Shown here piece by piece: positions 1 through 64,000 of a stretch of DNA of 64,000 nt. The DNA is from Erysipelotrichaceae bacterium 66202529. GTDB taxonomy: Bacteria > Bacillota_I > Bacilli_A > Erysipelotrichales > Erysipelotrichaceae. Made by a program: the position numbers and the translations under genes. Below the pieces are notes generated by a model. That model searched no databases. It was not told the DNA's origin and saw only the letters and a program-made list of their open reading frames with translations. Within the stretch, counting starts at the first letter, position 1. Each line of letters starts with the position of its first letter. The stretch is taken from NCBI GenBank assembly GCA_017161075.1, contig CP046174.1, forward strand, positions 1,736,001-1,800,000, given 5' to 3'.

Positions 1-1
1 A

Positions 2-1063
2 ATGCTCCTTAAGTATTTGGATAAAGACAAATTTGAAAATATTTTGGTTTGCTCACAGGATTTCCAAGAGGAAGATTATGAAGGCTTGGTGGATTCCTTT
101 GAGCAAATTGAGATGACAAGAGCAATTTGGGTAAATGACTTAAAGTCGATTGCAGAGGTCAGAAAACTCATAAAGAAATATAATCCAGATATTGTATATG
201 CGCATTCCAGTAAAGCTGGTGCAATCGCCCGTGTGGCTGACATTGGATTGAAGAATAAGTGCATCTATAATCCGCACGGCTGGGCATTCAATATGCGCTG
301 TTCAGAAAAGAAAAGAATGATGTACACAGCTATTGAAAAAGTAGCAGCACTATTCTGTGATAAAATTATTTGTATTTCAGATGCGGAAAAACAGTCCGCT
401 TTGGAGAAGAATATTTGCAAAGAAGATAAGCTACAAGTCATTTTTAACGGTGTGGACATAGAAGCATACGAAAGTGGAGAACACGGAAAAGCTAAAAGAG
501 CAGATCTAAACATACCAGGAAATGCCTTTGTAGTTGGTATGGTTGGCCGTATCAGTCCCCAAAAAGCACCAGATGTATTTGTGAAGATGGCAAAACGGGT
601 TAAAGATAAAATTCCAGATGTACATTTCATCATTGTCGGAAGCGGAAATCAAGAAGCGAAAATCAGAAAGTACGCTGAAGACAACGGATTTTCGGAAAAT
701 TTACATATTACTGGTTGGGTTGATGATCCGATGAGTTATGTGGAACTCTTTGATGTCGCATGTCTGTTAAGCCGCTGGGAAGGATTTGGATTAGCTCTGC
801 CGGAGTACATGATGGCTGGCAAGCCAATTGTTGCGACCAAAGTGGATGCGATTCCCAATATCATTCAAGATAGTGAAAATGGTTTACTTGTTAAAGCGGA
901 TGATGCTATTGAAGCAGATGAAGCTGTACTGCAGATTTATCGGGATAAGGGATTGAAAGATAAATTGGTGGCGCAGGGATTGGTTGATGTACATAACAGA
1001 TTCAATGCTCGGAGGGTTTCTGAGGAGCATGGGATACTTGCTTTAAGCTTGACAAAGAAATGA
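2..1063 (+). CDS. GT4 glycosyltransferase, 5' end cut by window
   Basis: Family GT4 (GT-B fold) glycosyltransferase that would add a sugar from a nucleotide-sugar donor to a lipid-linked repeat unit at the cytoplasmic face of the membrane. The visible 353 residues begin inside the N-terminal Rossmann domain. The usual start with a GG-x-E/R loop is missing, so the ATG at position 2 is probably internal and the gene runs off the left edge. The GT4 core is clear: FNGVD near residue 150, GMVGRISPQKAP near 180, and the donor-binding EGFGLALPEYMMAGKP near 260. It is the first visible gene of a same-strand polysaccharide cluster, with 27 nt to the next gene. Sugar specificity cannot be read from sequence. 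Confidence 0.85.
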   Translation: MLLKYLDKDKFENILVCSQDFQEEDYEGLVDSFEQIEMTRAIWVNDLKSIAEVRKLIKKYNPDIVYAHSSKAGAIARVADIGLKNKCIYNPHGWAFNMRCSEKKRMMYTAIEKVAALFCDKIICISDAEKQSALEKNICKEDKLQVIFNGVDIEAYESGEHGKAKRADLNIPGNAFVVGMVGRISPQKAPDVFVKMAKRVKDKIPDVHFIIVGSGNQEAKIRKYAEDNGFSENLHITGWVDDPMSYVELFDVACLLSRWEGFGLALPEYMMAGKPIVATKVDAIPNIIQDSENGLLVKADDAIEADEAVLQIYRDKGLKDKLVAQGLVDVHNRFNARRVSEEHGILALSLTKK

Positions 1064-1090
1064 TGGTGTAAGAGGAGGTTATAAGTCGCT

Positions 1091-2188
1091 GTGAAAAAAG
1101 TAAAAGTGCTTCATTTGGAACTTGATTGTCATCTTGGAGGCATCGAATCTTTTCTCTTTAATTTATACAGCCGAATCGACAGAGATACGGTACAATTTGG
1201 TTTCGTGACAAGATCAGATAATCCGGCAATGGCATTAGAACTAAAAAAGTTGGGTGCTAAGATTTATAAAGTGCCTTCATATCGAAAGCCAATCAAATAT
1301 ATGAGAACTCTAAACGCTATTATCGATGAAGGCTATGATATAGTACACATTCATAAAAATTCTGCAGCAATATTTCTTCCATTTTTGATTGCTCATAGGC
1401 ATACTAATGTAAGAGTTTTTGCACATTCGCACAATACAAGTCCAAGCATAGGTGGAGCAACGCGATTATTACATATGTTGAACAGAAATATTTTATGGAA
1501 GTGTTCTGATGAACATTTTGCATGTTCACAGGTTGCGGGCGAGTGGCTATACGGAAAAAACAAGGCTTTTACTGTTTTAAAGAACGGAATTAATACTAAT
1601 GCTTACAAATATGATTTGAAAAGGCACTTGGCAAAGAGAAAAGAGCTGGGAATATCGGATAATGTATTTGTTATTGGTAATGTGGGTAGATTTACTGAAC
1701 AAAAAAACCAAAAACGATTAGTACAAATATATGAAGAATTTCTTCATAAGAATGGCAACAGTATGCTTTTGCTGGTGGGAGATGGAGAACAAAAAAATAT
1801 AGTTGAGAATTATTGCAAAGAAAGAAAGCTGACAGAATATGTGATGTTTCTTGGAGTTCGTAAAGATATTCCAGATTTGATGATGGCAATGAATACATTC
1901 ATAATGCCATCATTATATGAAGGATTACCAATTGTGGCAATTGAAGCTCAAAGCGCGGGATTGCCACTTTATTTATCAAATACAATTTCTGATGAAACAG
2001 ACGTAACAAATAATGTCAAATGGTTTTCACTGGAAGATGATAATAAAACAATTGCTGAAATAATATGCGATGAACAGAGTACAACTCAAGAGCGCATAGA
2101 AAGAAACAGTAAAGTTGTAACTGCTGGATTTGATATGGAAGAAACTGCAAAGTATCTGTCCAAGAAATATCAAGATTCAATAATGTGA
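1091..2188 (+). CDS. GT4 glycosyltransferase (EpsF-like)
   Basis: A 365-residue GT4 glycosyltransferase, full length for the EpsF-type subfamily of exopolysaccharide clusters. The start is a GTG preceded by AGAGGAGG about 10 nt upstream. The N-terminal acceptor domain carries the GGIESFLFNLY loop at residues 16-26. The C-terminal donor domain carries GNVGRFTEQKN near 200 and the ESx7E-like EGLPIVAIEAQSAGLP near 275. It is followed after 13 nt by a related gene (start 2202), and the two look like divergent paralogues acting one after the other on the same repeat unit. The donor sugar is unknown. Confidence 0.88.
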   Translation: MKKVKVLHLELDCHLGGIESFLFNLYSRIDRDTVQFGFVTRSDNPAMALELKKLGAKIYKVPSYRKPIKYMRTLNAIIDEGYDIVHIHKNSAAIFLPFLIAHRHTNVRVFAHSHNTSPSIGGATRLLHMLNRNILWKCSDEHFACSQVAGEWLYGKNKAFTVLKNGINTNAYKYDLKRHLAKRKELGISDNVFVIGNVGRFTEQKNQKRLVQIYEEFLHKNGNSMLLLVGDGEQKNIVENYCKERKLTEYVMFLGVRKDIPDLMMAMNTFIMPSLYEGLPIVAIEAQSAGLPLYLSNTISDETDVTNNVKWFSLEDDNKTIAEIICDEQSTTQERIERNSKVVTAGFDMEETAKYLSKKYQDSIM

Positions 2189-2201
2189 TGAGGATACAAG
2201 A

Positions 2202-3272
2202 ATGATAAAAATAGCACATTGTATGACTTCCCTTGCTGGTGGCGTTGGAAAAGTTGTAATGAACTATTTTGATAACATGCCCCCAAATGAATATGAAGTT
2301 CATATTGTCACGCAGGCAACAAAATCGGATGAGTATCTTAAAATGTATGAAAGTAGGGGATATCACATTCATGTTGTGCCGTCAAAGAAAAATAGCGTGT
2401 GTAAAAATATAAAAACCATGTATCAAATCTTTAAAGATGAGAAAATTGAGATAGTACACTGTCATATGACAGCAACAAATTTCTTTCCACTTTTGGCTGC
2501 AAAATTGGCTGGAGTTAAGGTGAGAATTAGCCATTCGCATTTGGCAGAGAAAAAGAACATTTTAGAGAGAGTATTGTGCTTGTTGGCAAAATTTATAGCA
2601 ACGGATAGATTTGCCTGCGGACATGAAGCCGGGGAAGCTATATTTGGAAAAAGCTCATCTACTATAATAAAGAATGCGATTGATTTTAAGAAATATAAGT
2701 ACAATAGGAGTGTACGAGAAGCTGAACGAAAAGCATTGGGATTGGAAAACAATAAAGTGATTTGTCATGTTGGTCGATTTACTAAGCAAAAGAATCATGC
2801 TTTCTTGATTGATTTATTTGATGATCTTTATTGTGAAGATGACAGCTACAAATTAATGCTGATTGGTGATGGAGAATTACTTGATGGGGTTAAAGAAGAC
2901 GTAAAAGAACGAGGATTGTCGAGCAATGTTCTTTTTATGGGATTGATTGATGATGTGAGTAGAAAGCTTCAAGCAAGTGATGTATTTGCGTTGCCTTCAA
3001 AGTTTGAAGGACTATGCCTTGCTGCTATTGAAGCTCAAGCTACGGGGATTCCATGCAGATTTTCAGGAACAGTTGATGGCAGAACTAAAGTTAATAGTAA
3101 TGTCGCCTTTGTGGAACAGTTTGATACGAAAAAGTGGGTAGAAAGTATAAAAGATGCTTTCATGGAAACACGCAACATTGATCAGGTAAATTTAATAGAA
3201 GCAGGATTTGATATTGTAACTGAAGCTAAGAAGTTGGATGATTTTTATAAGGACTCCTTAAATAGAAAGTGA
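2202..3272 (+). CDS. GT4 glycosyltransferase (EpsF-like)
   Basis: A 356-residue GT4 glycosyltransferase closely related in layout to the gene before it: GGVGKVVMNYF near residue 13, CHVGRFTKQKNH near 187 and EGLCLAAIEAQATGIP near 270. The shared pattern of a short loop after the GG motif and an IEAQ donor helix suggests a duplication followed by divergence. It is co-transcribed, with 13 nt before it and 6 nt after it. It probably adds one sugar of the repeat unit; linkage and donor cannot be inferred. Confidence 0.88.
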   Translation: MIKIAHCMTSLAGGVGKVVMNYFDNMPPNEYEVHIVTQATKSDEYLKMYESRGYHIHVVPSKKNSVCKNIKTMYQIFKDEKIEIVHCHMTATNFFPLLAAKLAGVKVRISHSHLAEKKNILERVLCLLAKFIATDRFACGHEAGEAIFGKSSSTIIKNAIDFKKYKYNRSVREAERKALGLENNKVICHVGRFTKQKNHAFLIDLFDDLYCEDDSYKLMLIGDGELLDGVKEDVKERGLSSNVLFMGLIDDVSRKLQASDVFALPSKFEGLCLAAIEAQATGIPCRFSGTVDGRTKVNSNVAFVEQFDTKKWVESIKDAFMETRNIDQVNLIEAGFDIVTEAKKLDDFYKDSLNRK

Positions 3273-3278
3273 TAAATT

Positions 3279-4481
3279 ATGATTAAAATAGCATTTGTTT
3301 CACCCGGAAAACTGCCCCAGCCTGCAGTGAAGGGTGGCGCGGTAGAAGGTTTAATTGATTTGCTAGTTGAGTCATTAGTAGAACGGTATGATAAGTATGA
3401 TGTGCATGTTTACTCTATTGGCGAAAATGATGAAGATAAAATAATTAGTGGCGTGAAGTATCATTATATTAAAAACCACGGATTTTCAAATCAAATCGCA
3501 AGAAAAACTAGAGGAATCATTAATGCTTTGAGCAAAAATATATATGTGGGAAACAATTATATTGATAATGTAGCAAATCGAATTCATAATGAAAAGTGTT
3601 TGTTTGATTTTATTGTTGTTCAGAATGTTCCAGAATATGGACTTGTTCTGAAAAAATGCAATGCAAAAAAATATATATTGCATATGCACAACAATGGATT
3701 TAATAAGAACAGCAAATGTGCAAGAAAAATTTTCGATTTATATGATGAAATATATACTATTAGTGGTACAGTACGAAATTATGTTTGCTCAATCTGTGAG
3801 AGTGAAAAAGTAAAGATACTTTATAATGGGGTGGATTACTCTATCTTTGGAAGACGTATAACGAAAACAGAGCGGCAGTCAAAAAGAGAAAGTTTGCATT
3901 TTAAATACAATGATACGGTATATGTTTTTGCAGGAAGGTTAACTAAAGAAAAAGGTGTGAGAGAACTCATTGTTGCGTTTAAACAGTTGGTGCAGAAAAA
4001 AGCGAATACAAAATTAATGATTATTGGAAGTAGCTTTTTTGATGGCGCAAAGGATACGGAGTATGTGTCAGAGCTAAAAAAGTTGGCAGGACCCATTAAA
4101 GATAAAATCATTTTTACGGGTTTTATAAAGCACGAAGAATTGTATAAATGGTATCAACTTGGAGATGTTGGCATTGTCCCATCTCAATGGGATGAACCAT
4201 TTGCACTTACTGTGATTGAGGAGATGATGAGTGGTCTTCCGGTCATTGCAAGCAAGTGTGGAGGAATTGTTGAAATTACAAATAAAGATTGTGCGATTCT
4301 GGTCGAACAAAACGATGAATATGTTGATAATTTGGAAAAAGCAATGTATTTAATGCTTGAAAATCCAATCGAGAGAAAAAATATGGCAATTAAAGCCGTT
4401 GATCAGGCAAAAAAGTTTGACTCAAAGAAATATTGCGAAACATTTAAAGAATATATTGATTCTATAATAAATGTGGATTAA
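3279..4481 (+). CDS. GT4 glycosyltransferase
   Basis: A 400-residue GT4 glycosyltransferase. The N-terminus has a conserved GGAVEGLIDLL loop near residues 20-30. The donor half shows LYNGVDYSIF near 185, FAGRLTKEKG near 218, and PSQWDEPFALTVIEEMMSGLPV near 300, the WxEPFG/LTxxEAMxxGxP signature common in GT4 enzymes. It starts 6 nt after the previous gene and ends directly against the polymerase gene (TAA then ATG). It belongs to a different GT4 subgroup from the two EpsF-like genes, so a different linkage is likely. Confidence 0.87.
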   Translation: MIKIAFVSPGKLPQPAVKGGAVEGLIDLLVESLVERYDKYDVHVYSIGENDEDKIISGVKYHYIKNHGFSNQIARKTRGIINALSKNIYVGNNYIDNVANRIHNEKCLFDFIVVQNVPEYGLVLKKCNAKKYILHMHNNGFNKNSKCARKIFDLYDEIYTISGTVRNYVCSICESEKVKILYNGVDYSIFGRRITKTERQSKRESLHFKYNDTVYVFAGRLTKEKGVRELIVAFKQLVQKKANTKLMIIGSSFFDGAKDTEYVSELKKLAGPIKDKIIFTGFIKHEELYKWYQLGDVGIVPSQWDEPFALTVIEEMMSGLPVIASKCGGIVEITNKDCAILVEQNDEYVDNLEKAMYLMLENPIERKNMAIKAVDQAKKFDSKKYCETFKEYIDSIINVD

Positions 4482-5738
4482 ATGAAAAGAGATGGAAGAA
4501 TGATAAATAGAGGTCTGTGTATCAGAAAGAAAAGTATAATAGCTTTTGTGGTTGCTGTATTTATTACAACAAACTATATGTACCATATTGTTAATCCGGC
4601 AATTTACTTAATTGCCGTGATCCTTTTGCTGTATGGGATAAAACCGGGACGAATGAATTTTACAACGCAGTCCTTGCTAATGATGCCTTTTGTTATATGT
4701 ATTACAATAGGTAGCTTGCTTACCCCTGCGGGAAATTCTGGTCGAGTTTATATGATAACAACATGGTTTTTATTGATAATGCTACTTCGTAGCAATGTTG
4801 AATGTTCGTGGATTGAGTATTTACCGAAGCACTTAATGTTTTTGACTGGCATACAAGCACTGTTTGTTTTATTATATCCATTTATTCCGTCATTTGTGCA
4901 GTCCGTCGCTAAAGTCGTTCTTTCCCCAAAATCCTATGCGACAAATGCTTTTCAATGGAATAGGTATCATATAGATTGTGGGATTACGGGTTTACAAAGT
5001 CTTGCGGCCTTTTATGTTACAACATTTTTGGCAGTGGTTTGTGCGAAATATTTTAATGCAGAGAAAACGGACAAAAAGAGAAAATTTGTACTAGTGATAT
5101 ATATATTGGCATTTATTGCACTTCTTTACACATCAAAGAGAGGCGCTATGCTTGCTAATGTTGCAGCATTGTTAGCAATTCCGCTTCTCTTGGATAAAAA
5201 AATCTCTAAGAAAATTCAGTATCTGCTGATTTTGGGAATTGTTGCAGTAATCGGTTACGGTTTTCTATCACAGTACTTTCCACAGGCAATTAGAATTTTC
5301 ACACGCTTTCAGACACAAGAGGACATTTCCACAGGACGATTTGATATATATCAGCAGCTACTGAGTAATGTCAAAAATGACTGGCTTATAGGAAAGGGGA
5401 ATCTATCAGCAGCACTAATTCTTGATGGCAACTATGGTCACAATATCTATATACAACTATTTTATGAGAATGGAATTTTAGGATGTATTTCGTTTATCAT
5501 ATTTTCTATATATACATTTGTGAAGACGGTCCTGAATTATAGAAGTGCGAAAGAAGAAAAAACAAAAAACTATTTGTTGATTAGTTTTTATTTTCAAATC
5601 TATTTCCTGTTTTATGGCTTGTTTGGAAATCCGCTTTTTGATTATTCAATCTTCTTTACATATATTTGTATGGTGATAATGGGCGTATATGGTGAAAAGA
5701 TGCTTATAAAAGAAAAAATGGAGAAAGACACAATATGA
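4482..5738 (+). CDS. O-antigen ligase/polymerase family membrane protein (Wzy-like)
   Basis: A 418-residue hydrophobic protein with about ten membrane segments and a large loop near residues 285-325. In the loop, FDIYQQLLSNVKNDWLIGKG followed by GHNIYIQLFYENGILG matches the Wzy_C (O-antigen ligase/polymerase) region, where a conserved H-N-x-Y/F-L motif lies just before a membrane helix. In a Wzx/Wzy pathway this protein would polymerise repeat units on the outer face of the membrane. The first ATG abuts the previous stop; a second in-frame ATG at 4501 is possible. The stop overlaps the next gene by 4 nt (ATGA). It is the only Wzy candidate in the window. Confidence 0.8.
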   Translation: MKRDGRMINRGLCIRKKSIIAFVVAVFITTNYMYHIVNPAIYLIAVILLLYGIKPGRMNFTTQSLLMMPFVICITIGSLLTPAGNSGRVYMITTWFLLIMLLRSNVECSWIEYLPKHLMFLTGIQALFVLLYPFIPSFVQSVAKVVLSPKSYATNAFQWNRYHIDCGITGLQSLAAFYVTTFLAVVCAKYFNAEKTDKKRKFVLVIYILAFIALLYTSKRGAMLANVAALLAIPLLLDKKISKKIQYLLILGIVAVIGYGFLSQYFPQAIRIFTRFQTQEDISTGRFDIYQQLLSNVKNDWLIGKGNLSAALILDGNYGHNIYIQLFYENGILGCISFIIFSIYTFVKTVLNYRSAKEEKTKNYLLISFYFQIYFLFYGLFGNPLFDYSIFFTYICMVIMGVYGEKMLIKEKMEKDTI

Positions 5739-6817
5739 AGTGTGGAATATTAACTTTTCATAAAACAACAAATTATGGGGCAGTACTGCAGGCATATGCC
5801 CTGATGGATACAATTAATAATTTAAAAGAGGTCGACTGTGAAATAATTGATTATAGGTGTGAAGCAGTTGAACAACGGTATAAAATACTTAGAAAATATG
5901 AAACAACAAAAGATGCAATCAAAGCATTTTTGTGTGCGATTCCCAATACTCAACTGAAAAGAAATTTTTCGGTGTTTGCAAGGAAATATTGCAATCTATC
6001 TGCCCCTACAACACCGAAAGAGCTTTTGGAAAAGACTAGGGATTATGATGCTATTGTAGTTGGCAGCGATCAAATCTGGAATCCTAAATTGACTGGCGGT
6101 GATGAGAACTATTTTCTTCCATTTGATATTCCCTGTAAAAAAATAGCCTACGCTGCAAGTTTTGGAAGCTTCGATGATAAGGAAAAGATCCAATATTATT
6201 TTGAAAAGGATATTTCCGATTTTGCAGCAGTATCCTTGCGTGAAATGGATGTAGTAAAATATCTGGATCATTCGGAAATATATAAGATTCAGCAGGTCTT
6301 AGATCCGACGTTTTTATTGAATCAGGAAGAATGGAAAAAAGTATTCATCAAAGAAGCAATCGTGAAAGGAAAGTATATCCTTGTCTATAAAATGATGGAT
6401 GCGGAAGGCTTGTTCGATTTTGCACGAAAACTTGGAAAAGAAAAAGGACTTCCAATCATTTACCTTACGCATTCGGCGAGAAGAGAAGCCGGGATGAAAA
6501 ATATCTTTACGGCGAGTCCGGAAGAATTCTTGAATTATTTGTATTATGCAGAATGCGTAGTGACCTCTTCTTTTCACGGGACTGCGCTATCTGTAAATTT
6601 GAAAAAAGAATTTTATTACGCACTTGATAGAAAGAATCTGACAGCAAATAGAAGAATCGAAGCATTAATGTATCTTCTGGGCTTGCAGAACCGTAACATT
6701 TTGTGCCAGTTAAATGGGAATGCAAGCATTGACTGGAATGCCGTAAACGCAAAATTGGATGAGCAACGAGCTAAGTCAAAAGAATTTCTAAGAAAAGCGA
6801 TTGAGGGGGTGAACTAG
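5735..6817 (+). CDS. Polysaccharide pyruvyl transferase family protein
   Basis: A 360-residue member of the polysaccharide pyruvyl transferase family (PF04230, CsaB/WcaK type). Known members move pyruvate from phosphoenolpyruvate to form ketals on surface sugars. The family pattern is visible: MKCGILTFHKTTNYGAVLQA at the start, VVGSDQIWNPKLTG near residue 107, KIAYAASFG near 135, and TSSFHGTALSVNLKK near 280 with the conserved SFHGT. It overlaps the polymerase gene by 4 nt and is followed after 4 nt by an FrhB-like iron-sulfur protein, a pairing that recurs in this locus. The exact acceptor is unknown, and some PF04230 members may not use PEP. Confidence 0.85.
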   Translation: MKCGILTFHKTTNYGAVLQAYALMDTINNLKEVDCEIIDYRCEAVEQRYKILRKYETTKDAIKAFLCAIPNTQLKRNFSVFARKYCNLSAPTTPKELLEKTRDYDAIVVGSDQIWNPKLTGGDENYFLPFDIPCKKIAYAASFGSFDDKEKIQYYFEKDISDFAAVSLREMDVVKYLDHSEIYKIQQVLDPTFLLNQEEWKKVFIKEAIVKGKYILVYKMMDAEGLFDFARKLGKEKGLPIIYLTHSARREAGMKNIFTASPEEFLNYLYYAECVVTSSFHGTALSVNLKKEFYYALDRKNLTANRRIEALMYLLGLQNRNILCQLNGNASIDWNAVNAKLDEQRAKSKEFLRKAIEGVN

Positions 6818-6821
6818 GAAA

Positions 6822-7961
6822 ATGCCAGTGCCAATCGATAAAAAAGAATGCTGTGGCTGTTCTCTTTGCGTGGAGGTTTGTCCCGTTCACTGCATTTCTA
6901 TGACAAACGATGCGGAAGGATTTCGGTATCCGAAGATAGATGATGCGGCTTGTATTCATTGCGAAAAATGCTCTAAAATATGCTCTTTTGTAACTAAGAA
7001 GAACACACGCATCACGGTTAAAGAGTGCATTGTATCTCAACACAGCGATACTGGAGAATTGATGAAAAGCCGCTCAGGTGCTGCCTTTGCAATCTGCTCG
7101 GATTGGATTTTAAGCGAAGGTGGTGCAGTGTATGGCGCGGTGCTGACTCCACAGATGGAAGTAGTCCATATGCGGGCAACAAATCAGGTGGATCGAGATC
7201 TGATGCGTGGTTCCAAATATGCACAGAGTAACATAGAAGGACTTTTTGCGGATATCTTACAGGATGCAGAAGAAAATCCCGTTCTTTTTTCCGGGACAGC
7301 GTGTCAGGTGGATGCGGTAAATGCGTATTTTAAGATAAAGCATGGTAAAATAGAAAATCTTTACACGTTGGATATTATCTGTCACGGCGCTCCTTCTCCA
7401 ATGATGTTTTCTGAATATATTACGTATCTGGAAAAGAGAGAGAAAAAGAAAGTCACGGCATTTAATTTCAGAGATAAGAAATTCGGGTGGGACAACTATA
7501 TTGAAACATATTGCTTTGGGGATAACGAAAGAAAATCTACGCTATATCGTAAATTATTCTACGAAGAGATTGTGCTGAGACCTAGCTGCCATAATTGCCG
7601 CTATACATCATTGGATCGAGTTGCGGATTTGACCGTTGCGGATGCCTGGAACATACAGAAAGTATACCCGGAATTTGATTACAAGAAAGGCGTATCGCTT
7701 TGCATTGCAGATACAGAAAAAGGGATACGCTTGCTGGAGCATATCAAAGTGGAAAGTGTTTGGAAACCTGCTAAAATTGAGGACTTTATGCAACCCAATA
7801 TGCAAAGGCCGACTGCTCCAGGTATAGATCGAGAAGCATTCTGGGTCGATTATCAGCGGAAGGGGTTTGAATATGTCCTCAACAAATACGCAAAGAAGAG
7901 GATTTGGGTGCGTATTGCGAATGCAGTGCGGTATTATTCAGCAAAATTTTTGAAAAAGTAA
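6822..7961 (+). CDS. FrhB-like iron-sulfur protein with N-terminal 2[4Fe-4S] ferredoxin
   Basis: A 379-residue protein of the coenzyme F420 hydrogenase/dehydrogenase beta-subunit family. Residues 1-60 form a ferredoxin-like domain with two CxxCxxCxxxCP-type clusters (CCGCSLCVEVCP and CIHCEKCSKICS). The remainder has the PF04422/PF04432 pattern: SGAAFAI near residue 85, MRGSKYAQS near 133, LFSGTACQVDAV near 157, DIICHGAPSP near 186, and a third Cys cluster RPSCHNCRYT near 250. Relatives in methanogens reduce F420, but proteins of this type inside bacterial polysaccharide loci are thought to act on sugars or as redox partners, and the substrate is not established. It lies 4 nt after a pyruvyl transferase gene. 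Confidence 0.82.
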   Translation: MPVPIDKKECCGCSLCVEVCPVHCISMTNDAEGFRYPKIDDAACIHCEKCSKICSFVTKKNTRITVKECIVSQHSDTGELMKSRSGAAFAICSDWILSEGGAVYGAVLTPQMEVVHMRATNQVDRDLMRGSKYAQSNIEGLFADILQDAEENPVLFSGTACQVDAVNAYFKIKHGKIENLYTLDIICHGAPSPMMFSEYITYLEKREKKKVTAFNFRDKKFGWDNYIETYCFGDNERKSTLYRKLFYEEIVLRPSCHNCRYTSLDRVADLTVADAWNIQKVYPEFDYKKGVSLCIADTEKGIRLLEHIKVESVWKPAKIEDFMQPNMQRPTAPGIDREAFWVDYQRKGFEYVLNKYAKKRIWVRIANAVRYYSAKFLKK

Positions 7962-7977
7962 TGGAAGGAGGGAGAAG

Positions 7978-9006
7978 ATGCTACTTTCAATTATCATACC
8001 AGTTCATAATACGGAAAAGTATTTAGCGTCCTGCATCGAGAGCGTGTATGAACAGGGGCTGCCTTTGAATGAGTTTGAAGTGATCCTGGTCAATAATGCT
8101 TCGACAGATAATTCTCTGAATGTATGCAGGAAACTGAAGGAGACGCACTCTAATGTTATGCTGATCCATACTGATACCCCTGGTGTAAGCAATGCACGAA
8201 ATTTAGGAATGCAGCAAGCACAAGGGTATTATATTCATTTTATTGATTCGGATGACAAACTTCTTGCAGAAATGTATGCTACTTACAAAAGCGTTGCGCT
8301 GAAAAATCATCCTGATCTGATCGTTTCTGGCATTGATAATTATTATGAGTCAGAAAATCGGCATCTTCTTCAGAATCCGAGTGAAACTTGTAGCCTGAGT
8401 AATAAAAAATCGGTATGCAATTGCATTCGGAATATGACACCAGATAAAAAAATCTGGCTGATGAACGTTATCTGGAATAAATGGTACAAGAGAAGTTTTC
8501 TTCTTGATGCAAAAGCAAAGTTTGATACATCTTTGAAAGTTGGCGAAGATTTTGTTTTTAACTGTGCCGTATTTACAGGATTAAACAGTTGCACTGTTAT
8601 ATCGAGAGCTTTTTATTCGTATTTTCATCGGAGCACAAAAAGTGCCTTGAACCAGTTCCATAAGGGTGAACTTGAACGTAGAAGGCGTATGGAAAAAGAA
8701 CAAAAAGCCCTCTATCATAATCTTGGAATCAACGATAAGGATAAGGAAATTGAAATATTGAATGGTGAATTGCTGTTCAAGCATCTGTATTCGGTATTTC
8801 GTGAAGATTGTGATGTAGAACCGCAAGAGTATATTAAGTCGGTAATGAATGACGAGCTGATGAAAGACATCCTGCAGTTCTTTGACAGCAACCCAAATGG
8901 GTATTATAACACATTGAAATTTATGACAATGCATGGGAATTGTTCGGGATTTTATTTTGTCCTAAAAGCAAAGTATTTTCTATCTGGACAAAACAAGAAA
9001 AGGTGA
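7978..9006 (+). CDS. GT2 family glycosyltransferase
   Basis: A 342-residue GT-A fold glycosyltransferase (GT2, PF00535). It opens with LLSIIIPVHNTEKYLASCIE, followed by VNNASTDNS near residue 38, TPGVSNARNLGM near 65, and the metal/nucleotide-binding DSDD at about 84-87. The C-terminal third is specific to this branch and not assignable. The start has a strong GGAGGGAG site 7 nt upstream. It probably transfers one sugar to the growing lipid-linked unit. The next gene begins 5 nt after its stop. Confidence 0.88.
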   Translation: MLLSIIIPVHNTEKYLASCIESVYEQGLPLNEFEVILVNNASTDNSLNVCRKLKETHSNVMLIHTDTPGVSNARNLGMQQAQGYYIHFIDSDDKLLAEMYATYKSVALKNHPDLIVSGIDNYYESENRHLLQNPSETCSLSNKKSVCNCIRNMTPDKKIWLMNVIWNKWYKRSFLLDAKAKFDTSLKVGEDFVFNCAVFTGLNSCTVISRAFYSYFHRSTKSALNQFHKGELERRRRMEKEQKALYHNLGINDKDKEIEILNGELLFKHLYSVFREDCDVEPQEYIKSVMNDELMKDILQFFDSNPNGYYNTLKFMTMHGNCSGFYFVLKAKYFLSGQNKKR

Positions 9007-9011
9007 AGGTC

Positions 9012-10133
9012 GTGAAAATAGGAATTATTACGTTTCAAAGAGCAGATAACTATGGTGCGCTGCTGCAGTGTTATGCCCTTTACAAATATGTTAAAGGGAT
9101 AAACTCTGATACGGAAGTTATAGATTACAGAAACCCTGTAATTGCAGATAGATATAAAAAATACAAAACATTTAACAGACATATAATAAAGTGTTTGGCA
9201 GATAATTTGAATGCACTAGTACATTCAAAAAATTATACAAAGAAAAGGAATGGCTTTGATCAGTTGAGAAAGCTGATTTCTTTTTCAGAGTCCAAAAACA
9301 AAGAAGAAGTCTTTAAAACCATGGAAGAATACGATTTGGTATTTTCAGGAAGCGACCAGGTATTAAATCCTCATATAACAGATGGCTTTGATGATGCTTA
9401 TTATTTAAATGCACCTGGAAATTTTAAGAAAATCGTGTATGCCGGAAGTGTTGGAAATGCTCAAGATTCAATGATACAGAGCGAAGAATTCTTTAACAGG
9501 ATACAAAAGTTTGATGAGCTGTCTTTTCGAGAAAAGGATATCAGCGAGTATGTAACTAGTAGGGGCATCAAGTGCATAAAAGTAGTAGATCCGACATTCT
9601 TACTAACAAAAGATATGTGGGATGATGTCATTTGTGATGTGCAGACTGGCATAGATCAGGATTATTTGGTTTTGTATTATGTGCAAGAGAATCAGGAGCT
9701 TATTAGAATTGCTGAGACTTTGGCAGAAGAACAGCGATATAGAATAGTATATTTTGATGAACATCTTCGTTTGGATAAGGAGGCAATTTATAAGGGTGAT
9801 GTCGGACCCTTGGAGTTTGTCAAGCTGATTCGTGATGCAAAAACTATTGTGACATCTTCGTTTCATGGGACGGCATTTTCGACTATTTATAGAAAAAATG
9901 TTTATCTGCATTTGCCGCGTGTGACAGGAGCGAGAGTCAGAACTCTTGCACAAATGGCAGGAATTGAAAATCGTGTATATTCTTCTTATGAGGAATTTAA
10001 ACAGCGACACCCCCATGATGATATAGAATACAACGAACAAGAAATTTTGAAAAATATTGAGATGTCTAAGGCGTTTATTGGAAATCAAGTAAAGAAAGGG
10101 AAAAACTATGGGAAGGCAAAAAGAACTGGCTAA
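9012..10133 (+). CDS. Polysaccharide pyruvyl transferase family protein
   Basis: A 373-residue PF04230 protein. An ATG at 8940 is in frame, but it would overlap the GT2 gene and add a non-family extension. The GTG at 9012 lies just after an AAGGTGAAGG site and gives the family start KIGIITFQRADNYGALLQCY. Other family marks are FSGSDQVLNPHITDGFDDAY near residue 113, KIVYAGSVGNA near 140, and TSSFHGTAFSTIYRK near 283. It is the second of three family members in this locus and the only one not directly followed by an FrhB-like gene; here the flippase gene overlaps its end by 26 nt. Confidence 0.84.
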   Translation: MKIGIITFQRADNYGALLQCYALYKYVKGINSDTEVIDYRNPVIADRYKKYKTFNRHIIKCLADNLNALVHSKNYTKKRNGFDQLRKLISFSESKNKEEVFKTMEEYDLVFSGSDQVLNPHITDGFDDAYYLNAPGNFKKIVYAGSVGNAQDSMIQSEEFFNRIQKFDELSFREKDISEYVTSRGIKCIKVVDPTFLLTKDMWDDVICDVQTGIDQDYLVLYYVQENQELIRIAETLAEEQRYRIVYFDEHLRLDKEAIYKGDVGPLEFVKLIRDAKTIVTSSFHGTAFSTIYRKNVYLHLPRVTGARVRTLAQMAGIENRVYSSYEEFKQRHPHDDIEYNEQEILKNIEMSKAFIGNQVKKGKNYGKAKRTG

Positions 10134-11508
10134 AAATACAGCTATATTGACTTTTGGGAAAATATGCACACAATGCATTAGTTTCTTTTTACTGCCATTA
10201 TATACGGCGGTTTTGGATACTTCTGAATATGGTCTGTTTGACCTAATGATAACATACGGAACATTATTGATTCCTATTGTTAATTGGCAGTTTGATCAGG
10301 GATTATTTAGATTTTTGATTGATGTTCGTGGCAATAAAGAAAAACAGACGGAAATATTTTCTTCGGTTTTTGCCGCGAATATAGTGCAATCCGTGGCATT
10401 TATTTTGATCATGGCGTTAGTTTCAGCGGTTTCAAACTTTAAGTACAGTGTTTTCTTGACGACATACATTGTGCTTCACGTTTTTGTGACGCTGCTTTTA
10501 CAGTTTGTGCGAGGACTTGGAAAAAGTACTATTTACGCGGTTGCAAGCTTTATTTCGGCCGTTACAACGGTAGCGTTAAATGCGTTGACGCTTGTTGTAT
10601 TTAAATTGGGTTTGAACGGATTATTTCTGGCGACAATTGCGGCGCAAATTGCTACACTTGTTTATCTGCTTGCCGCATCACGAGTGTACAGTTATTTTAG
10701 ATTTAGTTCGATTAATGGTGGTATGTACAGAGAAGTAAGAAAATACTCTCTCCCGCTAATTCCTAATAATTTGGCGTGGTGGGTTGTGAATGTTTCGGAC
10801 AGAACAATCGTTTCTTATGTTTTGGGAGTTGCAACAAACGGTATTTATACTGTTGCGAATAAGTTTTCGAATGTTTTTATTAATTTTTATAATATTTTTA
10901 ATTTGACATGGACGGAAACGGTATCCTTGCACTATCAGGATGAGGATAGAGATGCTTTCTTAAGTGATACTATGACAACTTTATATAAGATGTTCTCATG
11001 TGCCTGTTTTGGAACTGTTGCTTTGATGCCATATATTTTCCCAATTATGGTACATTCAAATTATGCTGAGGCCTACCCGCAGATTATCATCTTAATGTAT
11101 GCAATGCTTCTCAGAGTTGTTGTGGGCCTTTATAGCTGTGTATATATAGCTATGAAGGAATCAAAGAAGGTGGCGACAACATCGGGTATTTCAGCTTTGA
11201 TCAATATTACGATTGATTTGCTTTTAATCAAGAAAATGGGTTTATACGCGGCATCAATATCAACTCTTGTGGCGTTTGGAGCAATGGCAGTTGTCAGGTA
11301 TTTTGATATAAATAAAATCCTGAAGATGAAAATCAAACGTAGCGTTTTGATTTCTTCAATTATTGTAGGCAGTGCTTTAGCAATTACATATTATATCAAC
11401 TTGCCTCCTATAAATCTTGGAATGCTAGTGGTGATTGTAGTGTATGTTATTGTTATGAATGTTGGAATTATTAATGCAGCTCTTAAAATGGCGCATGATT
11501 TTTTTTAA
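10108..11508 (+). CDS. Oligosaccharide flippase (Wzx-like, MOP superfamily)
   Basis: A 466-residue polytopic membrane protein with about 12-14 hydrophobic helices, the normal size for Wzx flippases of the polysaccharide transport family. The N-terminus (KNTAILTFGKICTQCISFFL) and LPLIPNNLAWWVVNVSDRTI near residue 213 match the conserved transmembrane 1 and transmembrane 7 regions of the family. It would flip undecaprenyl-linked repeat units to the outer face for the Wzy-like polymerase encoded upstream. The ATG lies 26 nt inside the preceding pyruvyl transferase gene, indicating translational coupling. Confidence 0.86.
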   Translation: MGRQKELAKNTAILTFGKICTQCISFFLLPLYTAVLDTSEYGLFDLMITYGTLLIPIVNWQFDQGLFRFLIDVRGNKEKQTEIFSSVFAANIVQSVAFILIMALVSAVSNFKYSVFLTTYIVLHVFVTLLLQFVRGLGKSTIYAVASFISAVTTVALNALTLVVFKLGLNGLFLATIAAQIATLVYLLAASRVYSYFRFSSINGGMYREVRKYSLPLIPNNLAWWVVNVSDRTIVSYVLGVATNGIYTVANKFSNVFINFYNIFNLTWTETVSLHYQDEDRDAFLSDTMTTLYKMFSCACFGTVALMPYIFPIMVHSNYAEAYPQIIILMYAMLLRVVVGLYSCVYIAMKESKKVATTSGISALINITIDLLLIKKMGLYAASISTLVAFGAMAVVRYFDINKILKMKIKRSVLISSIIVGSALAITYYINLPPINLGMLVVIVVYVIVMNVGIINAALKMAHDFF

Positions 11509-11547
11509 GGAAATGATAGATGATGTTGTCTATACGAGGAATTAATT

Positions 11548-12651
11548 ATGAATATAAAAATTTTGACTTGTCACTATGCATATAATTATGGTGCTGTCCT
11601 TCAGACATATGCACTCTGCAAGTTTCTTAATAATTGCGGAAATAATGCAAAGGTGATAAATTACCGGCCATGGTACTATAAAGGGTCGACCAAAACAAAA
11701 AACAAACTAAAATTGTTGCTGAGAAAAGTAATTAGGATTCCAGATAACTATAAGTCTGAGAAAGTGTTTTATGGATTCCTCAATAAATATGTACCAATGA
11801 CTGAGGAATACAAAAACTATGAAGAAATTGAAAGATTTGAAAGTGAGGCGGACCTGTTTATCGCCGGCAGCGACCAAATCTGGAATTTTAAGTTGCCAAA
11901 TGGAAAAGACGATGTCTTTTACTTGAAATTCGTCAAAAAAGGGAAAAAATCCTCTTATGCTGCTAGTCTTGGAATGGATTCCTTGACGATTGAACAATTG
12001 GAAACCTTAAAAGATAAGCTGAAGCATTTTGATCATGTGTCGCTACGAGAAAAATCAGCGAAAGAAGTTCTTGAAGCAGCAGGTTTGAGAGACATTCAAG
12101 TTGTTTCTGATCCAGTATATCTTTTAAGCCGAGATGAATGGAATAGTATTTCAAAAAAACCTGACAATATGCCAAGTGAGAAATATATTTTAATTTATGC
12201 GTTCAATAGACAAAAAGAAATATTTGACTTTGGTAAAAAATTGGCTCAAAAATATGGATTCAAGGTTTTATCGATAAATACTTTTTGGGAGGATATTTTA
12301 AATAAGACGAATCATTATTTTTGGAATTGTATGCCGGAGGAATTTCTTTATCTGGTTAGTCATGCGGAGTGTGTTGTCACAAATTCTTTCCACGGTCTTT
12401 CTTTTTCTATGATTTTTAATAGGCCAGTAATTCTTTTTGAAAAGGATGATAAGGGAAATTCAAGAATGAATGACCTGATTGATGTGTTGGGTGCATACAC
12501 GGTAAAGGATAAGACTGTGAAAGAGCAAGTAGAAATACCTCAAATAGATTTTAATGCTATAAACGAAAACATCAATATTTATCGTATCCGGTCAATTCAG
12601 TATTTAAACCTTTTGACAGGGGGGATAACGAATTATGAAAACTGTATGTGA
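11548..12651 (+). CDS. Polysaccharide pyruvyl transferase family protein
   Basis: A 367-residue PF04230 protein, the third in the locus. Family marks are MNIKILTCHYAYNYGAVLQT at the start, IAGSDQIWNFKLPNGKDD near residue 106, SSYAASLGMD near 134, and TNSFHGLSFSMIFNR near 278. SFHGL replaces the SFHGT seen in the other two copies. It overlaps the next gene (FrhB-like, start 12635) by 17 nt, repeating the pyruvyl transferase plus FrhB arrangement seen at 5735-7961. Acceptor sugar unknown. Confidence 0.84.
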   Translation: MNIKILTCHYAYNYGAVLQTYALCKFLNNCGNNAKVINYRPWYYKGSTKTKNKLKLLLRKVIRIPDNYKSEKVFYGFLNKYVPMTEEYKNYEEIERFESEADLFIAGSDQIWNFKLPNGKDDVFYLKFVKKGKKSSYAASLGMDSLTIEQLETLKDKLKHFDHVSLREKSAKEVLEAAGLRDIQVVSDPVYLLSRDEWNSISKKPDNMPSEKYILIYAFNRQKEIFDFGKKLAQKYGFKVLSINTFWEDILNKTNHYFWNCMPEEFLYLVSHAECVVTNSFHGLSFSMIFNRPVILFEKDDKGNSRMNDLIDVLGAYTVKDKTVKEQVEIPQIDFNAINENINIYRIRSIQYLNLLTGGITNYENCM

Positions 12652-13792
12652 GTTGAATAAATGCACAGGTTGTATGGCGTGTGCAGATATGTGTAAAAAA
12701 AGGGCGATAAATGTACACATTGACATAGAAGCATGCAATGCAGAAATAGATGATTCAAAGTGCATTGACTGTGGGGCTTGTAATAGAGTATGCCAAGTAA
12801 ATAATCCTGTGATATTGAAGAAGCCTATAAGTTGGTATCAAGGTTGGTCAAAAGATAAAACAACTAGAGAAAATTGTGCTTCAGGCGGATTTGCAACGGA
12901 AATATCAAGAGCATTTATAAGCCAGGGAGGAATTGTATTTACCTGTGTATTTGAAAAAGGAAGTTTCAAATATTCTGCTTTTGAAACATTAGAAGACTTG
13001 ACAAGGATGGCTGGTTCCAAATATATAAAAAGTAATCCAATTGGTATATATAGGGATATACGAAAAAAGCTGCTGTCCGGAGAGAAAGTATTGTTTATTG
13101 GATTGCCGTGCCATGTTGGTGGTATACAGAACTTTTTGACAGATAAATTGAAGGATAATTTGTATACGATTGATTTAATATGCCATGGCTCTCCAGCACC
13201 ACAATTGTTGAAACTTTTTCTGAAAGAACACCAAATCGAATTGCATTCGATTTCTGCAATTCGATTTCGTCAGAAAGATCATTTTCAAGTTGAGCAGAAA
13301 GAAGAAAACAATTTTAAAAATGTTGGAGCCAAAGGAGTATTGGACTCGTATATGATTGGTTTCCTAGGAGGGGTGTTTTACACGGAAAACTGTTACGAAT
13401 GTAAGTATGCACAGTTGAATCGGGCTTCCGATATCACGATTGGGGATTCGTGGGGAAGCAATTTGTCGATTGTAGAACAGAAAAAAGGTATCTCGCTTTC
13501 CCTATGCCAAACAAAAAAAGGTGAACAGCTTCTAAAAATGTCAAATGTTGAACTGCACACAGTCGACTTGAATTTGGCACAGCAGCATAATCATCAGCTT
13601 GTGTCTCCATCTGTTATTCCAAAGCAACGAAATAAATTTTTAGAAGGAATTCACATGAACAAGAGTTTTGACTCTATGATCTGGAAAACTTGTTTTGTGA
13701 AAAGTGTAAAGCAAGAAATCAAGAAAATACTTATACTGCTAAAATTTTATAGGGGGGGAAAGGCTAAATATAGTGTATCTGTAAAAAAATAA
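12635..13792 (+). CDS. FrhB-like iron-sulfur protein with N-terminal 2[4Fe-4S] ferredoxin
   Basis: A 385-residue protein of the same family as the gene at 6822. The N-terminal ferredoxin domain has CTGCMACADMCKKRAI and CIDCGACNRVCQ. The body has NCASGGFATEISRAF near residue 80, MAGSKYIKSN near 125, VLFIGLPCHVGGIQNFL near 150, and the extra Cys cluster ENCYECKYA near 250. It is somewhat divergent from the other copies (SGG in place of SGA; VGG after the PCH motif). Its ATG is inside the upstream pyruvyl transferase gene, so the two products are probably made together. Function in surface sugar modification is inferred from context only. Confidence 0.82.
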   Translation: MKTVCELNKCTGCMACADMCKKRAINVHIDIEACNAEIDDSKCIDCGACNRVCQVNNPVILKKPISWYQGWSKDKTTRENCASGGFATEISRAFISQGGIVFTCVFEKGSFKYSAFETLEDLTRMAGSKYIKSNPIGIYRDIRKKLLSGEKVLFIGLPCHVGGIQNFLTDKLKDNLYTIDLICHGSPAPQLLKLFLKEHQIELHSISAIRFRQKDHFQVEQKEENNFKNVGAKGVLDSYMIGFLGGVFYTENCYECKYAQLNRASDITIGDSWGSNLSIVEQKKGISLSLCQTKKGEQLLKMSNVELHTVDLNLAQQHNHQLVSPSVIPKQRNKFLEGIHMNKSFDSMIWKTCFVKSVKQEIKKILILLKFYRGGKAKYSVSVKK

Positions 13793-13823
13793 TTGTTTCT
13801 AAATTAAAGGATTTATTTGGATT

Positions 13824-14858
13824 ATGAGTGTAGAGGAACAGGTTATGGCAAAATTGATAGATACAATAGTATGCGCGGGAAGGTTAAAAGACAACTCTGC
13901 CTTAATGAGCAGTTCTTCTGGTGGAGCATTTATTGCCTTTTCTGATATCTTTCTAAAGAATGGAAATCTAGTAATAGCGGCAGTTTACAATTATGAGAAT
14001 CATTTTACAGAATTTCAGATGATTCTGGAGCAAGAATAGAGAAACAAAGCAAAAGGATCAAAGTATATGCAGAGTAAGCCAGGGTAAATTTATAAAGCCG
14101 CAGAAGAATGGCTGAAAGCGCATACGCAGAAGAATTTGCTTTTTGTCGGCATGGGGTGTCCGGCTGATGATTTTCGTAAGTTTGCAGAGATAAAGGGATT
14201 CCGCGAAAGGGTATGGATAATTGATATTATCTGGCACGGATCACCAAGTCCAAGGAAAGAATATGCAGAGTCTATTGAAAAAATACACGGAAAGACTACA
14301 TATCTGATATTTAAAGATAAACGGAATGGTTAGCAATCTACGACAGCATATGTAACAGTTGTCGGACAAGAACATTTGATTAAGGATTATGTAAAAGTTT
14401 TCTACAATTGTTGTGCATTACGCCCGTCCTGCTATGAGTGTCCGTATGCAACTACCGGGAGGAAAACGGATATTACAATCGGAGATTTTTGGCATATTGA
14501 AGAAACTATTCCGGATTTCTATGATAAAAATGGCAATTCACTCTTCTTAATTCACACGGATCAAGGAGAACTCTTTGAATCAGTCAAAGAAAAATTAGAA
14601 TATAGACTAAGTGATACAAAGCAATGCTGGCAGGCAAACTTGGAATCTCCAACCAAAAAGTTGGTGCAGAGAGATGAGTTTTGGAACGATTACCATAAGA
14701 AAGGAGTAGATTTCATTATGAAAAAATATGGAACAACTCCATTAAAGACAAGGATTATGAATAAAATTGTTAAGCTAATTATATCAATCGCGGGAGGGCA
14801 AGCCTTAACTCCTGATTGGACTTATTATGCTGACTACTCCGAGAGGAGGGCAGCATAA
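13824..14858 (+). pseudogene. Dead FrhB-like gene with three in-frame stop codons
   Basis: One reading frame from ATG 13824 to TAA 14858 reads as an FrhB-like protein of about 344 codons. It is interrupted by TAG at 14037, TAA at 14085 and TAG at 14331, with no change of frame. Homology continues through each stop: SSSGGAFIAFSD, then KGSKYMQSK between stops, LLFVGMGCPADDFRKF, IIWHGSPSP, FKDKRNG before the third stop, RPSCYECPYATTGRKTDITI and GDFWHIEE. The third stop sits where relatives have Trp, consistent with TGG to TAG. Like its downstream neighbour it has no ferredoxin domain. The lack of frameshifts suggests decay by point mutation. The last base overlaps the next ATG by 1 nt. Confidence 0.8.
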
Positions 14859-15850
14859 TGAATTGGGAAAAACCTAAAGTATATGCAGTAAAGCATAAGG
14901 ACGAGGAAATCAGAGCAGAATCCAGATCCGGTGGTATTTTCACGGCTTTGTCGGACTTGGCTTTGGAAGATGGTGGTATTGTTTATGGATGTGTTCTGAC
15001 AGAAGAATTTACGGCAGTACATATTCGAGCCGAAAATGTAGCCGAGAGAGATCAAATGAGAGGCTCTAAGTATATCCAAAGCAAATTGGGTAATACATTT
15101 AAGAATGTATATAAAGACCTTGATGCTGGAAAGAGTGTACTGTTTTCTGGAACATCTTGTCAAGTATCTGGATTAAAGCAATTTTTGGGAAAAGAGTACG
15201 GCAACCTTTTTTGTGTGGATATTGTATGTCACGGTGTACCAAGCACTGCTGTGTGGAAAAGCTACTTGCATTGGCAGGAGCAAAAGAATCATGGCAAAGC
15301 AGTCAAAGTGGACTTCAGAAATAAAAAGGATTTTGGCTGGCACGATCATGTGGAAACCATCGGATTTGAGAATGGAAAGTCAACAAATAGCCGGGTGTTC
15401 AGAAATTTATTTTATGGTCACATGATTCTTCGTCCAAGTTGTTATGAGTGTCTTTATAAGTCTGTAATGCATCCGGGTGATATTACAATTGCAGATTACT
15501 GGGGTATCGAGAAAGCTGCCCCAGAGTTGGATGACAATAAGGGCGTATCATTGATTATGGTGAATAACGAAGCGGGCGAAAAAGCATTAGAACGGGTGAA
15601 AGACAAACTGGTTTGGAGACAAACAGAACTAAAAGATAGCATGCAACCTCCGTTGAAAGCGCCATTTCCAAAGCCAGAAAATCGGGAACAATTTTGGAGT
15701 GAGTACCAGAATGAATCGTTTGAATATGTTGCCAAGAGATACGGTGGCATTGGGCTAAAGAATGATGTTAAAATATTCCTGAGAAAGATAAGGAGAAAAA
15801 TCAAAAAGTTGGTGGTTAATTGTGGAAAGAGAAGTACCGGTATTATATAA
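14858..15850 (+). CDS. FrhB-like protein lacking the ferredoxin domain
   Basis: A 330-residue FrhB-family protein beginning directly at the flavin/substrate domain (KPKVYAVKHKDEEIRAESRSGG), about 55 residues shorter at the N-terminus than the copies at 6822 and 12635. Family marks are MRGSKYIQSK near residue 66, VLFSGTSCQVSGLKQFL near 93, DIVCHGVPST near 122, RNLFYGHMILRPSCYECLY near 182 and DITIADYWGIEKA near 207. A separate 66-residue ferredoxin gene overlaps its 3' end (15822), so the two probably supply in trans what the other paralogues carry in one chain. RBS GAGAGGAGG lies just upstream of the ATG. Confidence 0.82.
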   Translation: MNWEKPKVYAVKHKDEEIRAESRSGGIFTALSDLALEDGGIVYGCVLTEEFTAVHIRAENVAERDQMRGSKYIQSKLGNTFKNVYKDLDAGKSVLFSGTSCQVSGLKQFLGKEYGNLFCVDIVCHGVPSTAVWKSYLHWQEQKNHGKAVKVDFRNKKDFGWHDHVETIGFENGKSTNSRVFRNLFYGHMILRPSCYECLYKSVMHPGDITIADYWGIEKAAPELDDNKGVSLIMVNNEAGEKALERVKDKLVWRQTELKDSMQPPLKAPFPKPENREQFWSEYQNESFEYVAKRYGGIGLKNDVKIFLRKIRRKIKKLVVNCGKRSTGII

Positions 15851-16022
15851 AAGAAAAGAAGAATGTTGTGGATGCACAGCCTGCTATGCAATCTGTCCAA
15901 AGGAAGCCATTTCCATGGTAGAGGATGAGGAGGGTTTTGAATATCCGCAGGTTGATGAAAACAAATGTGTGTGTTGCTATCAATGCATCAAGGTGTGTCC
16001 GATAAAGGCAGCAAAAACTTAA
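15822..16022 (+). CDS. Small 2[4Fe-4S] ferredoxin-like protein
   Basis: A 66-residue ferredoxin with two cluster motifs, CCGCTACYAICP and CVCCYQCIKVCP, separated by EGFEYPQVDEN. The same linker style (EGFRYPKIDDA) occurs in the ferredoxin domain of the FrhB-like protein at 6822. Translation must begin at GTG 15822 inside the end of the upstream gene (29-nt overlap), because no upstream ATG is in frame. It looks like the N-terminal domain of an FrhB-like protein now encoded as its own gene downstream of the body, or the start of a fourth FrhB gene whose remainder was lost. It could be an electron donor to the neighbouring protein. Confidence 0.72.
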   Translation: MEREVPVLYKRKEECCGCTACYAICPKEAISMVEDEEGFEYPQVDENKCVCCYQCIKVCPIKAAKT

Positions 16023-16100
16023 CAAATATATTGTCAGAATTATGTTTGACAGAATGGAGGATGACATGGATAATTTGACCAGCAAGCAGATATTTCGCTT

Positions 16101-17099
16101 TTGAGGATTGCGGCAACACTAGCAGTTGTTTTTTTACATACTAATAATACACTTTCAAACAATAGTGAGCAGTTCTTTTTGACGAAGAATCAAATGGTGT
16201 TTTTTACAACGAACAATCTTTTGATGAACTGGGCTGTTCCAGTTTTTTTGATGATAACGGGTGTGTTACTGCTTGACCCCAATCGACAGATTCCATATAG
16301 CGATTGCATAAAAAAGTATGCGAGGAGAATTTTATTGGCACTGTTTGTGTTTGGAATTCCATTTTCGATGTTGGAGATTCTGCTTAACACAAAGTCAATA
16401 ACTGTAAATAGTTTTTTTGAGGCGACAATAAATGTGATAAATGGAAACAGCTGGAGTCATTTGTGGTATTTATATGCGTTGATAGGATTGTATTTTATAC
16501 TTCCAATGTTAAAAGCTTTCGTAAACAATTCTGATGAAGAGACGCTTCTTTATTTAATAGGTGTGATATTTATCTTCAGCTTTGTTATAAAGTCGATTGA
16601 TAAAGTTTCAGGCACAACAATTGCTTTTGCGATTCCTATTACTGGATTTACCATCTTCTATGTATTGGCAGGAAGATATATTACGATTATAAAATCTCGC
16701 TTTTTAGACAAAAAGAGCATTGGCATCGGTGTGCTCGTTTTTACAATAGTTATAGTCGTGATTGGAAGTATATGCTATTTCCCCAAAAGTAAGGAGCTGC
16801 TCGGCTATAATTCTCCAATGATTGCATTTCTTTCGATTGTTGTGTTTTGTCTTTTTATGGGTGCTAAATCAGAAAAAACGGAACTCCTTTGGCGGATAGA
16901 TAGATTGTGCTTTGGAGTTTATTTGATTCATCCAGTATTTATCAATATTACATATAAATTTTTGAAACTCACACCGGTAACGTTCGGCGGTTTTTATTCG
17001 GTTGCGACATTTGTGTTTTGGATGTTTTTTGTGGCAAGCTCTTTTGCAGGAGCTTGGATTATGTATCAAATACCAATTCTTAAAAAATATATTCTATAA
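16101..17099 (+). CDS. Acyltransferase 3 family membrane protein, apparent 1-nt frameshift at start
   Basis: Membrane O-acyltransferase (acyltransferase_3/OafA-WecH type) that would acetylate or acylate a surface sugar. About ten membrane helices are visible. The family opening LRIAATLAVVFLHTNN is followed by NLLMNWAVPVFLMITGVLLL and WSHLWYLYALIGLYFILPML near residue 115. The best RBS (ATGGAGG) precedes ATG 16066, but that frame stops after 12 codons. The homologous frame (DISLLRIAA) is reached only by adding one base near 16089. As it stands the only start for this frame is TTG at 16101. So this is either a frameshifted gene, an assembly error, or weak expression from TTG. The C-terminus is complete. 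Confidence 0.72.
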   Translation: MRIAATLAVVFLHTNNTLSNNSEQFFLTKNQMVFFTTNNLLMNWAVPVFLMITGVLLLDPNRQIPYSDCIKKYARRILLALFVFGIPFSMLEILLNTKSITVNSFFEATINVINGNSWSHLWYLYALIGLYFILPMLKAFVNNSDEETLLYLIGVIFIFSFVIKSIDKVSGTTIAFAIPITGFTIFYVLAGRYITIIKSRFLDKKSIGIGVLVFTIVIVVIGSICYFPKSKELLGYNSPMIAFLSIVVFCLFMGAKSEKTELLWRIDRLCFGVYLIHPVFINITYKFLKLTPVTFGGFYSVATFVFWMFFVASSFAGAWIMYQIPILKKYIL

Positions 17100-17117
17100 G
17101 AAAGAAAAGAGAAAGAG

Positions 17118-17862
17118 ATGAAAACAACATTACTTTTTATGGCGACTGGAATCGGCAGCCGGTTTGGAACAGGATTCAAGCAGTTGGCACCGGTGGACAC
17201 TTCTAATCATATCATTATGGACTACTTGATCCATGATGCAATTGAAGCAGTCTTCAACCATGTGGTATTTATTATCCGGAAGGATATCGAAAGAGAATTC
17301 AAAGAAATTATCGGTGACGAATTGCGGCAATTTGCAAAGCTCATAATGTGACCGTGGACTACGCTTTCCAGGATATCAACGATATTTCGGGTAGCTTGCC
17401 AGAAAGCAGAACAAAACCGTGGGGAAATGGTCAGGCGGTGCTTGCGACAAAGAGCGTAATCAACACTCCATTCATTGTGATTAACACAGATGATTATTAT
17501 GGAAAAGCAGGCTTTGTGCTGAAGAATACGCTGTCTGATAATGGTAATGTGACTCGTGGTATCTGCAAGATGGATGCAGAAAATAATCTGACCAAGGTTG
17601 TAGAAACCAAGAAAATCGTAAAAACTGTGAACTGTGCAGAGGCAGACGGTGTGGCTATTGACATAGATTCTCTGGTTTCCATGAATATGTGGGGACTGAC
17701 ACTGGATTTCTTAGATGTTCTGGAAGAAGGATTCAAGGAGTTCTTTGAAAAAGAAGTGGAGAAGAACCCACTGAAAGCAGAGTATCTGATTCCGACTTTC
17801 ATCGGTGAACTGCTGAGTGCTTTCCATACGAGGAAATCGAGGAACTGAAGAACGGATTCTGA
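17118..17862 (+). pseudogene. Broken sugar nucleotidyltransferase gene
   Basis: Nucleotidyltransferase (NTP_transferase fold) of the kind that makes NDP-sugars. The N-terminus (MKTTLLFMATGIGSRFGTGF) matches the usual L-x-MAAGxGSRFG pattern, and AVFNHVVFIIRKDIEREF follows. The frame is lost at about 17335-17350: one frame ends FAKLIM then stop, while the family sequence continues in the next frame as CKAHNVTVDYAFQDI. Frame two runs through TKPWGNGQAVLATKSV and VINTDDYYGKAGF to a stop at 17848, but a third frame reads FPYEEIEELKNGF and ends at 17862, so a second break lies near 17820. The C-terminal part is shorter than in normal family members. A functional product is unlikely. Confidence 0.78.
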
Positions 17863-17867
17863 TTGTG

Positions 17868-17917
17868 ATGGCTCAAATATTCGATGTCATAGGGGATAAA
17901 AATGGCTCAGATATTCG
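17868..17917 (+). repeat. Two 16-bp direct repeats
   Basis: ATGGCTCAAATATTCG at 17868-17883 is repeated with one change (ATGGCTCAGATATTCG) at 17902-17917, spaced 34 nt start to start. It lies between the broken nucleotidyltransferase gene and its terminator. Origin unknown; it could be a slip duplication or a scar of an insertion. Confidence 0.5.
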
Positions 17918-17927
17918 TTAGCAAAAG

Positions 17928-17970
17928 CCGTGTGGGCTGAACTCCAGGAGTTCACACGGTTATTTTTATA
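17928..17970 (+). terminator. Rho-independent terminator ending the polysaccharide locus
   Basis: A GAACTCC/GGAGTTC inner stem is extended by CCGTGT/ACACGG outside a 5-nt bulge, and a T-rich tract follows. This is the first strong terminator seen after the start of the window, consistent with long polysaccharide transcripts ending here. Confidence 0.8.
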
Positions 17971-18159
17971 TTCTAAGAATTTCAATGCATCAAAGATCAA
18001 AAGAGAAAGAACTTTCATAATCAAACAAAGTTCTTTCTCTGCAAAAATTGCGCACTAAAAACAAGAATATGAATATTAGCTTAATCTTCTTTTTTCAAAC
18101 ATCGTATCATCGCATTATTGATCATAATAGTATTTGAAAATTTATTCTAGAAAAGGATT

Positions 18160-18745
18160 AAATACCTCGATGCTTGCATCGTGTCCATATTGTTTAAGCT
18201 AGAAATAAGATATATACTAGGTATAGGAGAAAAGAGGAAACAGGATGAGCGAATATAAACATAAGGCATATAATGTATCTGTGCTTCTATACCATTTTGT
18301 GTATCCAACTAAATATAGAAGACTAGTGATAAGCGAAGAGGTGGATAATATGTCAAGAAATAAGTATGAGATATGAGATAGAGTTCATTGAAATAGGCGC
18401 CGATAAAGATCATGTGCACTTTTTGATTCAAGCAGTACCCACAATGAGTCCTGCAGAAATCATCAAGAAGGTGAAAAGTATAACAGCAAGAGAAATATCC
18501 AACAGAAACCCAGAAGTAAAAAAGTAATTATGAGGAGGGATCTTTTGGACGAGTGGCTATTTCGTTAATGCGGCAGGAGCAAGTGGTAGTGAAGCAGTGA
18601 TACGTGAGTATGTGAAAAATCAAGGAAATGAAAAAGAATATAAGCAATTGCTCCAGCAGGAGCAATTAAACTTGGATGTTTGTGTGTGCTAGTAATGAAT
18701 GGGCTATGCCCATTCAAGATACCTCGTTGCTTGCAGCGAGGTAGT
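18160..18745 (+). mobile_element. Decayed IS200/IS605-type element
   Basis: A stretch of about 585 bp bounded by two similar hairpins and holding a broken Y1 (HUH) transposase. The left hairpin (CGATGC-TT-GCATCG, 18168-18181) and right hairpin (ACCTCG.TGC-TT-GCA.CGAGGT, 18721-18742) share the core ACCTCG.TGCTTGCA, as expected for the folded ends that single-strand transposases recognise. There are no terminal inverted repeats of the DDE type. The exact ends are inferred. Confidence 0.75.
18245..18692 (+). pseudogene. IS200/IS605 TnpA transposase, broken
   Basis: The frame from ATG 18245 reads as the start of an IS200-type TnpA (YNVSVLLYHFVYPTKYRR) and stops at about 18376. A second frame continues IEFIEIGADKDHVHFLIQAV with the HVH metal-binding motif, then SPAEIIKKVKSITAREIS, stops again near 18527, and resumes with FWTSGYFVNAAG, where the catalytic Tyr is expected. 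It ends near 18692. Compared with intact family members, about 10-15 residues are missing around 18350-18370. It cannot make an active enzyme. Confidence 0.78.
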
Positions 18746-18899
18746 TCATTTTATTTGATTATTTTCGGCTACTTTAGACGCATATTATATGGCAATCAAT
18801 ACGTAATGGGAATGGAGCGAAGGGCAGAACCAAGAACCGGTTTTCGAGGTTCATGGATGTACGTTATTTTCTCAAAACAATCTGTGATCGAACCAAGTG

Positions 18900-19330
18900 G
18901 TCGTGAGGGTTGGAAAATAACAAGCGACGGAAAAGAAGAAGCAGACATGACAATAAAGATATTGGAAAAGATTCTTTCGGAAGAAAATTTGGAAGAAGCA
19001 AAGCGTAAGGTAATGAGTAATAAAGGCTCTGCGGTAGTAAACAAAATGACAGTGTTCCAACATCCAAAGTATATTGAGGAACAAGGTGATGAGCTATGTG
19101 AAACCACAAGAAAAAGAAGATATAGGCCATTGCCAGTCAGACGAGTGCATTTACCAAAGGACGACGGAAGTAAATGAAATTTGGGTGTACCAAGCGTAAA
19201 GGATAGGTGGATAGAACAAGCAGTAAGCCAAGTATTGACACCAATATTTGAAAAGGAATTCTCAAATGCTAGTTACGTATTTCATCCAGGAAGAAAAGCG
19301 GAACAGGCAGTTATAAAAGGATTAGAATAA
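18900..19330 (+). pseudogene. Group II intron reverse transcriptase (LtrA-type) fragment
   Basis: A single frame reads EEADMTIKILEKILSEENLE, then KRKVMSNKGSAVVNKMTV, ELCETTRKRRYRPLPVRRVH and PKDDGSK. After a TGA at 19175 it continues in the same frame as GVPSVKDRWIEQAVSQVLTP, FEKEFSNASY and HPGRKAEQAVIKGLE, then TAA at 19328. This is the N-terminal part (RT0 to RT2) of a group II intron-encoded protein. The TGA replaces a codon that is usually Arg in relatives. The catalytic YADD region, maturase domain and intron 3' end are absent, so the element is a dead fragment. An upstream frame from 18680 is continuous with it but is not recognisable protein. Confidence 0.8.
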
Positions 19331-19420
19331 TAATGTTAACATTACATATTTTCTTCCACTTTAGGATTTCTTTAGAATTCCTGCGATATACTGAACATAC
19401 AGAAATGAGAGGTAATCAAA

Positions 19421-21754
19421 ATGTTGCTGCGACTACTAAAAAACGACCTGCTGCATGGCAAGCTGACCAACTTCATGATAATGATCTTCCTTGCCGTATC
19501 CACCATGCTGTCCTGTGCCAGTATATCCCTGATCTATTCATCACAAAACCAGATATCCTACTTCATGGACGATATGGGAAAGGTGGCAGACTATAACTTC
19601 TCCATGATGAATGTTACCAAAAAAGACGAACAGAAAATCACAGCCTTTATGAAAGCAAAAGGCATCGATGAGTATCAAATCGAACACGATATCACCCTGC
19701 CACTGAGTGTTATGTGCTTCAACGGCCGTAATGACCTGGAAAGCTCCGGCTGCTTTGCGACAACCTTGCCCAAGACCTATAATTTTCTATTTGATGAAAA
19801 CAACAAAACCCCGGATATTCAACCGGGTGAAGTAGGCATTCCGCTATCCATGAAGCATCAGCTAAACCTACAGCTTAATGACACCTTCCAGATTCTGCGC
19901 GGGACGAGGACCTACACCTATAACATCACCAGCTTCGTACGTGATTCTGTATATGGCTCCGATATGATGGGACAAAAACGCATTATCCTGCATCCTGCAG
20001 ATTATCAAATTCAATACGATATCACACAGGACATTGATCATGCTGTGGTACTCTCGGTAAATGACGGGCCAAACACAAAACAGCTGGAATATGATATGCA
20101 GAAGGCCGGATTGCCCAATGCAATTCTCGTAGACAAAGAAACCGCTGAGCTTTCCTTTATGGGAGTCAGCCTCGGAACCAGTGCCATGTTGCTCATGAGT
20201 GGTATTATCCTGCTCTGCATGTCCTTTCTGATTATCCGCTTCACCATCCTCTTTCAGATTGAAAGCAACTATGCGGAAATCGGTATCATGAAAGCAATCG
20301 GCTTTCAGCACTCTCAAATCAAACCGCTCTATCTGATGAAATACATGGGGGTCACATTGATTGGAGTTATCATTGGATTCTTCGCCTCCATCCCGTTTGC
20401 TAAACTGCTGGAAAGCATGCAGGCTGGTATCGTCCCTCTTATGCCGGGGAACACAGGAACCTATCTGTCCCTGATTATTGTCATCCTGATCCCGTCACTT
20501 GTCTATACCGTAACAACCCTTGTTCTGCGAAAGCTGAAAAAACAGAGTACAATGGATGCCATTCGTCAAGGAAATGAAGGAGAGACCTATAAAGAACACA
20601 CCCACTTCACCCTCGCAAAAACCCGCCTTCATAAGCTTCACAACTTTCTGGCCTTCAACGATTTAATGGCACACAGGAAGCACTTTCTCATGATGGTCAT
20701 CATTTATGCCTTCTGCATGATATTGATACTCGTTCCTCTAACCCTCAAGGATGCCTTTCAAAAGGATACCTTCCTGCAGATACTCAAAATATCAACCGGT
20801 GATCTATACTCCCAGCAAAACGGAGGAATCAGTATAAAGGATTTAAAAGAAAAACGTGCCAAGGTGCGCCGTGATTTGAAAGCCTATGATGAGAATGTCC
20901 GTGTTGATATGGAAACTATGACCAGTGCCTCTCTTAGCGATAACGGTCTGAACACCTCGGTATACCTCATGAAACGCGCCGATGGGAATACAATCACCTT
21001 TGATCACGGCAAGGCCCCCAAGCTGTCCAATGAGCTTGCACTTTCCACTACACTGGCAAAGCGTTATGGAAAAACGGTCGGTGATTCCATCAGTATGGAA
21101 TATGAAGGAAAGAAACACACCTACCTCATCAGCGGTATCTACAGCAGTATGATGAATCTGGGAAATAACATCCTTGCAGGCGATATTGACTATGAATACG
21201 CATATACCGGCTATCTGGTTATCCACCTGTCACAGGACGAACAAGCAAATCAACAGATCGCAGAAGCTATAAAAAAGGAGTATACAGACCTCAAGCTGAT
21301 TGACAGCAAGCAGATGACGAAATCCTTCAGCGGAGATATGCCGCAGCAGATTACCATGATGTCCAATCTGATTATCTCAATCATTCTGATCATCATCTTT
21401 GCACTGACAATTCTGTTCTCCAAGCTGCACATGCTGCGAGCCAAAAAAGCGATTGCACTTATGCGCAGCATGGGGTATGCGAAACGCAATATCCGCAGAT
21501 GGCTGTTTGCCCGCTGTATGATTCAGGTGCTGAGCGGTCTTCTATTGGGAATTCTGGTACACACCTTCTGTACAAACGGACTGCTGGAGGCTTATCTGGA
21601 ATCCATGGGAATGGGAAGTGTAGAGCTGAGAAGTGCTCCCTTTAATATGTATGTTTTGTATCCACTGCTGTTCCTTCTATCTGCCATGGCGGCGCAATGG
21701 CTTGTCAACCGTACCATACCGGCATGGAATATCAAAGATTTAAGCGAGGAATAA
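19421..21754 (+). CDS. FtsX-like ABC transporter permease (8 TM, two FtsX domains)
   Basis: A 777-residue permease of the MacB/LolE/BceB-like exporter class. Predicted layout: helix at about 20-42, an extracytoplasmic domain to about 250, three helices at about 250-375 (first FtsX domain), a helix at about 425-450, a second external domain, then three helices at about 655-770 (second FtsX domain, ending MAAQWLVNRTIPAW). The start ATG follows AGAGG 11 nt upstream. It is followed by its ATPase (21823) and a two-component system, an arrangement typical of peptide-antibiotic sensing and resistance modules or lipoprotein exporters. It has two external domains rather than the single large loop of true BceB, so the substrate is open. 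Confidence 0.85.
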   Translation: MLLRLLKNDLLHGKLTNFMIMIFLAVSTMLSCASISLIYSSQNQISYFMDDMGKVADYNFSMMNVTKKDEQKITAFMKAKGIDEYQIEHDITLPLSVMCFNGRNDLESSGCFATTLPKTYNFLFDENNKTPDIQPGEVGIPLSMKHQLNLQLNDTFQILRGTRTYTYNITSFVRDSVYGSDMMGQKRIILHPADYQIQYDITQDIDHAVVLSVNDGPNTKQLEYDMQKAGLPNAILVDKETAELSFMGVSLGTSAMLLMSGIILLCMSFLIIRFTILFQIESNYAEIGIMKAIGFQHSQIKPLYLMKYMGVTLIGVIIGFFASIPFAKLLESMQAGIVPLMPGNTGTYLSLIIVILIPSLVYTVTTLVLRKLKKQSTMDAIRQGNEGETYKEHTHFTLAKTRLHKLHNFLAFNDLMAHRKHFLMMVIIYAFCMILILVPLTLKDAFQKDTFLQILKISTGDLYSQQNGGISIKDLKEKRAKVRRDLKAYDENVRVDMETMTSASLSDNGLNTSVYLMKRADGNTITFDHGKAPKLSNELALSTTLAKRYGKTVGDSISMEYEGKKHTYLISGIYSSMMNLGNNILAGDIDYEYAYTGYLVIHLSQDEQANQQIAEAIKKEYTDLKLIDSKQMTKSFSGDMPQQITMMSNLIISIILIIIFALTILFSKLHMLRAKKAIALMRSMGYAKRNIRRWLFARCMIQVLSGLLLGILVHTFCTNGLLEAYLESMGMGSVELRSAPFNMYVLYPLLFLLSAMAAQWLVNRTIPAWNIKDLSEE

Positions 21755-21822
21755 AAGCTTCCGATACTATATCCAAAAAAGAAGTTGAAATACATGAGCG
21801 TAATTCATAAGGAGGAAACCGT

Positions 21823-22584
21823 ATGGAAACAATGATAGAAGTCAGACAGCTATGCAAAAGCTTTGTTGTAAATAAAAAACAGAATCACGTCCTGCGTAAT
21901 GTGGATCTCACCATTCAAAAAGGAGAATTCATCGCCGTTATGGGCCCAAGCGGCAGTGGCAAATCCACTCTGCTGTATACGATCAGCGGTATGGATCATA
22001 TCAACTCCGGAATTGTGGAATTTGACCATAAGGAAATCAGCAGGTATAATGAAACCGAAATGGCGAAGCTGCGCCTGCATGAAATGGGCTTTATCTTCCA
22101 GCAGATGCATTTTCTAAATAATCTGAACATCTATGACAATGTGATTCTTCCAGGCTATATGGCAAAGAAAAGGAAGCACAAAGAAATCAATGCCTATGCG
22201 GAGGAGCTGCTGCAAAAGTTTCAAATCACCTCAATTGCAGGACATAGCATTCAGGAAGTAAGCGGCGGAGAGCTGCAGCGTGCCTGTATCGCCAGAGCAA
22301 TGATCAATCAGCCGCAGATTCTGTTTGCGGATGAGCCGACCGGGGCATTGAACAGCTCCAGTGCGAGAGAAGTCATGGATATGTTTTCAAAGGTACACGA
22401 GCAGGGAACGACCATCCTGATGGTAACCCATGATGTAAAGGTGGCTTCCTATGCACAGCGCATCTGCTATATCAATGATGGGAAAATTGAAAGCAATCTT
22501 GATATTGGTGTGCTGAAGCATACGGATGAGCTGAAGGAACGGGAAAAGAAGGTATATAACTGGCTGATGGAAAAGGGCTGGTAG
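21823..22584 (+). CDS. ABC transporter ATP-binding protein (LolD/BceA-like)
   Basis: A 253-residue ATPase driving the permease encoded just upstream. Walker A is GPSGSGKST near residues 42-50, a Q-loop FIFQQMHFLNN lies near 90, the signature VSGGELQRACIARAM near 145, and Walker B ILFADEPTGAL near 168 with the H-loop in MVTHDVK. The DEPTGALNS variant is the one found in FtsX-type exporters of the MacB/LolD group. A strong AAGGAGG precedes the ATG. The next gene starts 15 nt after its stop, so permease, ATPase, regulator and kinase look like one transcript. Confidence 0.92.
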   Translation: METMIEVRQLCKSFVVNKKQNHVLRNVDLTIQKGEFIAVMGPSGSGKSTLLYTISGMDHINSGIVEFDHKEISRYNETEMAKLRLHEMGFIFQQMHFLNNLNIYDNVILPGYMAKKRKHKEINAYAEELLQKFQITSIAGHSIQEVSGGELQRACIARAMINQPQILFADEPTGALNSSSAREVMDMFSKVHEQGTTILMVTHDVKVASYAQRICYINDGKIESNLDIGVLKHTDELKEREKKVYNWLMEKGW

Positions 22585-22599
22585 AAGGGATGCGTGTGT

Positions 22600-23283
22600 A
22601 TGATTGATATTCTTGTTGTTGAAGATAATAATGAGCTGCGGGATGTATTAGAGCGGTTTCTGCTGCATGAGGGATATCAGACACGCTGTGTAAACCGGGG
22701 AAATGACGCACTTGCTCTTTTACAACAGGAGAAGGTGCGTCTTCTTCTCGTTGATATTATGCTGCCGGATATGGATGGCTTTCGCATTTGTACTCAGGCC
22801 AGACAATGCAGCAATCTTCCCATCATCATCATGAGTGCAAGAACGCAGACAAGCGATCAGCTGCTGGGCTATGAGCTGGGGGCGGATGACTATGTAGAAA
22901 AGCCCTTCGCCATGGCTGTAATGCTGGCAAAAATTAAAGCCCAGCTGAGAAGAAGCTATGAAATGAAGGAGGAACGCAGCATTCTAAAGGATGACGACCT
23001 TACCATAGATATCGAACGACATATTGTGACATTGAGGGGAGAACCGCTGGCTCTTTCGGTAAAAGAATTTGAGCTGCTTGTTCTGCTGCTGAGAAAAAAG
23101 CATACAACGCTGCGTAAGGACTATATATTTTCCGTAATCTGGACGGATGCCTCAGACAGTGAGCTGTCTACGCTGACAACACATGTCAATACGCTCCGTG
23201 AAAAAATAGAAACTGATCCGCGTCATCCAAAACGGCTGATTACTGTGTGGGGAGTAGGGTATCGCTATGAAGGCATGGAGTAG
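22600..23283 (+). CDS. OmpR-family response regulator
   Basis: A 227-residue response regulator. The receiver domain (1-115) has the acidic pair in VVEDNNE, the phospho-Asp in LLLVDIMLPDMDGF, and the Lys in YVEKPFAM. A winged-helix DNA-binding domain (Trans_reg_C) fills about 130-225, with VKEFELLVLLLRKKHTTLRK and the ending TVWGVGYRYEGME. ATG 22600 is preferred, with AGAAGG 11 nt upstream; GTG 22594 in frame is possible. It overlaps the kinase gene by 17 nt. The likely target is the ABC exporter operon itself, as in Bce-type modules, but no binding site was identified. Confidence 0.92.
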   Translation: MIDILVVEDNNELRDVLERFLLHEGYQTRCVNRGNDALALLQQEKVRLLLVDIMLPDMDGFRICTQARQCSNLPIIIMSARTQTSDQLLGYELGADDYVEKPFAMAVMLAKIKAQLRRSYEMKEERSILKDDDLTIDIERHIVTLRGEPLALSVKEFELLVLLLRKKHTTLRKDYIFSVIWTDASDSELSTLTTHVNTLREKIETDPRHPKRLITVWGVGYRYEGME

Positions 23284-24496
23284 ACTGACCTGGCTTATTC
23301 CGGCAGTGCTTCTGCTTGTTCTGCTGGTCTTGAATGTAGTGCTTCTGCAGCTGCGGGATGAAACGATACCGGATGAGGCTCTGGTTGATATCAATCGCAT
23401 GGCAAGAGAGCTGGAGAATGGAACGCCGATGCATGAGCTAGATCAAACGGATATCCAGGTTGCGCTGATTGATATGAAAAAGACCTCCATAGAGACCTAC
23501 ATGGATCGTTCCAGAACCAGAGCTGTGCTTCTTCCAGCGAGCAAGGAGGGCAGCTTCTACCGCTTTACCTATCAGGTACAGCGCATACCATCCGCAATCT
23601 TCTGGATTATAAATACCACCCTGCTTGGTGTCATCCTGTTTGTTATTTATCTTCTATTCTATATCCGCAGGCAGATTATACAGCCCTTTCATAATATGGA
23701 GACAATGGCAACTGCTTTGAAAAACAGAGATTTCACCTATGAGCTGCCACAGCAGAAACAGCGCTTTTTCGGAAAATTCGTCTGGGCAATCGATGTGATG
23801 AAGGAGGAGCTGCGGCATCATGAGGACAGGGAGAACAAGCTGATGAAGGATAAGCAGACAATGATTGCTTCTCTTTCACATGATATCAAAACACCGCTTT
23901 CCAACATCCGCCTGTATACGGATGCTATGAGGGAGCACCTGTATCCGGAAGAGCTGATTTGTGAGCGACTGTATGAAAACTGTGATAAAATCGATCAGTA
24001 TGTCAAGGAAATCATGCACGCCAGTAAAGAAGACCTGTTTGATTTTCACGTTCATATGGAGGAGGTGTATCTGCATGAAGTGGAAAACCTGTTAAAGCAT
24101 GAGCAGGAGCGTGTTGAATTGGCACTTGTTTCCTATGAGCAGAAGCCCTGTAAAGAGCATTTGATTTATACTGATCTCATCCGGCTGCGGGAGGTTATTA
24201 GTAATGTCGTAGACAACGCATTGAAATACGGAGATGGAAAATGGATTCATGTATCCTTTTATGAGGAGGATCATCACAGTATTTTGCAAATTGAAAATTC
24301 GGGGATGAATATAGATAAATTGGATGTGAATGCAATCTTTCAAAGCTTTTATCGGGGAAGTAACGCAACAAAGCATTCAGGAAACGGCCTGGGTCTGTAC
24401 ATCTGTAAGCAGCTGATGCAGAAAATGGATGGTGATATTTTTATGACACAGGAAGAGGGAAGTGTAAGCTTTCATCTTGTACTTGGTACATTATAG
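23267..24496 (+). CDS. Membrane sensor histidine kinase
   Basis: A 409-residue kinase with two membrane helices (about 9-28 and 110-134) bracketing an external segment of about 80 residues. HisKA has the H-box SLSHDIKTPLSN with His205. The ATPase domain has the N-box VISNVVDNALKYGDG near 305, and the G-box GNGLGLYICKQL near 370. The external region is larger than the few residues seen in true BceS intramembrane-sensing kinases, so it may sense a ligand directly. The gene overlaps the response regulator by 17 nt. Only the sensed signal is unknown. Confidence 0.9.
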   Translation: MKAWSRLTWLIPAVLLLVLLVLNVVLLQLRDETIPDEALVDINRMARELENGTPMHELDQTDIQVALIDMKKTSIETYMDRSRTRAVLLPASKEGSFYRFTYQVQRIPSAIFWIINTTLLGVILFVIYLLFYIRRQIIQPFHNMETMATALKNRDFTYELPQQKQRFFGKFVWAIDVMKEELRHHEDRENKLMKDKQTMIASLSHDIKTPLSNIRLYTDAMREHLYPEELICERLYENCDKIDQYVKEIMHASKEDLFDFHVHMEEVYLHEVENLLKHEQERVELALVSYEQKPCKEHLIYTDLIRLREVISNVVDNALKYGDGKWIHVSFYEEDHHSILQIENSGMNIDKLDVNAIFQSFYRGSNATKHSGNGLGLYICKQLMQKMDGDIFMTQEEGSVSFHLVLGTL

Positions 24497-24509
24497 GTCA
24501 GCAACAGGA

Positions 24510-24537
24510 TTGAGATTTTCCAATCACGTGGTATAAT
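24510..24537 (+). promoter_or_regulatory. Sigma-A-like promoter for the DUF1703 gene
   Basis: TTGAGA at 24510-24515 and TATAAT at 24532-24537 are separated by 16 nt. The ATG of the downstream gene follows 20 nt later with AAGGAG as ribosome site. This gives the gene its own promoter, separate from the ABC/two-component genes. Confidence 0.7.
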
Positions 24538-24557
24538 ACCACTAAGGAGCTGATGAT

Positions 24558-26201
24558 ATGAAGCGTTTACCGATTGGTGTAGAAGACTTTAAAGAATTGA
24601 TCGATCATCAATATTATTACATCGATAAAACCATGTTTATTCAGGATGTATTGAAAGAAAAAGTTGTTCTGTATACCAGACCGCGAAGATTCGGGAAAAC
24701 ATTGAACATGAGCATGCTCTATTATTTTTTCTCAATCAAACAAAAAGAAAATGCGTACCTATTTGACGGACTCAACATCACCAAAAACAAGGGTGCAGCA
24801 CAGTATCAAAATCAGTATCCGGTTATTCTGATAACACTTAAGGATATGAAGGATATCAGGTTTCAAAATCAGATTGATATTTTTAAAGTGATCATACGGG
24901 AACTGATTGGTAAATATAAGGATTTATTCACTAGCGAAAGACTGGATGATATTGATAAAAAGCTTCTCATATGCTATCAGGAAGGTAATGTGAACATTGC
25001 TGACTTAAAAAATGGATTGCGCTTTTTAAGTCAGTGTCTATATAAACATTATCAGAAGAAAGTGATTCTTCTGATTGATGAATACGATGTACCTTTGCAA
25101 AATGCGTATTTAAATGCTTATTATGAAGAAATGACAGATTTTCTTGGTGGTATCTTCAGTGCAGCATTGAAAACAAATGAAGTTCTGGAAAAAGGAATTC
25201 TAACCGGCTGCCTGCGAATCGCGAAAGAATCCATTTTTACAGGTCTTAATAATTTTAAAGTTAATTCTATCTTTGATGAGGTATCCAGTCAACAATTTGG
25301 CTTTTCCCCTATGGAAATCAGTACATTGTTACAGGATTATCATTTCAGTGAATATCAAAAGGACATAAAAGACTGGTATGATGGATACCGGTTTGGGAAA
25401 CAGGATATTTACAATCCATGGAGTGTATTGATGTATATGGATCAGTTACTGAACACAAGCCGGAAGACGCCGGTATCCTTTTGGGCAAATACGAGTGGGA
25501 ATGATATTATTTACCGCTATATAAAAGAAGCTGACGCTACCATGCGACAGGAGTTTGAGATATTGTCTTCTGGCGGTTATATTGAGAAACCACTGAAGGA
25601 AAGTCTGACATATAGAGAGATGGATCAAATCAATAATGTATATAGCTTTTTATTATATACAGGGTATTTGAAGGCAATAAACTGCGTTGATGAGGAGAAC
25701 AGCGTGTATCGCCTCATGATTCCAAATAAAGAGATTAAAAGAATTTATACTACGATTTTTGAAGAATGGTTTCAGGAACAGGTAAAGGAAATACGTAGTG
25801 ATTTTGCAGAAGCATTGCGAAAGGAAGATGTGAATCTGGCAAATGAGCTATTAAATAGCATCTTATTTGAATCCATCAGCTATTTTGATTACGATGAAAA
25901 ATTTTATCATGGTATGCTGGTTGGATTGTTTAGTAACTATCAGGTTCTTTCGAATCAGGAATCCGGATTGGGCAGATTCGATCTTGCAGTGCTTCCATTC
26001 TATAAGAAAAAACGGGGGTTCTTACTGGAATTAAAAGTTGCCTCAAAAGAGGAAGAGGTGGAACATGCAGCAGTTCAGGCATGTGAGCAGATAAAGGAAA
26101 AACAGTATCTGGAGGGGCTGAAGAAGAAGGGATATACAGATATTGTAGGGTATGGAATAGCATTTTATAAAAAATCATGCCTGATCGTAGCACTTCCATA
26201 A
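24558..26201 (+). CDS. AAA-ATPase-like protein with PD-(D/E)XK nuclease-fold C-terminus (DUF1703 type)
   Basis: A 547-residue protein of a family common as multi-copy genes in gut Firmicutes and Bacteroidetes. The N-terminus has the typical LPIGVEDFKELI and YYIDKTMFI, a P-loop variant RPRRFGKTLNMSML near residue 47, and Walker B VILLIDEYDVPL near 170. The C-terminal PD-(D/E)XK-like domain shows FYHGMLVGLFSNY, then GRFDLAVLP and FLLELKVA, the D...E-x-K pattern of nuclease-fold proteins. The biological role is unknown; defence or mobile-element links have been proposed for the family but nothing here proves it. A shrunken remnant of a paralogue lies at 28031-28105. Confidence 0.85.
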   Translation: MKRLPIGVEDFKELIDHQYYYIDKTMFIQDVLKEKVVLYTRPRRFGKTLNMSMLYYFFSIKQKENAYLFDGLNITKNKGAAQYQNQYPVILITLKDMKDIRFQNQIDIFKVIIRELIGKYKDLFTSERLDDIDKKLLICYQEGNVNIADLKNGLRFLSQCLYKHYQKKVILLIDEYDVPLQNAYLNAYYEEMTDFLGGIFSAALKTNEVLEKGILTGCLRIAKESIFTGLNNFKVNSIFDEVSSQQFGFSPMEISTLLQDYHFSEYQKDIKDWYDGYRFGKQDIYNPWSVLMYMDQLLNTSRKTPVSFWANTSGNDIIYRYIKEADATMRQEFEILSSGGYIEKPLKESLTYREMDQINNVYSFLLYTGYLKAINCVDEENSVYRLMIPNKEIKRIYTTIFEEWFQEQVKEIRSDFAEALRKEDVNLANELLNSILFESISYFDYDEKFYHGMLVGLFSNYQVLSNQESGLGRFDLAVLPFYKKKRGFLLELKVASKEEEVEHAAVQACEQIKEKQYLEGLKKKGYTDIVGYGIAFYKKSCLIVALP

Positions 26202-26242
26202 TGTTATTTGACATGCAATATATGGATGATCTGTAGTTTATG

Positions 26243-26273
26243 AAAACTGTGACATAACGCTGTCGCAGTTTTT
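26243..26273 (+). terminator. Rho-independent terminator
   Basis: AAAACTG.GAC pairs with GTC.CAGTTTT across an 8-nt loop with a T tract, 41 nt after the stop of the DUF1703 gene. Its 5' A run means it could also act on the opposite strand. Confidence 0.7.
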
Positions 26274-26334
26274 AAGTTATGATGAAGCTGTCACAAGCAA
26301 TTCCCTTCAGTTTTGTGGCAGAAAGGAGAATACA

Positions 26335-26901
26335 ATGAATCCATATAGAGAATGTCCCACATATCAAAATGAAAATTACCGTATGCGATTCGTAAAACAG
26401 GAGGATGCGAATGATTTGTTAAAGGTGTATAGTGAAGCAAAAACAGTCGCTCTTTGCAATTGTGATAATTGTGAAGATAATTTTTATTATACGAGGAAAG
26501 CCCGGATGGAAGAGGCTATCAATTACTGGATCATGGAATACCATAGAGAAGGGTTCGTTCGCTGGAGTATTCTCGATTGCACTTCCTCAACTGTGATTGG
26601 TACGATGGAGCTTTTTAAACAATCAGCGGATGATGCCTATGATAACATGGCGGTACTGCGACTTGATCTTTTGCACAAATATGAAAAGCAGTCCTGTCTT
26701 CGAGAAATCCTTATGATGATTCTACCGCATATCAAAGGACTGTTCCAGTGTACACACGTTATAACCAAATGTGTGCAGGAAGCAGAAAACCGCAGGGCTG
26801 TATTGCTGGATCTAGGATTTTGTCCATCCAAGGAGCCGTTGATTGGATGGGATGGTACGCTGTATCAAGATTATTATATGCGAAAGCTACAGGAAGGCTA
26901 A
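26335..26901 (+). CDS. GNAT-family N-acetyltransferase
   Basis: A 188-residue protein with the GNAT layout: NYRMRFVKQEDANDLLKVYS at the N-terminus, RWSILDCTSSTVIGTMELF (beta 2-4) near residue 80, LRLDLLHKYEKQSCLREIL (the acetyl-CoA loop region) near 105, and TKCVQEAENRRAVLLDLGF near 145. It lacks a clean Q/R-x-x-G-x-G/A pyrophosphate loop, so the acetyl-CoA site is not obvious. AAAGGAG precedes the ATG. The gene stands alone between two terminators. The substrate is unknown. Confidence 0.75.
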   Translation: MNPYRECPTYQNENYRMRFVKQEDANDLLKVYSEAKTVALCNCDNCEDNFYYTRKARMEEAINYWIMEYHREGFVRWSILDCTSSTVIGTMELFKQSADDAYDNMAVLRLDLLHKYEKQSCLREILMMILPHIKGLFQCTHVITKCVQEAENRRAVLLDLGFCPSKEPLIGWDGTLYQDYYMRKLQEG

Positions 26902-26905
26902 ATTG

Positions 26906-26952
26906 AAAAAAACACGTATATTGGAATCGGAATTTCAGCATACGCGTTTTTT
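26906..26952. terminator. Bidirectional terminator between acetyltransferase and manA
   Basis: AAAACACGTAT at the left pairs with ATACGCGTTTT at the right, with A and T runs outside the stem. It separates two convergent genes and can serve both strands. Confidence 0.7.
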
Positions 26953-26974
26953 ATAGCAGCTCTTTCTTCTATTC

Positions 26975-27883
26975 CTATACTCTCCAATACGGATGGGCTG
27001 CCGCGATGATGCATTCCGCGCTTCCTGTAAGCTGAATGCATTCCTCTGGCATAACAAGGATACTTACGCCCTGTGACACGGGAAATGTACCTACGAAAAG
27101 ACTACCGGAAACCACGGAAATCACGGATGCGATGGAATACGTATTCGTATAGCTGCCGGATAAGGTGAGGTGCTGTAAAGAGAATTCCCGTTGGTCAAAG
27201 CTGGTTCCCTTTGGGAAGCTCTGTTTTTGTACATGCAGGGAGGAATCCAGATTCGCAAGTGCTTCCTTTACATGAAGTGGTCTTGTATTGCCATGCTTAT
27301 CCGTTCGTTCATAATCATATAAGCGGTAGGTGATGTTGGTGGACTGTTGAATCTCATAGATTAAGGATCCTGCGGTAAGGGCATGCATCGTACCGCTTCG
27401 GATATACACAAGGTCATGCTTCGAAACTGGAATATGATCGATCACACCATGAAAATCCTTCCTTTGCAGCGCAGTCTCAACAGCTGTTCGATGACCTGCC
27501 TTGTTCTCAGCATATACCCAGCCTTCACTTGGCTTTTCAATAAAGTACCAGGCCTCGCTTTTTCCATAGGGCAAGTGCAGCTGCTCTTTTGCATAGGTAT
27601 CGGTCGGATGAATCTGAAAGCTGACATCCTGTGCACAGGAATCAAAAGCTATGATCACAGGAAAATCCTCACCCTCTTGAAGACCGAAGGCAGAAGGATT
27701 CTTTTGTACCGCCCTGTGAAGCGTTGTCCGTTCCTTTGCATTATAAATTTCACAGTCAATTCCATCAATTCCACTCAGCGTATAAACACAGCCAATTGTC
27801 TGCGCAGCACGATCACCCTGATAGGAATGCAGACGCGTATCTCCCCAGAGGGTTTCCATCGTAATGGGACGTACAATATACAT
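26975..27883 (-). CDS. manA: Mannose-6-phosphate isomerase, class I
   Basis: A 302-residue class I phosphomannose isomerase of the short Firmicutes form. It interconverts mannose 6-phosphate and fructose 6-phosphate in the cytoplasm. The cupin zinc site is visible: FQIHPTDTYA (Gln and His ligands) near residue 90, KSEAWYFIE (Glu) near 110, and GTMHALTAGSLIYEIQQST (His) near 165, followed by the catalytic-region Arg in TYRLYDYER. The start has AGGAGGTTA just upstream on the minus strand. Besides mannose use it could feed GDP-mannose synthesis for surface sugars, but it is not part of the polysaccharide locus. Confidence 0.92.
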   Translation of the reverse strand: MYIVRPITMETLWGDTRLHSYQGDRAAQTIGCVYTLSGIDGIDCEIYNAKERTTLHRAVQKNPSAFGLQEGEDFPVIIAFDSCAQDVSFQIHPTDTYAKEQLHLPYGKSEAWYFIEKPSEGWVYAENKAGHRTAVETALQRKDFHGVIDHIPVSKHDLVYIRSGTMHALTAGSLIYEIQQSTNITYRLYDYERTDKHGNTRPLHVKEALANLDSSLHVQKQSFPKGTSFDQREFSLQHLTLSGSYTNTYSIASVISVVSGSLFVGTFPVSQGVSILVMPEECIQLTGSAECIIAAAHPYWRV

Positions 27884-28030
27884 AACATTAACCTCCTGAC
27901 TTTTCCATATCTACTGTGATTGTAGCATATCTCACTATCAGAATACAGTGGTTACCAACATAAAGAGCTTAATTCTCTTTCATCTGTTACAGCTGTCGTG
28001 ATATAATATAAATACAAAAGCTGAAAGCTG

Positions 28031-28105
28031 TGAAGCATATACCGATTGGATTGAAAATTTTAATAGAGTGCTGGTTGGTATGCTTAGTGATTATCAAATC
28101 GTCTA
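28031..28105 (+). pseudogene. Collapsed remnant of a DUF1703-type gene
   Basis: About 75 bp reads KHIPIG in one frame, like the family N-terminus (compare KRLPIGVEDF at 24558), then switches frame to read ENFNRVLVGMLSDYQIV, matching FYHGMLVGLFSNYQVL from the C-terminal part of the intact gene. This fits an internal deletion that fused the first and last parts of a paralogue. A TATAAT box just upstream (near 28000) may be its old promoter. Confidence 0.55.
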
Positions 28106-28189
28106 CAAGATACCCCTTTCCTCTGTGTAACAACTGGGGTATGATATATCAATAAGAAAAGGCAGGACTTTTCTGGATAGGAGATACTT

Positions 28190-28909
28190 ATGAAACGATG
28201 GACAGTAGAAGAGCTGGCAGGGATGATTGATCATACCTACGTCAAAGCAGATGCAACACGCAAACAGATGGAACAGCTGTGCAGTGAAGCCAGAGAATAT
28301 CATTTCGCAATGGCAGCTATCAACTCGTCACAAACCGCTCTGTGTGCAGAATTTCTGCAGGGGAGTGATGTTCATGTAGGAGCCGCCATCGGCTTTCCGC
28401 TGGGGCAGACAACCATTGCCGCCAAGGTATTTGAAGCACAGGATGCCATACACAACGGGGCGGATGAAATTGATTATATGATCAATCTTACCGAGGTTAA
28501 GGCGGGGAACTGGGACTATGTGAAGGAAGAAATGCAGCAAATCGTCACCGTATGCAGAAGCAGTAAGAGGCTGTGCAAGGTCATTTTGGAAACCTGTTAT
28601 CTGACGCAGGACGAAATCATACAGATTTGTAAAATTGCGGTTGATGTGAAACCGGACTTTGTGAAAACCTCCACCGGCTTTGGAAGCGGGGGAGCCACTG
28701 CAGAGGATGTGCAGCTGATGCGCAGGTGTGTCGGTAACGCAGTCAAGGTAAAGGCATCCGGCGGAATACGGGATGCTCTTACATTCAAGAAAATGATTGC
28801 CTGCGGAGCTTTGCGTATCGGAACAAGCGCCGGGGTGTCCATCATCAGGGAGCTGCAGACAGAAGCCTTTAAACACAGCGGTTATATTGCAATACCGGAA
28901 GAATATTAG
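28190..28909 (+). CDS. deoC: Deoxyribose-phosphate aldolase
   Basis: A 239-residue class I aldolase splitting 2-deoxyribose 5-phosphate into glyceraldehyde 3-phosphate and acetaldehyde in deoxynucleoside breakdown. Key sites are visible: IDHTYVKADAT near residue 13, GFPLGQTT near 67, DEIDYMINL with the proton-relay Asp near 95, VKTSTGF with the Schiff-base Lys near 160, and VKASGGIR with the second catalytic Lys near 190. GATAGGAG lies upstream of the ATG. No other deo genes are adjacent, so it is a stand-alone copy. A possible promoter -10 (TATGAT) lies at about 28140. Confidence 0.94.
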   Translation: MKRWTVEELAGMIDHTYVKADATRKQMEQLCSEAREYHFAMAAINSSQTALCAEFLQGSDVHVGAAIGFPLGQTTIAAKVFEAQDAIHNGADEIDYMINLTEVKAGNWDYVKEEMQQIVTVCRSSKRLCKVILETCYLTQDEIIQICKIAVDVKPDFVKTSTGFGSGGATAEDVQLMRRCVGNAVKVKASGGIRDALTFKKMIACGALRIGTSAGVSIIRELQTEAFKHSGYIAIPEEY

Positions 28910-29092
28910 ACAATGACTGTAACGGCTCCACACTGAAACGTATTCAAAATTATAGAGCTGCTGCATACGGCATAAGCGAGCAGCTGATACCATAATGCAA
29001 AAACAGATGTCTGTAAATAAGAGACAGGATTGCGTAGAATAGAAAAATGAAAATATTTTCACAAAATAATGTAACGGAATTACAGAAATGCA

Positions 29093-29420
29093 TTGACAAT
29101 TTACAGAAAATGCTTTATCCTTTTGATAGTGACTACAAAACCAAAGGCAAGGATCGGGACAAGCATAGGAACCTTCTGCTGTAGAGAACCGCTGGCTGGT
29201 GAAAAGCGGCGCAGAAATCTTATCCACTCACCCGTAAGCTGTAACCTGAACACATTTTGAAATGTCAGTAAACGTTACCGTCTGCTCACACGTTACCGTG
29301 AGAACATATTCGAAGTCTGGATATGTGAGGGGAATGATATTTTTTATCATTCAAAAAGAGTGGTACCGCGGAATTGGTGATAAACTTCCGTCTCTTAGCT
29401 TAGAGATGGGAGTTTTTTTG
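29093..29420 (+). promoter_or_regulatory. T-box leader controlling the leu operon, with promoter
   Basis: A TTGACA at 29093-29098 with a weak TTTATC-type -10 begins the leader. Stem I can be drawn as GGAT (29151)/ATCC (29222), TCTGC/GCAGA and CCGCT/AGCGG. The specifier-side internal loop AATCTT (29217-29221 region) contains CTT (Leu) and, in another register, ATC (Ile). The T-box TGGTACCGCGG is at 29361, and the terminator hairpin at about 29384-29412 is followed by a run of T. Uncharged tRNA, most likely tRNA-Leu given the genes downstream, would pair with the specifier and T-box and allow readthrough into leuA. Confidence 0.88.
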
Positions 29421-29439
29421 TTACAATAAGGAGGACAGG

Positions 29440-31137
29440 ATGATGGAAGGATATCAGAAGTACAAAAGACAGTATTTTTTACCACCAAAGCCTTGTATGG
29501 ACTGGGCAGAAAAAGAGTATATAGAAAAAGCACCGCAGTGGTGCAGTGTGGATTTGCGGGATGGCAATCAGGCATTGATCATACCGATGAGTCTGGATGA
29601 AAAAATCGAGTTTTTCCAGCTGCTTGTCGAGGTTGGCTTCAAGGAAATTGAAATCGGCTTTCCGGCAGCAAGTCAGACAGAGTTTGAATTTCTGCGAAAG
29701 CTGATTGATGAAAATCTGATTCCGGATGATGTAACGGTTCAGGTGCTGACACAGGCCAGAGAGCATATTATCCGCAGAACCTTTGAGGCAGTCAAGGGCG
29801 CCAAAAATGCGGTGATTCATTTATATAACTCCACATCACTGGCACAGCGCGAGCAGGTATTTAAAAAATCAAAGGAAGAAATCCTGAATATCGCCGTGGA
29901 GGGTGCCAAGCTGTTAAAGAAGCTGACAGAGGAGGACGGCGGGAATTACCGCTTTGAATACTCTCCGGAAAGCTTTACCGGAACAGAGGTGGACTATGCG
30001 CTGGAGGTCTGCAATGCCGTATTGGATATCTGGGAGCCAACCCCAGAGCATAAGGTCATTATCAATCTTCCGGTAACCGTGGAAATGAGCATGCCGCATA
30101 TTTACGCACAGCAGATTGAATATATGTGCAAGCATATGAAATATCGTGAGAATGTCATCGTATCCCTGCATCCGCATAATGACCGCGGTTGTGGTGTTGC
30201 AGATACGGAAATGGGCATTCTGGCAGGTGCAGACCGCATCGAGGGGACGCTGTTCGGCAATGGGGAGCGTACCGGAAATGTGGATATCATCACCCTGGCA
30301 ATGAACATGTATGCCATGGGGGTTGATCCGCAGCTGGACTTCACCAACATGCCGCGTATCGTGGAAATATACGAGCGCTGTACCCGTATGCAGGTACACA
30401 TGCGACAGCCGTATGCAGGGCAGCTGGTATTTGCAGCCTTCTCCGGCTCCCATCAGGATGCCATTGCGAAGGGCATGCATTATCGTGACGAGAAGGATCC
30501 CAATCACTGGACAGTACCATATCTGCCAATCGATCCAAGAGATGTCGGCCGAGTATATGAAACCGATGTTATCCGTATCAATTCTCAATCTGGTAAGGGC
30601 GGTATCGGCTATATGCTGGAGGAATACTACGGCTATGATTTGCCATCCGATATGCGCGAGCAGGTCGGCTATTATATGAAGGATGTATCCGACCACGAGC
30701 ATAAAGAGCTGCTGCCGAATGAAATCAATGATCTGTTCCAGAAGGAATACATGAATGTCAATGCACCCTATGCACTTAACGATTATCACTTTGTCCGTCA
30801 GGGAGATATTGTAACCGTAACGATGAATATCACCTATGCAGGAAAAACGCAATTCATCACCGCCACAGGAAACGGCCGTCTGGATGCCGTCAGCAACGCC
30901 CTTCGCGACAATATGAATCTGACCTTCGATATCCTGGACTACAAGGAGCATGCATTGAGTAAGGGCTCCTCATCCAGAGCGGTGTCCTATGTGGAAATCA
31001 TCGACTGCCGCAAAATGAATCAATGGGGTGTGGGAGTGCATGACGATATCATCGCATCCAGTGTACAGGCATTATTCTCTGCCATCAACCGGGCAGTGGC
31101 ACAGCGCCGTGAGGCAGAACAAGAAGCAAAAGCTTAA
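29440..31137 (+). CDS. leuA: 2-isopropylmalate synthase
   Basis: First committed enzyme of leucine synthesis, joining acetyl-CoA and 2-ketoisovalerate. At 565 residues it belongs to the longer LeuA2 branch shared with actinobacteria and fungi. The TIM-barrel metal site is visible in [11 protein letters not shown] near residue 37 and [11 protein letters not shown] near 240, with [17 protein letters not shown] sequence after FGNGERTGN near 272. The C-terminal allosteric domain (about 430-560) has the regulatory fold with [20 protein letters not shown] precedes the tandem ATG codons at 29440/29443. It lies 20 nt downstream of the T-box terminator. Confidence 0.94.
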
Positions 31138-31163
31138 ACAATAAAAGCAGGAGGAAAACCATA

Positions 31164-32429
31164 ATGGGAATGACAATGACACAGAAAATTCTGGCAGCAC
31201 ATGCCGGTCTGGATCACGTAGAGGCAGGACAGCTGATTGAGGTGAATCTGGATATGGTACTGGGAAATGATATCACATCCCCGGTTGCTATTAAGGAATT
31301 TGAAAAATACGGCTTTACACAGGTATTTGATCCAGGCAAAATCAGCATGGTAATGGATCACTTTGCACCGAATAAGGATATCAAGGCGGCTCAGCAGTGC
31401 AAGGCCTGCCGTACCTTTGCCTATGCTAAGAACATTGAACACTTTTACGATGTCGGGGAAATGGGAATCGAGCATGCTCTGCTTCCGGAAAAGGGAATCG
31501 TAGGGCCGGGGGAATGCATCATCGGTGCAGATTCCCATACCTGTACGTACGGTGCGCTGAACGCATTCTCAACAGGTGTGGGCAGTACGGATATGGCCGC
31601 AGGAATGGCAACCGGCAAATGCTGGTTCAAAATTCCGGAAGCTATTAAATTCGATCTGCGCGGAAAGCTTGCGCCGCATGTCAGCGGGAAGGATGTTATT
31701 TTACACATCATCGGTATGATCGGTGTGGACGGTGCCTTATATAAATCCATGGAATTCAGTGGCATCGGGTTACAGAGCCTGAGCATGGATGATCGTCTGT
31801 GTATGGCAAATATGGCAATCGAGGCCGGTGCTAAAAACGGAATCTTCGCATTTGATGAGATTACAGAGGCTTATGTCAAGGAGCGTGTACAGCGCCCGTA
31901 TAAAACCTATGAAGCGGATGCAGATGCGGAATACAGCAATGTGTACCATTTGGATTTAAGCCAAATCACACATACAGTAGCCTTCCCGCATCTTCCGGAA
32001 AATACAAAGACGATAGATGAAATAAAGGAATCGGTTGTCATTGACCAGGTTGTCATTGGCTCCTGTACCAATGGCCGGCTGTCCGATATGAAGGAGGCTG
32101 CTGAAATTCTGAAGGGAAAACACGTTGCCAAGGGCGTGCGTGCCATCATCATTCCGGCAACCCAGGAAATCTACAAGCAGTGTATCCAACTGGGCTATAC
32201 GGAAATCTTCATCGATGCAGGCTGCGTTGTATCAACACCGACCTGCGGGCCTTGCCTGGGTGGCTATATGGGAATCCTGGCAGAGAATGAACGCTGTGTT
32301 GCGACAACGAACCGGAACTTTGTCGGCCGTATGGGGCATGTGGATTCCGAGGTTTATCTGGCAAGCCCAGCTGTAGCGGCAGCCAGTGCCATTATGGGCA
32401 GAATAGCAGCACCAAAGGAGGTAGCGTAA
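31164..32429 (+). CDS. leuC: 3-isopropylmalate dehydratase, large subunit
   Basis: A 421-residue aconitase-family subunit that, with LeuD, isomerises 2-isopropylmalate to 3-isopropylmalate. The [4Fe-4S] ligands are visible as [13 protein letters not shown] near residue 297 and [13 protein letters not shown] near 357 (CxxC). [20 protein letters not shown] near 125 is also conserved. The 421-residue length is the archaeal/clostridial LeuC type rather than the longer enterobacterial form. An AGGAGG lies upstream of the ATG. The leuD ATG follows the stop after 2 nt. Confidence 0.95.
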
Positions 32430-32431
32430 GT

Positions 32432-32923
32432 ATGAATGCAAATGGAACAGCACATAAATACGGAGATAATGTCGATACCGATGTTATCATTCCTGCAAGA
32501 TATCTGAATACCAGTGATCCTAAAGAGCTGGCAGAAAAATGCATGTGTGATATCGATGCGGACTTTGTGAAGAAAATCAAACCGGACGATATCATGGTGG
32601 CAGGCTTTAACTTCGGTTGCGGAAGTAGTCGCGAGCATGCACCGATCGCCATTAAGGCAAGCGGCATCTCCTGTGTAATTGCCAAAAGCTTTGCGCGTAT
32701 CTTCTACCGCAATGCCATTAACATCGGTCTGCCGATCCTGGAATGTGTGGAGGCGAGTGAACGCATTGATGATAAGGATGAAGTGGAAATCAATTTTGAT
32801 ACCGGAGAAATCATAAATAAAACAAAAAATGAAACCTATCAGGCACAGCCGTTTCCTGCATTTATTCAGAATATTATGCAGCATAACGGATTACTGAATG
32901 CCATTAAAGAGGGAGGAAAATAG
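32432..32923 (+). CDS. leuD: 3-isopropylmalate dehydratase, small subunit
   Basis: A 163-residue swivel-domain subunit, partner of LeuC. The substrate-recognition loop [19 protein letters not shown] is at residues 66-84. The N-terminus has the family pattern [15 protein letters not shown]. The start lies 2 nt after leuC, with AAAGGAGGTAGCG overlapping the leuC end as ribosome site, so synthesis of the two subunits is coupled. Confidence 0.95.
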
Positions 32924-32924
32924 G

Positions 32925-34004
32925 ATGGAGAAGCAGATTGCGGTCATACCGGGAGACGGGATTGGCCCGGAAATTGTCAAAGAGGCGGTGAAGGTACTGG
33001 ATGTCATTGCGAAGAAATATGGACACCGCTTTGTATATACGCAGGTAGCTGCCGGAGGATGTGCCATTGATGCATACGGAACCTCTCTTCCTCAGGAAAG
33101 TCTGGATGCCTGCCTGGCAAGTGACAGCGTGCTGCTGGGGGCAGTCGGCGGGCCGAAATGGGATGCTGTTGATCCATCCATACGCCCGGAAAAGGCACTG
33201 CTGAGCATCCGTAAGGAGCTTGGTCTGTATGCGAACCTGCGTCCTGCAAAAATTTTCGCAGAGCTGTCCGATGCCTCTCCGCTGCGTAAGGATATCGTGG
33301 CAAACGGCATTGATTTTATGGTCGTTCGTGAATTGATCGGCGGTGTGTATTTCGGTGAAAAAAGTACGGTTGAAAAGAACGGTGAACTGTATGCCAGTGA
33401 CAATATGTGTTATTACGAGCATGAAATCCGCAGAATTGCACATACAGCCTTCCAGACGGCACGGAAAAGGGGAGGCCGTGTTATTTCCGTCGATAAGGCA
33501 AATGTGCTTGACACTTCCCGTTTATGGCGTAAAATCGTAAGTGAAGTCGCAAATGAGTATCCGGATGTGACGCTTTCTCATATGCTGGTGGATAATGCCG
33601 CCATGCAGATTGTGAAGGATCCATCCCAGTTTGATGTGGTCGTGACAGAAAATATGTTCGGGGATATATTGAGTGATGAGGCCAGCATGATTACCGGCTC
33701 CATCGGTCTGATTCCAAGTGCATCATTAGGCGAAACAAAGCGCGGTATGTATGAGCCGATTCACGGCTCTGCACCGGATATCGCAGGGCAGAACATCGCC
33801 AATCCGATCGGTACAATACTTGCCGCCGGCATGATGTTGAAATATGCTTTCGATATGGATGAGGAATATGCAGCGATAGAGGCTGCTGTGGAAGAAGCAT
33901 TGCGCAGAGGATACCGAACAAAGGATATCATGGAAGAAGGAAAAACATATCAGACATGTTCCCAGATGGGAGATACGATTGCGGAACTGATTACAAACGC
34001 ATAG
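32925..34004 (+). CDS. leuB: 3-isopropylmalate dehydrogenase
   Basis: A 359-residue NAD-dependent decarboxylating dehydrogenase. Marks are IPGDGIGPEIVKEAVKVL at the start, LLGAVGGPKWDAVDPSIRPE near residue 68, RELIGGVYFGEK near 135, DNAAMQIVKDPSQFDVVV near 215 and YEPIHGSAPDIAGQNIANPI near 272. A longer in-frame reading from 32898 would run into leuD; ATG 32925 is placed right after GGGAGG and one nucleotide past the leuD stop. It completes the pathway LeuA to LeuB; the final transamination is not encoded here. Confidence 0.95.
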   Translation: MEKQIAVIPGDGIGPEIVKEAVKVLDVIAKKYGHRFVYTQVAAGGCAIDAYGTSLPQESLDACLASDSVLLGAVGGPKWDAVDPSIRPEKALLSIRKELGLYANLRPAKIFAELSDASPLRKDIVANGIDFMVVRELIGGVYFGEKSTVEKNGELYASDNMCYYEHEIRRIAHTAFQTARKRGGRVISVDKANVLDTSRLWRKIVSEVANEYPDVTLSHMLVDNAAMQIVKDPSQFDVVVTENMFGDILSDEASMITGSIGLIPSASLGETKRGMYEPIHGSAPDIAGQNIANPIGTILAAGMMLKYAFDMDEEYAAIEAAVEEALRRGYRTKDIMEEGKTYQTCSQMGDTIAELITNA

Positions 34005-34028
34005 GAAGTGCAAAGGAGAGCAGACAGC

Positions 34029-35180
34029 ATGTTAATTAAGAATGGAACAATCAATACGATGGCGGCAAGCGGTATCATCAAAGCGGATATCCGTGTACAA
34101 GATGGAAGGATTGCGGCAGTAGGTGAAAATCTGAAGGAGGAGGCCGGAGAGCTGATTATTGACGCTTCCGGTAAGCAGGTTTTCCCAGGCATGGTGGAAG
34201 CACACTGCCATCTGGGAATGGAAGAAAGCGCCATTCGCGGAGAAGGCGACGACGTGAATGAAATGAGTGATCCGATTACACCGCAGGTACGTGCTATTGA
34301 CGGCTGTAACCCGCTGGATGAAACGATTGTCAATGCCCGCAATGCCGGAATCACCACAGTAGCCGCAGGCCCGGGAAGTGCCAATGTCATCGGCGGTACC
34401 TTCATGGCCTATAAGACGTATGGCGTCAGCATCGATGAGATGGTCATCCAAAATCCGGTGGCAATGAAATGTGCCTTTGGAGAAAATCCAAAGCGTGTTT
34501 ATCAGGACAGCCGGATCAAAACCAGAATGAACATCGCGGCGCTGCTGCGGGAAACGCTGGCAAAAACAAAGGAATACATCGCAAAAAAGGAAGCCGCAAA
34601 CAATGATCCACTAAAAATGCCGGTTTACGATATGAAGCTGGAGGCAATGATTCCGGTTATCAAAAAGGAGCTGCCGTTGAAATGCCATGCGCATCGTGCA
34701 GATGATATTCTGACGGTGATTCGTATCGCAAAGGAATTTGATGTCCGTGTGACACTGGATCATTGCACAGATGGTGAAATCATTAAAGCCCAGGTGAAGG
34801 CGAGCGGTTATCCGGCAATCGTCGGGCCATCCCTGACACATAAATCAAAATTCGAGCTGGCAAACAAATCCTTTACAACACCGGGTGTGCTGTGTAAGGA
34901 GGGTATTCTGATCGCTATTACGACGGATTCCCCTGTTGTACCACAGGAGTATCTGCCACTTTGTGCAGCACTGGCTATGAAGGACGGTCTGCCGCAGGAA
35001 GAAGCCCTGAAGGCGATTACCATTAACCCGGCAAAGATTCTGGGACTGGATAAACGCATTGGAAGCATCGAGGAGGGGAAGGATGCGGATATCATAATCT
35101 GTGACAGCTCCCTGTTGGATACTCAGAATATTATACGTTATACGATCATTAACGGGGAAATCGCTTATCAGAATGCATAA
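34029..35180 (+). CDS. Amidohydrolase family protein (imidazolonepropionase/dipeptidase-like)
   Basis: A 383-residue metal-dependent hydrolase. The N-terminal beta sandwich (LIKNGTINTMAASGI) is followed by GMVEAHCHLGMEE with the first HxH metal pair near residue 60, LKCHAHRADDI near 222, LDHCTDG near 244 and ITTDSPVV with the conserved Asp near 305. It ends with the typical IGSIEEGKDADIIICD strand region. ATG 34029 follows AAAGGAGAG; a reading from 34008 lacks a ribosome site. The gene is 24 nt after leuB and ends at a terminator, so it shares the leucine T-box transcript. The substrate is unknown; no role in leucine synthesis is established. Confidence 0.82.
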   Translation: MLIKNGTINTMAASGIIKADIRVQDGRIAAVGENLKEEAGELIIDASGKQVFPGMVEAHCHLGMEESAIRGEGDDVNEMSDPITPQVRAIDGCNPLDETIVNARNAGITTVAAGPGSANVIGGTFMAYKTYGVSIDEMVIQNPVAMKCAFGENPKRVYQDSRIKTRMNIAALLRETLAKTKEYIAKKEAANNDPLKMPVYDMKLEAMIPVIKKELPLKCHAHRADDILTVIRIAKEFDVRVTLDHCTDGEIIKAQVKASGYPAIVGPSLTHKSKFELANKSFTTPGVLCKEGILIAITTDSPVVPQEYLPLCAALAMKDGLPQEEALKAITINPAKILGLDKRIGSIEEGKDADIIICDSSLLDTQNIIRYTIINGEIAYQNA

Positions 35181-35181
35181 T

Positions 35182-35213
35182 GAAAAAAGAAGGACGAATT
35201 GTTCTTCTTTTTC
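35182..35213 (+). terminator. Terminator of the leu operon
   Basis: A run of A and AGAAG pairs with CTTCT and a T run around CGAATTG, starting directly after the amidohydrolase stop. Confidence 0.65.
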
Positions 35214-35552
35214 TTATGGAAATCCGATTCCCCTTTTAAAAGATGCTGGTTATGATCAAATATACATCTTTCATAAGGAAAACACCGTCAAAAATCAGTG
35301 AAACGCATATCTATTACCGTAAAACACATGGTGATTTCATTTTTTTCGGATTTTATGTGTGAAATATTGTAAAAAGATGGCAATTCTTTTATAATATCAA
35401 TGGATGTATATAAAAAAGCATACTTTATGAAATAGGCATATTTTAGAAGGAAACAGACGTTTTCCTATAAAAAAAGCGGTAAAACCGGTAAAAAACACAC
35501 TGTCTATTTACGTATAATTTTATAGATATACACAAGGAAATGGGGCGAAGTC
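35214..35552 (+). other. Non-coding stretch with possible coding scrap and promoter
   Basis: From about 35212 to 35301 one frame reads SYGNPIPLLKDAGYDQIYIF and then HKENTVKNQ before a stop, which faintly resembles the strand-helix-strand end of patatin-like proteins. Nothing upstream supports a gene, so it is at most a scrap. The rest is AT-rich. A TATAAT at 35513-35518 precedes the small gene at 35553. Confidence 0.3.
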
Positions 35553-35786
35553 ATGAAGGATGCACTGCTGGATTATATATTTGAAAATAGCGATATCGCT
35601 TATATTTCTGACCTTCGGCAGAAGCTGATATTTCAGGAATATGCGGATATAATTTTCCGCATCGATGATCATCAGTTCTCTGTTCAGGAATGGAATTATG
35701 TATACCAGTATTTGACGGGAGAGGATATTGAATTTTCTGCAGTTAGCGATGTGAAGAAGGCACTGCAGAAATGGCAGCGGAAATAG
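35553..35786 (+). CDS. Small hypothetical protein, 77 residues
   Basis: A soluble acidic-aromatic protein of 77 residues that I do not recognise. It starts DALLDYIFENSDIAYISDLR, has the central HQFSVQEWNYVYQYLTGEDI, and ends with a basic tail. It has no membrane segment, Cys pairs or known motif. Predicted helices dominate. A TATAAT-type -10 lies 35 nt upstream, and GGGGCGAAG gives a fair ribosome site. It sits alone between the leu operon terminator and a strong hairpin, so it is likely its own transcript. Confidence 0.55.
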   Translation: MKDALLDYIFENSDIAYISDLRQKLIFQEYADIIFRIDDHQFSVQEWNYVYQYLTGEDIEFSAVSDVKKALQKWQRK

Positions 35787-35905
35787 GCACAGCATAGTTC
35801 TATGACAGCTTACTGAATTTTATTAGGAATCACATCCAGCTGATAATGTCGAAGCGTTTCATGGAATGGATTCCATGCTGGTGATTATCTAAAAAACGGT
35901 ATGTA

Positions 35906-35950
35906 AAAGGATGCAATATCATCTGGTGTGAGGATGATATTGCATCCTTT
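35906..35950. terminator. Strong symmetrical hairpin terminator
   Basis: An 18-bp nearly perfect stem (AAAGGATGCAATATCATC and its complement) encloses a short loop, with A and T at the outer ends. It lies between convergent genes (small ORF at 35553 and the LysR gene) and can stop transcription from both sides. Confidence 0.75.
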
Positions 35951-36049
35951 ATGTTTATGCGATGATGCTGCCTGTTTTCAAGTAAGAAGTGTATCGCAGA
36001 GAGATTTCTTTCCCTTAGAATTTCTATGCAATTCATCCTTCCTATTTGA

Positions 36050-36946
36050 TTATTCTTTTGCCTGAATGCTGGCACAGACGCGTTGACAGGTAGTGATAAA
36101 GTCCTGTAATCCTGCATGGAGATGCTTATTGGAATGAAAAATAATATAATAATCGCGTTGAAAGGATACATCCGATAAATACAACCGGGTGACAATACCT
36201 GCTTCCAGTTCAGCCTTTACCATCTGATAGGGGAGAATGGAAATGCCGAAGCCATATTGTACTCCTTTAACAAGTGCCCTTGTACTGGCGCTTTCCCAGA
36301 TGGGATGCAGTTGAATATCGTGTACCTTCATGATGGAATCCAATATTTCTCTTGTACCGCTTCCTTTTTCTCTCAGTAAAAAGGCTTCCTGTGCGATATC
36401 CTGCAGGCACAGCTTCTCTTTTTCTGCCAGCGGATGATCCAATGCACATATGACGGCAAGCTCATCCTTGAAAAAGGATATTTTTTGTATATGCTCATGT
36501 GTCGGTATGCCCTCAATCAGAGCGAGATCCAGCTGGTTGGATGCGATTGCTTCCTCCAGAATGCTGGAATTTTCAATAAGAATCTGTGTGCGTCGTTTTG
36601 GATAATGCTGCTTGTAGCTTATCAGACATTCACAGAGAAGACTGTTGGCAATCGTGATGCTGGAGCCGATGCTCATACGCTCCATATCGCTCCAGTGCTC
36701 CATACTGTTTTCCATTTCCTCAAACAGTGCTGTGATATGTCCGGCATATTTGAGAAATTTTTCTCCGTCACTAGTCAGATACAGTCTGCGTGAAATTCTG
36801 TCAAACAGCTGCAGCTGATAGGTTTCCTCCAGCTCACGGATGGCAAGGGAAACAGAGGGCTGTGCCATGTGCAGCTTTTCAGCGGCTCTGGTAATGCTTC
36901 CCCAGGTGCATACCGCTACAAAAATACGCAAATGTCGTAGGGTCAT
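36050..36946 (-). CDS. LysR-family transcriptional regulator
   Basis: A 298-residue LysR protein. The winged HTH fills residues 1-60 (RHLRIFVAVCTWGSITRAAE, then LHMAQPSVSLAIRELEE). The effector-binding domain (about 88-290) has the usual two-lobed pattern with IGSSITIANSLL and LALIEGIPTH. It is divergently transcribed from the two chromate-type transporter genes with a 99-bp AT-rich gap, the classic arrangement of a LysR regulator and its target. The effector is unknown; CysL-like sulfur or oxyanion sensing is one possibility. Confidence 0.9.
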   Translation of the reverse strand: MTLRHLRIFVAVCTWGSITRAAEKLHMAQPSVSLAIRELEETYQLQLFDRISRRLYLTSDGEKFLKYAGHITALFEEMENSMEHWSDMERMSIGSSITIANSLLCECLISYKQHYPKRRTQILIENSSILEEAIASNQLDLALIEGIPTHEHIQKISFFKDELAVICALDHPLAEKEKLCLQDIAQEAFLLREKGSGTREILDSIMKVHDIQLHPIWESASTRALVKGVQYGFGISILPYQMVKAELEAGIVTRLYLSDVSFQRDYYIIFHSNKHLHAGLQDFITTCQRVCASIQAKE

Positions 36947-37045
36947 ACAATTCTCCTTTCATAAGAAAATATTATAAAATATATATAATAATACTATTTT
37001 CATTATGAAATAACAAGGAATATAATAATAGGGAAGGTGATAAAA
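36947..37045. promoter_or_regulatory. Divergent promoter region between LysR gene and transporter
   Basis: A very AT-rich 99-bp gap containing TTCATAAGAAAATATTATAA and ATTTTCATTATGAAAT, two partly palindromic stretches of the kind LysR proteins bind (T-N11-A). TATAATAATA boxes occur on the plus strand. Exact promoter positions are uncertain. Confidence 0.45.
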
Positions 37046-37615
37046 ATGGAGAAAAATGCAAATATGTACTGGAAGCTATTCTCTTCCGTATTTATGTTAA
37101 GTGCCTGTACCTTTGGTGGAGGCTATGTTATCGTACCGCTGATGAGAAAGAAATTTGTAGAGGAGCTGCACTGGATTGAGGAGGGGGAGATGATGGATCT
37201 GGTCGCCATTGCGCAATCCTCTCCCGGAGCAATCGCGGTCAATGCATCAATCAGTATCGGGTATCGCTGTGCAGGTATTTTAGGCGCTGTTGTCGCTGTT
37301 ATCGGTACGGTGCTGCCGCCGCTTGTTATTTTGACGGTTATATCCTATTGTTATGAGGCTTTCATCAAAATCCAGTGGATTCAAATCATGCTGTTTGGTA
37401 TGCAGGCAGGTGTGGTTGCTACAATCTGCGATGTCGTTTGGACGATGGGAAAAGAGGTTTGGAGTCAGCCGCAAAAGGTATATGTACTCATTATGCTTGT
37501 GGCTTTTGTATGCAATGTGCTATTCGATGTGAATCTGCTGATCATCATAGTTGTGTGCGGTGCACTCGGCTATATGATTGAGCGTGCCATGAAAAAGGAA
37601 GGTGGTCTGCAGTGA
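37046..37615 (+). CDS. Chromate transporter family protein, first half-size subunit
   Basis: A 189-residue half-length CHR-family (ChrA, PF02417) membrane protein with about five or six helices. The family motif FGGGYVIVPLMRKKFVEE lies near residues 22-40, and AIAQSSPGAIAVNASISIG near 60. ATG 37046 has GGGAAGG 8 nt upstream; a GTG at 37037 in frame overlaps that site and is less likely. In short-chain CHR systems two half-size proteins work as a pair, which matches the overlapping gene downstream. The natural substrate may be chromate, sulfate or another anion. Confidence 0.86.
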   Translation: MEKNANMYWKLFSSVFMLSACTFGGGYVIVPLMRKKFVEELHWIEEGEMMDLVAIAQSSPGAIAVNASISIGYRCAGILGAVVAVIGTVLPPLVILTVISYCYEAFIKIQWIQIMLFGMQAGVVATICDVVWTMGKEVWSQPQKVYVLIMLVAFVCNVLFDVNLLIIIVVCGALGYMIERAMKKEGGLQ

Positions 37616-38184
37616 TTTTACTTCAGTTGTTGCTTAGCTTCCTGCAGATTGGTCTGTTGAGTATTGGCGGCGGTTATGCGGCATTGCCGATCATACAGGA
37701 TCAGGTGGTGTCAATGCACAGCTGGCTGAGCATGCGGGAGTTTGCGGATATTTTAACGATATCGCAAATGACACCTGGGCCGATTGCAATCAATGCCGCA
37801 AGCTTTGTCGGAACAAAGATCGCAGGACTACCTGGAGCATTGATTGCGTCGCTCGGCGTTGTGCTGCCAAGCTTTATCATCGTATTAACGTTGTCTTTTC
37901 TATACTATAAGTACCGGCAGCTGGATGCAATTCAGGCTGTATTAAAGGGACTTCGCCCGGCTGTTGTGGCATTGATTGCATCTGCGGGTGTATCTCTTGG
38001 CATCAATGCCTTCTGGGGAGGAAAGGCGATTTCCATGGCAGATTTGAACGTGGAAAGCATATGCCTGTTTGCTCTGGGCCTCTTTCTGTTAAGAAAATAT
38101 AAAAAGAGTCCGATTACGGTCATGCTGCTATGTGGTGTTCTGGCAGTTGGTTACGGTCTTATAAGCGGAGCTTTAACATTTTAG
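37612..38184 (+). CDS. Chromate transporter family protein, second half-size subunit
   Basis: A 190-residue half-length CHR protein. Family motifs are IGGGYAALPIIQDQVV near residue 18 and SQMTPGPIAINAASFVGTKIAG near 50. Translation begins with GTG overlapping the previous stop by 4 nt (GTGA), so the two halves are made together. They probably insert with opposite topology to form one transporter, as known for other paired short CHR proteins. Regulation by the divergent LysR protein is likely. Confidence 0.87.
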   Translation: MILLQLLLSFLQIGLLSIGGGYAALPIIQDQVVSMHSWLSMREFADILTISQMTPGPIAINAASFVGTKIAGLPGALIASLGVVLPSFIIVLTLSFLYYKYRQLDAIQAVLKGLRPAVVALIASAGVSLGINAFWGGKAISMADLNVESICLFALGLFLLRKYKKSPITVMLLCGVLAVGYGLISGALTF

Positions 38185-38249
38185 TATTTATTACATGTAT
38201 AATGTAACAATAAGCAGTACGATAGCATTGTCAGAAAGGATGATGCTAT

Positions 38250-38558
38250 ATGAGTTACGGATTACAGATTCACAGACAGGCGGTTATGATAGAGTATTAT
38301 CTCAATCAGGCAGTCAGCAGGATACGGGGACAGAGGAATTGTTCTCTTGCGGATATCACCATGGTATACGATCAGCCGATTCGTCTGACAGCGGACATCC
38401 TCAGTGAGCTGCAGGATAAGGTACGTAATGAAACAGAGCTGAAAACGATACAGGATATCAAGACAAAATACTGTACCTATCAGGGATATATTTTGTCACA
38501 GCTCGATGAACAGATATGTGAGAATCTGGTGGATGATTTAAAGCGTTTGAGTGAGTAA
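38250..38558 (+). CDS. Hypothetical protein, 102 residues
   Basis: A 102-residue soluble protein that I do not recognise. It begins SYGLQIHRQAVMIEYYLNQA and ends DEQICENLVDDLKRLSE, and looks mostly helical. It contains four Cys that are not arranged as a metal site. AGAAAGGATG lies about 10 nt before the ATG. It is followed by a strong terminator. It might be co-transcribed with the transporter genes (65-nt gap), but no function can be assigned. Confidence 0.6.
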   Translation: MSYGLQIHRQAVMIEYYLNQAVSRIRGQRNCSLADITMVYDQPIRLTADILSELQDKVRNETELKTIQDIKTKYCTYQGYILSQLDEQICENLVDDLKRLSE

Positions 38559-38591
38559 ACACAAGAAATACTGCGATTGTTCACGATATCG

Positions 38592-38645
38592 AAAAGGAGG
38601 ATAGGATTTCTGCTTTGATAAGGAAATCTCCATCCTCCTTTTTTA
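38592..38645. terminator. Rho-independent terminator
   Basis: AAAGGAGGAT pairs with ATCCTCCTTT, with a second inner stem ATTTC/GAAAT, followed by a run of T. It separates the 38250 gene from the opposite-strand cca gene. Confidence 0.78.
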
Positions 38646-38797
38646 TGATTCTGTAATATCCCTTATATTCTGGGATTGCCTAGGCGCGTTGTCCGAATGG
38701 AATCATGAAATTGCTTCATCCATATACAGATTTTCAGCTCCTTTACAGGCAGACACGAGCTGTTTTCATGGCAGACTGCTTCCGGTGCTCTTTATCT

Positions 38798-40150
38798 TTA
38801 AGCATCTTTTTCCTCCTTGGCTTTTGCGAGCAGCTGATCTCTTGTATTTCTGGATGGATCCTCTATTGCATATTCCAGAAGCTTTTTCAGCATGCTGCCA
38901 ATCTGAGCTCCCTGAAAGCCGCAGGCAAGCAGGTCTGTCCCGTTGACAGCCAGGGTACGCAGGGATAGCAGCTGTTCTTCCTCCCGCATACTCAGCAGCA
39001 ACGCCCTGCACGCCGCTAATGTTTTGATACCGTCCTCTGCATAGAAGGGATTTTTAGCCTGCTGATCGGCAAGCTGAACATCCATCGCCAGCAATGCCTG
39101 GGATACATCATTATCAAATTTTGAAAGATATCGGCGCAGGACTGCTCGCCGCGGTGTCAGCTGGTAATCATGAAAAGCGATTCTTTGCAAAACAGTGCGT
39201 ATGGTTTTCTTATCATAGCGCAGCTCCTTCATCCATTGCTCCCCAAGTATAACCGATTGCTTTGCATGACCGTAATAATGCGATATACCATCTGCATCGA
39301 TTTGCTCACACTGCGGCTTACCGGTATCGTGAAATATAACCGCCAGCTTGCTTTCCAGCGGGTAGCCTGCTGTGTGGTTTAATGCGATATCCGTATGCTG
39401 AAGCAGATCATAAATATGCCATTGATTGTTTTGGCTTCTGCACATCAGCTTTGTATAGCCCTTCAGGATTTCATCTAGTACATGCATATCCTTTAACAGC
39501 AGTAAGGTGTTTGGATAATCCTGCAGCAGTATGCGGTTGAATTCTTCCCGGATACGCTCCTTTGAAATGCAGGATAGAAGCTGTGCATGCGTGCGGATTG
39601 CCTGTATTGTGGCTTCTTCCAGAGAAAACTGCAGGGTGCAGTGAAAGCGCAGTGCGCGCAGAATGCGCAAGGCATCCTCCTTCATTCTCAAGGACGCATC
39701 ACCTACGCAGCGAATGCATTTCTTTTCTATATCCTCTCTGCCATGAAAGGGATCATGAAATCCATGGACAGGATGCCAGGCGATGGCATTCATGGTAAAA
39801 TCACGGCGTTTCAAATCCTCGTCGAGACTGCGGGTAAAGCTGACCTCCTGCGGCTTGCGATGATGGATGTATCCGCTCTCTGTACGATAGGTTGTAATTT
39901 CCACGGGCTCCTTGTCTGCCAGCACCGTAACAGTACCATGCTTTAATCCCGTTGGTACAACCCGATAGCCCGCCGATTGAAACAGCTTTATGACGACATC
40001 CGGCGGTGCACTGGTGGTAATATCATAATCATGCAGCTCACGCTCCATCAGCATATCACGCACACAGCCTCCAACCAGCCATGCCTCCTCCTGAATGGTT
40101 GAGAATCGCTGCAAAAGCTGCATAATTTTTGGATCAGTGATTGTTTTCAT
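38798..40150 (-). CDS. cca: CCA-adding tRNA nucleotidyltransferase
   Basis: A 450-residue class II enzyme that builds or repairs the 3' CCA end of tRNAs. The nucleotidyltransferase site is AWLVGGCVRDMLMERELHDYDI with the GG and D-x-D near residues 25-47. RRDFTMNAIAW near 115 and EDALRILRALRFHCTL near 160 follow. An HD-type domain is visible as VIFHDTGKPQCEQ near 268. It is divergent from the methyltransferase gene at 40207, with a 56-bp gap. Confidence 0.93.
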   Translation of the reverse strand: MKTITDPKIMQLLQRFSTIQEEAWLVGGCVRDMLMERELHDYDITTSAPPDVVIKLFQSAGYRVVPTGLKHGTVTVLADKEPVEITTYRTESGYIHHRKPQEVSFTRSLDEDLKRRDFTMNAIAWHPVHGFHDPFHGREDIEKKCIRCVGDASLRMKEDALRILRALRFHCTLQFSLEEATIQAIRTHAQLLSCISKERIREEFNRILLQDYPNTLLLLKDMHVLDEILKGYTKLMCRSQNNQWHIYDLLQHTDIALNHTAGYPLESKLAVIFHDTGKPQCEQIDADGISHYYGHAKQSVILGEQWMKELRYDKKTIRTVLQRIAFHDYQLTPRRAVLRRYLSKFDNDVSQALLAMDVQLADQQAKNPFYAEDGIKTLAACRALLLSMREEEQLLSLRTLAVNGTDLLACGFQGAQIGSMLKKLLEYAIEDPSRNTRDQLLAKAKEEKDA

Positions 40151-40206
40151 AGCATTCTCCTTTCTGCTATTATATAATGAATACAGCAGGGAAAAAAGGA
40201 GATTTC

Positions 40207-40773
40207 ATGAAAAAGATTGTTGAGATTGTGCATGATATCATAAGACAGCATGTGATAGAGGGCAGCGTATGTGCGGATTTTACAATGGGACAGGGAAACG
40301 ATACAGTATTTCTGGCGCAGCAGAAGGAGTGCCGAAAGGTATATGCCTTTGATATACAGCCCTCTGCATACGATATGACCTTGCAAAAGCTGCAGGCGGA
40401 GCATCTGGAGGAAAAGACCTCCCTCCTGTTGGCTTCCCATGAATACTGTGATTCCTATATCAAGGAGCCGCTGGATCTGGGGGTATTTAATTTCGGGTAT
40501 CTGCCGCATGGTGATCCTGCCATTACAACACGCTATGCTTCCTCTGTGAGCGCAATCACAAAAGCATTGCATCTGCTGAGAAAGCATGGTATTCTGATTC
40601 TGGTCTTGTATTGGGGACAGGCGCATAACAGAGAAGAAAGCACTGCTCTTTTAACATGGTGTGAAAAGCTGGAAAGCAGATGCTTCAGCGTATGCAAAAT
40701 CACGATGCACAATAAGCGGGATTGTCCCTGTATACTTGTGATAGAAAAGGAAAAAGGAGAAGGTAAGCAATGA
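40207..40773 (+). CDS. Class I SAM-dependent methyltransferase (PF06962, YtqB-like)
   Basis: A 188-residue Rossmann-fold methyltransferase of the family labelled putative rRNA methylase. The SAM loop is CADFTMGQGNDTVFLA near residue 30, followed by VYAFDIQPSAY (motif II Asp). FNFGYLPHGDPAITT near 98 and LLRKHGILILVLYWGQ near 130 are family-specific. ATG 40207 follows AAAAGGAG; the in-frame ATG at 40177 lacks a site. A TATAAT at 40173-40178 may be its promoter. The RNA or other target is not known here. It overlaps the HAD gene by 4 nt. Confidence 0.82.
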   Translation: MKKIVEIVHDIIRQHVIEGSVCADFTMGQGNDTVFLAQQKECRKVYAFDIQPSAYDMTLQKLQAEHLEEKTSLLLASHEYCDSYIKEPLDLGVFNFGYLPHGDPAITTRYASSVSAITKALHLLRKHGILILVLYWGQAHNREESTALLTWCEKLESRCFSVCKITMHNKRDCPCILVIEKEKGEGKQ

Positions 40774-41411
40774 TCAAAGCCGTAATTTTTGATATGGACG
40801 GAGTGCTGGTGGACAGTGAGCCGAAAAATCTGGAACAGCTGAGAGGGTTTTATAAGAGCTATGGAACGGACGTGGAGGATGCTTTTCTGCATTCACTGGT
40901 AGGGAGCTCCTACACGTATACCTATACAGAAAGTATGCGGGTTATGCATATGGACTGGCCTATTGAAAAATTCAAGGAGAAGCTGGATGAATATTGTAAG
41001 CATCATGCCTTCGGGTATGACGAGGTGCTGAATCCGGGAGTCAAGGAAACGCTAATCTGGCTGCGTGAGCATGGATATAAAACAGCAGTGGCATCCAGCT
41101 CCAGCATGCATCAGATTCAGACTATGGAAAATGTATGTGATCTGGTTGGCTGCTTTGATGAGCTGCTGAGCGGAGAGATGTTTCACGAGAGCAAGCCGAA
41201 TCCTGAAATTTATTTGACAGCGGCTAAAAAGCTGCAGGTGGAGCCAGAGGAATGTATTGCAGTAGAGGACAGCATGTATGGAATCGCGGCAGGGAATGCT
41301 GCCGGTATGCGGGTGCTTGCCTATGCGGATGACCGCTATGGAGTGGATCAGAGCAAGGCATATGCAAGAATTCATCACATGGGGGAGCTGAAACAGTATC
41401 TGAAAAATTAA
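40770..41411 (+). CDS. HAD-superfamily phosphatase/phosphomutase (beta-phosphoglucomutase-like)
   Basis: A 213-residue HAD hydrolase with a C1 cap. Motif I is FDMDGVLVDSEPKN (nucleophile Asp and general-acid Asp), motif II VASSSSMHQI near residue 108, motif III Lys in ESKPNPEIYL near 145, and motif IV VEDSMYGIAAGNAAGM near 170. This set matches the beta-phosphoglucomutase/phosphatase group; mutase and phosphatase cannot be told apart here. Its ATG overlaps the methyltransferase stop (ATGA), so the two are one operon ending at the terminator near 41492. Confidence 0.86.
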   Translation: MIKAVIFDMDGVLVDSEPKNLEQLRGFYKSYGTDVEDAFLHSLVGSSYTYTYTESMRVMHMDWPIEKFKEKLDEYCKHHAFGYDEVLNPGVKETLIWLREHGYKTAVASSSSMHQIQTMENVCDLVGCFDELLSGEMFHESKPNPEIYLTAAKKLQVEPEECIAVEDSMYGIAAGNAAGMRVLAYADDRYGVDQSKAYARIHHMGELKQYLKN

Positions 41412-41491
41412 ATCACAGACAAGCAATAAGGCTGAGTGACTGTACACATGGCTGAGATGAAAGAAGTCTGCGTACCAGCTGCTTGCTTACA

Positions 41492-41520
41492 AAAAGAGAT
41501 CAAAGGTATCTCTTTTTTTT
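41492..41520 (+). terminator. Rho-independent terminator
   Basis: AAAAAGAGAT pairs with ATCTCTTTTT around a short loop and ends in T7. It isolates the chemosensory operon from the genes upstream. Confidence 0.78.
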
Positions 41521-41623
41521 ATTCCTATCTCAGAAAATTGAGCGATTTTCTTATATATTTCATATTGTATTCTTTAATAAAATAGAAAAGATTGTAAAAT
41601 TACAGGAAATATAGCATTTATTT

Positions 41624-41652
41624 TTGACTATAACTTCCACAAAAGGTATAAT
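41624..41652 (+). promoter_or_regulatory. Sigma-A-like promoter of the chemosensory operon
   Basis: TTGACT at 41624-41629 and TATAAT at 41647-41652 are spaced exactly 17 nt. This is the only good promoter found upstream of the 15-gene run ending at 54904. Its vegetative rather than sigma-D (motility) character is notable for chemotaxis genes. Confidence 0.75.
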
Positions 41653-41849
41653 ATGTATAACATGAGTCGTTGCTTTGTATTTCTGAAAAATACGCAATAT
41701 TTTTCATATTGTAATATTTGTTACAGGAACAAAGACACTGGGAATGCACAATTCTATAAGGCTTATTCTACATTACCGGCATGCTCAGCTTTTTTTGAAG
41801 GCGTGACATGCCTTTTATATAAATTGCTGTACAGCGGAAGGGAGAATAT
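41653..41849 (+). promoter_or_regulatory. Long 5' leader of the chemosensory operon
   Basis: About 190 nt separate the expected transcription start from the first ATG. Near the end, GGCATG (41780 region) can pair with CATGCC (41811 region), followed by TTTTAT. AAGGC upstream of the loop offers a competing AAGGC/GCCTT hairpin. These could be terminator and anti-terminator forms, but no known riboswitch class was recognised. Confidence 0.4.
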
Positions 41850-42314
41850 ATGAGTGAAATGTCTGCAGGAAAGCGGTATGCGCTGGAACTGTACAATGAT
41901 GATATGACTGTTCTGCTTCCCCTGTCCTATATCGGAAGTATTCTGCCTTATAGCGATATGGTATTCACTGATGCACATACGGTAGTATATCAGGAACGAA
42001 GGCTGCCCTGCTTTTATCTGGAGCAGGTGATGTCTCAAACCCGCAAACAGAACGTCTTTTATGCTGTTTTGCTTCAGAATGAGGATATCGAGGCATTTCT
42101 CTTTGTCCAAAAGGTTTGCGGCATACAGGAATTACAGGAGCAGTGCGGTAAGCTTCCTGCATACCTGCAGGCACGGCTCACCTATATACAGGAATGCCAT
42201 CTGCTGGATCAGGAACGCCTGGCATATTTGTTAAACATCAGAGTATTGCTGGAGCAGCATGGATATGATAACGAAAAAGGAGCCACATATGAAACAGGAA
42301 AGCGGACATATTGA
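41850..42314 (+). CDS. Divergent CheW-like protein
   Basis: A 154-residue protein, first gene of the chemosensory operon. The pattern of short strands (YALELYNDDMTVLLPLSYIG, then VVYQERRLPCFYLEQVM and VFYAVLLQNEDIEAFLF) resembles a CheW fold, and its size and company support this, but the sequence is far from CheW consensus. It may link receptors to the c-di-GMP protein whose gene overlaps its end by 26 nt. GGAAGGGAG precedes the ATG. The C-terminal tail (from about residue 125) is charged and of unknown use. Confidence 0.5.
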   Translation: MSEMSAGKRYALELYNDDMTVLLPLSYIGSILPYSDMVFTDAHTVVYQERRLPCFYLEQVMSQTRKQNVFYAVLLQNEDIEAFLFVQKVCGIQELQEQCGKLPAYLQARLTYIQECHLLDQERLAYLLNIRVLLEQHGYDNEKGATYETGKRTY

Positions 42315-44676
42315 TGCACTTACGAATTTTTTCGGATATGCATACGGCAGTAAAAAAATCGATGAGGTGCTGCAGCGCGGGGGCGGCCATGATACGGCCC
42401 TGCTGTTTCAGGTGGATAATTGGGAAGGCTTTTGTGAGCTTGCAGGGGATAAGGCGGCAGATTTTTCGCTGGCCAAGCTCTCCTTTTTACTAACGAAACT
42501 ATTTCATAAAACGGATATCTTCGTCAGAATCGCTCCTGCTGCTTTTTTTGTATACAGCTATGGCTACATGGAATCTGCGGATATTCAAAGAAGATTGCAG
42601 CTGCTGTATACGCATATGAAAACAACAGCTTCTCTGGCACGCTGTTTGAAGGAATGCCGGCTGCATGTCGGTGTCAGTCATGTACAGAAGGAATGCAGCT
42701 TTCAGGAGCTTTTAACGTTAACGCAATACGCCCTTGCACAGGCTGTTGAACAGGATTTGCTGTTTGTCGCTGACTGCCAAGTAAAGGATGCACAGAAGCC
42801 GCTTTCTTACGCCTATCCGCAGGAAATACCGGTGCATGCTTGGGATTATCAGGATATAGATGTTCGCTTTATCATAGATATGACGAATTTTCTGTTTGGC
42901 TGCAACGATCTGCATTTCGGCCTGGAAATGGTGTTATCCTGCATGTGTGAATACTTTGATACCCAGCAGATTTATGTGATGGAGCGTGACAGCAGCGATG
43001 AGGGCTATGCCATCACACACGAATGGCTGTGTCACGATCAGCAGGTGGAAAATGCCAATTTCAGAAGGCTGCCGCTTACCGTAGGTGACCGCCATCAGAA
43101 GCTGTTCGATGAGCATCATCTTTTGGTATGCTCACAGCTGTCGGATATGTTTAAATACGATGTTATGACAGCGTTGCGGGAACGTGTCCGCGGAGCACAG
43201 GCCCTGCTGCAATGTGCCCTTTATGATAATGGCCGCTATATCGGATATCTCAGTATGCTGGATTGTCAAAGTGAGAGGGTATGGACTTCCACAGAAACGG
43301 CGACGTTTTCCACCCTGGTGAAAATCATTGGAACTGCCATTATGCAGCTTCGTTCCCAGCGAATCAGTGAACAGATCGTCCGTCACGATATGCTGACCGG
43401 CGCATGGAATCTGAAGACCTTTACACAAACGGTGGAGCAGTATCTGCAGGAGCATCCATCAGCATGTACGGCTGTCATCACACTGGATATCAAAAATTTT
43501 AAATTCATCAACGCCGAATACGGGTATCCGTATGGGAATGCAATTCTCATCTCCATCTCTCAGATATTGAAGCTATATCTGGATGCACAGGAATATTATG
43601 CGCGTGGGGACGGTGATAATTTTGTCGTCATGCTGCAATATCAGGATATGGAGCAGTTAAAGCTGCGCATCACATCGCTGATTCAGAAAATAGAACGCTG
43701 TGGCGTACATAGTAATCCGCCGGTTACCGTTGTCTGCATGATGGGAATCTATATAAGCAGACATTCAGGAAGAAGCGTATCTGAAATGCTGGACTGTGCC
43801 AATATGGCAAGAAAATCCGTAAAGAATTCTCACAAGAGCGCCTGTGCATTCTTCAATAAGGAGATAGAAGCTCAGCATATGCGCGAGCATTCCCTTACAC
43901 GCATCATGAAGCAGGCCCTGCAGGATGCGGAATTTATCGTCTATTATCAGCCAAAGGTGAATATCAGGACACAGAAATGCGTTGGTCTTGAGGCATTAGT
44001 ACGCTGGAAGCGCGCAGACGGTGAGCTGATTCAGCCCAATGATTTTATTCCCTTGTTTGAAAAAAATAAATTTATCGGGGAGCTGGACATGTATGTGCTG
44101 GAAATGGTATGCCATCAGCTGCAGGAATGGCAGGAACGCAATGCCGTATCATTCCCGATTGCAGTTAATCTATCACGAATCCATCTTGAGGAGGATGCGG
44201 ATATCGTTTACCATATCGTAAATATATGCAACCGGTATCATATTCAGCGTCAGCTCATAGAGCTGGAAATTACAGAAACGGCATTTCTGGAAAATGAAAC
44301 AGTTGTCATACAACGGGCCAAGGAATTAAAGCAGGCAGGCTTTCTTCTGTCCATGGATGATTTTGGTACCGGCTTTTCCTCTCTCAATCTGCTCAGTGAG
44401 CTTCCGGTGGACAGTCTCAAGCTGGATCGTACATTCTTTTTAAAGGAAAGCAATCAGCGGGAGAAAATAATTTTAAGCAATATCGTACACATGGCAGAGG
44501 AGCTGAATATGCATGTCATATCCGAGGGTATTGAAACTGCGCAGCAGGTGGATTTCTTAAAGGAAATCGGCTGTGATATAGCACAGGGGTATTATTATTC
44601 ACGACCGTGTCCGATGGAGCAGCTGCAAAAACGGCTGTGGACAGTCTTTGAAGGGGGCGATTCGCATGTCACATGA
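42289..44676 (+). CDS. GGDEF-GAF-GGDEF-EAL cyclic-di-GMP protein, predicted phosphodiesterase
   Basis: A 795-residue cytoplasmic signalling protein. Order: a degenerate GGDEF domain (about 20-150, with APAAF at the active-site position), a GAF domain (about 200-350), a second degenerate GGDEF domain (about 365-520, RGDGDNF instead of R-GGDEF) and a C-terminal EAL domain (about 540-785). The EAL site looks intact: LEALVRWK, AVNLSR, LEITETAF, MDDFGTGFSS, SLKLDRTF, SEGIET and AQGYYYSRP. So c-di-GMP breakdown is predicted and synthesis is not. ATG 42289 is chosen for AAAAAGG 8 nt upstream. Both degenerate GGDEF domains may bind GTP or act as structural sensors. No membrane helix. Confidence 0.86.
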   Translation: MKQESGHIDALTNFFGYAYGSKKIDEVLQRGGGHDTALLFQVDNWEGFCELAGDKAADFSLAKLSFLLTKLFHKTDIFVRIAPAAFFVYSYGYMESADIQRRLQLLYTHMKTTASLARCLKECRLHVGVSHVQKECSFQELLTLTQYALAQAVEQDLLFVADCQVKDAQKPLSYAYPQEIPVHAWDYQDIDVRFIIDMTNFLFGCNDLHFGLEMVLSCMCEYFDTQQIYVMERDSSDEGYAITHEWLCHDQQVENANFRRLPLTVGDRHQKLFDEHHLLVCSQLSDMFKYDVMTALRERVRGAQALLQCALYDNGRYIGYLSMLDCQSERVWTSTETATFSTLVKIIGTAIMQLRSQRISEQIVRHDMLTGAWNLKTFTQTVEQYLQEHPSACTAVITLDIKNFKFINAEYGYPYGNAILISISQILKLYLDAQEYYARGDGDNFVVMLQYQDMEQLKLRITSLIQKIERCGVHSNPPVTVVCMMGIYISRHSGRSVSEMLDCANMARKSVKNSHKSACAFFNKEIEAQHMREHSLTRIMKQALQDAEFIVYYQPKVNIRTQKCVGLEALVRWKRADGELIQPNDFIPLFEKNKFIGELDMYVLEMVCHQLQEWQERNAVSFPIAVNLSRIHLEEDADIVYHIVNICNRYHIQRQLIELEITETAFLENETVVIQRAKELKQAGFLLSMDDFGTGFSSLNLLSELPVDSLKLDRTFFLKESNQREKIILSNIVHMAEELNMHVISEGIETAQQVDFLKEIGCDIAQGYYYSRPCPMEQLQKRLWTVFEGGDSHVT

Positions 44677-45085
44677 AGCATATCTTGTTTTTTATCAGGG
44701 AACGCATGGGTATGCCATTGAAAACAGCAGGGTTGTCCGTATTCTTACGGCGGGGCATATCTATAAGCTGCCGATAAAGGAAACGATGGTGAGAGGACTC
44801 CTGCAGGTAGATGAGCAGCTGGCTGCCGTCGTAGATGTGGAAGCCTTCCTCTTTCATCGTGAGCCCTTGCAGGAGCGCTATATCATCGTGCTAAAGCATC
44901 AGGGAGAATATGTAGGTGTTTGTGCTGCAAACATTGCGGGGATACAGGAGCTGGACGAAGAACGCTGGCAGCCCTCTACCTGTAAAAAGCTGCCCTATTC
45001 CATAAAGGATGGAGACAGGGAGCTGTACCATCTGCAGCTGGATGGTCTTGAGGGAGGTGATGGCTATGATCAGGCTGAAGGATGA
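44666..45085 (+). CDS. cheW: CheW-like adaptor protein
   Basis: A 139-residue CheW-family adaptor that couples the receptor to CheA. The fold pattern is AYLVFYQGTHGYAIENSRVV, then MVRGLLQVDEQLAAVVDVEAF and YIIVLKHQGEYVGVCAANIAGIQEL, matching the two beta barrels of CheW, including the conserved G-L/I-x-R/QGxxxPVxDL region in altered form. ATG 44666 follows GAAGGGGGCG. The gene overlaps the end of the EAL gene by 11 nt and the start of cheR by 20 nt. Confidence 0.72.
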   Translation: MSHEAYLVFYQGTHGYAIENSRVVRILTAGHIYKLPIKETMVRGLLQVDEQLAAVVDVEAFLFHREPLQERYIIVLKHQGEYVGVCAANIAGIQELDEERWQPSTCKKLPYSIKDGDRELYHLQLDGLEGGDGYDQAEG

Positions 45086-45884
45086 TGAATTTATACAGCT
45101 CTGTGATTTTATGAAAACCAAATACGGAATCAATCTGTCAAAAAAGCGTATTTTGATAGAATACCGCCTGATGAATACATTGAACAACGAGCATATTTCC
45201 AGCTATTCCCAGTATTTGCGGCTATTGAAAAAGGATACTGGCGGGAAGCTGGAGGAGGAGCTCGTCAACCGGCTGACAACGAATTATACCTTCTTTATGC
45301 GGGAGCCGTCGCATTTTCAATTCATTGAAGAACACATCCTGCCAGAAGCTGATATGCATGCACCCTATCATATCTGGATTGCGGGCTGCTCCAGTGGACA
45401 GGAATGCTATACGCTTATCATGCGTCTGGAGGATCAAAGAAAACGGGGTGTAAAGCTTCCTGAAATTACCATAACAGCGACGGATATCAGCACAAAAGCA
45501 TTGCAGGAGGCACAGCAGGGGGAATATCCTGTTGAGGCACTGGATGTACTGCCCAGACACTGGAAGCACGCATACTGTCAGGTGCATGAGGAACGTAAAA
45601 CCTTTACGATCCGTCCGTTTGTGAAAAAGCAGGTGAAATTTGTCCATCACAATCTTATGGAGCCCTATCATCGCAACTACTTTCAGTTGATTTTATGCAG
45701 AAATGTACTAATTTATTTTGATGAGGTATCCCGCTTACGGATATATGAGAATTTCGCATCCAGTCTGAAGAACAGAGGCTATCTGATTCTGGGACATGCG
45801 GAAATGATTACGCAGGGATATCCGTCGTATGAATATCTGAAATCCTCTGTTTACCGTTTAAAGGAAAGACAGCCGTATGGATAA
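45066..45884 (+). CDS. cheR: Chemotaxis protein methyltransferase CheR
   Basis: A 272-residue SAM-dependent enzyme that methylates receptor glutamates. The N-terminal helical domain (1-75) has KYGINLSKKRILIEYRL. The catalytic domain has NRLTTNYTFFMREPSHFQ near residue 72, IWIAGCSSGQECYTL (SAM loop) near 107, TITATDISTKAL near 137 and FQLILCRNVLIYFDE near 208. It has no C-terminal extension for a tethered pentapeptide site. ATG 45066 is placed 8 nt after GGGAGG; 45060 is too close. Its end overlaps cheB by 8 nt. Confidence 0.92.
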   Translation: MIRLKDDEFIQLCDFMKTKYGINLSKKRILIEYRLMNTLNNEHISSYSQYLRLLKKDTGGKLEEELVNRLTTNYTFFMREPSHFQFIEEHILPEADMHAPYHIWIAGCSSGQECYTLIMRLEDQRKRGVKLPEITITATDISTKALQEAQQGEYPVEALDVLPRHWKHAYCQVHEERKTFTIRPFVKKQVKFVHHNLMEPYHRNYFQLILCRNVLIYFDEVSRLRIYENFASSLKNRGYLILGHAEMITQGYPSYEYLKSSVYRLKERQPYG

Positions 45885-46863
45885 GCAGCACATCGTTATA
45901 TATCATATCGATCAAAAGCAGGAAGCAATGGCGGCTTCCATTCTCATGACGGAGCAGGAGCTGATTCTTCATTATGCCCGTACATCTGATGAGGTGCAGG
46001 CATACGGAACGCGCTATAGTATCACCGCGGTGATAATGGAATGTGATACGGCAGATGAACGAATACTGCAGGAGGGGGAAAATGTCAGACTGCTTTCTAT
46101 GCCGGTTTTACTCGTCTGCCATCGCGTAAGTGCAAAGCACTGTCCGCTTACGGTGCTGATCAAGCCAGAATCAGTTACTCCGGCCTTTGCGCGACAGATG
46201 CTCGTACATGTACTCGTTTTGCAGAAGGCAACAAGCAAAGCGAAGGCAGGACAGCAGGGAACAGCGAGCCGTGCAGTCATCGGTATTGGTGCTTCTGCAG
46301 GAGGGCCGCATGCTCTTTGTGAAATACTGCGGCATGTGCCAGAGGATATCTGCGGTATTGTGGTAGTACAGCATATGGCAATAAAACAGCTGCACAGCTT
46401 TATCCGCTATCTGGATGCCCTGTGTGAACCTGCGGTTGTGCTTGCCAGCGAGCATTTGCTGATACGAAACGGAATGGTATATATTGCGGCAGAGGACAGA
46501 CATTTGCAGGTGATAAAAGAAACAGATGGCTTTTATCTGCATCTAAAGCAAGGGCCAAAGGTGAATTTTGTCCGTCCATCCATCGACATCCTGTTTTCCT
46601 CACTTGCCAATCAGGTCAAAGCACAGGCAGCGGGGGTGCTGCTTACCGGTATGGGAACGGATGGGGCACGGGGATTGCTGGAAATGAAGCAGGCGGGTGC
46701 CTTTACAATCATACAGGATGAACCATCCTGTGAGCTGTATGGGATGCCCAGGGAGGCCAAATCCCTGCAGGCCCAATGCGTGGAGCTGCCACTGGACAGG
46801 ATTGCGGATACGCTGTGGAGGCATTATGAAGTCAAGGGGAGAAAAAGAGGTAATGGAACATGA
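45877..46863 (+). CDS. cheB: Protein-glutamate methylesterase CheB with degenerate receiver
   Basis: A 328-residue CheB. The C-terminal methylesterase domain (about 132-325) has the triad Ser140 (GASAGGPHAL), His166 (VVQHM) and Asp262 (GMGTDGARG). The N-terminal 105 residues follow the receiver fold, but the acidic pair is replaced (YHIDQ), and the phospho-acceptor position in TAVIMECD is Glu55 instead of Asp. The Lys in LIKPES is kept. This suggests loss of phosphorylation control, perhaps with Glu acting as a fixed charge. The gene overlaps cheR by 8 nt and cheY by 4 nt. Confidence 0.9.
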   Translation: MDKQHIVIYHIDQKQEAMAASILMTEQELILHYARTSDEVQAYGTRYSITAVIMECDTADERILQEGENVRLLSMPVLLVCHRVSAKHCPLTVLIKPESVTPAFARQMLVHVLVLQKATSKAKAGQQGTASRAVIGIGASAGGPHALCEILRHVPEDICGIVVVQHMAIKQLHSFIRYLDALCEPAVVLASEHLLIRNGMVYIAAEDRHLQVIKETDGFYLHLKQGPKVNFVRPSIDILFSSLANQVKAQAAGVLLTGMGTDGARGLLEMKQAGAFTIIQDEPSCELYGMPREAKSLQAQCVELPLDRIADTLWRHYEVKGRKRGNGT

Positions 46864-47225
46864 GAAAAAAAATCATGATTGTGGATGATGCCATGTTTAT
46901 GCGCAAGCTTATAGAAAAAATGTTGCGAGGTAATGGATATGAGGACATCGTACAGGCTGCGAATGCGGAGGAATGTCTGGCTTTGTACAGACAAGTTCAA
47001 CCGGATATCATTTTGCTGGATATCACGATGCCACAGAAAAACGGACTGGAGGTACTGGACGAGCTGCTGAATGAAAATGCCGATGCATATGTCATCATGT
47101 GCTCTGCACTTGGTCAGGAGGAGCTGATTGCGGACGCCTTGCGTAAGGGAGCGAGGGATTTCATCGTTAAGCCGTTTACAGAAGCACAGCTTCTTCAGGT
47201 TCTTACGGCACTGGGGGATCAATGA
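46860..47225 (+). CDS. cheY: CheY-type response regulator (first copy)
   Basis: A 121-residue single-domain receiver with all catalytic residues: IMIVDDAMFMR (acidic pair), ILLDITMPQKNG (phospho-Asp), IMCSALGQ (Ser) and FIVKPFTEA (Lys). CSALGQ is typical of Firmicutes CheY. Its ATG overlaps the cheB stop (ATGA) and its stop overlaps the cheC start by 4 nt. It forms a cheY-cheC-cheD triplet that is repeated at 50018-51487. Its binding target is unknown, since no flagellar switch gene is in the window. Confidence 0.9.
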   Translation: MRKKIMIVDDAMFMRKLIEKMLRGNGYEDIVQAANAEECLALYRQVQPDIILLDITMPQKNGLEVLDELLNENADAYVIMCSALGQEELIADALRKGARDFIVKPFTEAQLLQVLTALGDQ

Positions 47226-47833
47226 TGGATACAGTTACAAAGCAGCTGCAGGTACAGGATACGATTCAGGAGCTGGGAAATATTGGAATCGGGGCAGCCG
47301 CAACCGCACTATCTGCGCTCCTGCAGCAGCGGGTGCTTACCAATACCTCAAGGCTTGGAGTCATTGACGATGCTTTTTTATTAAATCAGAAGCTGCTGGA
47401 GGATCAGGTCGCAGGGATCCTGTTTCCATATGATAAGGATATACAGGGATATGGACTCTTTATTCTGGAGGAGGAATTCGCCTGTGCTATCTCGAACAGC
47501 TATCTTCACAAAACGGTGAGGTTTGCGGATCTGAATAAGGAATGTATGGCGGTTTTGCAGGAAATCTGCAGTATTATGATTTCCTCCTATCTATCCGCTT
47601 TGGCATCCTTTGCGGATATCAATATTCGTGTACAGCTGCCTGCAGTGTCCATGGACATGAAGGGTTCGATTATCAATGATGGTCTTTCCTTTATTCTGCG
47701 GCAGGAAAAGGAGGCCTTCTGGCTGGATCATGAGCTGAAGCTTTCTGCTTCCGCAAAACCAAGTCATCTGCTGTTTATCATGAATATCGACAGCATTCAA
47801 AATCTGATGGCAAGGCTGGAGGTGGCGATATGA
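47222..47833 (+). CDS. cheC: CheC-like CheY-P phosphatase (first copy, one site altered)
   Basis: A 203-residue CheC-family phosphatase. The first active-site helix is intact (IQELGNIGIGAAATALS with Glu17 and Asn20). In the second (LQEICSIMISSYLSAL) Glu114 remains, but Ser117 stands where Asn is needed, so only one phosphatase centre is expected. CheC of Bacillus and Thermotoga dephosphorylates CheY-P and binds CheD; the cheD gene follows with a 4-nt overlap. Confidence 0.85.
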   Translation: MMDTVTKQLQVQDTIQELGNIGIGAAATALSALLQQRVLTNTSRLGVIDDAFLLNQKLLEDQVAGILFPYDKDIQGYGLFILEEEFACAISNSYLHKTVRFADLNKECMAVLQEICSIMISSYLSALASFADINIRVQLPAVSMDMKGSIINDGLSFILRQEKEAFWLDHELKLSASAKPSHLLFIMNIDSIQNLMARLEVAI

Positions 47834-48303
47834 AGGAGGTCGTGGCACGGCCAGGAGAGCTTGTTATTGCACAGCAGGATGGAATCATCACATCGTATGC
47901 GCTCGGCTCCAGTCTGGGCATCTGCCTCTATGATAAAGAAAAAAGGGTTGGAGGCTATGTCAACAGCATTCTTCCGGAAAATCCCGGAGCACAGCAAAAT
48001 GCAAAATATGTCGGCGATGCGGTTATGATGCTGTATCATGCCATGCAGCGCTATGCCGTTCATGACCACCAGCTGTATGCCAAAATCATCGGAGGGGCAA
48101 AGCTGTTTCTACTGCCGGATGAGGATCGCAGCAAAGAGGTTGGCAGAGCGAATATCCAGGCGGCCTATGCGGCCCTGACAAGGCTGCATATCCCGATTGA
48201 GGGAGAGGATGTCGGAGATATGTACGGCAGAACACTGCATTTTCATATAGAAACCGGAATTGTCTATATCGAAACAGGAAACAGATATGTGTATCATATC
48301 TGA
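47830..48303 (+). CDS. cheD: CheD-like protein, predicted inactive deamidase (first copy)
   Basis: A 157-residue CheD-fold protein. CheD normally deamidates receptor Gln using a Cys-His-Thr triad in GSC and GGxxH. Here the motif reads [14 protein letters not shown], with Ser28 in place of Cys, and [11 protein letters not shown], with Asn45 in place of His, so activity should be lost. The second CheD at 51008 keeps both residues. The remaining fold ([40 protein letters not shown]) is well kept, suggesting it still binds CheC or the receptor. GGAGG lies near its GTG/ATG start region. Confidence 0.87.
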
Positions 48304-48326
48304 AGAAAAGGGAAAGGAAAATCGTA

Positions 48327-50021
48327 ATGAAAGCATTTAAAAATATGAAGGTTACCAGAAAGCTGCTGCTCAGCTTTCTAACTGTAATTCTTCTGTATGT
48401 CATCAGCATATCCGCTACGCTAGTCGGCGTACACAGCATTACCGGCAGCTTTAACGAATTTTATAACAATTCTTATCAGATCGTGAAGGAATCCATGAAT
48501 TTTCGATTGAACCAGTACATCGTTGCCCGCAATGTATTACAGATCATATCGGATCGTGATCTTGCAGTTTCAGCGGAAACACTCAGTGAAACCGAGGCCA
48601 GTATGGAGGTTGTCGATGATTCCATGAAAAATCTGGAGCGTCTATATAAGGATAAGGAGATGCTGAGTGAGCTGAAAACACGCTATGAAAAGCTGGTTAC
48701 ACCGAGAGAAAAGGTTTTAAATCTTCTGAAAACAGAGAAGTTTGATGAAGCGATGAAAATCTATGAAAAGGAATATAATCCCCAGGCGATGGAAACAAGG
48801 ACGTTTTTGCGTCAGATGGAAACGACGACGAAGGAGGAAGCGGATGCATATTATCAGGCGAGTGAGGAAAGCTCGGATACCATGCTGCTTGTTCTTATCG
48901 CGCTTGCAGGTATCACGGTTCTGTTTTCCAGCGCTATCTGGTATCTGATTTCAAAAAGCATCACGCGTCCGATTCAGGAGCTGAAGCGTTCCGCTGAAGA
49001 GCTTGCGGCTGGAAATCTGCATACGGAAATAAGCTATACGGCAGAAAATGAATTGGGCTCACTTGCGGAAAGCATGCGGATGACTATTCAGGCGCTGCGT
49101 GAGTATATGTCGGAAATAGAAAAGAGTATGATGCTGATTGGAAAGGGAAAACTGAACTATCAGACAGAGGTGGAATTCAAAGGGGATTTTATAGCACTGA
49201 AGCGTTCTCTGGATCATATTTCCGTTATGCTGAGTGAGTCTATGATGAAAATCAGCAACAGTGCGGAACAGGTATCCGGCGGGGCTCAGCAGATATCCAA
49301 CGGTGCGCAGATGCTGTCTCAGGGAGCCAGTGAACAGACGGGCTCTATTGAAGAGCTGGCGGCAAATATCAATGAGATTTCGGAAACGGTGAAGCGCAAT
49401 GCGGATGATACCGTGACAGCCAGTGATCTGGCAGATGCCGTGGAACAGGAAATCATGGATAACAGTACACAGATGGAAGCAGTCACGATGGCGATTGCCC
49501 AGATTCGTCAGACCTCTAAGGATATCACCGGTATTGTTAAGGAAATCGAGGATATCGCATTTCAGACAAATCTGCTTTCTTTAAATGCAGCGGTGGAGGC
49601 TGCACGGGCAGGGGATGCCGGGCGCGGTTTCTCGGTGGTTGCCGAAGAAATCCGTAAGCTTGCGACGAAAACAACCGATGCCAGTAAAATAACAGCCCAG
49701 CTGATTCAGAAATCAACAAAATCAGTTGAAGAGGGAAGCGCTCTTATCGATGCCAGTGAGCAGTCCTTAAAGCACATCGTTGACGGAGCGCGGGATGTTG
49801 CTTCTAAAATCGAACAGATTTCGCAATCCAATATACAGCAGGCAAATTTCATTATCCAGATTCGTCAGAGCATTGAACAGATTTCTGATATCGTACAGGG
49901 AAATTCTGCGACCTCGGAGGAAAGTGCGGCCGCAAGTGAGGAGCTCGCAGCGCAGGCACAGATTTTGCGGGAGCTGGTATCCCGATTTGAATTGCTGGAA
50001 AGAGACGGGAAGGTGCTATGA
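48327..50021 (+). CDS. Methyl-accepting chemotaxis protein
   Basis: A 564-residue membrane receptor. Helix 1 spans about 13-35. An external four-helix-bundle sensor (4HB_MCP type) reaches to about 185, helix 2 is at about 188-210, HAMP at about 211-265, and the cytoplasmic signalling domain fills 280-560. The hairpin tip [20 protein letters not shown] is the universal CheA/CheW contact. There is no C-terminal pentapeptide tether. It is the only MCP in the window and sits between the two cheY-cheC-cheD triplets. The ligand is unknown. The stop overlaps the next cheY by 4 nt. Confidence 0.93.
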
Positions 50022-50380
50022 AAAAGAAGGTATTGATCGTTGACGATGCGGCCTTTATGCGTATGAAAATAAAACGGGTGCTGGAGCCGCTGGATTGTGA
50101 GCTTCTGGAGGCCTCCAACGGACAGGAGGGCTGTATGCAATTCACTTCACAGCCGGTGGATCTGGTCATTCTGGATATATCCATGCCAGTTATGAACGGA
50201 TTGGAGGCTTTAAAGGAAATGATGCGGATCAACAATGAGGTACCGGTTGTTATGTGCTCCGCTATCGGACAGGAATCGCAAATCGTTAAGGCGGTACAGT
50301 GCGGTGCCAGAGAGTTTATAATCAAGCCGTTTGCCGATGAGCAGCTTCGTAAGGTAGTTAAGAACATACTGCATCTTTAG
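50018..50380 (+). CDS. cheY: CheY-type response regulator (second copy)
   Basis: A 120-residue receiver with a full active site: [36 protein letters not shown] and FIIKPFADE. It differs from the first CheY over much of its surface while keeping the CSA(I/L)GQE region, as expected of an old duplication. ATGA overlap with the MCP gene. It is followed 11 nt later by its own cheC. Having two CheY proteins may allow two outputs or one output plus a phosphate sink. Confidence 0.9.
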
Positions 50381-50391
50381 GAGGTCAGAGT

Positions 50392-51015
50392 ATGCTGCGT
50401 AAATATTCGGATTTGAATGAAATGGCAAAGGATGCGTTGCGGGAGCTTGGGAATATCGGAACCGGAAATGCTGCCACAGCGTTATCTGCGATGACCAATC
50501 AGGAGATTGATTTGGAAATTCCGGTTATCAGAATCGTTCCGTATCAGGATGCTCCCGGCTTGCTGGGCGGTGCGGAAATCGTGGAGACCGGAATCCTTCT
50601 GGAGGTCAGTCACGGTTTAAAGGGCATTTTCATGTTTTTGCTGAATGAGGATTTTACAGCCCGCATGCTGCAAAAATTGCTCGGCTGTGAGATTGTGGAT
50701 GTCAGAAGGCCGGATGAAATGAGCAAATCCGCAATCTGTGAAACAGGAAACATCATGTGCTGCTCCTATATCAATGCATTATCCCAGATGCTGGATATGC
50801 AAATCCATGTATCTGTACCCTCGGTTTGCTGTGATATGGCAGGCGCGTTACTCAGTGTTCCGATGATTCGTTTTGCCAATCTGGGCGATGAGCTGATGTT
50901 CATCGAAAACCGGTTCTGCTTTGATGATGCGTCCTTTGTATGCCATGTCCTGTTTTTGCCGGAGCTGGATTCCTTGAAGAACATGCTGGATACATTGGGA
51001 CTGTCCTATGAATGA
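50392..51015 (+). CDS. cheC: CheC-like CheY-P phosphatase (second copy, both sites intact)
   Basis: A 207-residue CheC. Both phosphatase helices are intact: LRELGNIGTGNAATALS (Glu18, Asn21) and ICETGNIMCCSYINALS (Glu117, Asn120). AGGAGG precedes the ATG. It overlaps cheD by 8 nt. Compared with the first copy it is the more canonical enzyme and is probably the main phosphatase of the pair. Confidence 0.9.
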   Translation: MLRKYSDLNEMAKDALRELGNIGTGNAATALSAMTNQEIDLEIPVIRIVPYQDAPGLLGGAEIVETGILLEVSHGLKGIFMFLLNEDFTARMLQKLLGCEIVDVRRPDEMSKSAICETGNIMCCSYINALSQMLDMQIHVSVPSVCCDMAGALLSVPMIRFANLGDELMFIENRFCFDDASFVCHVLFLPELDSLKNMLDTLGLSYE

Positions 51016-51487
51016 GGTTATCACGATAGGTATTGCGGATGCTGCCATCGCAAGGCAGCCCTGTATTCTCGTCACCTATGCACTGGGCTCCTGTGTGGGC
51101 GTGTGCCTGTATGAGAAAAAGCGCAGGATCGGCGGTATGGTGCATATTCTGCTGCCCAGCAGAGCGGCGGCAGTCAATCAGGACAATGCCTTTAAATTTG
51201 CGGACAGCGGTGTGAAAAAGCTGTTGGACGGTATGCTTTGCAGGGGAGCGGAGCGTCAGAGCATCATTGCGAAAATTGCAGGGGGAGCAGAAATGTTTCA
51301 GCAGGAAACGTTGAACAGTCAGATTGGAAAGCGCAATGTCGCAGCCGTAAAAGCGGTATTGCGGGAGCTGCGGATACCGCTTGCTGCGGAGCATACCGGA
51401 AGCAACTTCGGACGCACGATCTGGCTGTCGTGTCAGGATGGAAGTCTGAAAGTCAGGACAGTAAACAATGGAATACAAGTTATATAG
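51008..51487 (+). CDS. cheD: CheD receptor deamidase (second copy, active site intact)
   Basis: A 159-residue CheD. The catalytic residues are present: VTYALGSCVGVCLYE with Cys29 and IGGMVHILLP with His46. GGAEMFQQETLN and IGKRNVAAVKAVL are also conserved. It would convert receptor Gln to Glu and bind CheC. Together with the altered copy at 47830 it gives an active/inactive CheD pair in one operon. The start overlaps cheC. Confidence 0.91.
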   Translation: MNEVITIGIADAAIARQPCILVTYALGSCVGVCLYEKKRRIGGMVHILLPSRAAAVNQDNAFKFADSGVKKLLDGMLCRGAERQSIIAKIAGGAEMFQQETLNSQIGKRNVAAVKAVLRELRIPLAAEHTGSNFGRTIWLSCQDGSLKVRTVNNGIQVI

Positions 51488-51504
51488 TAAGGGAGAGCTG
51501 ATGA

Positions 51505-52437
51505 ATGGATACGATACCTAGACTGCTGATTATTGATGACAGTGCCTATATCTGCCATATGATCGAACAAATCTTCAGCAGTGAGAATATAGAGCTGCGT
51601 AAGGCGAATGACGGAGCACATGCACTGCAGGCGGTCACAGCCTTTGCACCGGATCTGATTTTACTGGATGTGGTACTGCCGGATACCGAGGGCTATGAGC
51701 TTTATCATAAAATCAAGGAAATTGATAAAAACAATGCCTCTATAATTTTTCTGACCTCCAGAGATCAGGATGCCGATGTGGTCAAGGGCTTTTCCCTTGG
51801 GGCCTGCGATTATATCAAAAAGCCCTTTCACAATGAAATTTTAAAATCACGTATACAGGTGCATTTACAGGAAAAGCGGATGAAGGATGATTTGCGGCGG
51901 ATGAATGAGGAAATGGCAGACAGTATGCGGAAGCTGAATACCCTGGCCTATCGCGATCCGCTAACGGGGCTGTATAACCGCCGGTATATCGAGGAACAGC
52001 TGAAGCCAAGGTTTCTAAGAGAGCCTTACGATATCGTTTTGTCCATGTGTGATGTGGATAATTTTAAACAGATCAATGATGTATACGGACATGAGATTGG
52101 CGATATGGTACTGATTGGAATCGCTAATATCATGGAGAGCTCTTCCTCCCGAATGACGGCAATCCGCTGGGGCGGGGAGGAATTTCTGCTTGTCCTTTTT
52201 CAGACCGGCTGTGAGGAGGGCTATCAGCTGAATGAACGCATTCGCAAAGATATAGAAAATTTCCCGTTTTATTCCAAGCAGAAAGCATTTCACTGCACGA
52301 TTTCCATAGGTTTGCAGCGATATGATCCGCAGCTGAGCTTTGTGCAGAATGTAGAGCATGCGGATGCAGCGCTGTATAAAGGAAAGCGGAGCGGGAAAAA
52401 CTGCTGTCTTTGGTACGATGGCATACAGGGCAGGTGA
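51505..52437 (+). CDS. Response regulator with GGDEF domain (diguanylate cyclase)
   Basis: A 310-residue REC-GGDEF protein (WspR/PleD style). The receiver (1-120) has LLIIDDSAYI, LILLDVVLPDTEG and YIKKPFHNE. A short coiled linker follows at about 125-155. The cyclase domain has RDPLTGLYNRR, LSMCDVDNFKQINDVYGHEI and the active motif RWGGEEF near residue 225. The RxxD inhibitory site that should lie five residues before the GGEEF motif is not present, so product feedback is probably weak. It likely takes phosphate from the CheA of this operon and makes c-di-GMP. Confidence 0.9.
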   Translation: MDTIPRLLIIDDSAYICHMIEQIFSSENIELRKANDGAHALQAVTAFAPDLILLDVVLPDTEGYELYHKIKEIDKNNASIIFLTSRDQDADVVKGFSLGACDYIKKPFHNEILKSRIQVHLQEKRMKDDLRRMNEEMADSMRKLNTLAYRDPLTGLYNRRYIEEQLKPRFLREPYDIVLSMCDVDNFKQINDVYGHEIGDMVLIGIANIMESSSSRMTAIRWGGEEFLLVLFQTGCEEGYQLNERIRKDIENFPFYSKQKAFHCTISIGLQRYDPQLSFVQNVEHADAALYKGKRSGKNCCLWYDGIQGR

Positions 52438-52442
52438 ATATC

Positions 52443-54473
52443 ATGCGTATATTTGATGAAGATCAAAGAGCGATGCTGGAGGTATATCTGTATGAAAGCA
52501 ATTCGCTGTTTGACCAGCTGGATACGATTTTAATGCGGACAGAAAGCAGGGCTGTTTTTACCTCAGAGGATATTCACTCTGTTTTCCGTATCATGCATAC
52601 GACAAAAAGCTCCTCCTCTATGATGAATCTGCAGGCGATTGCAGACCTGATGCATGCGGTTGAGGATTTGTTTTCCTTATTTCGTGAGGATGCAGCGCTT
52701 ATGGCTGGCCACGAGCAGCAGACCTTTGCACTTCTTTACGCCGTTTCTGATTATATGCATGAGCAGCTCAGAGTAATGCAGGAGGAAGACTATCAGCCGG
52801 GCGATACATCCTCCTATGTGCAACAGACTAAGCAGCTCATCAGTACCATACAGAATGCGAAACCGGCTATTGCAGAAATTGCAGAGGAACCCATGCATAC
52901 AGCTGCTTCATTGAAAGAATTGTCAGCATCTGATTCTAATCAAAACGAGGAGGCTATAACGCAGGCGTATATCCGGCTGCGTTTTGAGAAGGATTCCAGA
53001 ATGGAAAATATCCGGGCCTATATGATAGCTTCACAGATTCGTGGAAAATGCCGCAGTCTTTCCTATTATCCCCAGGAGCTGGAACAGGATGCAGGCACTG
53101 CGAAGTTCATAAAGGAAAAAGGCTTTTATCTTCATATAGAGGCTGCAGAGCTGCAGAGTGTTTTAAAGCTGCTGCACAGAGCGCTGTTTGTGGAATCCTG
53201 CGAAATCATAGAAAAAGAGGAATACGACTTGAATTGCGGACAGCCGCAAAGGAAGGAAGCAGGGGCTGTGAATCCGCATACGGCAGAGAGTACCTCGATT
53301 ATTTCTGTCCAGGTGGAAAAGCTCAACCAGCTGCAAAACCTGACGGGAGAGCTGATGATTGCGGAATCTGCCATGGTGAGCAGGCTGGAGGAGCTGGGGC
53401 AAAAGGAATTGCTGTCCCTGTTTGAGAACAGCTTTCACAAGGTGCTGCTCGATATGGAAGAAATTGTCATGGCCGCAAGACTTGTCCCGATTTCACAAAT
53501 CGTTGCTAAGCTGCATCGTGTTGTGCGTGATATCGCTCATAAGGAGCATAAGGATGTATCCTTTCAGATTTTCGGAGAGGACATCGAGCTGGATAAGGAA
53601 ATTGTCGATAACCTGTTTGAGCCGCTGATGCATCTGTTGCGAAATGCAGTTGATCATGGTATCGAAGCTGAAGCACAGCGTATTGCGGCACATAAGCCGA
53701 AAACGGGAAGCATTACCATGACAGTGGAAAATGTCAACGGAGAAATCGTTATTCATGTACGTGATGACGGGCAGGGAATCGATGTGGAACAAATTCGGAA
53801 AAAGGCACAGGAAAAGAAGCTGCTGAAGGAAGGTCACAGCTATACACGGGAGGAGCTGCTGAACCTGATTCTTTTACCGGGCTTCTCTACCAACCAAACA
53901 GCCAATGAATTTTCCGGCAGGGGAGTCGGTATGGATGTTGTGAAAACTATGGTTGATCATTTTAAGGGACATGTAAGCATACAGAGTACGCTGCATAGCG
54001 GAACCGTATTCTCTCTGCATTTTCCATTGACGCTAACCGTGATTGAAAGCATGCTGTTTCGCTGCAGCGCAAATACCTTTTCCATCCCGGCACATCATGT
54101 CCTTCATTTCTTTCCTTATCAAGAGGATGATACGCATTTAAAAACAGAGAACGGTCATAGTGTCTATGTTTATGAGGATAAGGTATTGCCGATTCTTCCC
54201 TTATCGAGGTTCTTTCATATGGAGCCATCTTCTGCACCAGGGAATATCCTTATGTATGTGCGCTCCTCTACACGGGAGGCCTGTCTTTTGGTTGACAGGA
54301 TCATCGGTTATCAGCATATCGTGGATAAGCCGCTTCCTATGCTTCTGCATACACAGTTTAAAAAGGGCAGTGGGATATCCGGCTGCAGTCTGCTGGGAGA
54401 TGGCAGCATCTGTCTGACCCTGAATACGGAATATTTATTGGATTGTCTGTTATATGAGAGGTGTATGTCATGA
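52443..54473 (+). CDS. cheA: Chemotaxis histidine kinase CheA
   Basis: A 676-residue CheA. HPt domain at 1-105, with the phospho-His at about residue 52 in FRIMHTTKSSSSMM (Ser replaces the usual Gly after Lys). A putative P2 region lies near 170-260, dimerisation helices at about 290-350 (VEKLNQLQNLTGELMIAESA), ATPase domain with LMHLLRNAVDHGIEA, RDDGQGID and FSGRGVGMDVV at about 395-505, and a CheW-like domain at the C-terminus. ATG 52443 is chosen because the longer frame has no ribosome site. Stop overlaps cheW by 4 nt. It is the only CheA seen. Confidence 0.93.
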   Translation: MRIFDEDQRAMLEVYLYESNSLFDQLDTILMRTESRAVFTSEDIHSVFRIMHTTKSSSSMMNLQAIADLMHAVEDLFSLFREDAALMAGHEQQTFALLYAVSDYMHEQLRVMQEEDYQPGDTSSYVQQTKQLISTIQNAKPAIAEIAEEPMHTAASLKELSASDSNQNEEAITQAYIRLRFEKDSRMENIRAYMIASQIRGKCRSLSYYPQELEQDAGTAKFIKEKGFYLHIEAAELQSVLKLLHRALFVESCEIIEKEEYDLNCGQPQRKEAGAVNPHTAESTSIISVQVEKLNQLQNLTGELMIAESAMVSRLEELGQKELLSLFENSFHKVLLDMEEIVMAARLVPISQIVAKLHRVVRDIAHKEHKDVSFQIFGEDIELDKEIVDNLFEPLMHLLRNAVDHGIEAEAQRIAAHKPKTGSITMTVENVNGEIVIHVRDDGQGIDVEQIRKKAQEKKLLKEGHSYTREELLNLILLPGFSTNQTANEFSGRGVGMDVVKTMVDHFKGHVSIQSTLHSGTVFSLHFPLTLTVIESMLFRCSANTFSIPAHHVLHFFPYQEDDTHLKTENGHSVYVYEDKVLPILPLSRFFHMEPSSAPGNILMYVRSSTREACLLVDRIIGYQHIVDKPLPMLLHTQFKKGSGISGCSLLGDGSICLTLNTEYLLDCLLYERCMS

Positions 54474-54904
54474 GTGATCTGTTATGCTTTCATGCCTTTG
54501 AGAATATATACGGCATTCCTGTCCATATCATACAGGAAACCTTTGATGAACAAAGGGTTACGCCGGTACCGTGTATGCATCCTGCATTTGCTGGACTCTG
54601 CAATTATAAGGGAATCGTTTATCCTGTTTTGTCCTTTTCCCGTCTCTGTAACAAAAGGATGCCATTAAAAAGGGCATGTATGCTGCTGCTTCATGTGGAT
54701 AAATATCAGCTGATTCTGCGTATGAACGATGTACCGTTTTTTGTGTATGAGGCAAAGCTGACAAAAAGCATCCCGTATGATGGCGGAAGCGAATATCTGA
54801 AAATTGAAATGCTGTGTCAGCAGGAGGACAAAAGCATATATGTTTTAAATATGAAAGAAATTCTCGATTATCTGGCAGCGAATATGCTGCATATTCCTGA
54901 ATAA
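54470..54904 (+). CDS. cheW: CheW-like adaptor protein
   Basis: A 144-residue CheW-like protein and last gene of the operon. It reads LCFHAFENIYGIPVHIIQET, then HPAFAGLCNYKGIVYPVLSF near residue 42, the closest match here to the CheW G-x-x-x-x-RGxxxPVxDL pattern. ATG 54470 overlaps the cheA stop (ATGA), with GAGAGGTG upstream. With the other two CheW-like proteins it gives three possible adaptors for a single CheA. Confidence 0.78.
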   Translation: MSDLLCFHAFENIYGIPVHIIQETFDEQRVTPVPCMHPAFAGLCNYKGIVYPVLSFSRLCNKRMPLKRACMLLLHVDKYQLILRMNDVPFFVYEAKLTKSIPYDGGSEYLKIEMLCQQEDKSIYVLNMKEILDYLAANMLHIPE

Positions 54905-54935
54905 TATGCTCACAGGTTATCGATGACAAGGGACA

Positions 54936-54980
54936 ACGGATTTTGACGGTGCAGAGACAGCCGGAGAAATTCGTTTTTTA
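54936..54980 (+). terminator. Terminator of the chemosensory operon
   Basis: ACGGATTT pairs with AAATTCGT (one G-T), with a smaller ACGG/CCG stem inside, and the hairpin is followed by T6. It lies 31 nt after the last stop. Confidence 0.65.
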
Positions 54981-55275
54981 TATGCCTGGATAGAAAACGG
55001 TATTTAGTTTGCATGCTTTTGAATAGAGCTGTGTCTTGCTTGTCGTACTCTGTTCGGTTATGCTCCTGCTCTCAGCGCGCTACGTATGTTCTTCCTGTAT
55101 CCATTGCTAATGACAGCTTTAAAAAGAGAATATGTAATACGGATGAAATCGGAGGTATGAGACTGTAGAGCTTCTTCTTTCTGTATACAGCACTGCACAT
55201 AAAATGCAACAGGCAGCGTGTATATTTGATCTGCACTTTTATATCCTAGCAAATCGCTATACTTTTTTTGATTAT
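54981..55275. other. Intergenic stretch without a convincing gene
   Basis: Reading frames on both strands are short and look like no known family. An open frame on the minus strand (about 55058-55282) has no ribosome site and overlaps the clpB promoter, so it was not accepted as a gene. Confidence 0.4.
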
Positions 55276-55302
55276 TTAGCACTCAAGTGTTGACAGTGCT
55301 AA
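55276..55302 (+). promoter_or_regulatory. CIRCE operator 1 overlapping the clpB promoter
   Basis: TTAGCACTC, 9 nt, then CAGTGCTAA: the HrcA-binding CIRCE element with one mismatch in the right arm. Its right arm overlaps the -35 box TTGACA (55290-55295). TATAAT follows at 55312-55317 with 16-nt spacing, so bound HrcA would cover the promoter. Confidence 0.88.
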
Positions 55303-55317
55303 AAACTGTGCTATAAT
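55290..55317 (+). promoter_or_regulatory. Sigma-A promoter of clpB
   Basis: Perfect TTGACA at 55290-55295 and TATAAT at 55312-55317, spacer 16 nt. The transcript start is expected near 55324, inside the second CIRCE element. Confidence 0.85.
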
Positions 55318-55321
55318 ATCA

Positions 55322-55348
55322 TTAGCAATCAAAGAGTGAGAGTGCTAA
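55322..55348 (+). promoter_or_regulatory. CIRCE operator 2
   Basis: TTAGCAATC, 9 nt, then GAGTGCTAA: a second CIRCE with one mismatch in the left arm. It lies at the transcription start and 16 nt before the clpB ATG, so it would also be in the mRNA. Confidence 0.88.
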
Positions 55349-55364
55349 AAAGGAGCGTGATCGT

Positions 55365-57923
55365 ATGAACTTTGATAAAATGAGTGAAAAGCTGCAGGAG
55401 ATCATCATGCAGGCAGTGGAAATCTGCAAGTCGTATCAGCATACAACGGTGGATACCATTCAGATGCTGAAAGCCATTTTTGAGCATGATGTTCTGGATG
55501 GCTTATTCAAACGCCTGAATATAGATAAAACAAGAGCTTTATCCATCATTGACCAGGAAATGAACAGAGTGGCTACCAGCAGCAATGTCAATCCACAGCT
55601 ATCCAATGAGGTGGCACAGGCCTTCTCTAAGGCCGAGCAGTGGAGTGCCAGTGTCCAGGAAACCTATCTGAGTGTAGCCAGTGTCTGGATTGCTTTGATG
55701 TTTAATAAATCCTATATTTCCAAACAGCTGGTCAAGGAGTTTCATCTGGATGAAAAGACCTGCAAGGATGAGGAGCTGAAGCGAAGAGGCGGTAAGAAAA
55801 TGGATTCTGCGAATGCGGAATCCAATCTCGAGGCGTTGAGCAAATACGGACGGGATCTGGTTGAGGATGTGAAAAACGGAAAAATCGACCCGATTATCGG
55901 ACGTGATGATGAAATCCGCCGTGTTATTCAGATATTATCCCGTAAAACAAAAAACAATCCGGTACTGATCGGTGAGCCTGGTGTTGGTAAAACCGCAGTC
56001 GTGGAAGGAATTGCATGGCGAATTATGAAGGGTGATGTGCCGCAGTCCTTGAAGGAAAAGAAACTGATCGAGCTGGATATGGGCTCTCTGATTGCCGGCG
56101 CAAAATACCGCGGTGAGTTTGAAGAACGCTTAAAATCCATTTTAGAGGAGGTCAAGCAGGCAGAGGGCAATATTATTCTGTTTATCGATGAGATTCACAA
56201 TCTGGTCGGTGCCGGGAAAACCGAGGGCAGCATGGATGCCGGAAATATGCTGAAGCCGATGCTTGCCCGTGGTGAGCTGCGCTGTATCGGGGCAACCACC
56301 TTTAACGAATACCGCCAGTATATTGAAAAGGATGCTGCATTGGAACGCCGTTTCCAGCGTGTCATGGTACAGGAGCCAAGCGTTGAGGATACGATTTCCA
56401 TTTTGCGTGGATTAAAAGACCGCTATGAATCCTACCATGGTGTCAAGATTCTGGATGAGGCAATTCTTGCGGCCGCTACGATGTCCAATCGTTATATTAC
56501 CGACCGGTTTCTGCCGGACAAGGCGATTGATCTAATAGATGAAGCCTGTGCAACACTACGGGTGGAAATGGAATCCATGCCGCAGGAGCTGGATGAGCTG
56601 CAGCGAAAAATCATGCAGCTGCAGATTGAGGAAACCGCTTTGAAGAAAGAGGAGGACCGTAAGGCAAAGGAGCGTCTGGAGGATATCCGCAAGGAGCTCT
56701 CTGAGCTGCAAACGGAAAAGGATTCCCTGTATACTAAATGGGAGGACGAGAAGGCGGAGCTGGAGGAAAGCAAGGATGCCAAGGTACGTCTGGAAAAGGC
56801 AAAGCTGGATTTAGAACAGGCACAGAATGAAGCGCGCTATGAGGATGCTGCCAAGCTGCAATATGCAACCATACCGCATCTGGAAAAGCTGATTCGGGAA
56901 CAGTCCGATAAGCAAAAGGAGGATGCTCTGATTCAGGAAACCGTCAACGAGGAGCTGATTGCGAAGATCGTATCCCGCTGGACAGGGGTAGAGGTCAGCC
57001 GTCTGGTTGAAAGCGAACGGCAGAAGCTTTTGCATCTGAAGGATGCATTGCAGAAGCGTGTCATCGGACAGGATACCGCACTGGAGCTTGTCAGTGATGC
57101 TATTCTGCGCAGTAAGGCACAGATACAGGATGAGCATCGTCCGATTGGCAGCTTCCTGTTCCTTGGGCCGACCGGTGTTGGTAAAACAGAGGTTGCCAAA
57201 GCACTGGCAGAGCAGCTGTTCGATAGTGAAAGCCATATTGTCCGCATCGATATGAGTGAGTATATGGAGAAGCACAGCGTTTCCCGTTTGATTGGAGCGC
57301 CTCCAGGATATGTCGGCTATGATGAGGGCGGCCAGTTGAGCGAGGCTGTACGCCGCAATCCGTATTCCATTATTCTGTTCGATGAGGTAGAAAAGGCACA
57401 TCCGGATGTGTTCAATGTACTTTTGCAGATTTTGGATGATGGACGCATCACCGATTCCAAGGGTGTAACAGTGGACTTTAAGAACACCCTGCTGATTATG
57501 ACCAGCAATCTGGGCAGTCAGTTTGCTTTTGACGGCGTGGATCGGGATGCCAATTATATGAATGAGGTAAAAAAATATTTTAAACCGGAGTTTATTAATC
57601 GTATTGATGAAATCGTCGTCTTTAATGCGTTGAATGATGATATGCTTGGCAAGATTGCACATAAGTTCATGGATGAGCTTACACAGCGTCTTGCACACAA
57701 GGATATCACGCTGCAGGTCAGTGATGCCGTATACAGAGCCATTGCCACACAGGGCGTGGATCCACTGTATGGTGCCCGTCCGATGAAGCGTTATATTCAG
57801 CGCAATATTGAAACCCTCATTGCTCGCAGAATGATTGAAGGCAATGCCGGCAAGGATGATATTCTCACTGTGGATGTAAAAGATGGTGATTATATCGTTC
57901 AGATCACACATCAGGATATGTAA
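55365..57923 (+). CDS. clpB: Chaperone ATPase ClpB
   Basis: An 852-residue Hsp100 disaggregase. The N-domain spans 1-145, AAA-1 has Walker A GEPGVGKT near residue 207 and Walker [15 protein letters not shown] near 275. A long coiled middle domain at about 400-525 identifies ClpB rather than ClpC. AAA-2 has [18 protein letters not shown] near 608 and [13 protein letters not shown] near 675. There is no IGF/LGF loop for ClpP, which supports ClpB. AAAGGAG lies upstream of the ATG. Two CIRCE sites indicate HrcA repression relieved on heat shock. The hrcA, groEL and dnaK genes are not in this window. Confidence 0.94.
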
Positions 57924-57928
57924 GCATG

Positions 57929-57962
57929 CTGCGTATACAGTTTCTTGTATACGCAGTTTTTC
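57929..57962 (+). terminator. Terminator of clpB
   Basis: CTGCGTATAC pairs perfectly with GTATACGCAG around an 8-nt loop, followed by a T run; it begins 6 nt after the clpB stop. Confidence 0.85.
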
Positions 57963-58456
57963 CGTTCTCATCCTTTGGATATCTATTTTTATCGGGGCTT
58001 CAACGTATCGTGGGAGGGAGTGGAATTTGCCTCAACCTTGTATCTGTGCATAGTGAATTTCATTCAACTGCGACAATGTCTTTGCTTACGCAGAGACAGC
58101 GAAAGCGTGAGGTAAAAGCTTTTCTGATACTGAATATATAAAGCTAGAAAGACACAGTGTATGCAAGGGCGTATTTCCGGCTTTTTTCTGTAATAATAAA
58201 ATCTGAGAGGAATGGATACGATAAATGAAAAAGAAACAGTACAGCTTTCAATATGAAAGAGCGACCTTTCTGATGGAAACGGACATACAGCCTAACCATT
58301 GGCAGCGCACAAAACAGGATAGGGAATCGCCTTTGAAAGGCTGTATCTTTTTCAGCGTAATTACGAATTGTCTGTATCCTGCAGAAAGATATGGGATTGG
58401 TAAGGTTTTCTTTGTCTTTTCCTGCAGAATATGATATCTTGTTCTTGGTGATACAA
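57963..58456. other. Intergenic stretch, no convincing gene
   Basis: A 69-residue frame at 58225-58434 (starting KKKQYSFQYERATFL) has a weak GAGAGGAATGG site, but no recognisable family and no conserved features, so it is not called. No clear promoter for yaaA was found. Confidence 0.35.
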
Positions 58457-59230
58457 ATGATGATTATAATCGCACCTGCCAAGCGTATGCGGGGAAGCAT
58501 TGATTTTATGGATGCAGAGCAGGAGCCGGTGTTTTTGAATCAGAGCAGACAGCTGATCGGGTATTTGAAAACAAAAACCTGCAAGGAGCTACAGTCTATG
58601 CTGGGCTGCAATACCGCCATTGCTCAGTGGACTTATGACAGCTATCAGCACATGGAGCTGACATCCTCCGGTGTTCCGGCATTGCTCAGCTTTGACGGCA
58701 TTCAATACAGCTATATGGCGCCGGATCTGTTTTCAGATGAATATTTCGCCTATGCCAGAAAGCATCTGCGCATCCTATCTGGACTATATGGTATATTGCG
58801 TCCCTTTGATGCGGTTGTCCCTTATCGCCTGGAGCTGGACAGTCCCGTTCATACGGATTTTTGTACAAGTCTTTATGAGTTTTGGGGGAAACAGCCGTAT
58901 GATGAGCTGATTCGTGAGGACAAAGAGCTGCTGGATTTATCCAGTAAGCAGTATGGAAAGCTCATTAAAAAGCATCTGGACGAGCAGGTGCATTGTGTTA
59001 CGGTGTATTTTTTGGAGGAGGAAGATGGAAAACGGCGGGAAAAGGGTGTGTATGTGAAAATGGCCAGAGGAGAAATGGTACGCTGGCTTGCGGAGGAAAA
59101 TATCCAATCCTTTGAAGCGGTGAAAGGCTTTTGCAGACTGGGGTATCGCTTTGACGCCCAGGCATCCGATGACACTGCCTATCATTTTGTCCGGACGGGA
59201 CCATGGAAGCGTAATAAAAAATTGATGTAG
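58457..59230 (+). CDS. yaaA: Peroxide stress protein YaaA (DUF328)
   Basis: A 257-residue YaaA-family protein, in E. coli linked to lowering free iron during peroxide stress. The family start MIIIAPAKRMRG is kept, with SFDGIQYSYMAPDLFSDEYF near residue 78, ILSGLYGILRPFDAVVPYRLE near 108, LDLSSKQYGKLI near 158 and a C-terminal GYRFDAQASDD with FVRTGPWK. ATG 58457 or 58460 is used; a longer frame from 58391 has no ribosome site and adds non-family residues. Cytosolic. It is 18 nt upstream of cutC and may share its transcript. Confidence 0.9.
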   Translation: MMIIIAPAKRMRGSIDFMDAEQEPVFLNQSRQLIGYLKTKTCKELQSMLGCNTAIAQWTYDSYQHMELTSSGVPALLSFDGIQYSYMAPDLFSDEYFAYARKHLRILSGLYGILRPFDAVVPYRLELDSPVHTDFCTSLYEFWGKQPYDELIREDKELLDLSSKQYGKLIKKHLDEQVHCVTVYFLEEEDGKRREKGVYVKMARGEMVRWLAEENIQSFEAVKGFCRLGYRFDAQASDDTAYHFVRTGPWKRNKKLM

Positions 59231-59248
59231 AACAGGAGGGAAAAGCAC

Positions 59249-60031
59249 ATGAATATAGAAACTGAAATCTGTTGCGGCAGCTATTATGATGCGTTGCAGG
59301 CCGCAAAGGGAGGTGCTGTCCGTATAGAATTGAACAGTGCCCTGCATATGGGGGGACTGACACCGAGCATCAGCTGTCTGCGGCTGGTGAAGCAGCATAC
59401 TGATTTGCAGGTAATGACGATGGTACGGCCGCGCGGTGGCGGTTTCTGTTATGAAACAGAGGATTTTACAGCTTTGTGCATGGAGGCATCCGATTTGCTT
59501 GCGCATGGTGCTGATGGTATCGTATTCGGCTGCTTGCGAAGCGATGCTACGATAGATGTGGAGCAAACAAGACGGCTCGTCGAGCTCGCTCATGAGAAAG
59601 GAAGGCTTGCTGTCTTTCATAGGGCATTTGACTGTACTCCGGATCCATATGCGGCAATCGAAGCACTGATTTCACTTGGCGTTGACCGTATTCTTACAAG
59701 CGGACAGCGTGCGAAGGCGATGGAGGGTGCTGCCCTGTTGAAACAGCTGCAGCAGCAATACAAAGAGCAGATTGAGCTGCTTGCAGGAAGTGGTCTGCAT
59801 GCGGGAAACGCAGTGCAATTCCTAAAGGAAACCGGCATCCGGCAGCTGCATTCCTCTTGTAAGGATTGGAAGCAGGATCCTACAACAATGCAAGCGAATG
59901 TCAGCTTTGCCTATGCATCGCAGCCGCATGCATCGGATTATGAGGTCGTGAGTGCGGAAAAGGTGCGTCTCTTCATTGACGAGGTCAATGCATACTGCAA
60001 CAGCGAAAAAAGGAACCAGGCGGGTAAATAG
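59249..60031 (+). CDS. cutC: CutC-family protein
   Basis: A 260-residue TIM-barrel CutC protein. Family marks: EICCGSYYDALQAAKGGAVR at the start, GGLTPSISCLRLVKQ near residue 35, VMTMVRPRGGGFCY near 55, GADGIVFGCLRSD near 88, FHRAFDC near 124, LGVDRILTSGQ near 144 and LLAGSGLHAGN near 175. The family was linked to copper handling, but a direct role is doubtful. AGGAGGG precedes the ATG. This length is normal. Confidence 0.92.
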   Translation: MNIETEICCGSYYDALQAAKGGAVRIELNSALHMGGLTPSISCLRLVKQHTDLQVMTMVRPRGGGFCYETEDFTALCMEASDLLAHGADGIVFGCLRSDATIDVEQTRRLVELAHEKGRLAVFHRAFDCTPDPYAAIEALISLGVDRILTSGQRAKAMEGAALLKQLQQQYKEQIELLAGSGLHAGNAVQFLKETGIRQLHSSCKDWKQDPTTMQANVSFAYASQPHASDYEVVSAEKVRLFIDEVNAYCNSEKRNQAGK

Positions 60032-60131
60032 TGCCGAAGCGTTTTTTGGATGTTCGCTGTCGCTGCATCCTACAAGGAAGCATGCTACTAGAAAAACATA
60101 TAAGAAAATAAAAAAGGAAGGTACAGCTACT

Positions 60132-60473
60132 ATGATGGAATGGATAAACGTAACAGATTCTTTTACAGAAAAACAAAGACATTACTCGAATACCTATCTG
60201 GAAATTGATGAGGTATTTGATAATGTGGTAGAAGTGAGCCTGTTTTCATCACAACAGGGACCATATGAAATCTTTATATCCTATGGAATCCTGTACGGTA
60301 TTGTCTATGTGGAAGAGGATAAAGCATATGCCAAGCGGGAAGAAATAAAAAAAGAATTGGAAGCAGATTACAAAAAGCATAAAAAGCCATCGAACGAATT
60401 TATCCGTACGTTTTGTGAAAAGCATGAGGTGAAGATGCCGAATGATATTCTGTTTAATTTTCCGGACTTTTAA
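60132..60473 (+). CDS. Hypothetical protein, 113 residues
   Basis: A 113-residue protein of unknown family. It has strands in FDNVVEVSLFSSQQGPYEIF, a Gly-rich turn YGILYGIVYVEED, then a basic helix (KREEIKKELEADYKKHKK). ATG 60132 follows AAAAAGGAAGG; a longer frame from 59952 lies inside cutC and is not credible. It has no membrane helix or Cys. It is probably an independent or cutC-linked gene. No function is proposed. Confidence 0.6.
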   Translation: MMEWINVTDSFTEKQRHYSNTYLEIDEVFDNVVEVSLFSSQQGPYEIFISYGILYGIVYVEEDKAYAKREEIKKELEADYKKHKKPSNEFIRTFCEKHEVKMPNDILFNFPDF

Positions 60474-60582
60474 AGCATACGGCTACAAGGATAGACTTTG
60501 TGGGGATTGCAAGCGTACAGTGCAGGTGTAGACACGCGTTTCATGAAACTGCATCTTACATAACGATGGGAGGATTGCTTTG

Positions 60583-60966
60583 GTGAAGGAAGCATTGGGA
60601 ATTCGTCTAAAAAAAAGAGCGCAGCAGCTAAAGCAGGACATACCGGTTATCTATTTGGTGTGGAAGGATCAGGATACGCCTCTGGCTGCGAGACTAGTTG
60701 TAGGATGTACGATCCTGTATGCTCTTTCTCCTATTGATTTGGTGCCGGATGTAATCCCTGTTTTGGGATTGCTGGATGATGTGATTTTACTGCCGGCATT
60801 GATATTGCTGGCAATACGGCTCATTCCTGAAGATATCTGGGAGCGAAACCGCCTGCGTGCCGCTGAAATGAAGCTACAGAGGATGGAAACGAGATGGTAT
60901 TTTGCTTTACCTGTTTTGGCGCTTTGGCTGCTGCTATTCTCCCTGATCATAAAGGTGCTCAGCTGA
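60583..60966 (+). CDS. DUF1232 (YkvA-like) membrane protein
   Basis: A 127-residue protein with the DUF1232 core ILYALSPIDLVPDVIPVLGL followed by DDVILLPALILLAI at residues about 45-80 (the conserved SPIDxIPDxxPVxGxxDD pattern). A C-terminal helix lies at about 103-125. GTG 60583 fits GGGAGG 8 nt upstream; TTG 60580 is a second option. Function unknown; members are small membrane proteins. It ends just before a terminator. Confidence 0.82.
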   Translation: MKEALGIRLKKRAQQLKQDIPVIYLVWKDQDTPLAARLVVGCTILYALSPIDLVPDVIPVLGLLDDVILLPALILLAIRLIPEDIWERNRLRAAEMKLQRMETRWYFALPVLALWLLLFSLIIKVLS

Positions 60967-61015
60967 AAAATGATGGTATGTCAGAGCGTTATGCGTACGA
61001 ATCATAGGAAAAAAG

Positions 61016-61040
61016 AAACAGCAGTCGGGTCAGCTGTTTT
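61016..61040 (+). terminator. Rho-independent terminator
   Basis: AAACAGC pairs with GCTGTTT around a 10-nt loop, ending in T-rich sequence, 50 nt after the DUF1232 gene. Confidence 0.65.
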
Positions 61041-61139
61041 ATACTTATCGAAGCGGAATGGACAGAAAGTGCCATTTCAAAGCGTGGAATCCGTTTCCAA
61101 AAAGTGGTATAATGAAGCACATAAGGAGTGTGAAGCATT

Positions 61140-62249
61140 ATGAAGATTGGAATCCCTAAGGAAATAAAAAACAATGAAAACCGTGTATCCTGTACACCTG
61201 CCGGAGTATTTGCCTTATGCAAGGCGGGACATGAGGTTTATGTGGAGACGAATGCCGGAGCGGGCAGCGGCTTTTCAGATCAGGAATACGAAGCTGCAGG
61301 GGCTCAGATAAGAGGCGTTGATGAGGTGTTTGCTGAGGCGGATCTCATTGTAAAGGTAAAGGAATATCTGCCAAAGGAGTATCACTATTTGCGTGAGGAT
61401 CAGATGGTATTTACGTATCTGCATATCGCAAATGATGAGGCCTTCGCAAAGGCATTGTTAGAATCAAAGACTACAGCTATTGCATATGAAACTGTTAGAG
61501 ATAGAAAAGGCGGTCTGCCGCTGTTAACACCGATGAGTGAGGTTGCCGGACGTATGGCGGTACAGGTTGGTGCGACCATGCTGCAGAAAAACAATGGCGG
61601 ACGCGGCCTTCTGCTGGGAGGTGTTCCAGGTGTATTCCCAGCTGAGGTTGTTATCATCGGCGGAGGCACGGTTGGATTAAATGCAGCTAAGATTGCCTGC
61701 GGACTCGGTGCCATCGTTACAATTTTTGATATCAGTGCGGATCGCATGGGCTACATTGATGACATATCCGGTGGAACGATTCATACAGCCTATAATAACG
61801 AATACAATCTGCGCAGAGCGTTGCGCACAGCCGATCTTGTCATCGGTGCTGTTTTGGTGCCGGGGGCAAAGGCTCCAAAAATCGTGACGGAGGACATGGT
61901 AAAAACGATGAAGGCAGGAAGTGCCATTGTCGATGTCGCAATCGATCAGGGTGGCTGCATTGAAACAAGTGACCATATCACAACACATGATAATCCGTAT
62001 TTTGAACGATATGGCGTTATGCATTATTCCGTGGCAAACATGCCGGGAGCTGTTCCGCGTACCTCTACCATGGCCTTATCCAATGCGACCCTGCCGTATA
62101 TCCTGAAGCTTGCGGAAAAGGGCGTTGCTGCACTGCAGGAGGATGAGGGTTTCCTTGCCGGCTTGAATACATGCAAGGGACATGTTACGTATAAGGGAGT
62201 AAGCGCTGCCTTGCAGCTGCCGTATGTGGATCCACAGGAGCTGCTGTGA
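61140..62249 (+). CDS. ald: Alanine dehydrogenase
   Basis: A 369-residue NAD-dependent enzyme interconverting L-alanine and pyruvate plus ammonia. The N-terminus KIGIPKEIKNNENRVSCTPA carries the conserved Arg and the K-E pair, KVKEYLPKEY is near residue 73 (substrate Lys), LTPMSEVAGRMAVQ near 128, the NAD loop VIIGGGTVGLNAA near 171, and VDVAIDQGGC near 265 (catalytic Asp). AAGGAG lies upstream, and TATAAT at 61108-61113 with a weak -35 (TGGAAT) gives a possible promoter. It stands alone between two terminators. Confidence 0.94.
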   Translation: MKIGIPKEIKNNENRVSCTPAGVFALCKAGHEVYVETNAGAGSGFSDQEYEAAGAQIRGVDEVFAEADLIVKVKEYLPKEYHYLREDQMVFTYLHIANDEAFAKALLESKTTAIAYETVRDRKGGLPLLTPMSEVAGRMAVQVGATMLQKNNGGRGLLLGGVPGVFPAEVVIIGGGTVGLNAAKIACGLGAIVTIFDISADRMGYIDDISGGTIHTAYNNEYNLRRALRTADLVIGAVLVPGAKAPKIVTEDMVKTMKAGSAIVDVAIDQGGCIETSDHITTHDNPYFERYGVMHYSVANMPGAVPRTSTMALSNATLPYILKLAEKGVAALQEDEGFLAGLNTCKGHVTYKGVSAALQLPYVDPQELL

Positions 62250-62280
62250 TTTATATGTATTAAAATCATTATAAATAAGA

Positions 62281-62325
62281 TGGACTGCAATAAGGCTAGT
62301 ATCCTAGGGCAGTTCATTTTTTTCT
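62281..62325 (+). terminator. Terminator of ald
   Basis: TGGACTGC pairs with GCAGTTCA (one G-T pair), with an inner CTAG/CTAG, followed by T7. Confidence 0.75.
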
Positions 62326-62333
62326 TAAAAAGG

Positions 62334-62921
62334 TCATAGGAATGATCGTTTAAAGGGCAGCCCCTGTCTAACTTCAGGAACGTTCATCTTATAATGAGGT
62401 TTAAATAAAAAGAAACGGTAATCTTTAGCTATAGTGAGATTACCGTTTTCATCTACTAAATTGACTTGTTTGTTAATTCTATACGCATCAAGCCTTTCGC
62501 GGTCATATAAGCAGTGCAAGCGCAGTCTTTGCGTCCTGTGCATTGCAATATTGTGCGGTATTACAGAAATACTTCCTGTTACGTATTGTTTATAATTCCT
62601 CGATCTGTGCTGGAATGCAGGAAATGCTCCTGCTGAAATTCATGGAGAATCGCTTTGAAAAGGCATAGGATATGAATACTTGGATAAAATTGCGTGCAAA
62701 GAATCATCTGTAAGCTTTGTATAAAGGAGAGCTGCATTCTGAAGCTGATTTGCGGTCTTAACATAATTACTGCACAATCTTTATATCCTTTATACAATCC
62801 ACTATGTTCTTTATGCTATCTTAATACCTTCTTAACATGCGGATGTGTTTGATTACACTTTCTTTATATGTAAACTGCTACTATATAGGGGGGAGGAAGA
62901 CAAGGTAAGAGGTGTATAAAT
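62334..62921. other. Intergenic stretch, possible gene scrap on minus strand
   Basis: About 590 bp without a clear gene. A minus-strand frame (62334-62543) reads LVDENGNLTIAKDYRFFLFK in its middle and looks protein-like, but it has no known match and no ribosome site; it may be a gene remnant. A hairpin CGGTAATCT/AGATTACCG occurs at about 62416-62447. AT-rich promoter-like sequence (ACTATATAGGGGGGAGG) precedes the TrkA-like gene. No riboswitch class was recognised. Confidence 0.35.
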
Positions 62922-63371
62922 ATGTTTATTAGGAATCATGTGAGAGATCAGAAGGTGCTTGTAGCCGGCTGTGGCAGATTTGGTGCCTGTTTAGCATCTG
63001 CATTAAGTGAATCCGGATATGATGTTATTGTAATAGATAAACAGGAATCTGCGTTTCAACGGCTTTGTGACAGCTTTGGAGGGTTTGAAATTGCCGGGGA
63101 TGCTTCTGATTTGAATGTACTGGAAACCTGTGATATCCGGCACTGTAATATTGTTCTTGTAGCTACGGATAATGATAATGTGAACTGTATGATTGCACAA
63201 ATTGCCAATACGATTTATCATATCGATCAGGTATATATCCGCTTGAATGATCCGAATAAAGAACGGCTTCTGGAACAGACCTCCATTAAAGCTATTTATC
63301 CCGCACGGCTGTCTATCCGGGAATTTGAGCATATCAGTCATATCGCCTTAAAGGAGGAACAGCTTATATGA
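62922..63371 (+). CDS. TrkA-N domain protein, potassium uptake regulator (first of pair)
   Basis: A 149-residue NAD-binding (RCK) protein: KVLVAGCGRFGACLASALSE with the GxGxxG fold, VIVIDKQ with the acidic end of strand 2, GDASDLNVLETCDI and IVLVATDNDNVNCMIAQIA. It lacks the TrkA-C domain, so it is a short RCK subunit. GGGGGGAGG lies upstream (with 18 nt spacing). The ATG of the next TrkA-like gene overlaps its stop. The pair likely gates a membrane KtrB/TrkH-type transporter expected downstream. Confidence 0.85.
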   Translation: MFIRNHVRDQKVLVAGCGRFGACLASALSESGYDVIVIDKQESAFQRLCDSFGGFEIAGDASDLNVLETCDIRHCNIVLVATDNDNVNCMIAQIANTIYHIDQVYIRLNDPNKERLLEQTSIKAIYPARLSIREFEHISHIALKEEQLI

Positions 63372-64000
63372 AAATCATTGTAGCCGGCGGGCGGAACAAG
63401 GCGGATTTTTTGATTGGATCTCTACTGGAAAAAAAGCATGAGGTGACGGTTATCAATGATGAAGAAGCGTATTGCAGATATCTGTCTGAAAAATATAATA
63501 TTCCGGTTATCGCAGAAAACCCGTGTAAACAATATATGCTGGAGGAAGCTGAAATTGAGAATGCCGATATTCTGATTGCTCTACGACCAAGCGATCCGGA
63601 TAACCTGGCAATCTGTCAGACTGCAAAAAAAATATTTCATGTGAAAAAGGTTGTTGCGACCGTGGCAAATCCAAAAAATGTTTCTATTTTCAAAAAGCTT
63701 GGTGTCAATACAGCCATATCAGCAACGTACACGATTTCTAAAATCATTGAGCAGGCAAGCACGATAGAAAATCTGGTAAATTTTCTGTCAATCGAGCATG
63801 AGAATATTGTGATGACAGAGCTGCTGTTGACAAAAGAATGCACAGTACTGAATAAAAAGCTGAAGGAGCTTACGATGCCGTCAAATGTGATTGTATGCTG
63901 CATCTTACGCAATGCGGAGATGATTGTTCCGAATGGAGAAACAACCCTGCAGGAATATGACAAGCTTTTGATGCTATCACATCCTGCTATGCAGGATCAG
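63368..64000 (+). CDS. TrkA-like potassium uptake regulator with TrkA-C domain, 3' end cut
   Basis: At least 211 residues, open to the window edge. The N-terminal RCK domain starts KIIVAGGRNKADFLIGSLLE, where GGRNK departs from the GxGxxG of classical NAD sites, so nucleotide binding may be weaker. NADILIALRPSDPDNLAICQ follows. The C-terminal part, ENIVMTELLLTKECTVLNKK and GETTLQEYDKLLMLSHP, matches a TrkA-C ligand-binding domain. Overlap ATGA with the previous gene. The end of the protein is not seen. Confidence 0.82.
   Translation, partial: MKIIVAGGRNKADFLIGSLLEKKHEVTVINDEEAYCRYLSEKYNIPVIAENPCKQYMLEEAEIENADILIALRPSDPDNLAICQTAKKIFHVKKVVATVANPKNVSIFKKLGVNTAISATYTISKIIEQASTIENLVNFLSIEHENIVMTELLLTKECTVLNKKLKELTMPSNVIVCCILRNAEMIVPNGETTLQEYDKLLMLSHPAMQDQ

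Follow-up and report, generated by a model that had tools for sequence, protein, structure and literature searches.

Analysis of the window, a stretch of 64,000 nucleotides of contig CP046174.1 of Erysipelotrichaceae bacterium 66202529 with a G+C content of 42.5%, showed the presence of a che operon at about 41850-54904. Its genes are co-directional and tightly packed, in the order cheW, GGDEF-EAL, cheW, cheR, cheB, cheY1, cheC1, cheD1, MCP, cheY2, cheC2, cheD2, receiver-GGDEF, cheA and cheW (Table 1). The set cheY-cheC-cheD is present twice, with one MCP gene between the copies; the open reading frames and Pfam bore out both the order and the coordinates given for the two sets in the earlier note, 46860-48303 and 50018-51487. 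Overlaps of 4 bases were found for the pairs cheB/cheY1, cheY1/cheC1, cheC1/cheD1 and MCP/cheY2, and an overlap of 8 bases for cheC2/cheD2. Identity between the paralogues is 44% for CheY, 27% for CheC and 37% for CheD. Promoter-like consensus sites flank the run, ahead of it at 41624-41652 and past its end at 55290-55317; they are only suggestive, since 34 such sites were found versus 26.0 (sd 4.5) in shuffles.

Table 1. Genes and key codons of the che operon, in coordinates of the window
Feature	Position	Strand	Evidence and remarks
cheW-like gene, first of the run	41850..42314	+	Pfam CheW, E 9.4e-06
GGDEF-EAL protein	42259..44676	+	Pfam; by eye, GGDEF motif degenerate, EAL motif intact
cheW	44669..45085	+	Pfam; start inferred
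cheR	45054..45884	+	Pfam; start inferred
cheB, methylesterase	45877..46863	+	N-terminal part without detected receiver domain
cheY1, single receiver domain	46860..47225	+	Pfam Response_reg, E 1.6e-28
cheC1	47222..47833	+	Site 1 kept (D13, E17, N20), motif Pro lost
cheC1, site 2 (broken)			E114 kept, Asn replaced by Ser117; CheD-binding Asp145 (B. subtilis D149) kept
cheD1, putative pseudo-deamidase	47830..48303	+	Ser22/Ser28/Asn45 at the Thr21/Cys27/His44 positions
cheD1 codon 28, AGT (Ser)	47911..47913	+	Nucleophile position; TGT in cheD2
cheD1 codon 45, AAC (Asn)	47962..47964	+	Catalytic His position; CAT in cheD2
MCP	48327..50021	+	Pfam; 4HB sensor, HAMP, signalling domain
cheY2	50018..50380	+	Pfam Response_reg, E 2e-29
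cheC2, canonical CheC with both phosphatase sites	50392..51015	+	Pfam; aligned to T. maritima CheC and Bacillus CheC
cheD2, canonical CheD	51008..51487	+	Pfam, alignments; Thr23/Cys29/His46 and Met-Phe kept
Response regulator fused to GGDEF	51505..52437	+	Pfam; GGEEF motif intact by eye
cheA	52443..54473	+	Pfam Hpt, P2, H-kinase_dim, HATPase_c, CheW (domain scan of 52428-54473); start codon inferred
cheW, last of the run	54461..54904	+	Pfam

CheD1 matches PF03975 (CheD) with 78.4 bits against a curated cut-off of 25, and is predicted to have the CheD fold of this family. The NCBIfam CheD equivalog, with a cut-off of 240 bits, gives 88.7 bits at best for CheD1 and 157.6 bits for CheD2; both are below, and the NCBIfam cut-offs do not separate the two proteins. 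The catalytic triad of CheD is represented by Cys27/His44/Thr21 (PMC7022378). In the alignment to T. maritima CheD (2f9z_C, in which the printed chain numbering is 2 higher), Ser28 and Asn45 of CheD1 versus Cys29 and His46 of CheD2 fall on Cys27 and His44, exactly as the earlier note had assigned these residues. The Thr21 column contains Ser22 in CheD1 and Thr23 in CheD2; Ser22 alone does not count as a loss, as Ser is used at the Thr-equivalent position by NTAN1 (PMC7022378) and was found in this column in 29 of the 121 CheD2-type sequences.

Twenty-two homologues of CheD1 were listed, with identities of 49-99% and a length of 156-171 aa in every case. Ser occupies the Cys column in all 23 proteins of this group, namely the window protein and its 22 homologues, while the His column contains Asn (17), His (5) or Gln (1). 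Both Cys and His are kept in 121/121 CheD2-type sequences, comprising CheD2 and the best 120 of 1302 matches, and, by eye, also in three further CheDs, two of them archaeal and one from Bacillus. The CheD tree was computed with the four key columns left out; in it, the 23 CheD1 sequences form a single clade with a support of 100, whose stem measures 2.4 changes per column and calls for long-branch caution because the tree method was quick. The tree requires one change in the Cys column and, over all sequences, four in the His column. On this alignment and tree, the presence of Ser in place of Cys is beyond chance, being clade-wide with one origin and no local mutation, and CheD1 has very probably lost deamidase activity.

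The lost catalytic residues and the long stem branch might also be expected of a functionless duplicate in decay, a reading of cheD1 that we regard as extremely improbable given the single origin of the clade, the lengths of its members and a divergence similar to that of CheD2. Protein divergence of CheD1 versus CheD2 was used as the measure of constraint: on contigs inferred to be shared, mean identity is 56% for CheD1 and 60% for CheD2, the rate of divergence is about equal and, therefore, CheD1 is not decaying. Residues P8, L29, S46, V61 and L92 are each fixed in 23/23 proteins of the clade, which likewise argues against decay.

The earlier note had allowed for another Cys/His pair in the active site; column counts revealed no convincing one, and its existence was judged unlikely. 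The sole invariant Cys of the CheD1 clade, C32, is also present in 116/121 CheD2-type sequences and in T. maritima CheD, and no invariant His column was found among the 23 sequences of the clade. CheD1 could still be an enzyme that relies on Ser28 as the nucleophile, on a cysteine that has moved or on a different His, inasmuch as Ser28 is paired with His45 in 5/23 proteins, Cys stands at the Thr column in 8/23 and at position 27, beside the nucleophile position, in 3/23, and His is found in the columns of His139 (20/23 versus 12/121 outside the clade) and His137 (15/23 versus 0/121). This is nevertheless very unlikely, because no Cys at positions 22, 27 or 28 is present in 12/23 proteins, the window protein among them, the His45 column changed repeatedly, and BLF1 C94S, a protein of the same fold, is inactive (PMC8960835). 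The window CheD1 has no His at position 45 and contains both His137 and His139.

The adjoining gene, cheC1, encodes a protein with 18 close homologues (49-97% identity), followed by a gap to at most 32%, and the CheC1 sequences form one clade with a support of 100/100 and a stem of 3.26. At site 1, Asp, Glu and Asn are kept and the motif Pro is lost in 19/19 proteins. At site 2, Glu is kept, but Asn is absent in 19/19, being replaced by Ser (15) or Gly (4); among 13 other CheCs this Asn is kept in 12 and replaced by Thr in one. Accordingly, the two Glu-x2-Asn sites of CheC phosphatases are not both present in CheC1, and site 1 is probably the only phosphatase site left, since the Asn of site 2 is lost throughout. 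A further difference concerns the residue two positions past the CheD-binding Asp, which is Lys or Arg in 19/19 CheC1 proteins and Ala in 10/13 other CheCs. In these alignments, CheC1 and CheD1 are co-diverged, that is, the partner has changed as well.

Retention of site 1 makes some phosphatase activity of CheC1 plausible, and CheD1 might act on the output side only, as a non-catalytic activator of the half-degenerate CheC1 that speeds CheY1-P hydrolysis and leaves receptors untouched. In B. subtilis, the activity of CheC is five-fold higher with CheD (PMC3513319). We consider such a role unlikely: CheC1 lacks both the Asn of site 2 and the motif Pro of site 1, Asn is the catalytic residue that the CheC family inserts into the receiver along with an acidic one (PMC3035606), and action on the output side by itself would leave the CheD-like substrate side of CheD1 unexplained.

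The contacts between CheC and CheD are described for B. subtilis in PMC3513319. CheD-F102E deamidates normally, but its binding to CheC and receptors is poor and its proline taxis is like that of a cheD null. CheC-D149K is still active as a phosphatase, binds CheD poorly, and is null-like on swarm plates and between the wild type and the null in the capillary assay; substitutions M101A/E leave little deamidase activity. The accessible text of that study describes no experiment with a CheD lacking catalytic activity. In the alignment to Bacillus CheD and CheC, Phe102 corresponds to Phe93 of CheD1 and Asp149 to Asp145 of CheC1; the former column is Phe in 23/23 CheD1 and the latter Asp in 19/19 CheC1 proteins. 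Hence these two residues, tied to CheC-CheD binding by B. subtilis genetics, are retained at the level of sequence. Leu92-Phe93 of CheD1 stands at Met101-Phe102 of B. subtilis CheD, and the Met101 column contains Leu in 23/23 CheD1 versus 3/121 CheD2-type sequences. The fit between CheD1 and CheC1 may differ from the known one because of the Lys or Arg that follows the binding Asp of CheC1.

Taken together, CheD1 is probably a pseudo-deamidase whose action is to bind CheC1 and receptors; predicted c-di-GMP enzymes are encoded in the same operon. We infer with similar confidence that the retained binding role is its selected function. The earlier note had read CheD1 as a pseudoenzyme; the lost catalytic residues and the kept CheC-binding Phe support this, binding itself being predicted. 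The division of labour suggested there, with deamidation by CheD2 and binding by CheD1, is likewise supported as a reading. CheD1 is expected to fold as CheD and should dock on CheC1 and receptor helices without Cys-dependent deamidation. The working cycle would be that of B. subtilis binding minus the deamidation step: CheD1 on receptors would tune CheA; CheY1-P would accumulate and bind CheC1; CheC1 with CheY1-P would hold CheD1 more tightly, so that CheD1 would leave the receptors and CheA would be reset. We infer all these binding and regulatory steps by analogy, as well as CheC1 instead of CheC2 as the partner of CheD1. The neighbouring set CheY2-CheC2-CheD2 appears canonical, with deamidation and two phosphatase sites predicted to be kept. 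Binding by Cys-to-Ser mutants of the same fold is documented: NTAN1 C75S, made to hold peptides, keeps substrate binding (PMC7022378), and the inactive BLF1 C94S still binds its target protein (PMC8960835).

Some observations count against this reading of CheD1 as a pseudo-deamidase that acts by binding. These are the clade-wide Leu at the Met101 column, the Lys or Arg after the binding Asp of all CheC1 proteins, the Cys at the Thr column or beside the nucleophile position in part of the clade, the His kept in five proteins, and the enrichment of the His137 and His139 columns.

The MCP gene was scanned for what we take to be the modification-site motif. Two strict-motif sites (528 and 535) were found, both Glu-Glu, as well as a near-motif site GASEQTGS at residues 333-340, which contains Gln; the MCP is therefore a plausible predicted substrate of CheD2. 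No receiver was recognisable in CheB, and CheY-CheC-CheD would therefore remain as feedback. A receiver-GGDEF response regulator is located inside the che cluster, as in Wsp-like systems; its architecture resembles WspR (PMC3447774), and c-di-GMP is a likely output of this protein. No Pfam match to a flagellar or pilus family was found in the 60 ORFs of the window that were scanned.

A broader joint reading is tentative, and we would sooner doubt it than accept it in full: CheY1-CheC1-CheD1 may be a specialised deamidation-free feedback module beside the enzymatic CheY2-CheC2-CheD2, with CheD1 as a natural substrate trap. Under this reading, CheD1 would occupy receptor modification sites without turnover, like the laboratory Cys-to-Ser mutants; the sites would be shielded from CheD2, CheR and CheB until CheC1 bound to CheY1-P removes CheD1. 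Given the lack of a recognisable receiver in CheB, the loop would take over from CheB phosphorylation as the chief source of feedback, with c-di-GMP as its output in place of a flagellar motor.

Compared with CheD of T. maritima (PDB 2F9Z) and B. subtilis, CheD1 is similar in predicted fold, length, the adjoining cheC, the Phe102 residue and the core GGA motif, but differs in the absence of the catalytic Cys and His and in Leu at Met101. Similarly, CheC1 has the fold of T. maritima CheC (1XKR, 2F9Z) and of its B. subtilis counterpart, together with the D, E and N of site 1 and the Asp149 through which CheD is bound, but lacks the Asn of site 2 and the Pro of site 1 and carries Lys or Arg past Asp149. 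All three components of the B. subtilis CheC/CheD/CheY-P adaptation system, in which binding is held to be more important than catalysis (PMC3513319), adjoin each other here. However, in B. subtilis the same CheD is also an active deamidase, while here binding and catalysis appear to be split over two paralogues. As in Wsp-type pathways with alternative cellular functions, several cheW genes and a receiver-GGDEF response regulator are present, and the 60 scanned ORFs gave no match to flagellar or pilus families; unlike these pathways, the operon has two copies each of cheC, cheD and cheY as well as a gene for a GGDEF-EAL protein. The likeness is one of gene content. Within CheD, the CheD1 group may thus be described as a conserved branch of pseudoenzymes whose CheC has diverged with it, a putative variant of the known CheC/CheD system.

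In B. subtilis, CheC and CheD are enzymes, yet their activities seem to be of little weight in chemotaxis, a paradox in the words of the authors, whose mutants lost binding and kept activity (PMC3513319). CheD1 appears to be the natural converse of those mutants, with binding and without activity. Since a dead CheD is kept beside a live one, the two functions would be separated and the binding-only model becomes directly testable. A match to the CheD family is no guarantee of deamidase activity. Among the literature matches listed, subscription papers being outside the scope, CheD without its Cys was the topic of no title or abstract opening.

Searches for relatives were carried out at several levels. 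A scan of viral contigs for CheD1 gave 29 pattern matches, none confirmed as a relative, and the His motif of CheD2, searched for as a DNA pattern, was matched by cheD2 itself only. Plasmid tblastn returned 42 records, all with less than 60% identity, of which the B. velezensis one served as the numbering reference. A scan of genome contigs for CheD1 confirmed only two loci, both distant (35 and 43% identity). Named relatives are represented by Thomasclavelia sp., with a CheD1, and Candidatus Stoquefichus sp. SB1, with a CheC1; Thomasclavelia belongs to the Coprobacillaceae, Erysipelotrichales.

In the CheD1 clade (23 rows), in which CheD1 carries Ser28 and Asn45 in place of the catalytic Cys27 and His44 of Thermotoga CheD, column counts showed Cys and His residues at other positions. 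The residue immediately preceding the nucleophile position, i.e., the alignment column of Cys27, is Cys in three proteins of the clade (homologues P0006, P0008 and P0013), and Cys occupies the column of Thr21 of Thermotoga CheD in eight further proteins. His is present at the column of CheD1 residue 137 in 15 of the 23 clade rows versus none of the 121 CheD2-type rows outside the clade, and at that of residue 139 in 20/23 versus 12/121. Two CheD genes (loci L003 and L004), located about 14 kb apart, were also found on one contig of a Candidatus Altiarchaeota genome; both encoded proteins retain Cys and His, as judged by eye.

Of the 18 close homologues of CheC1, the CheC with a broken second phosphatase site, 8 (P0146–P0151, P0154 and P0156) have no Pfam domain in the precomputed annotation. 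CheC1 therefore partly escapes standard annotation.

No receiver domain was found in the N-terminal part of CheB by domain search at an E-value limit of 10, the sole match being a weak one to a decarboxylase domain (E 0.027); alignments of the window CheB to the NCBIfam CheB models start no earlier than residue 116. This part may be a degenerate receiver.

The che operon encloses two c-di-GMP enzymes, and three separate cheW genes lie in one run with the single MCP gene.

Features in and upstream of the che operon (positions in the window; motifs read by eye)
Feature	Position	Remark
Polysaccharide gene cluster	2-15850	~26 kb upstream of the che operon
cheW	41850 (start)	
GGDEF-EAL protein	42259-44676	GGDEF motif degenerate, EAL motif intact
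cheW	44669 (start)	
CheB, N-terminal part	45877-46287	
cheD1	47830-48303	
Receiver-GGDEF protein	51505-52437	GGEEF motif intact
cheW	54461 (start)	

The polysaccharide cluster, whose connection to c-di-GMP is only a thought, encodes glycosyltransferases, Wzy-like, flippase-like and F420-hydrogenase-beta-like proteins, and three pyruvyl transferases.
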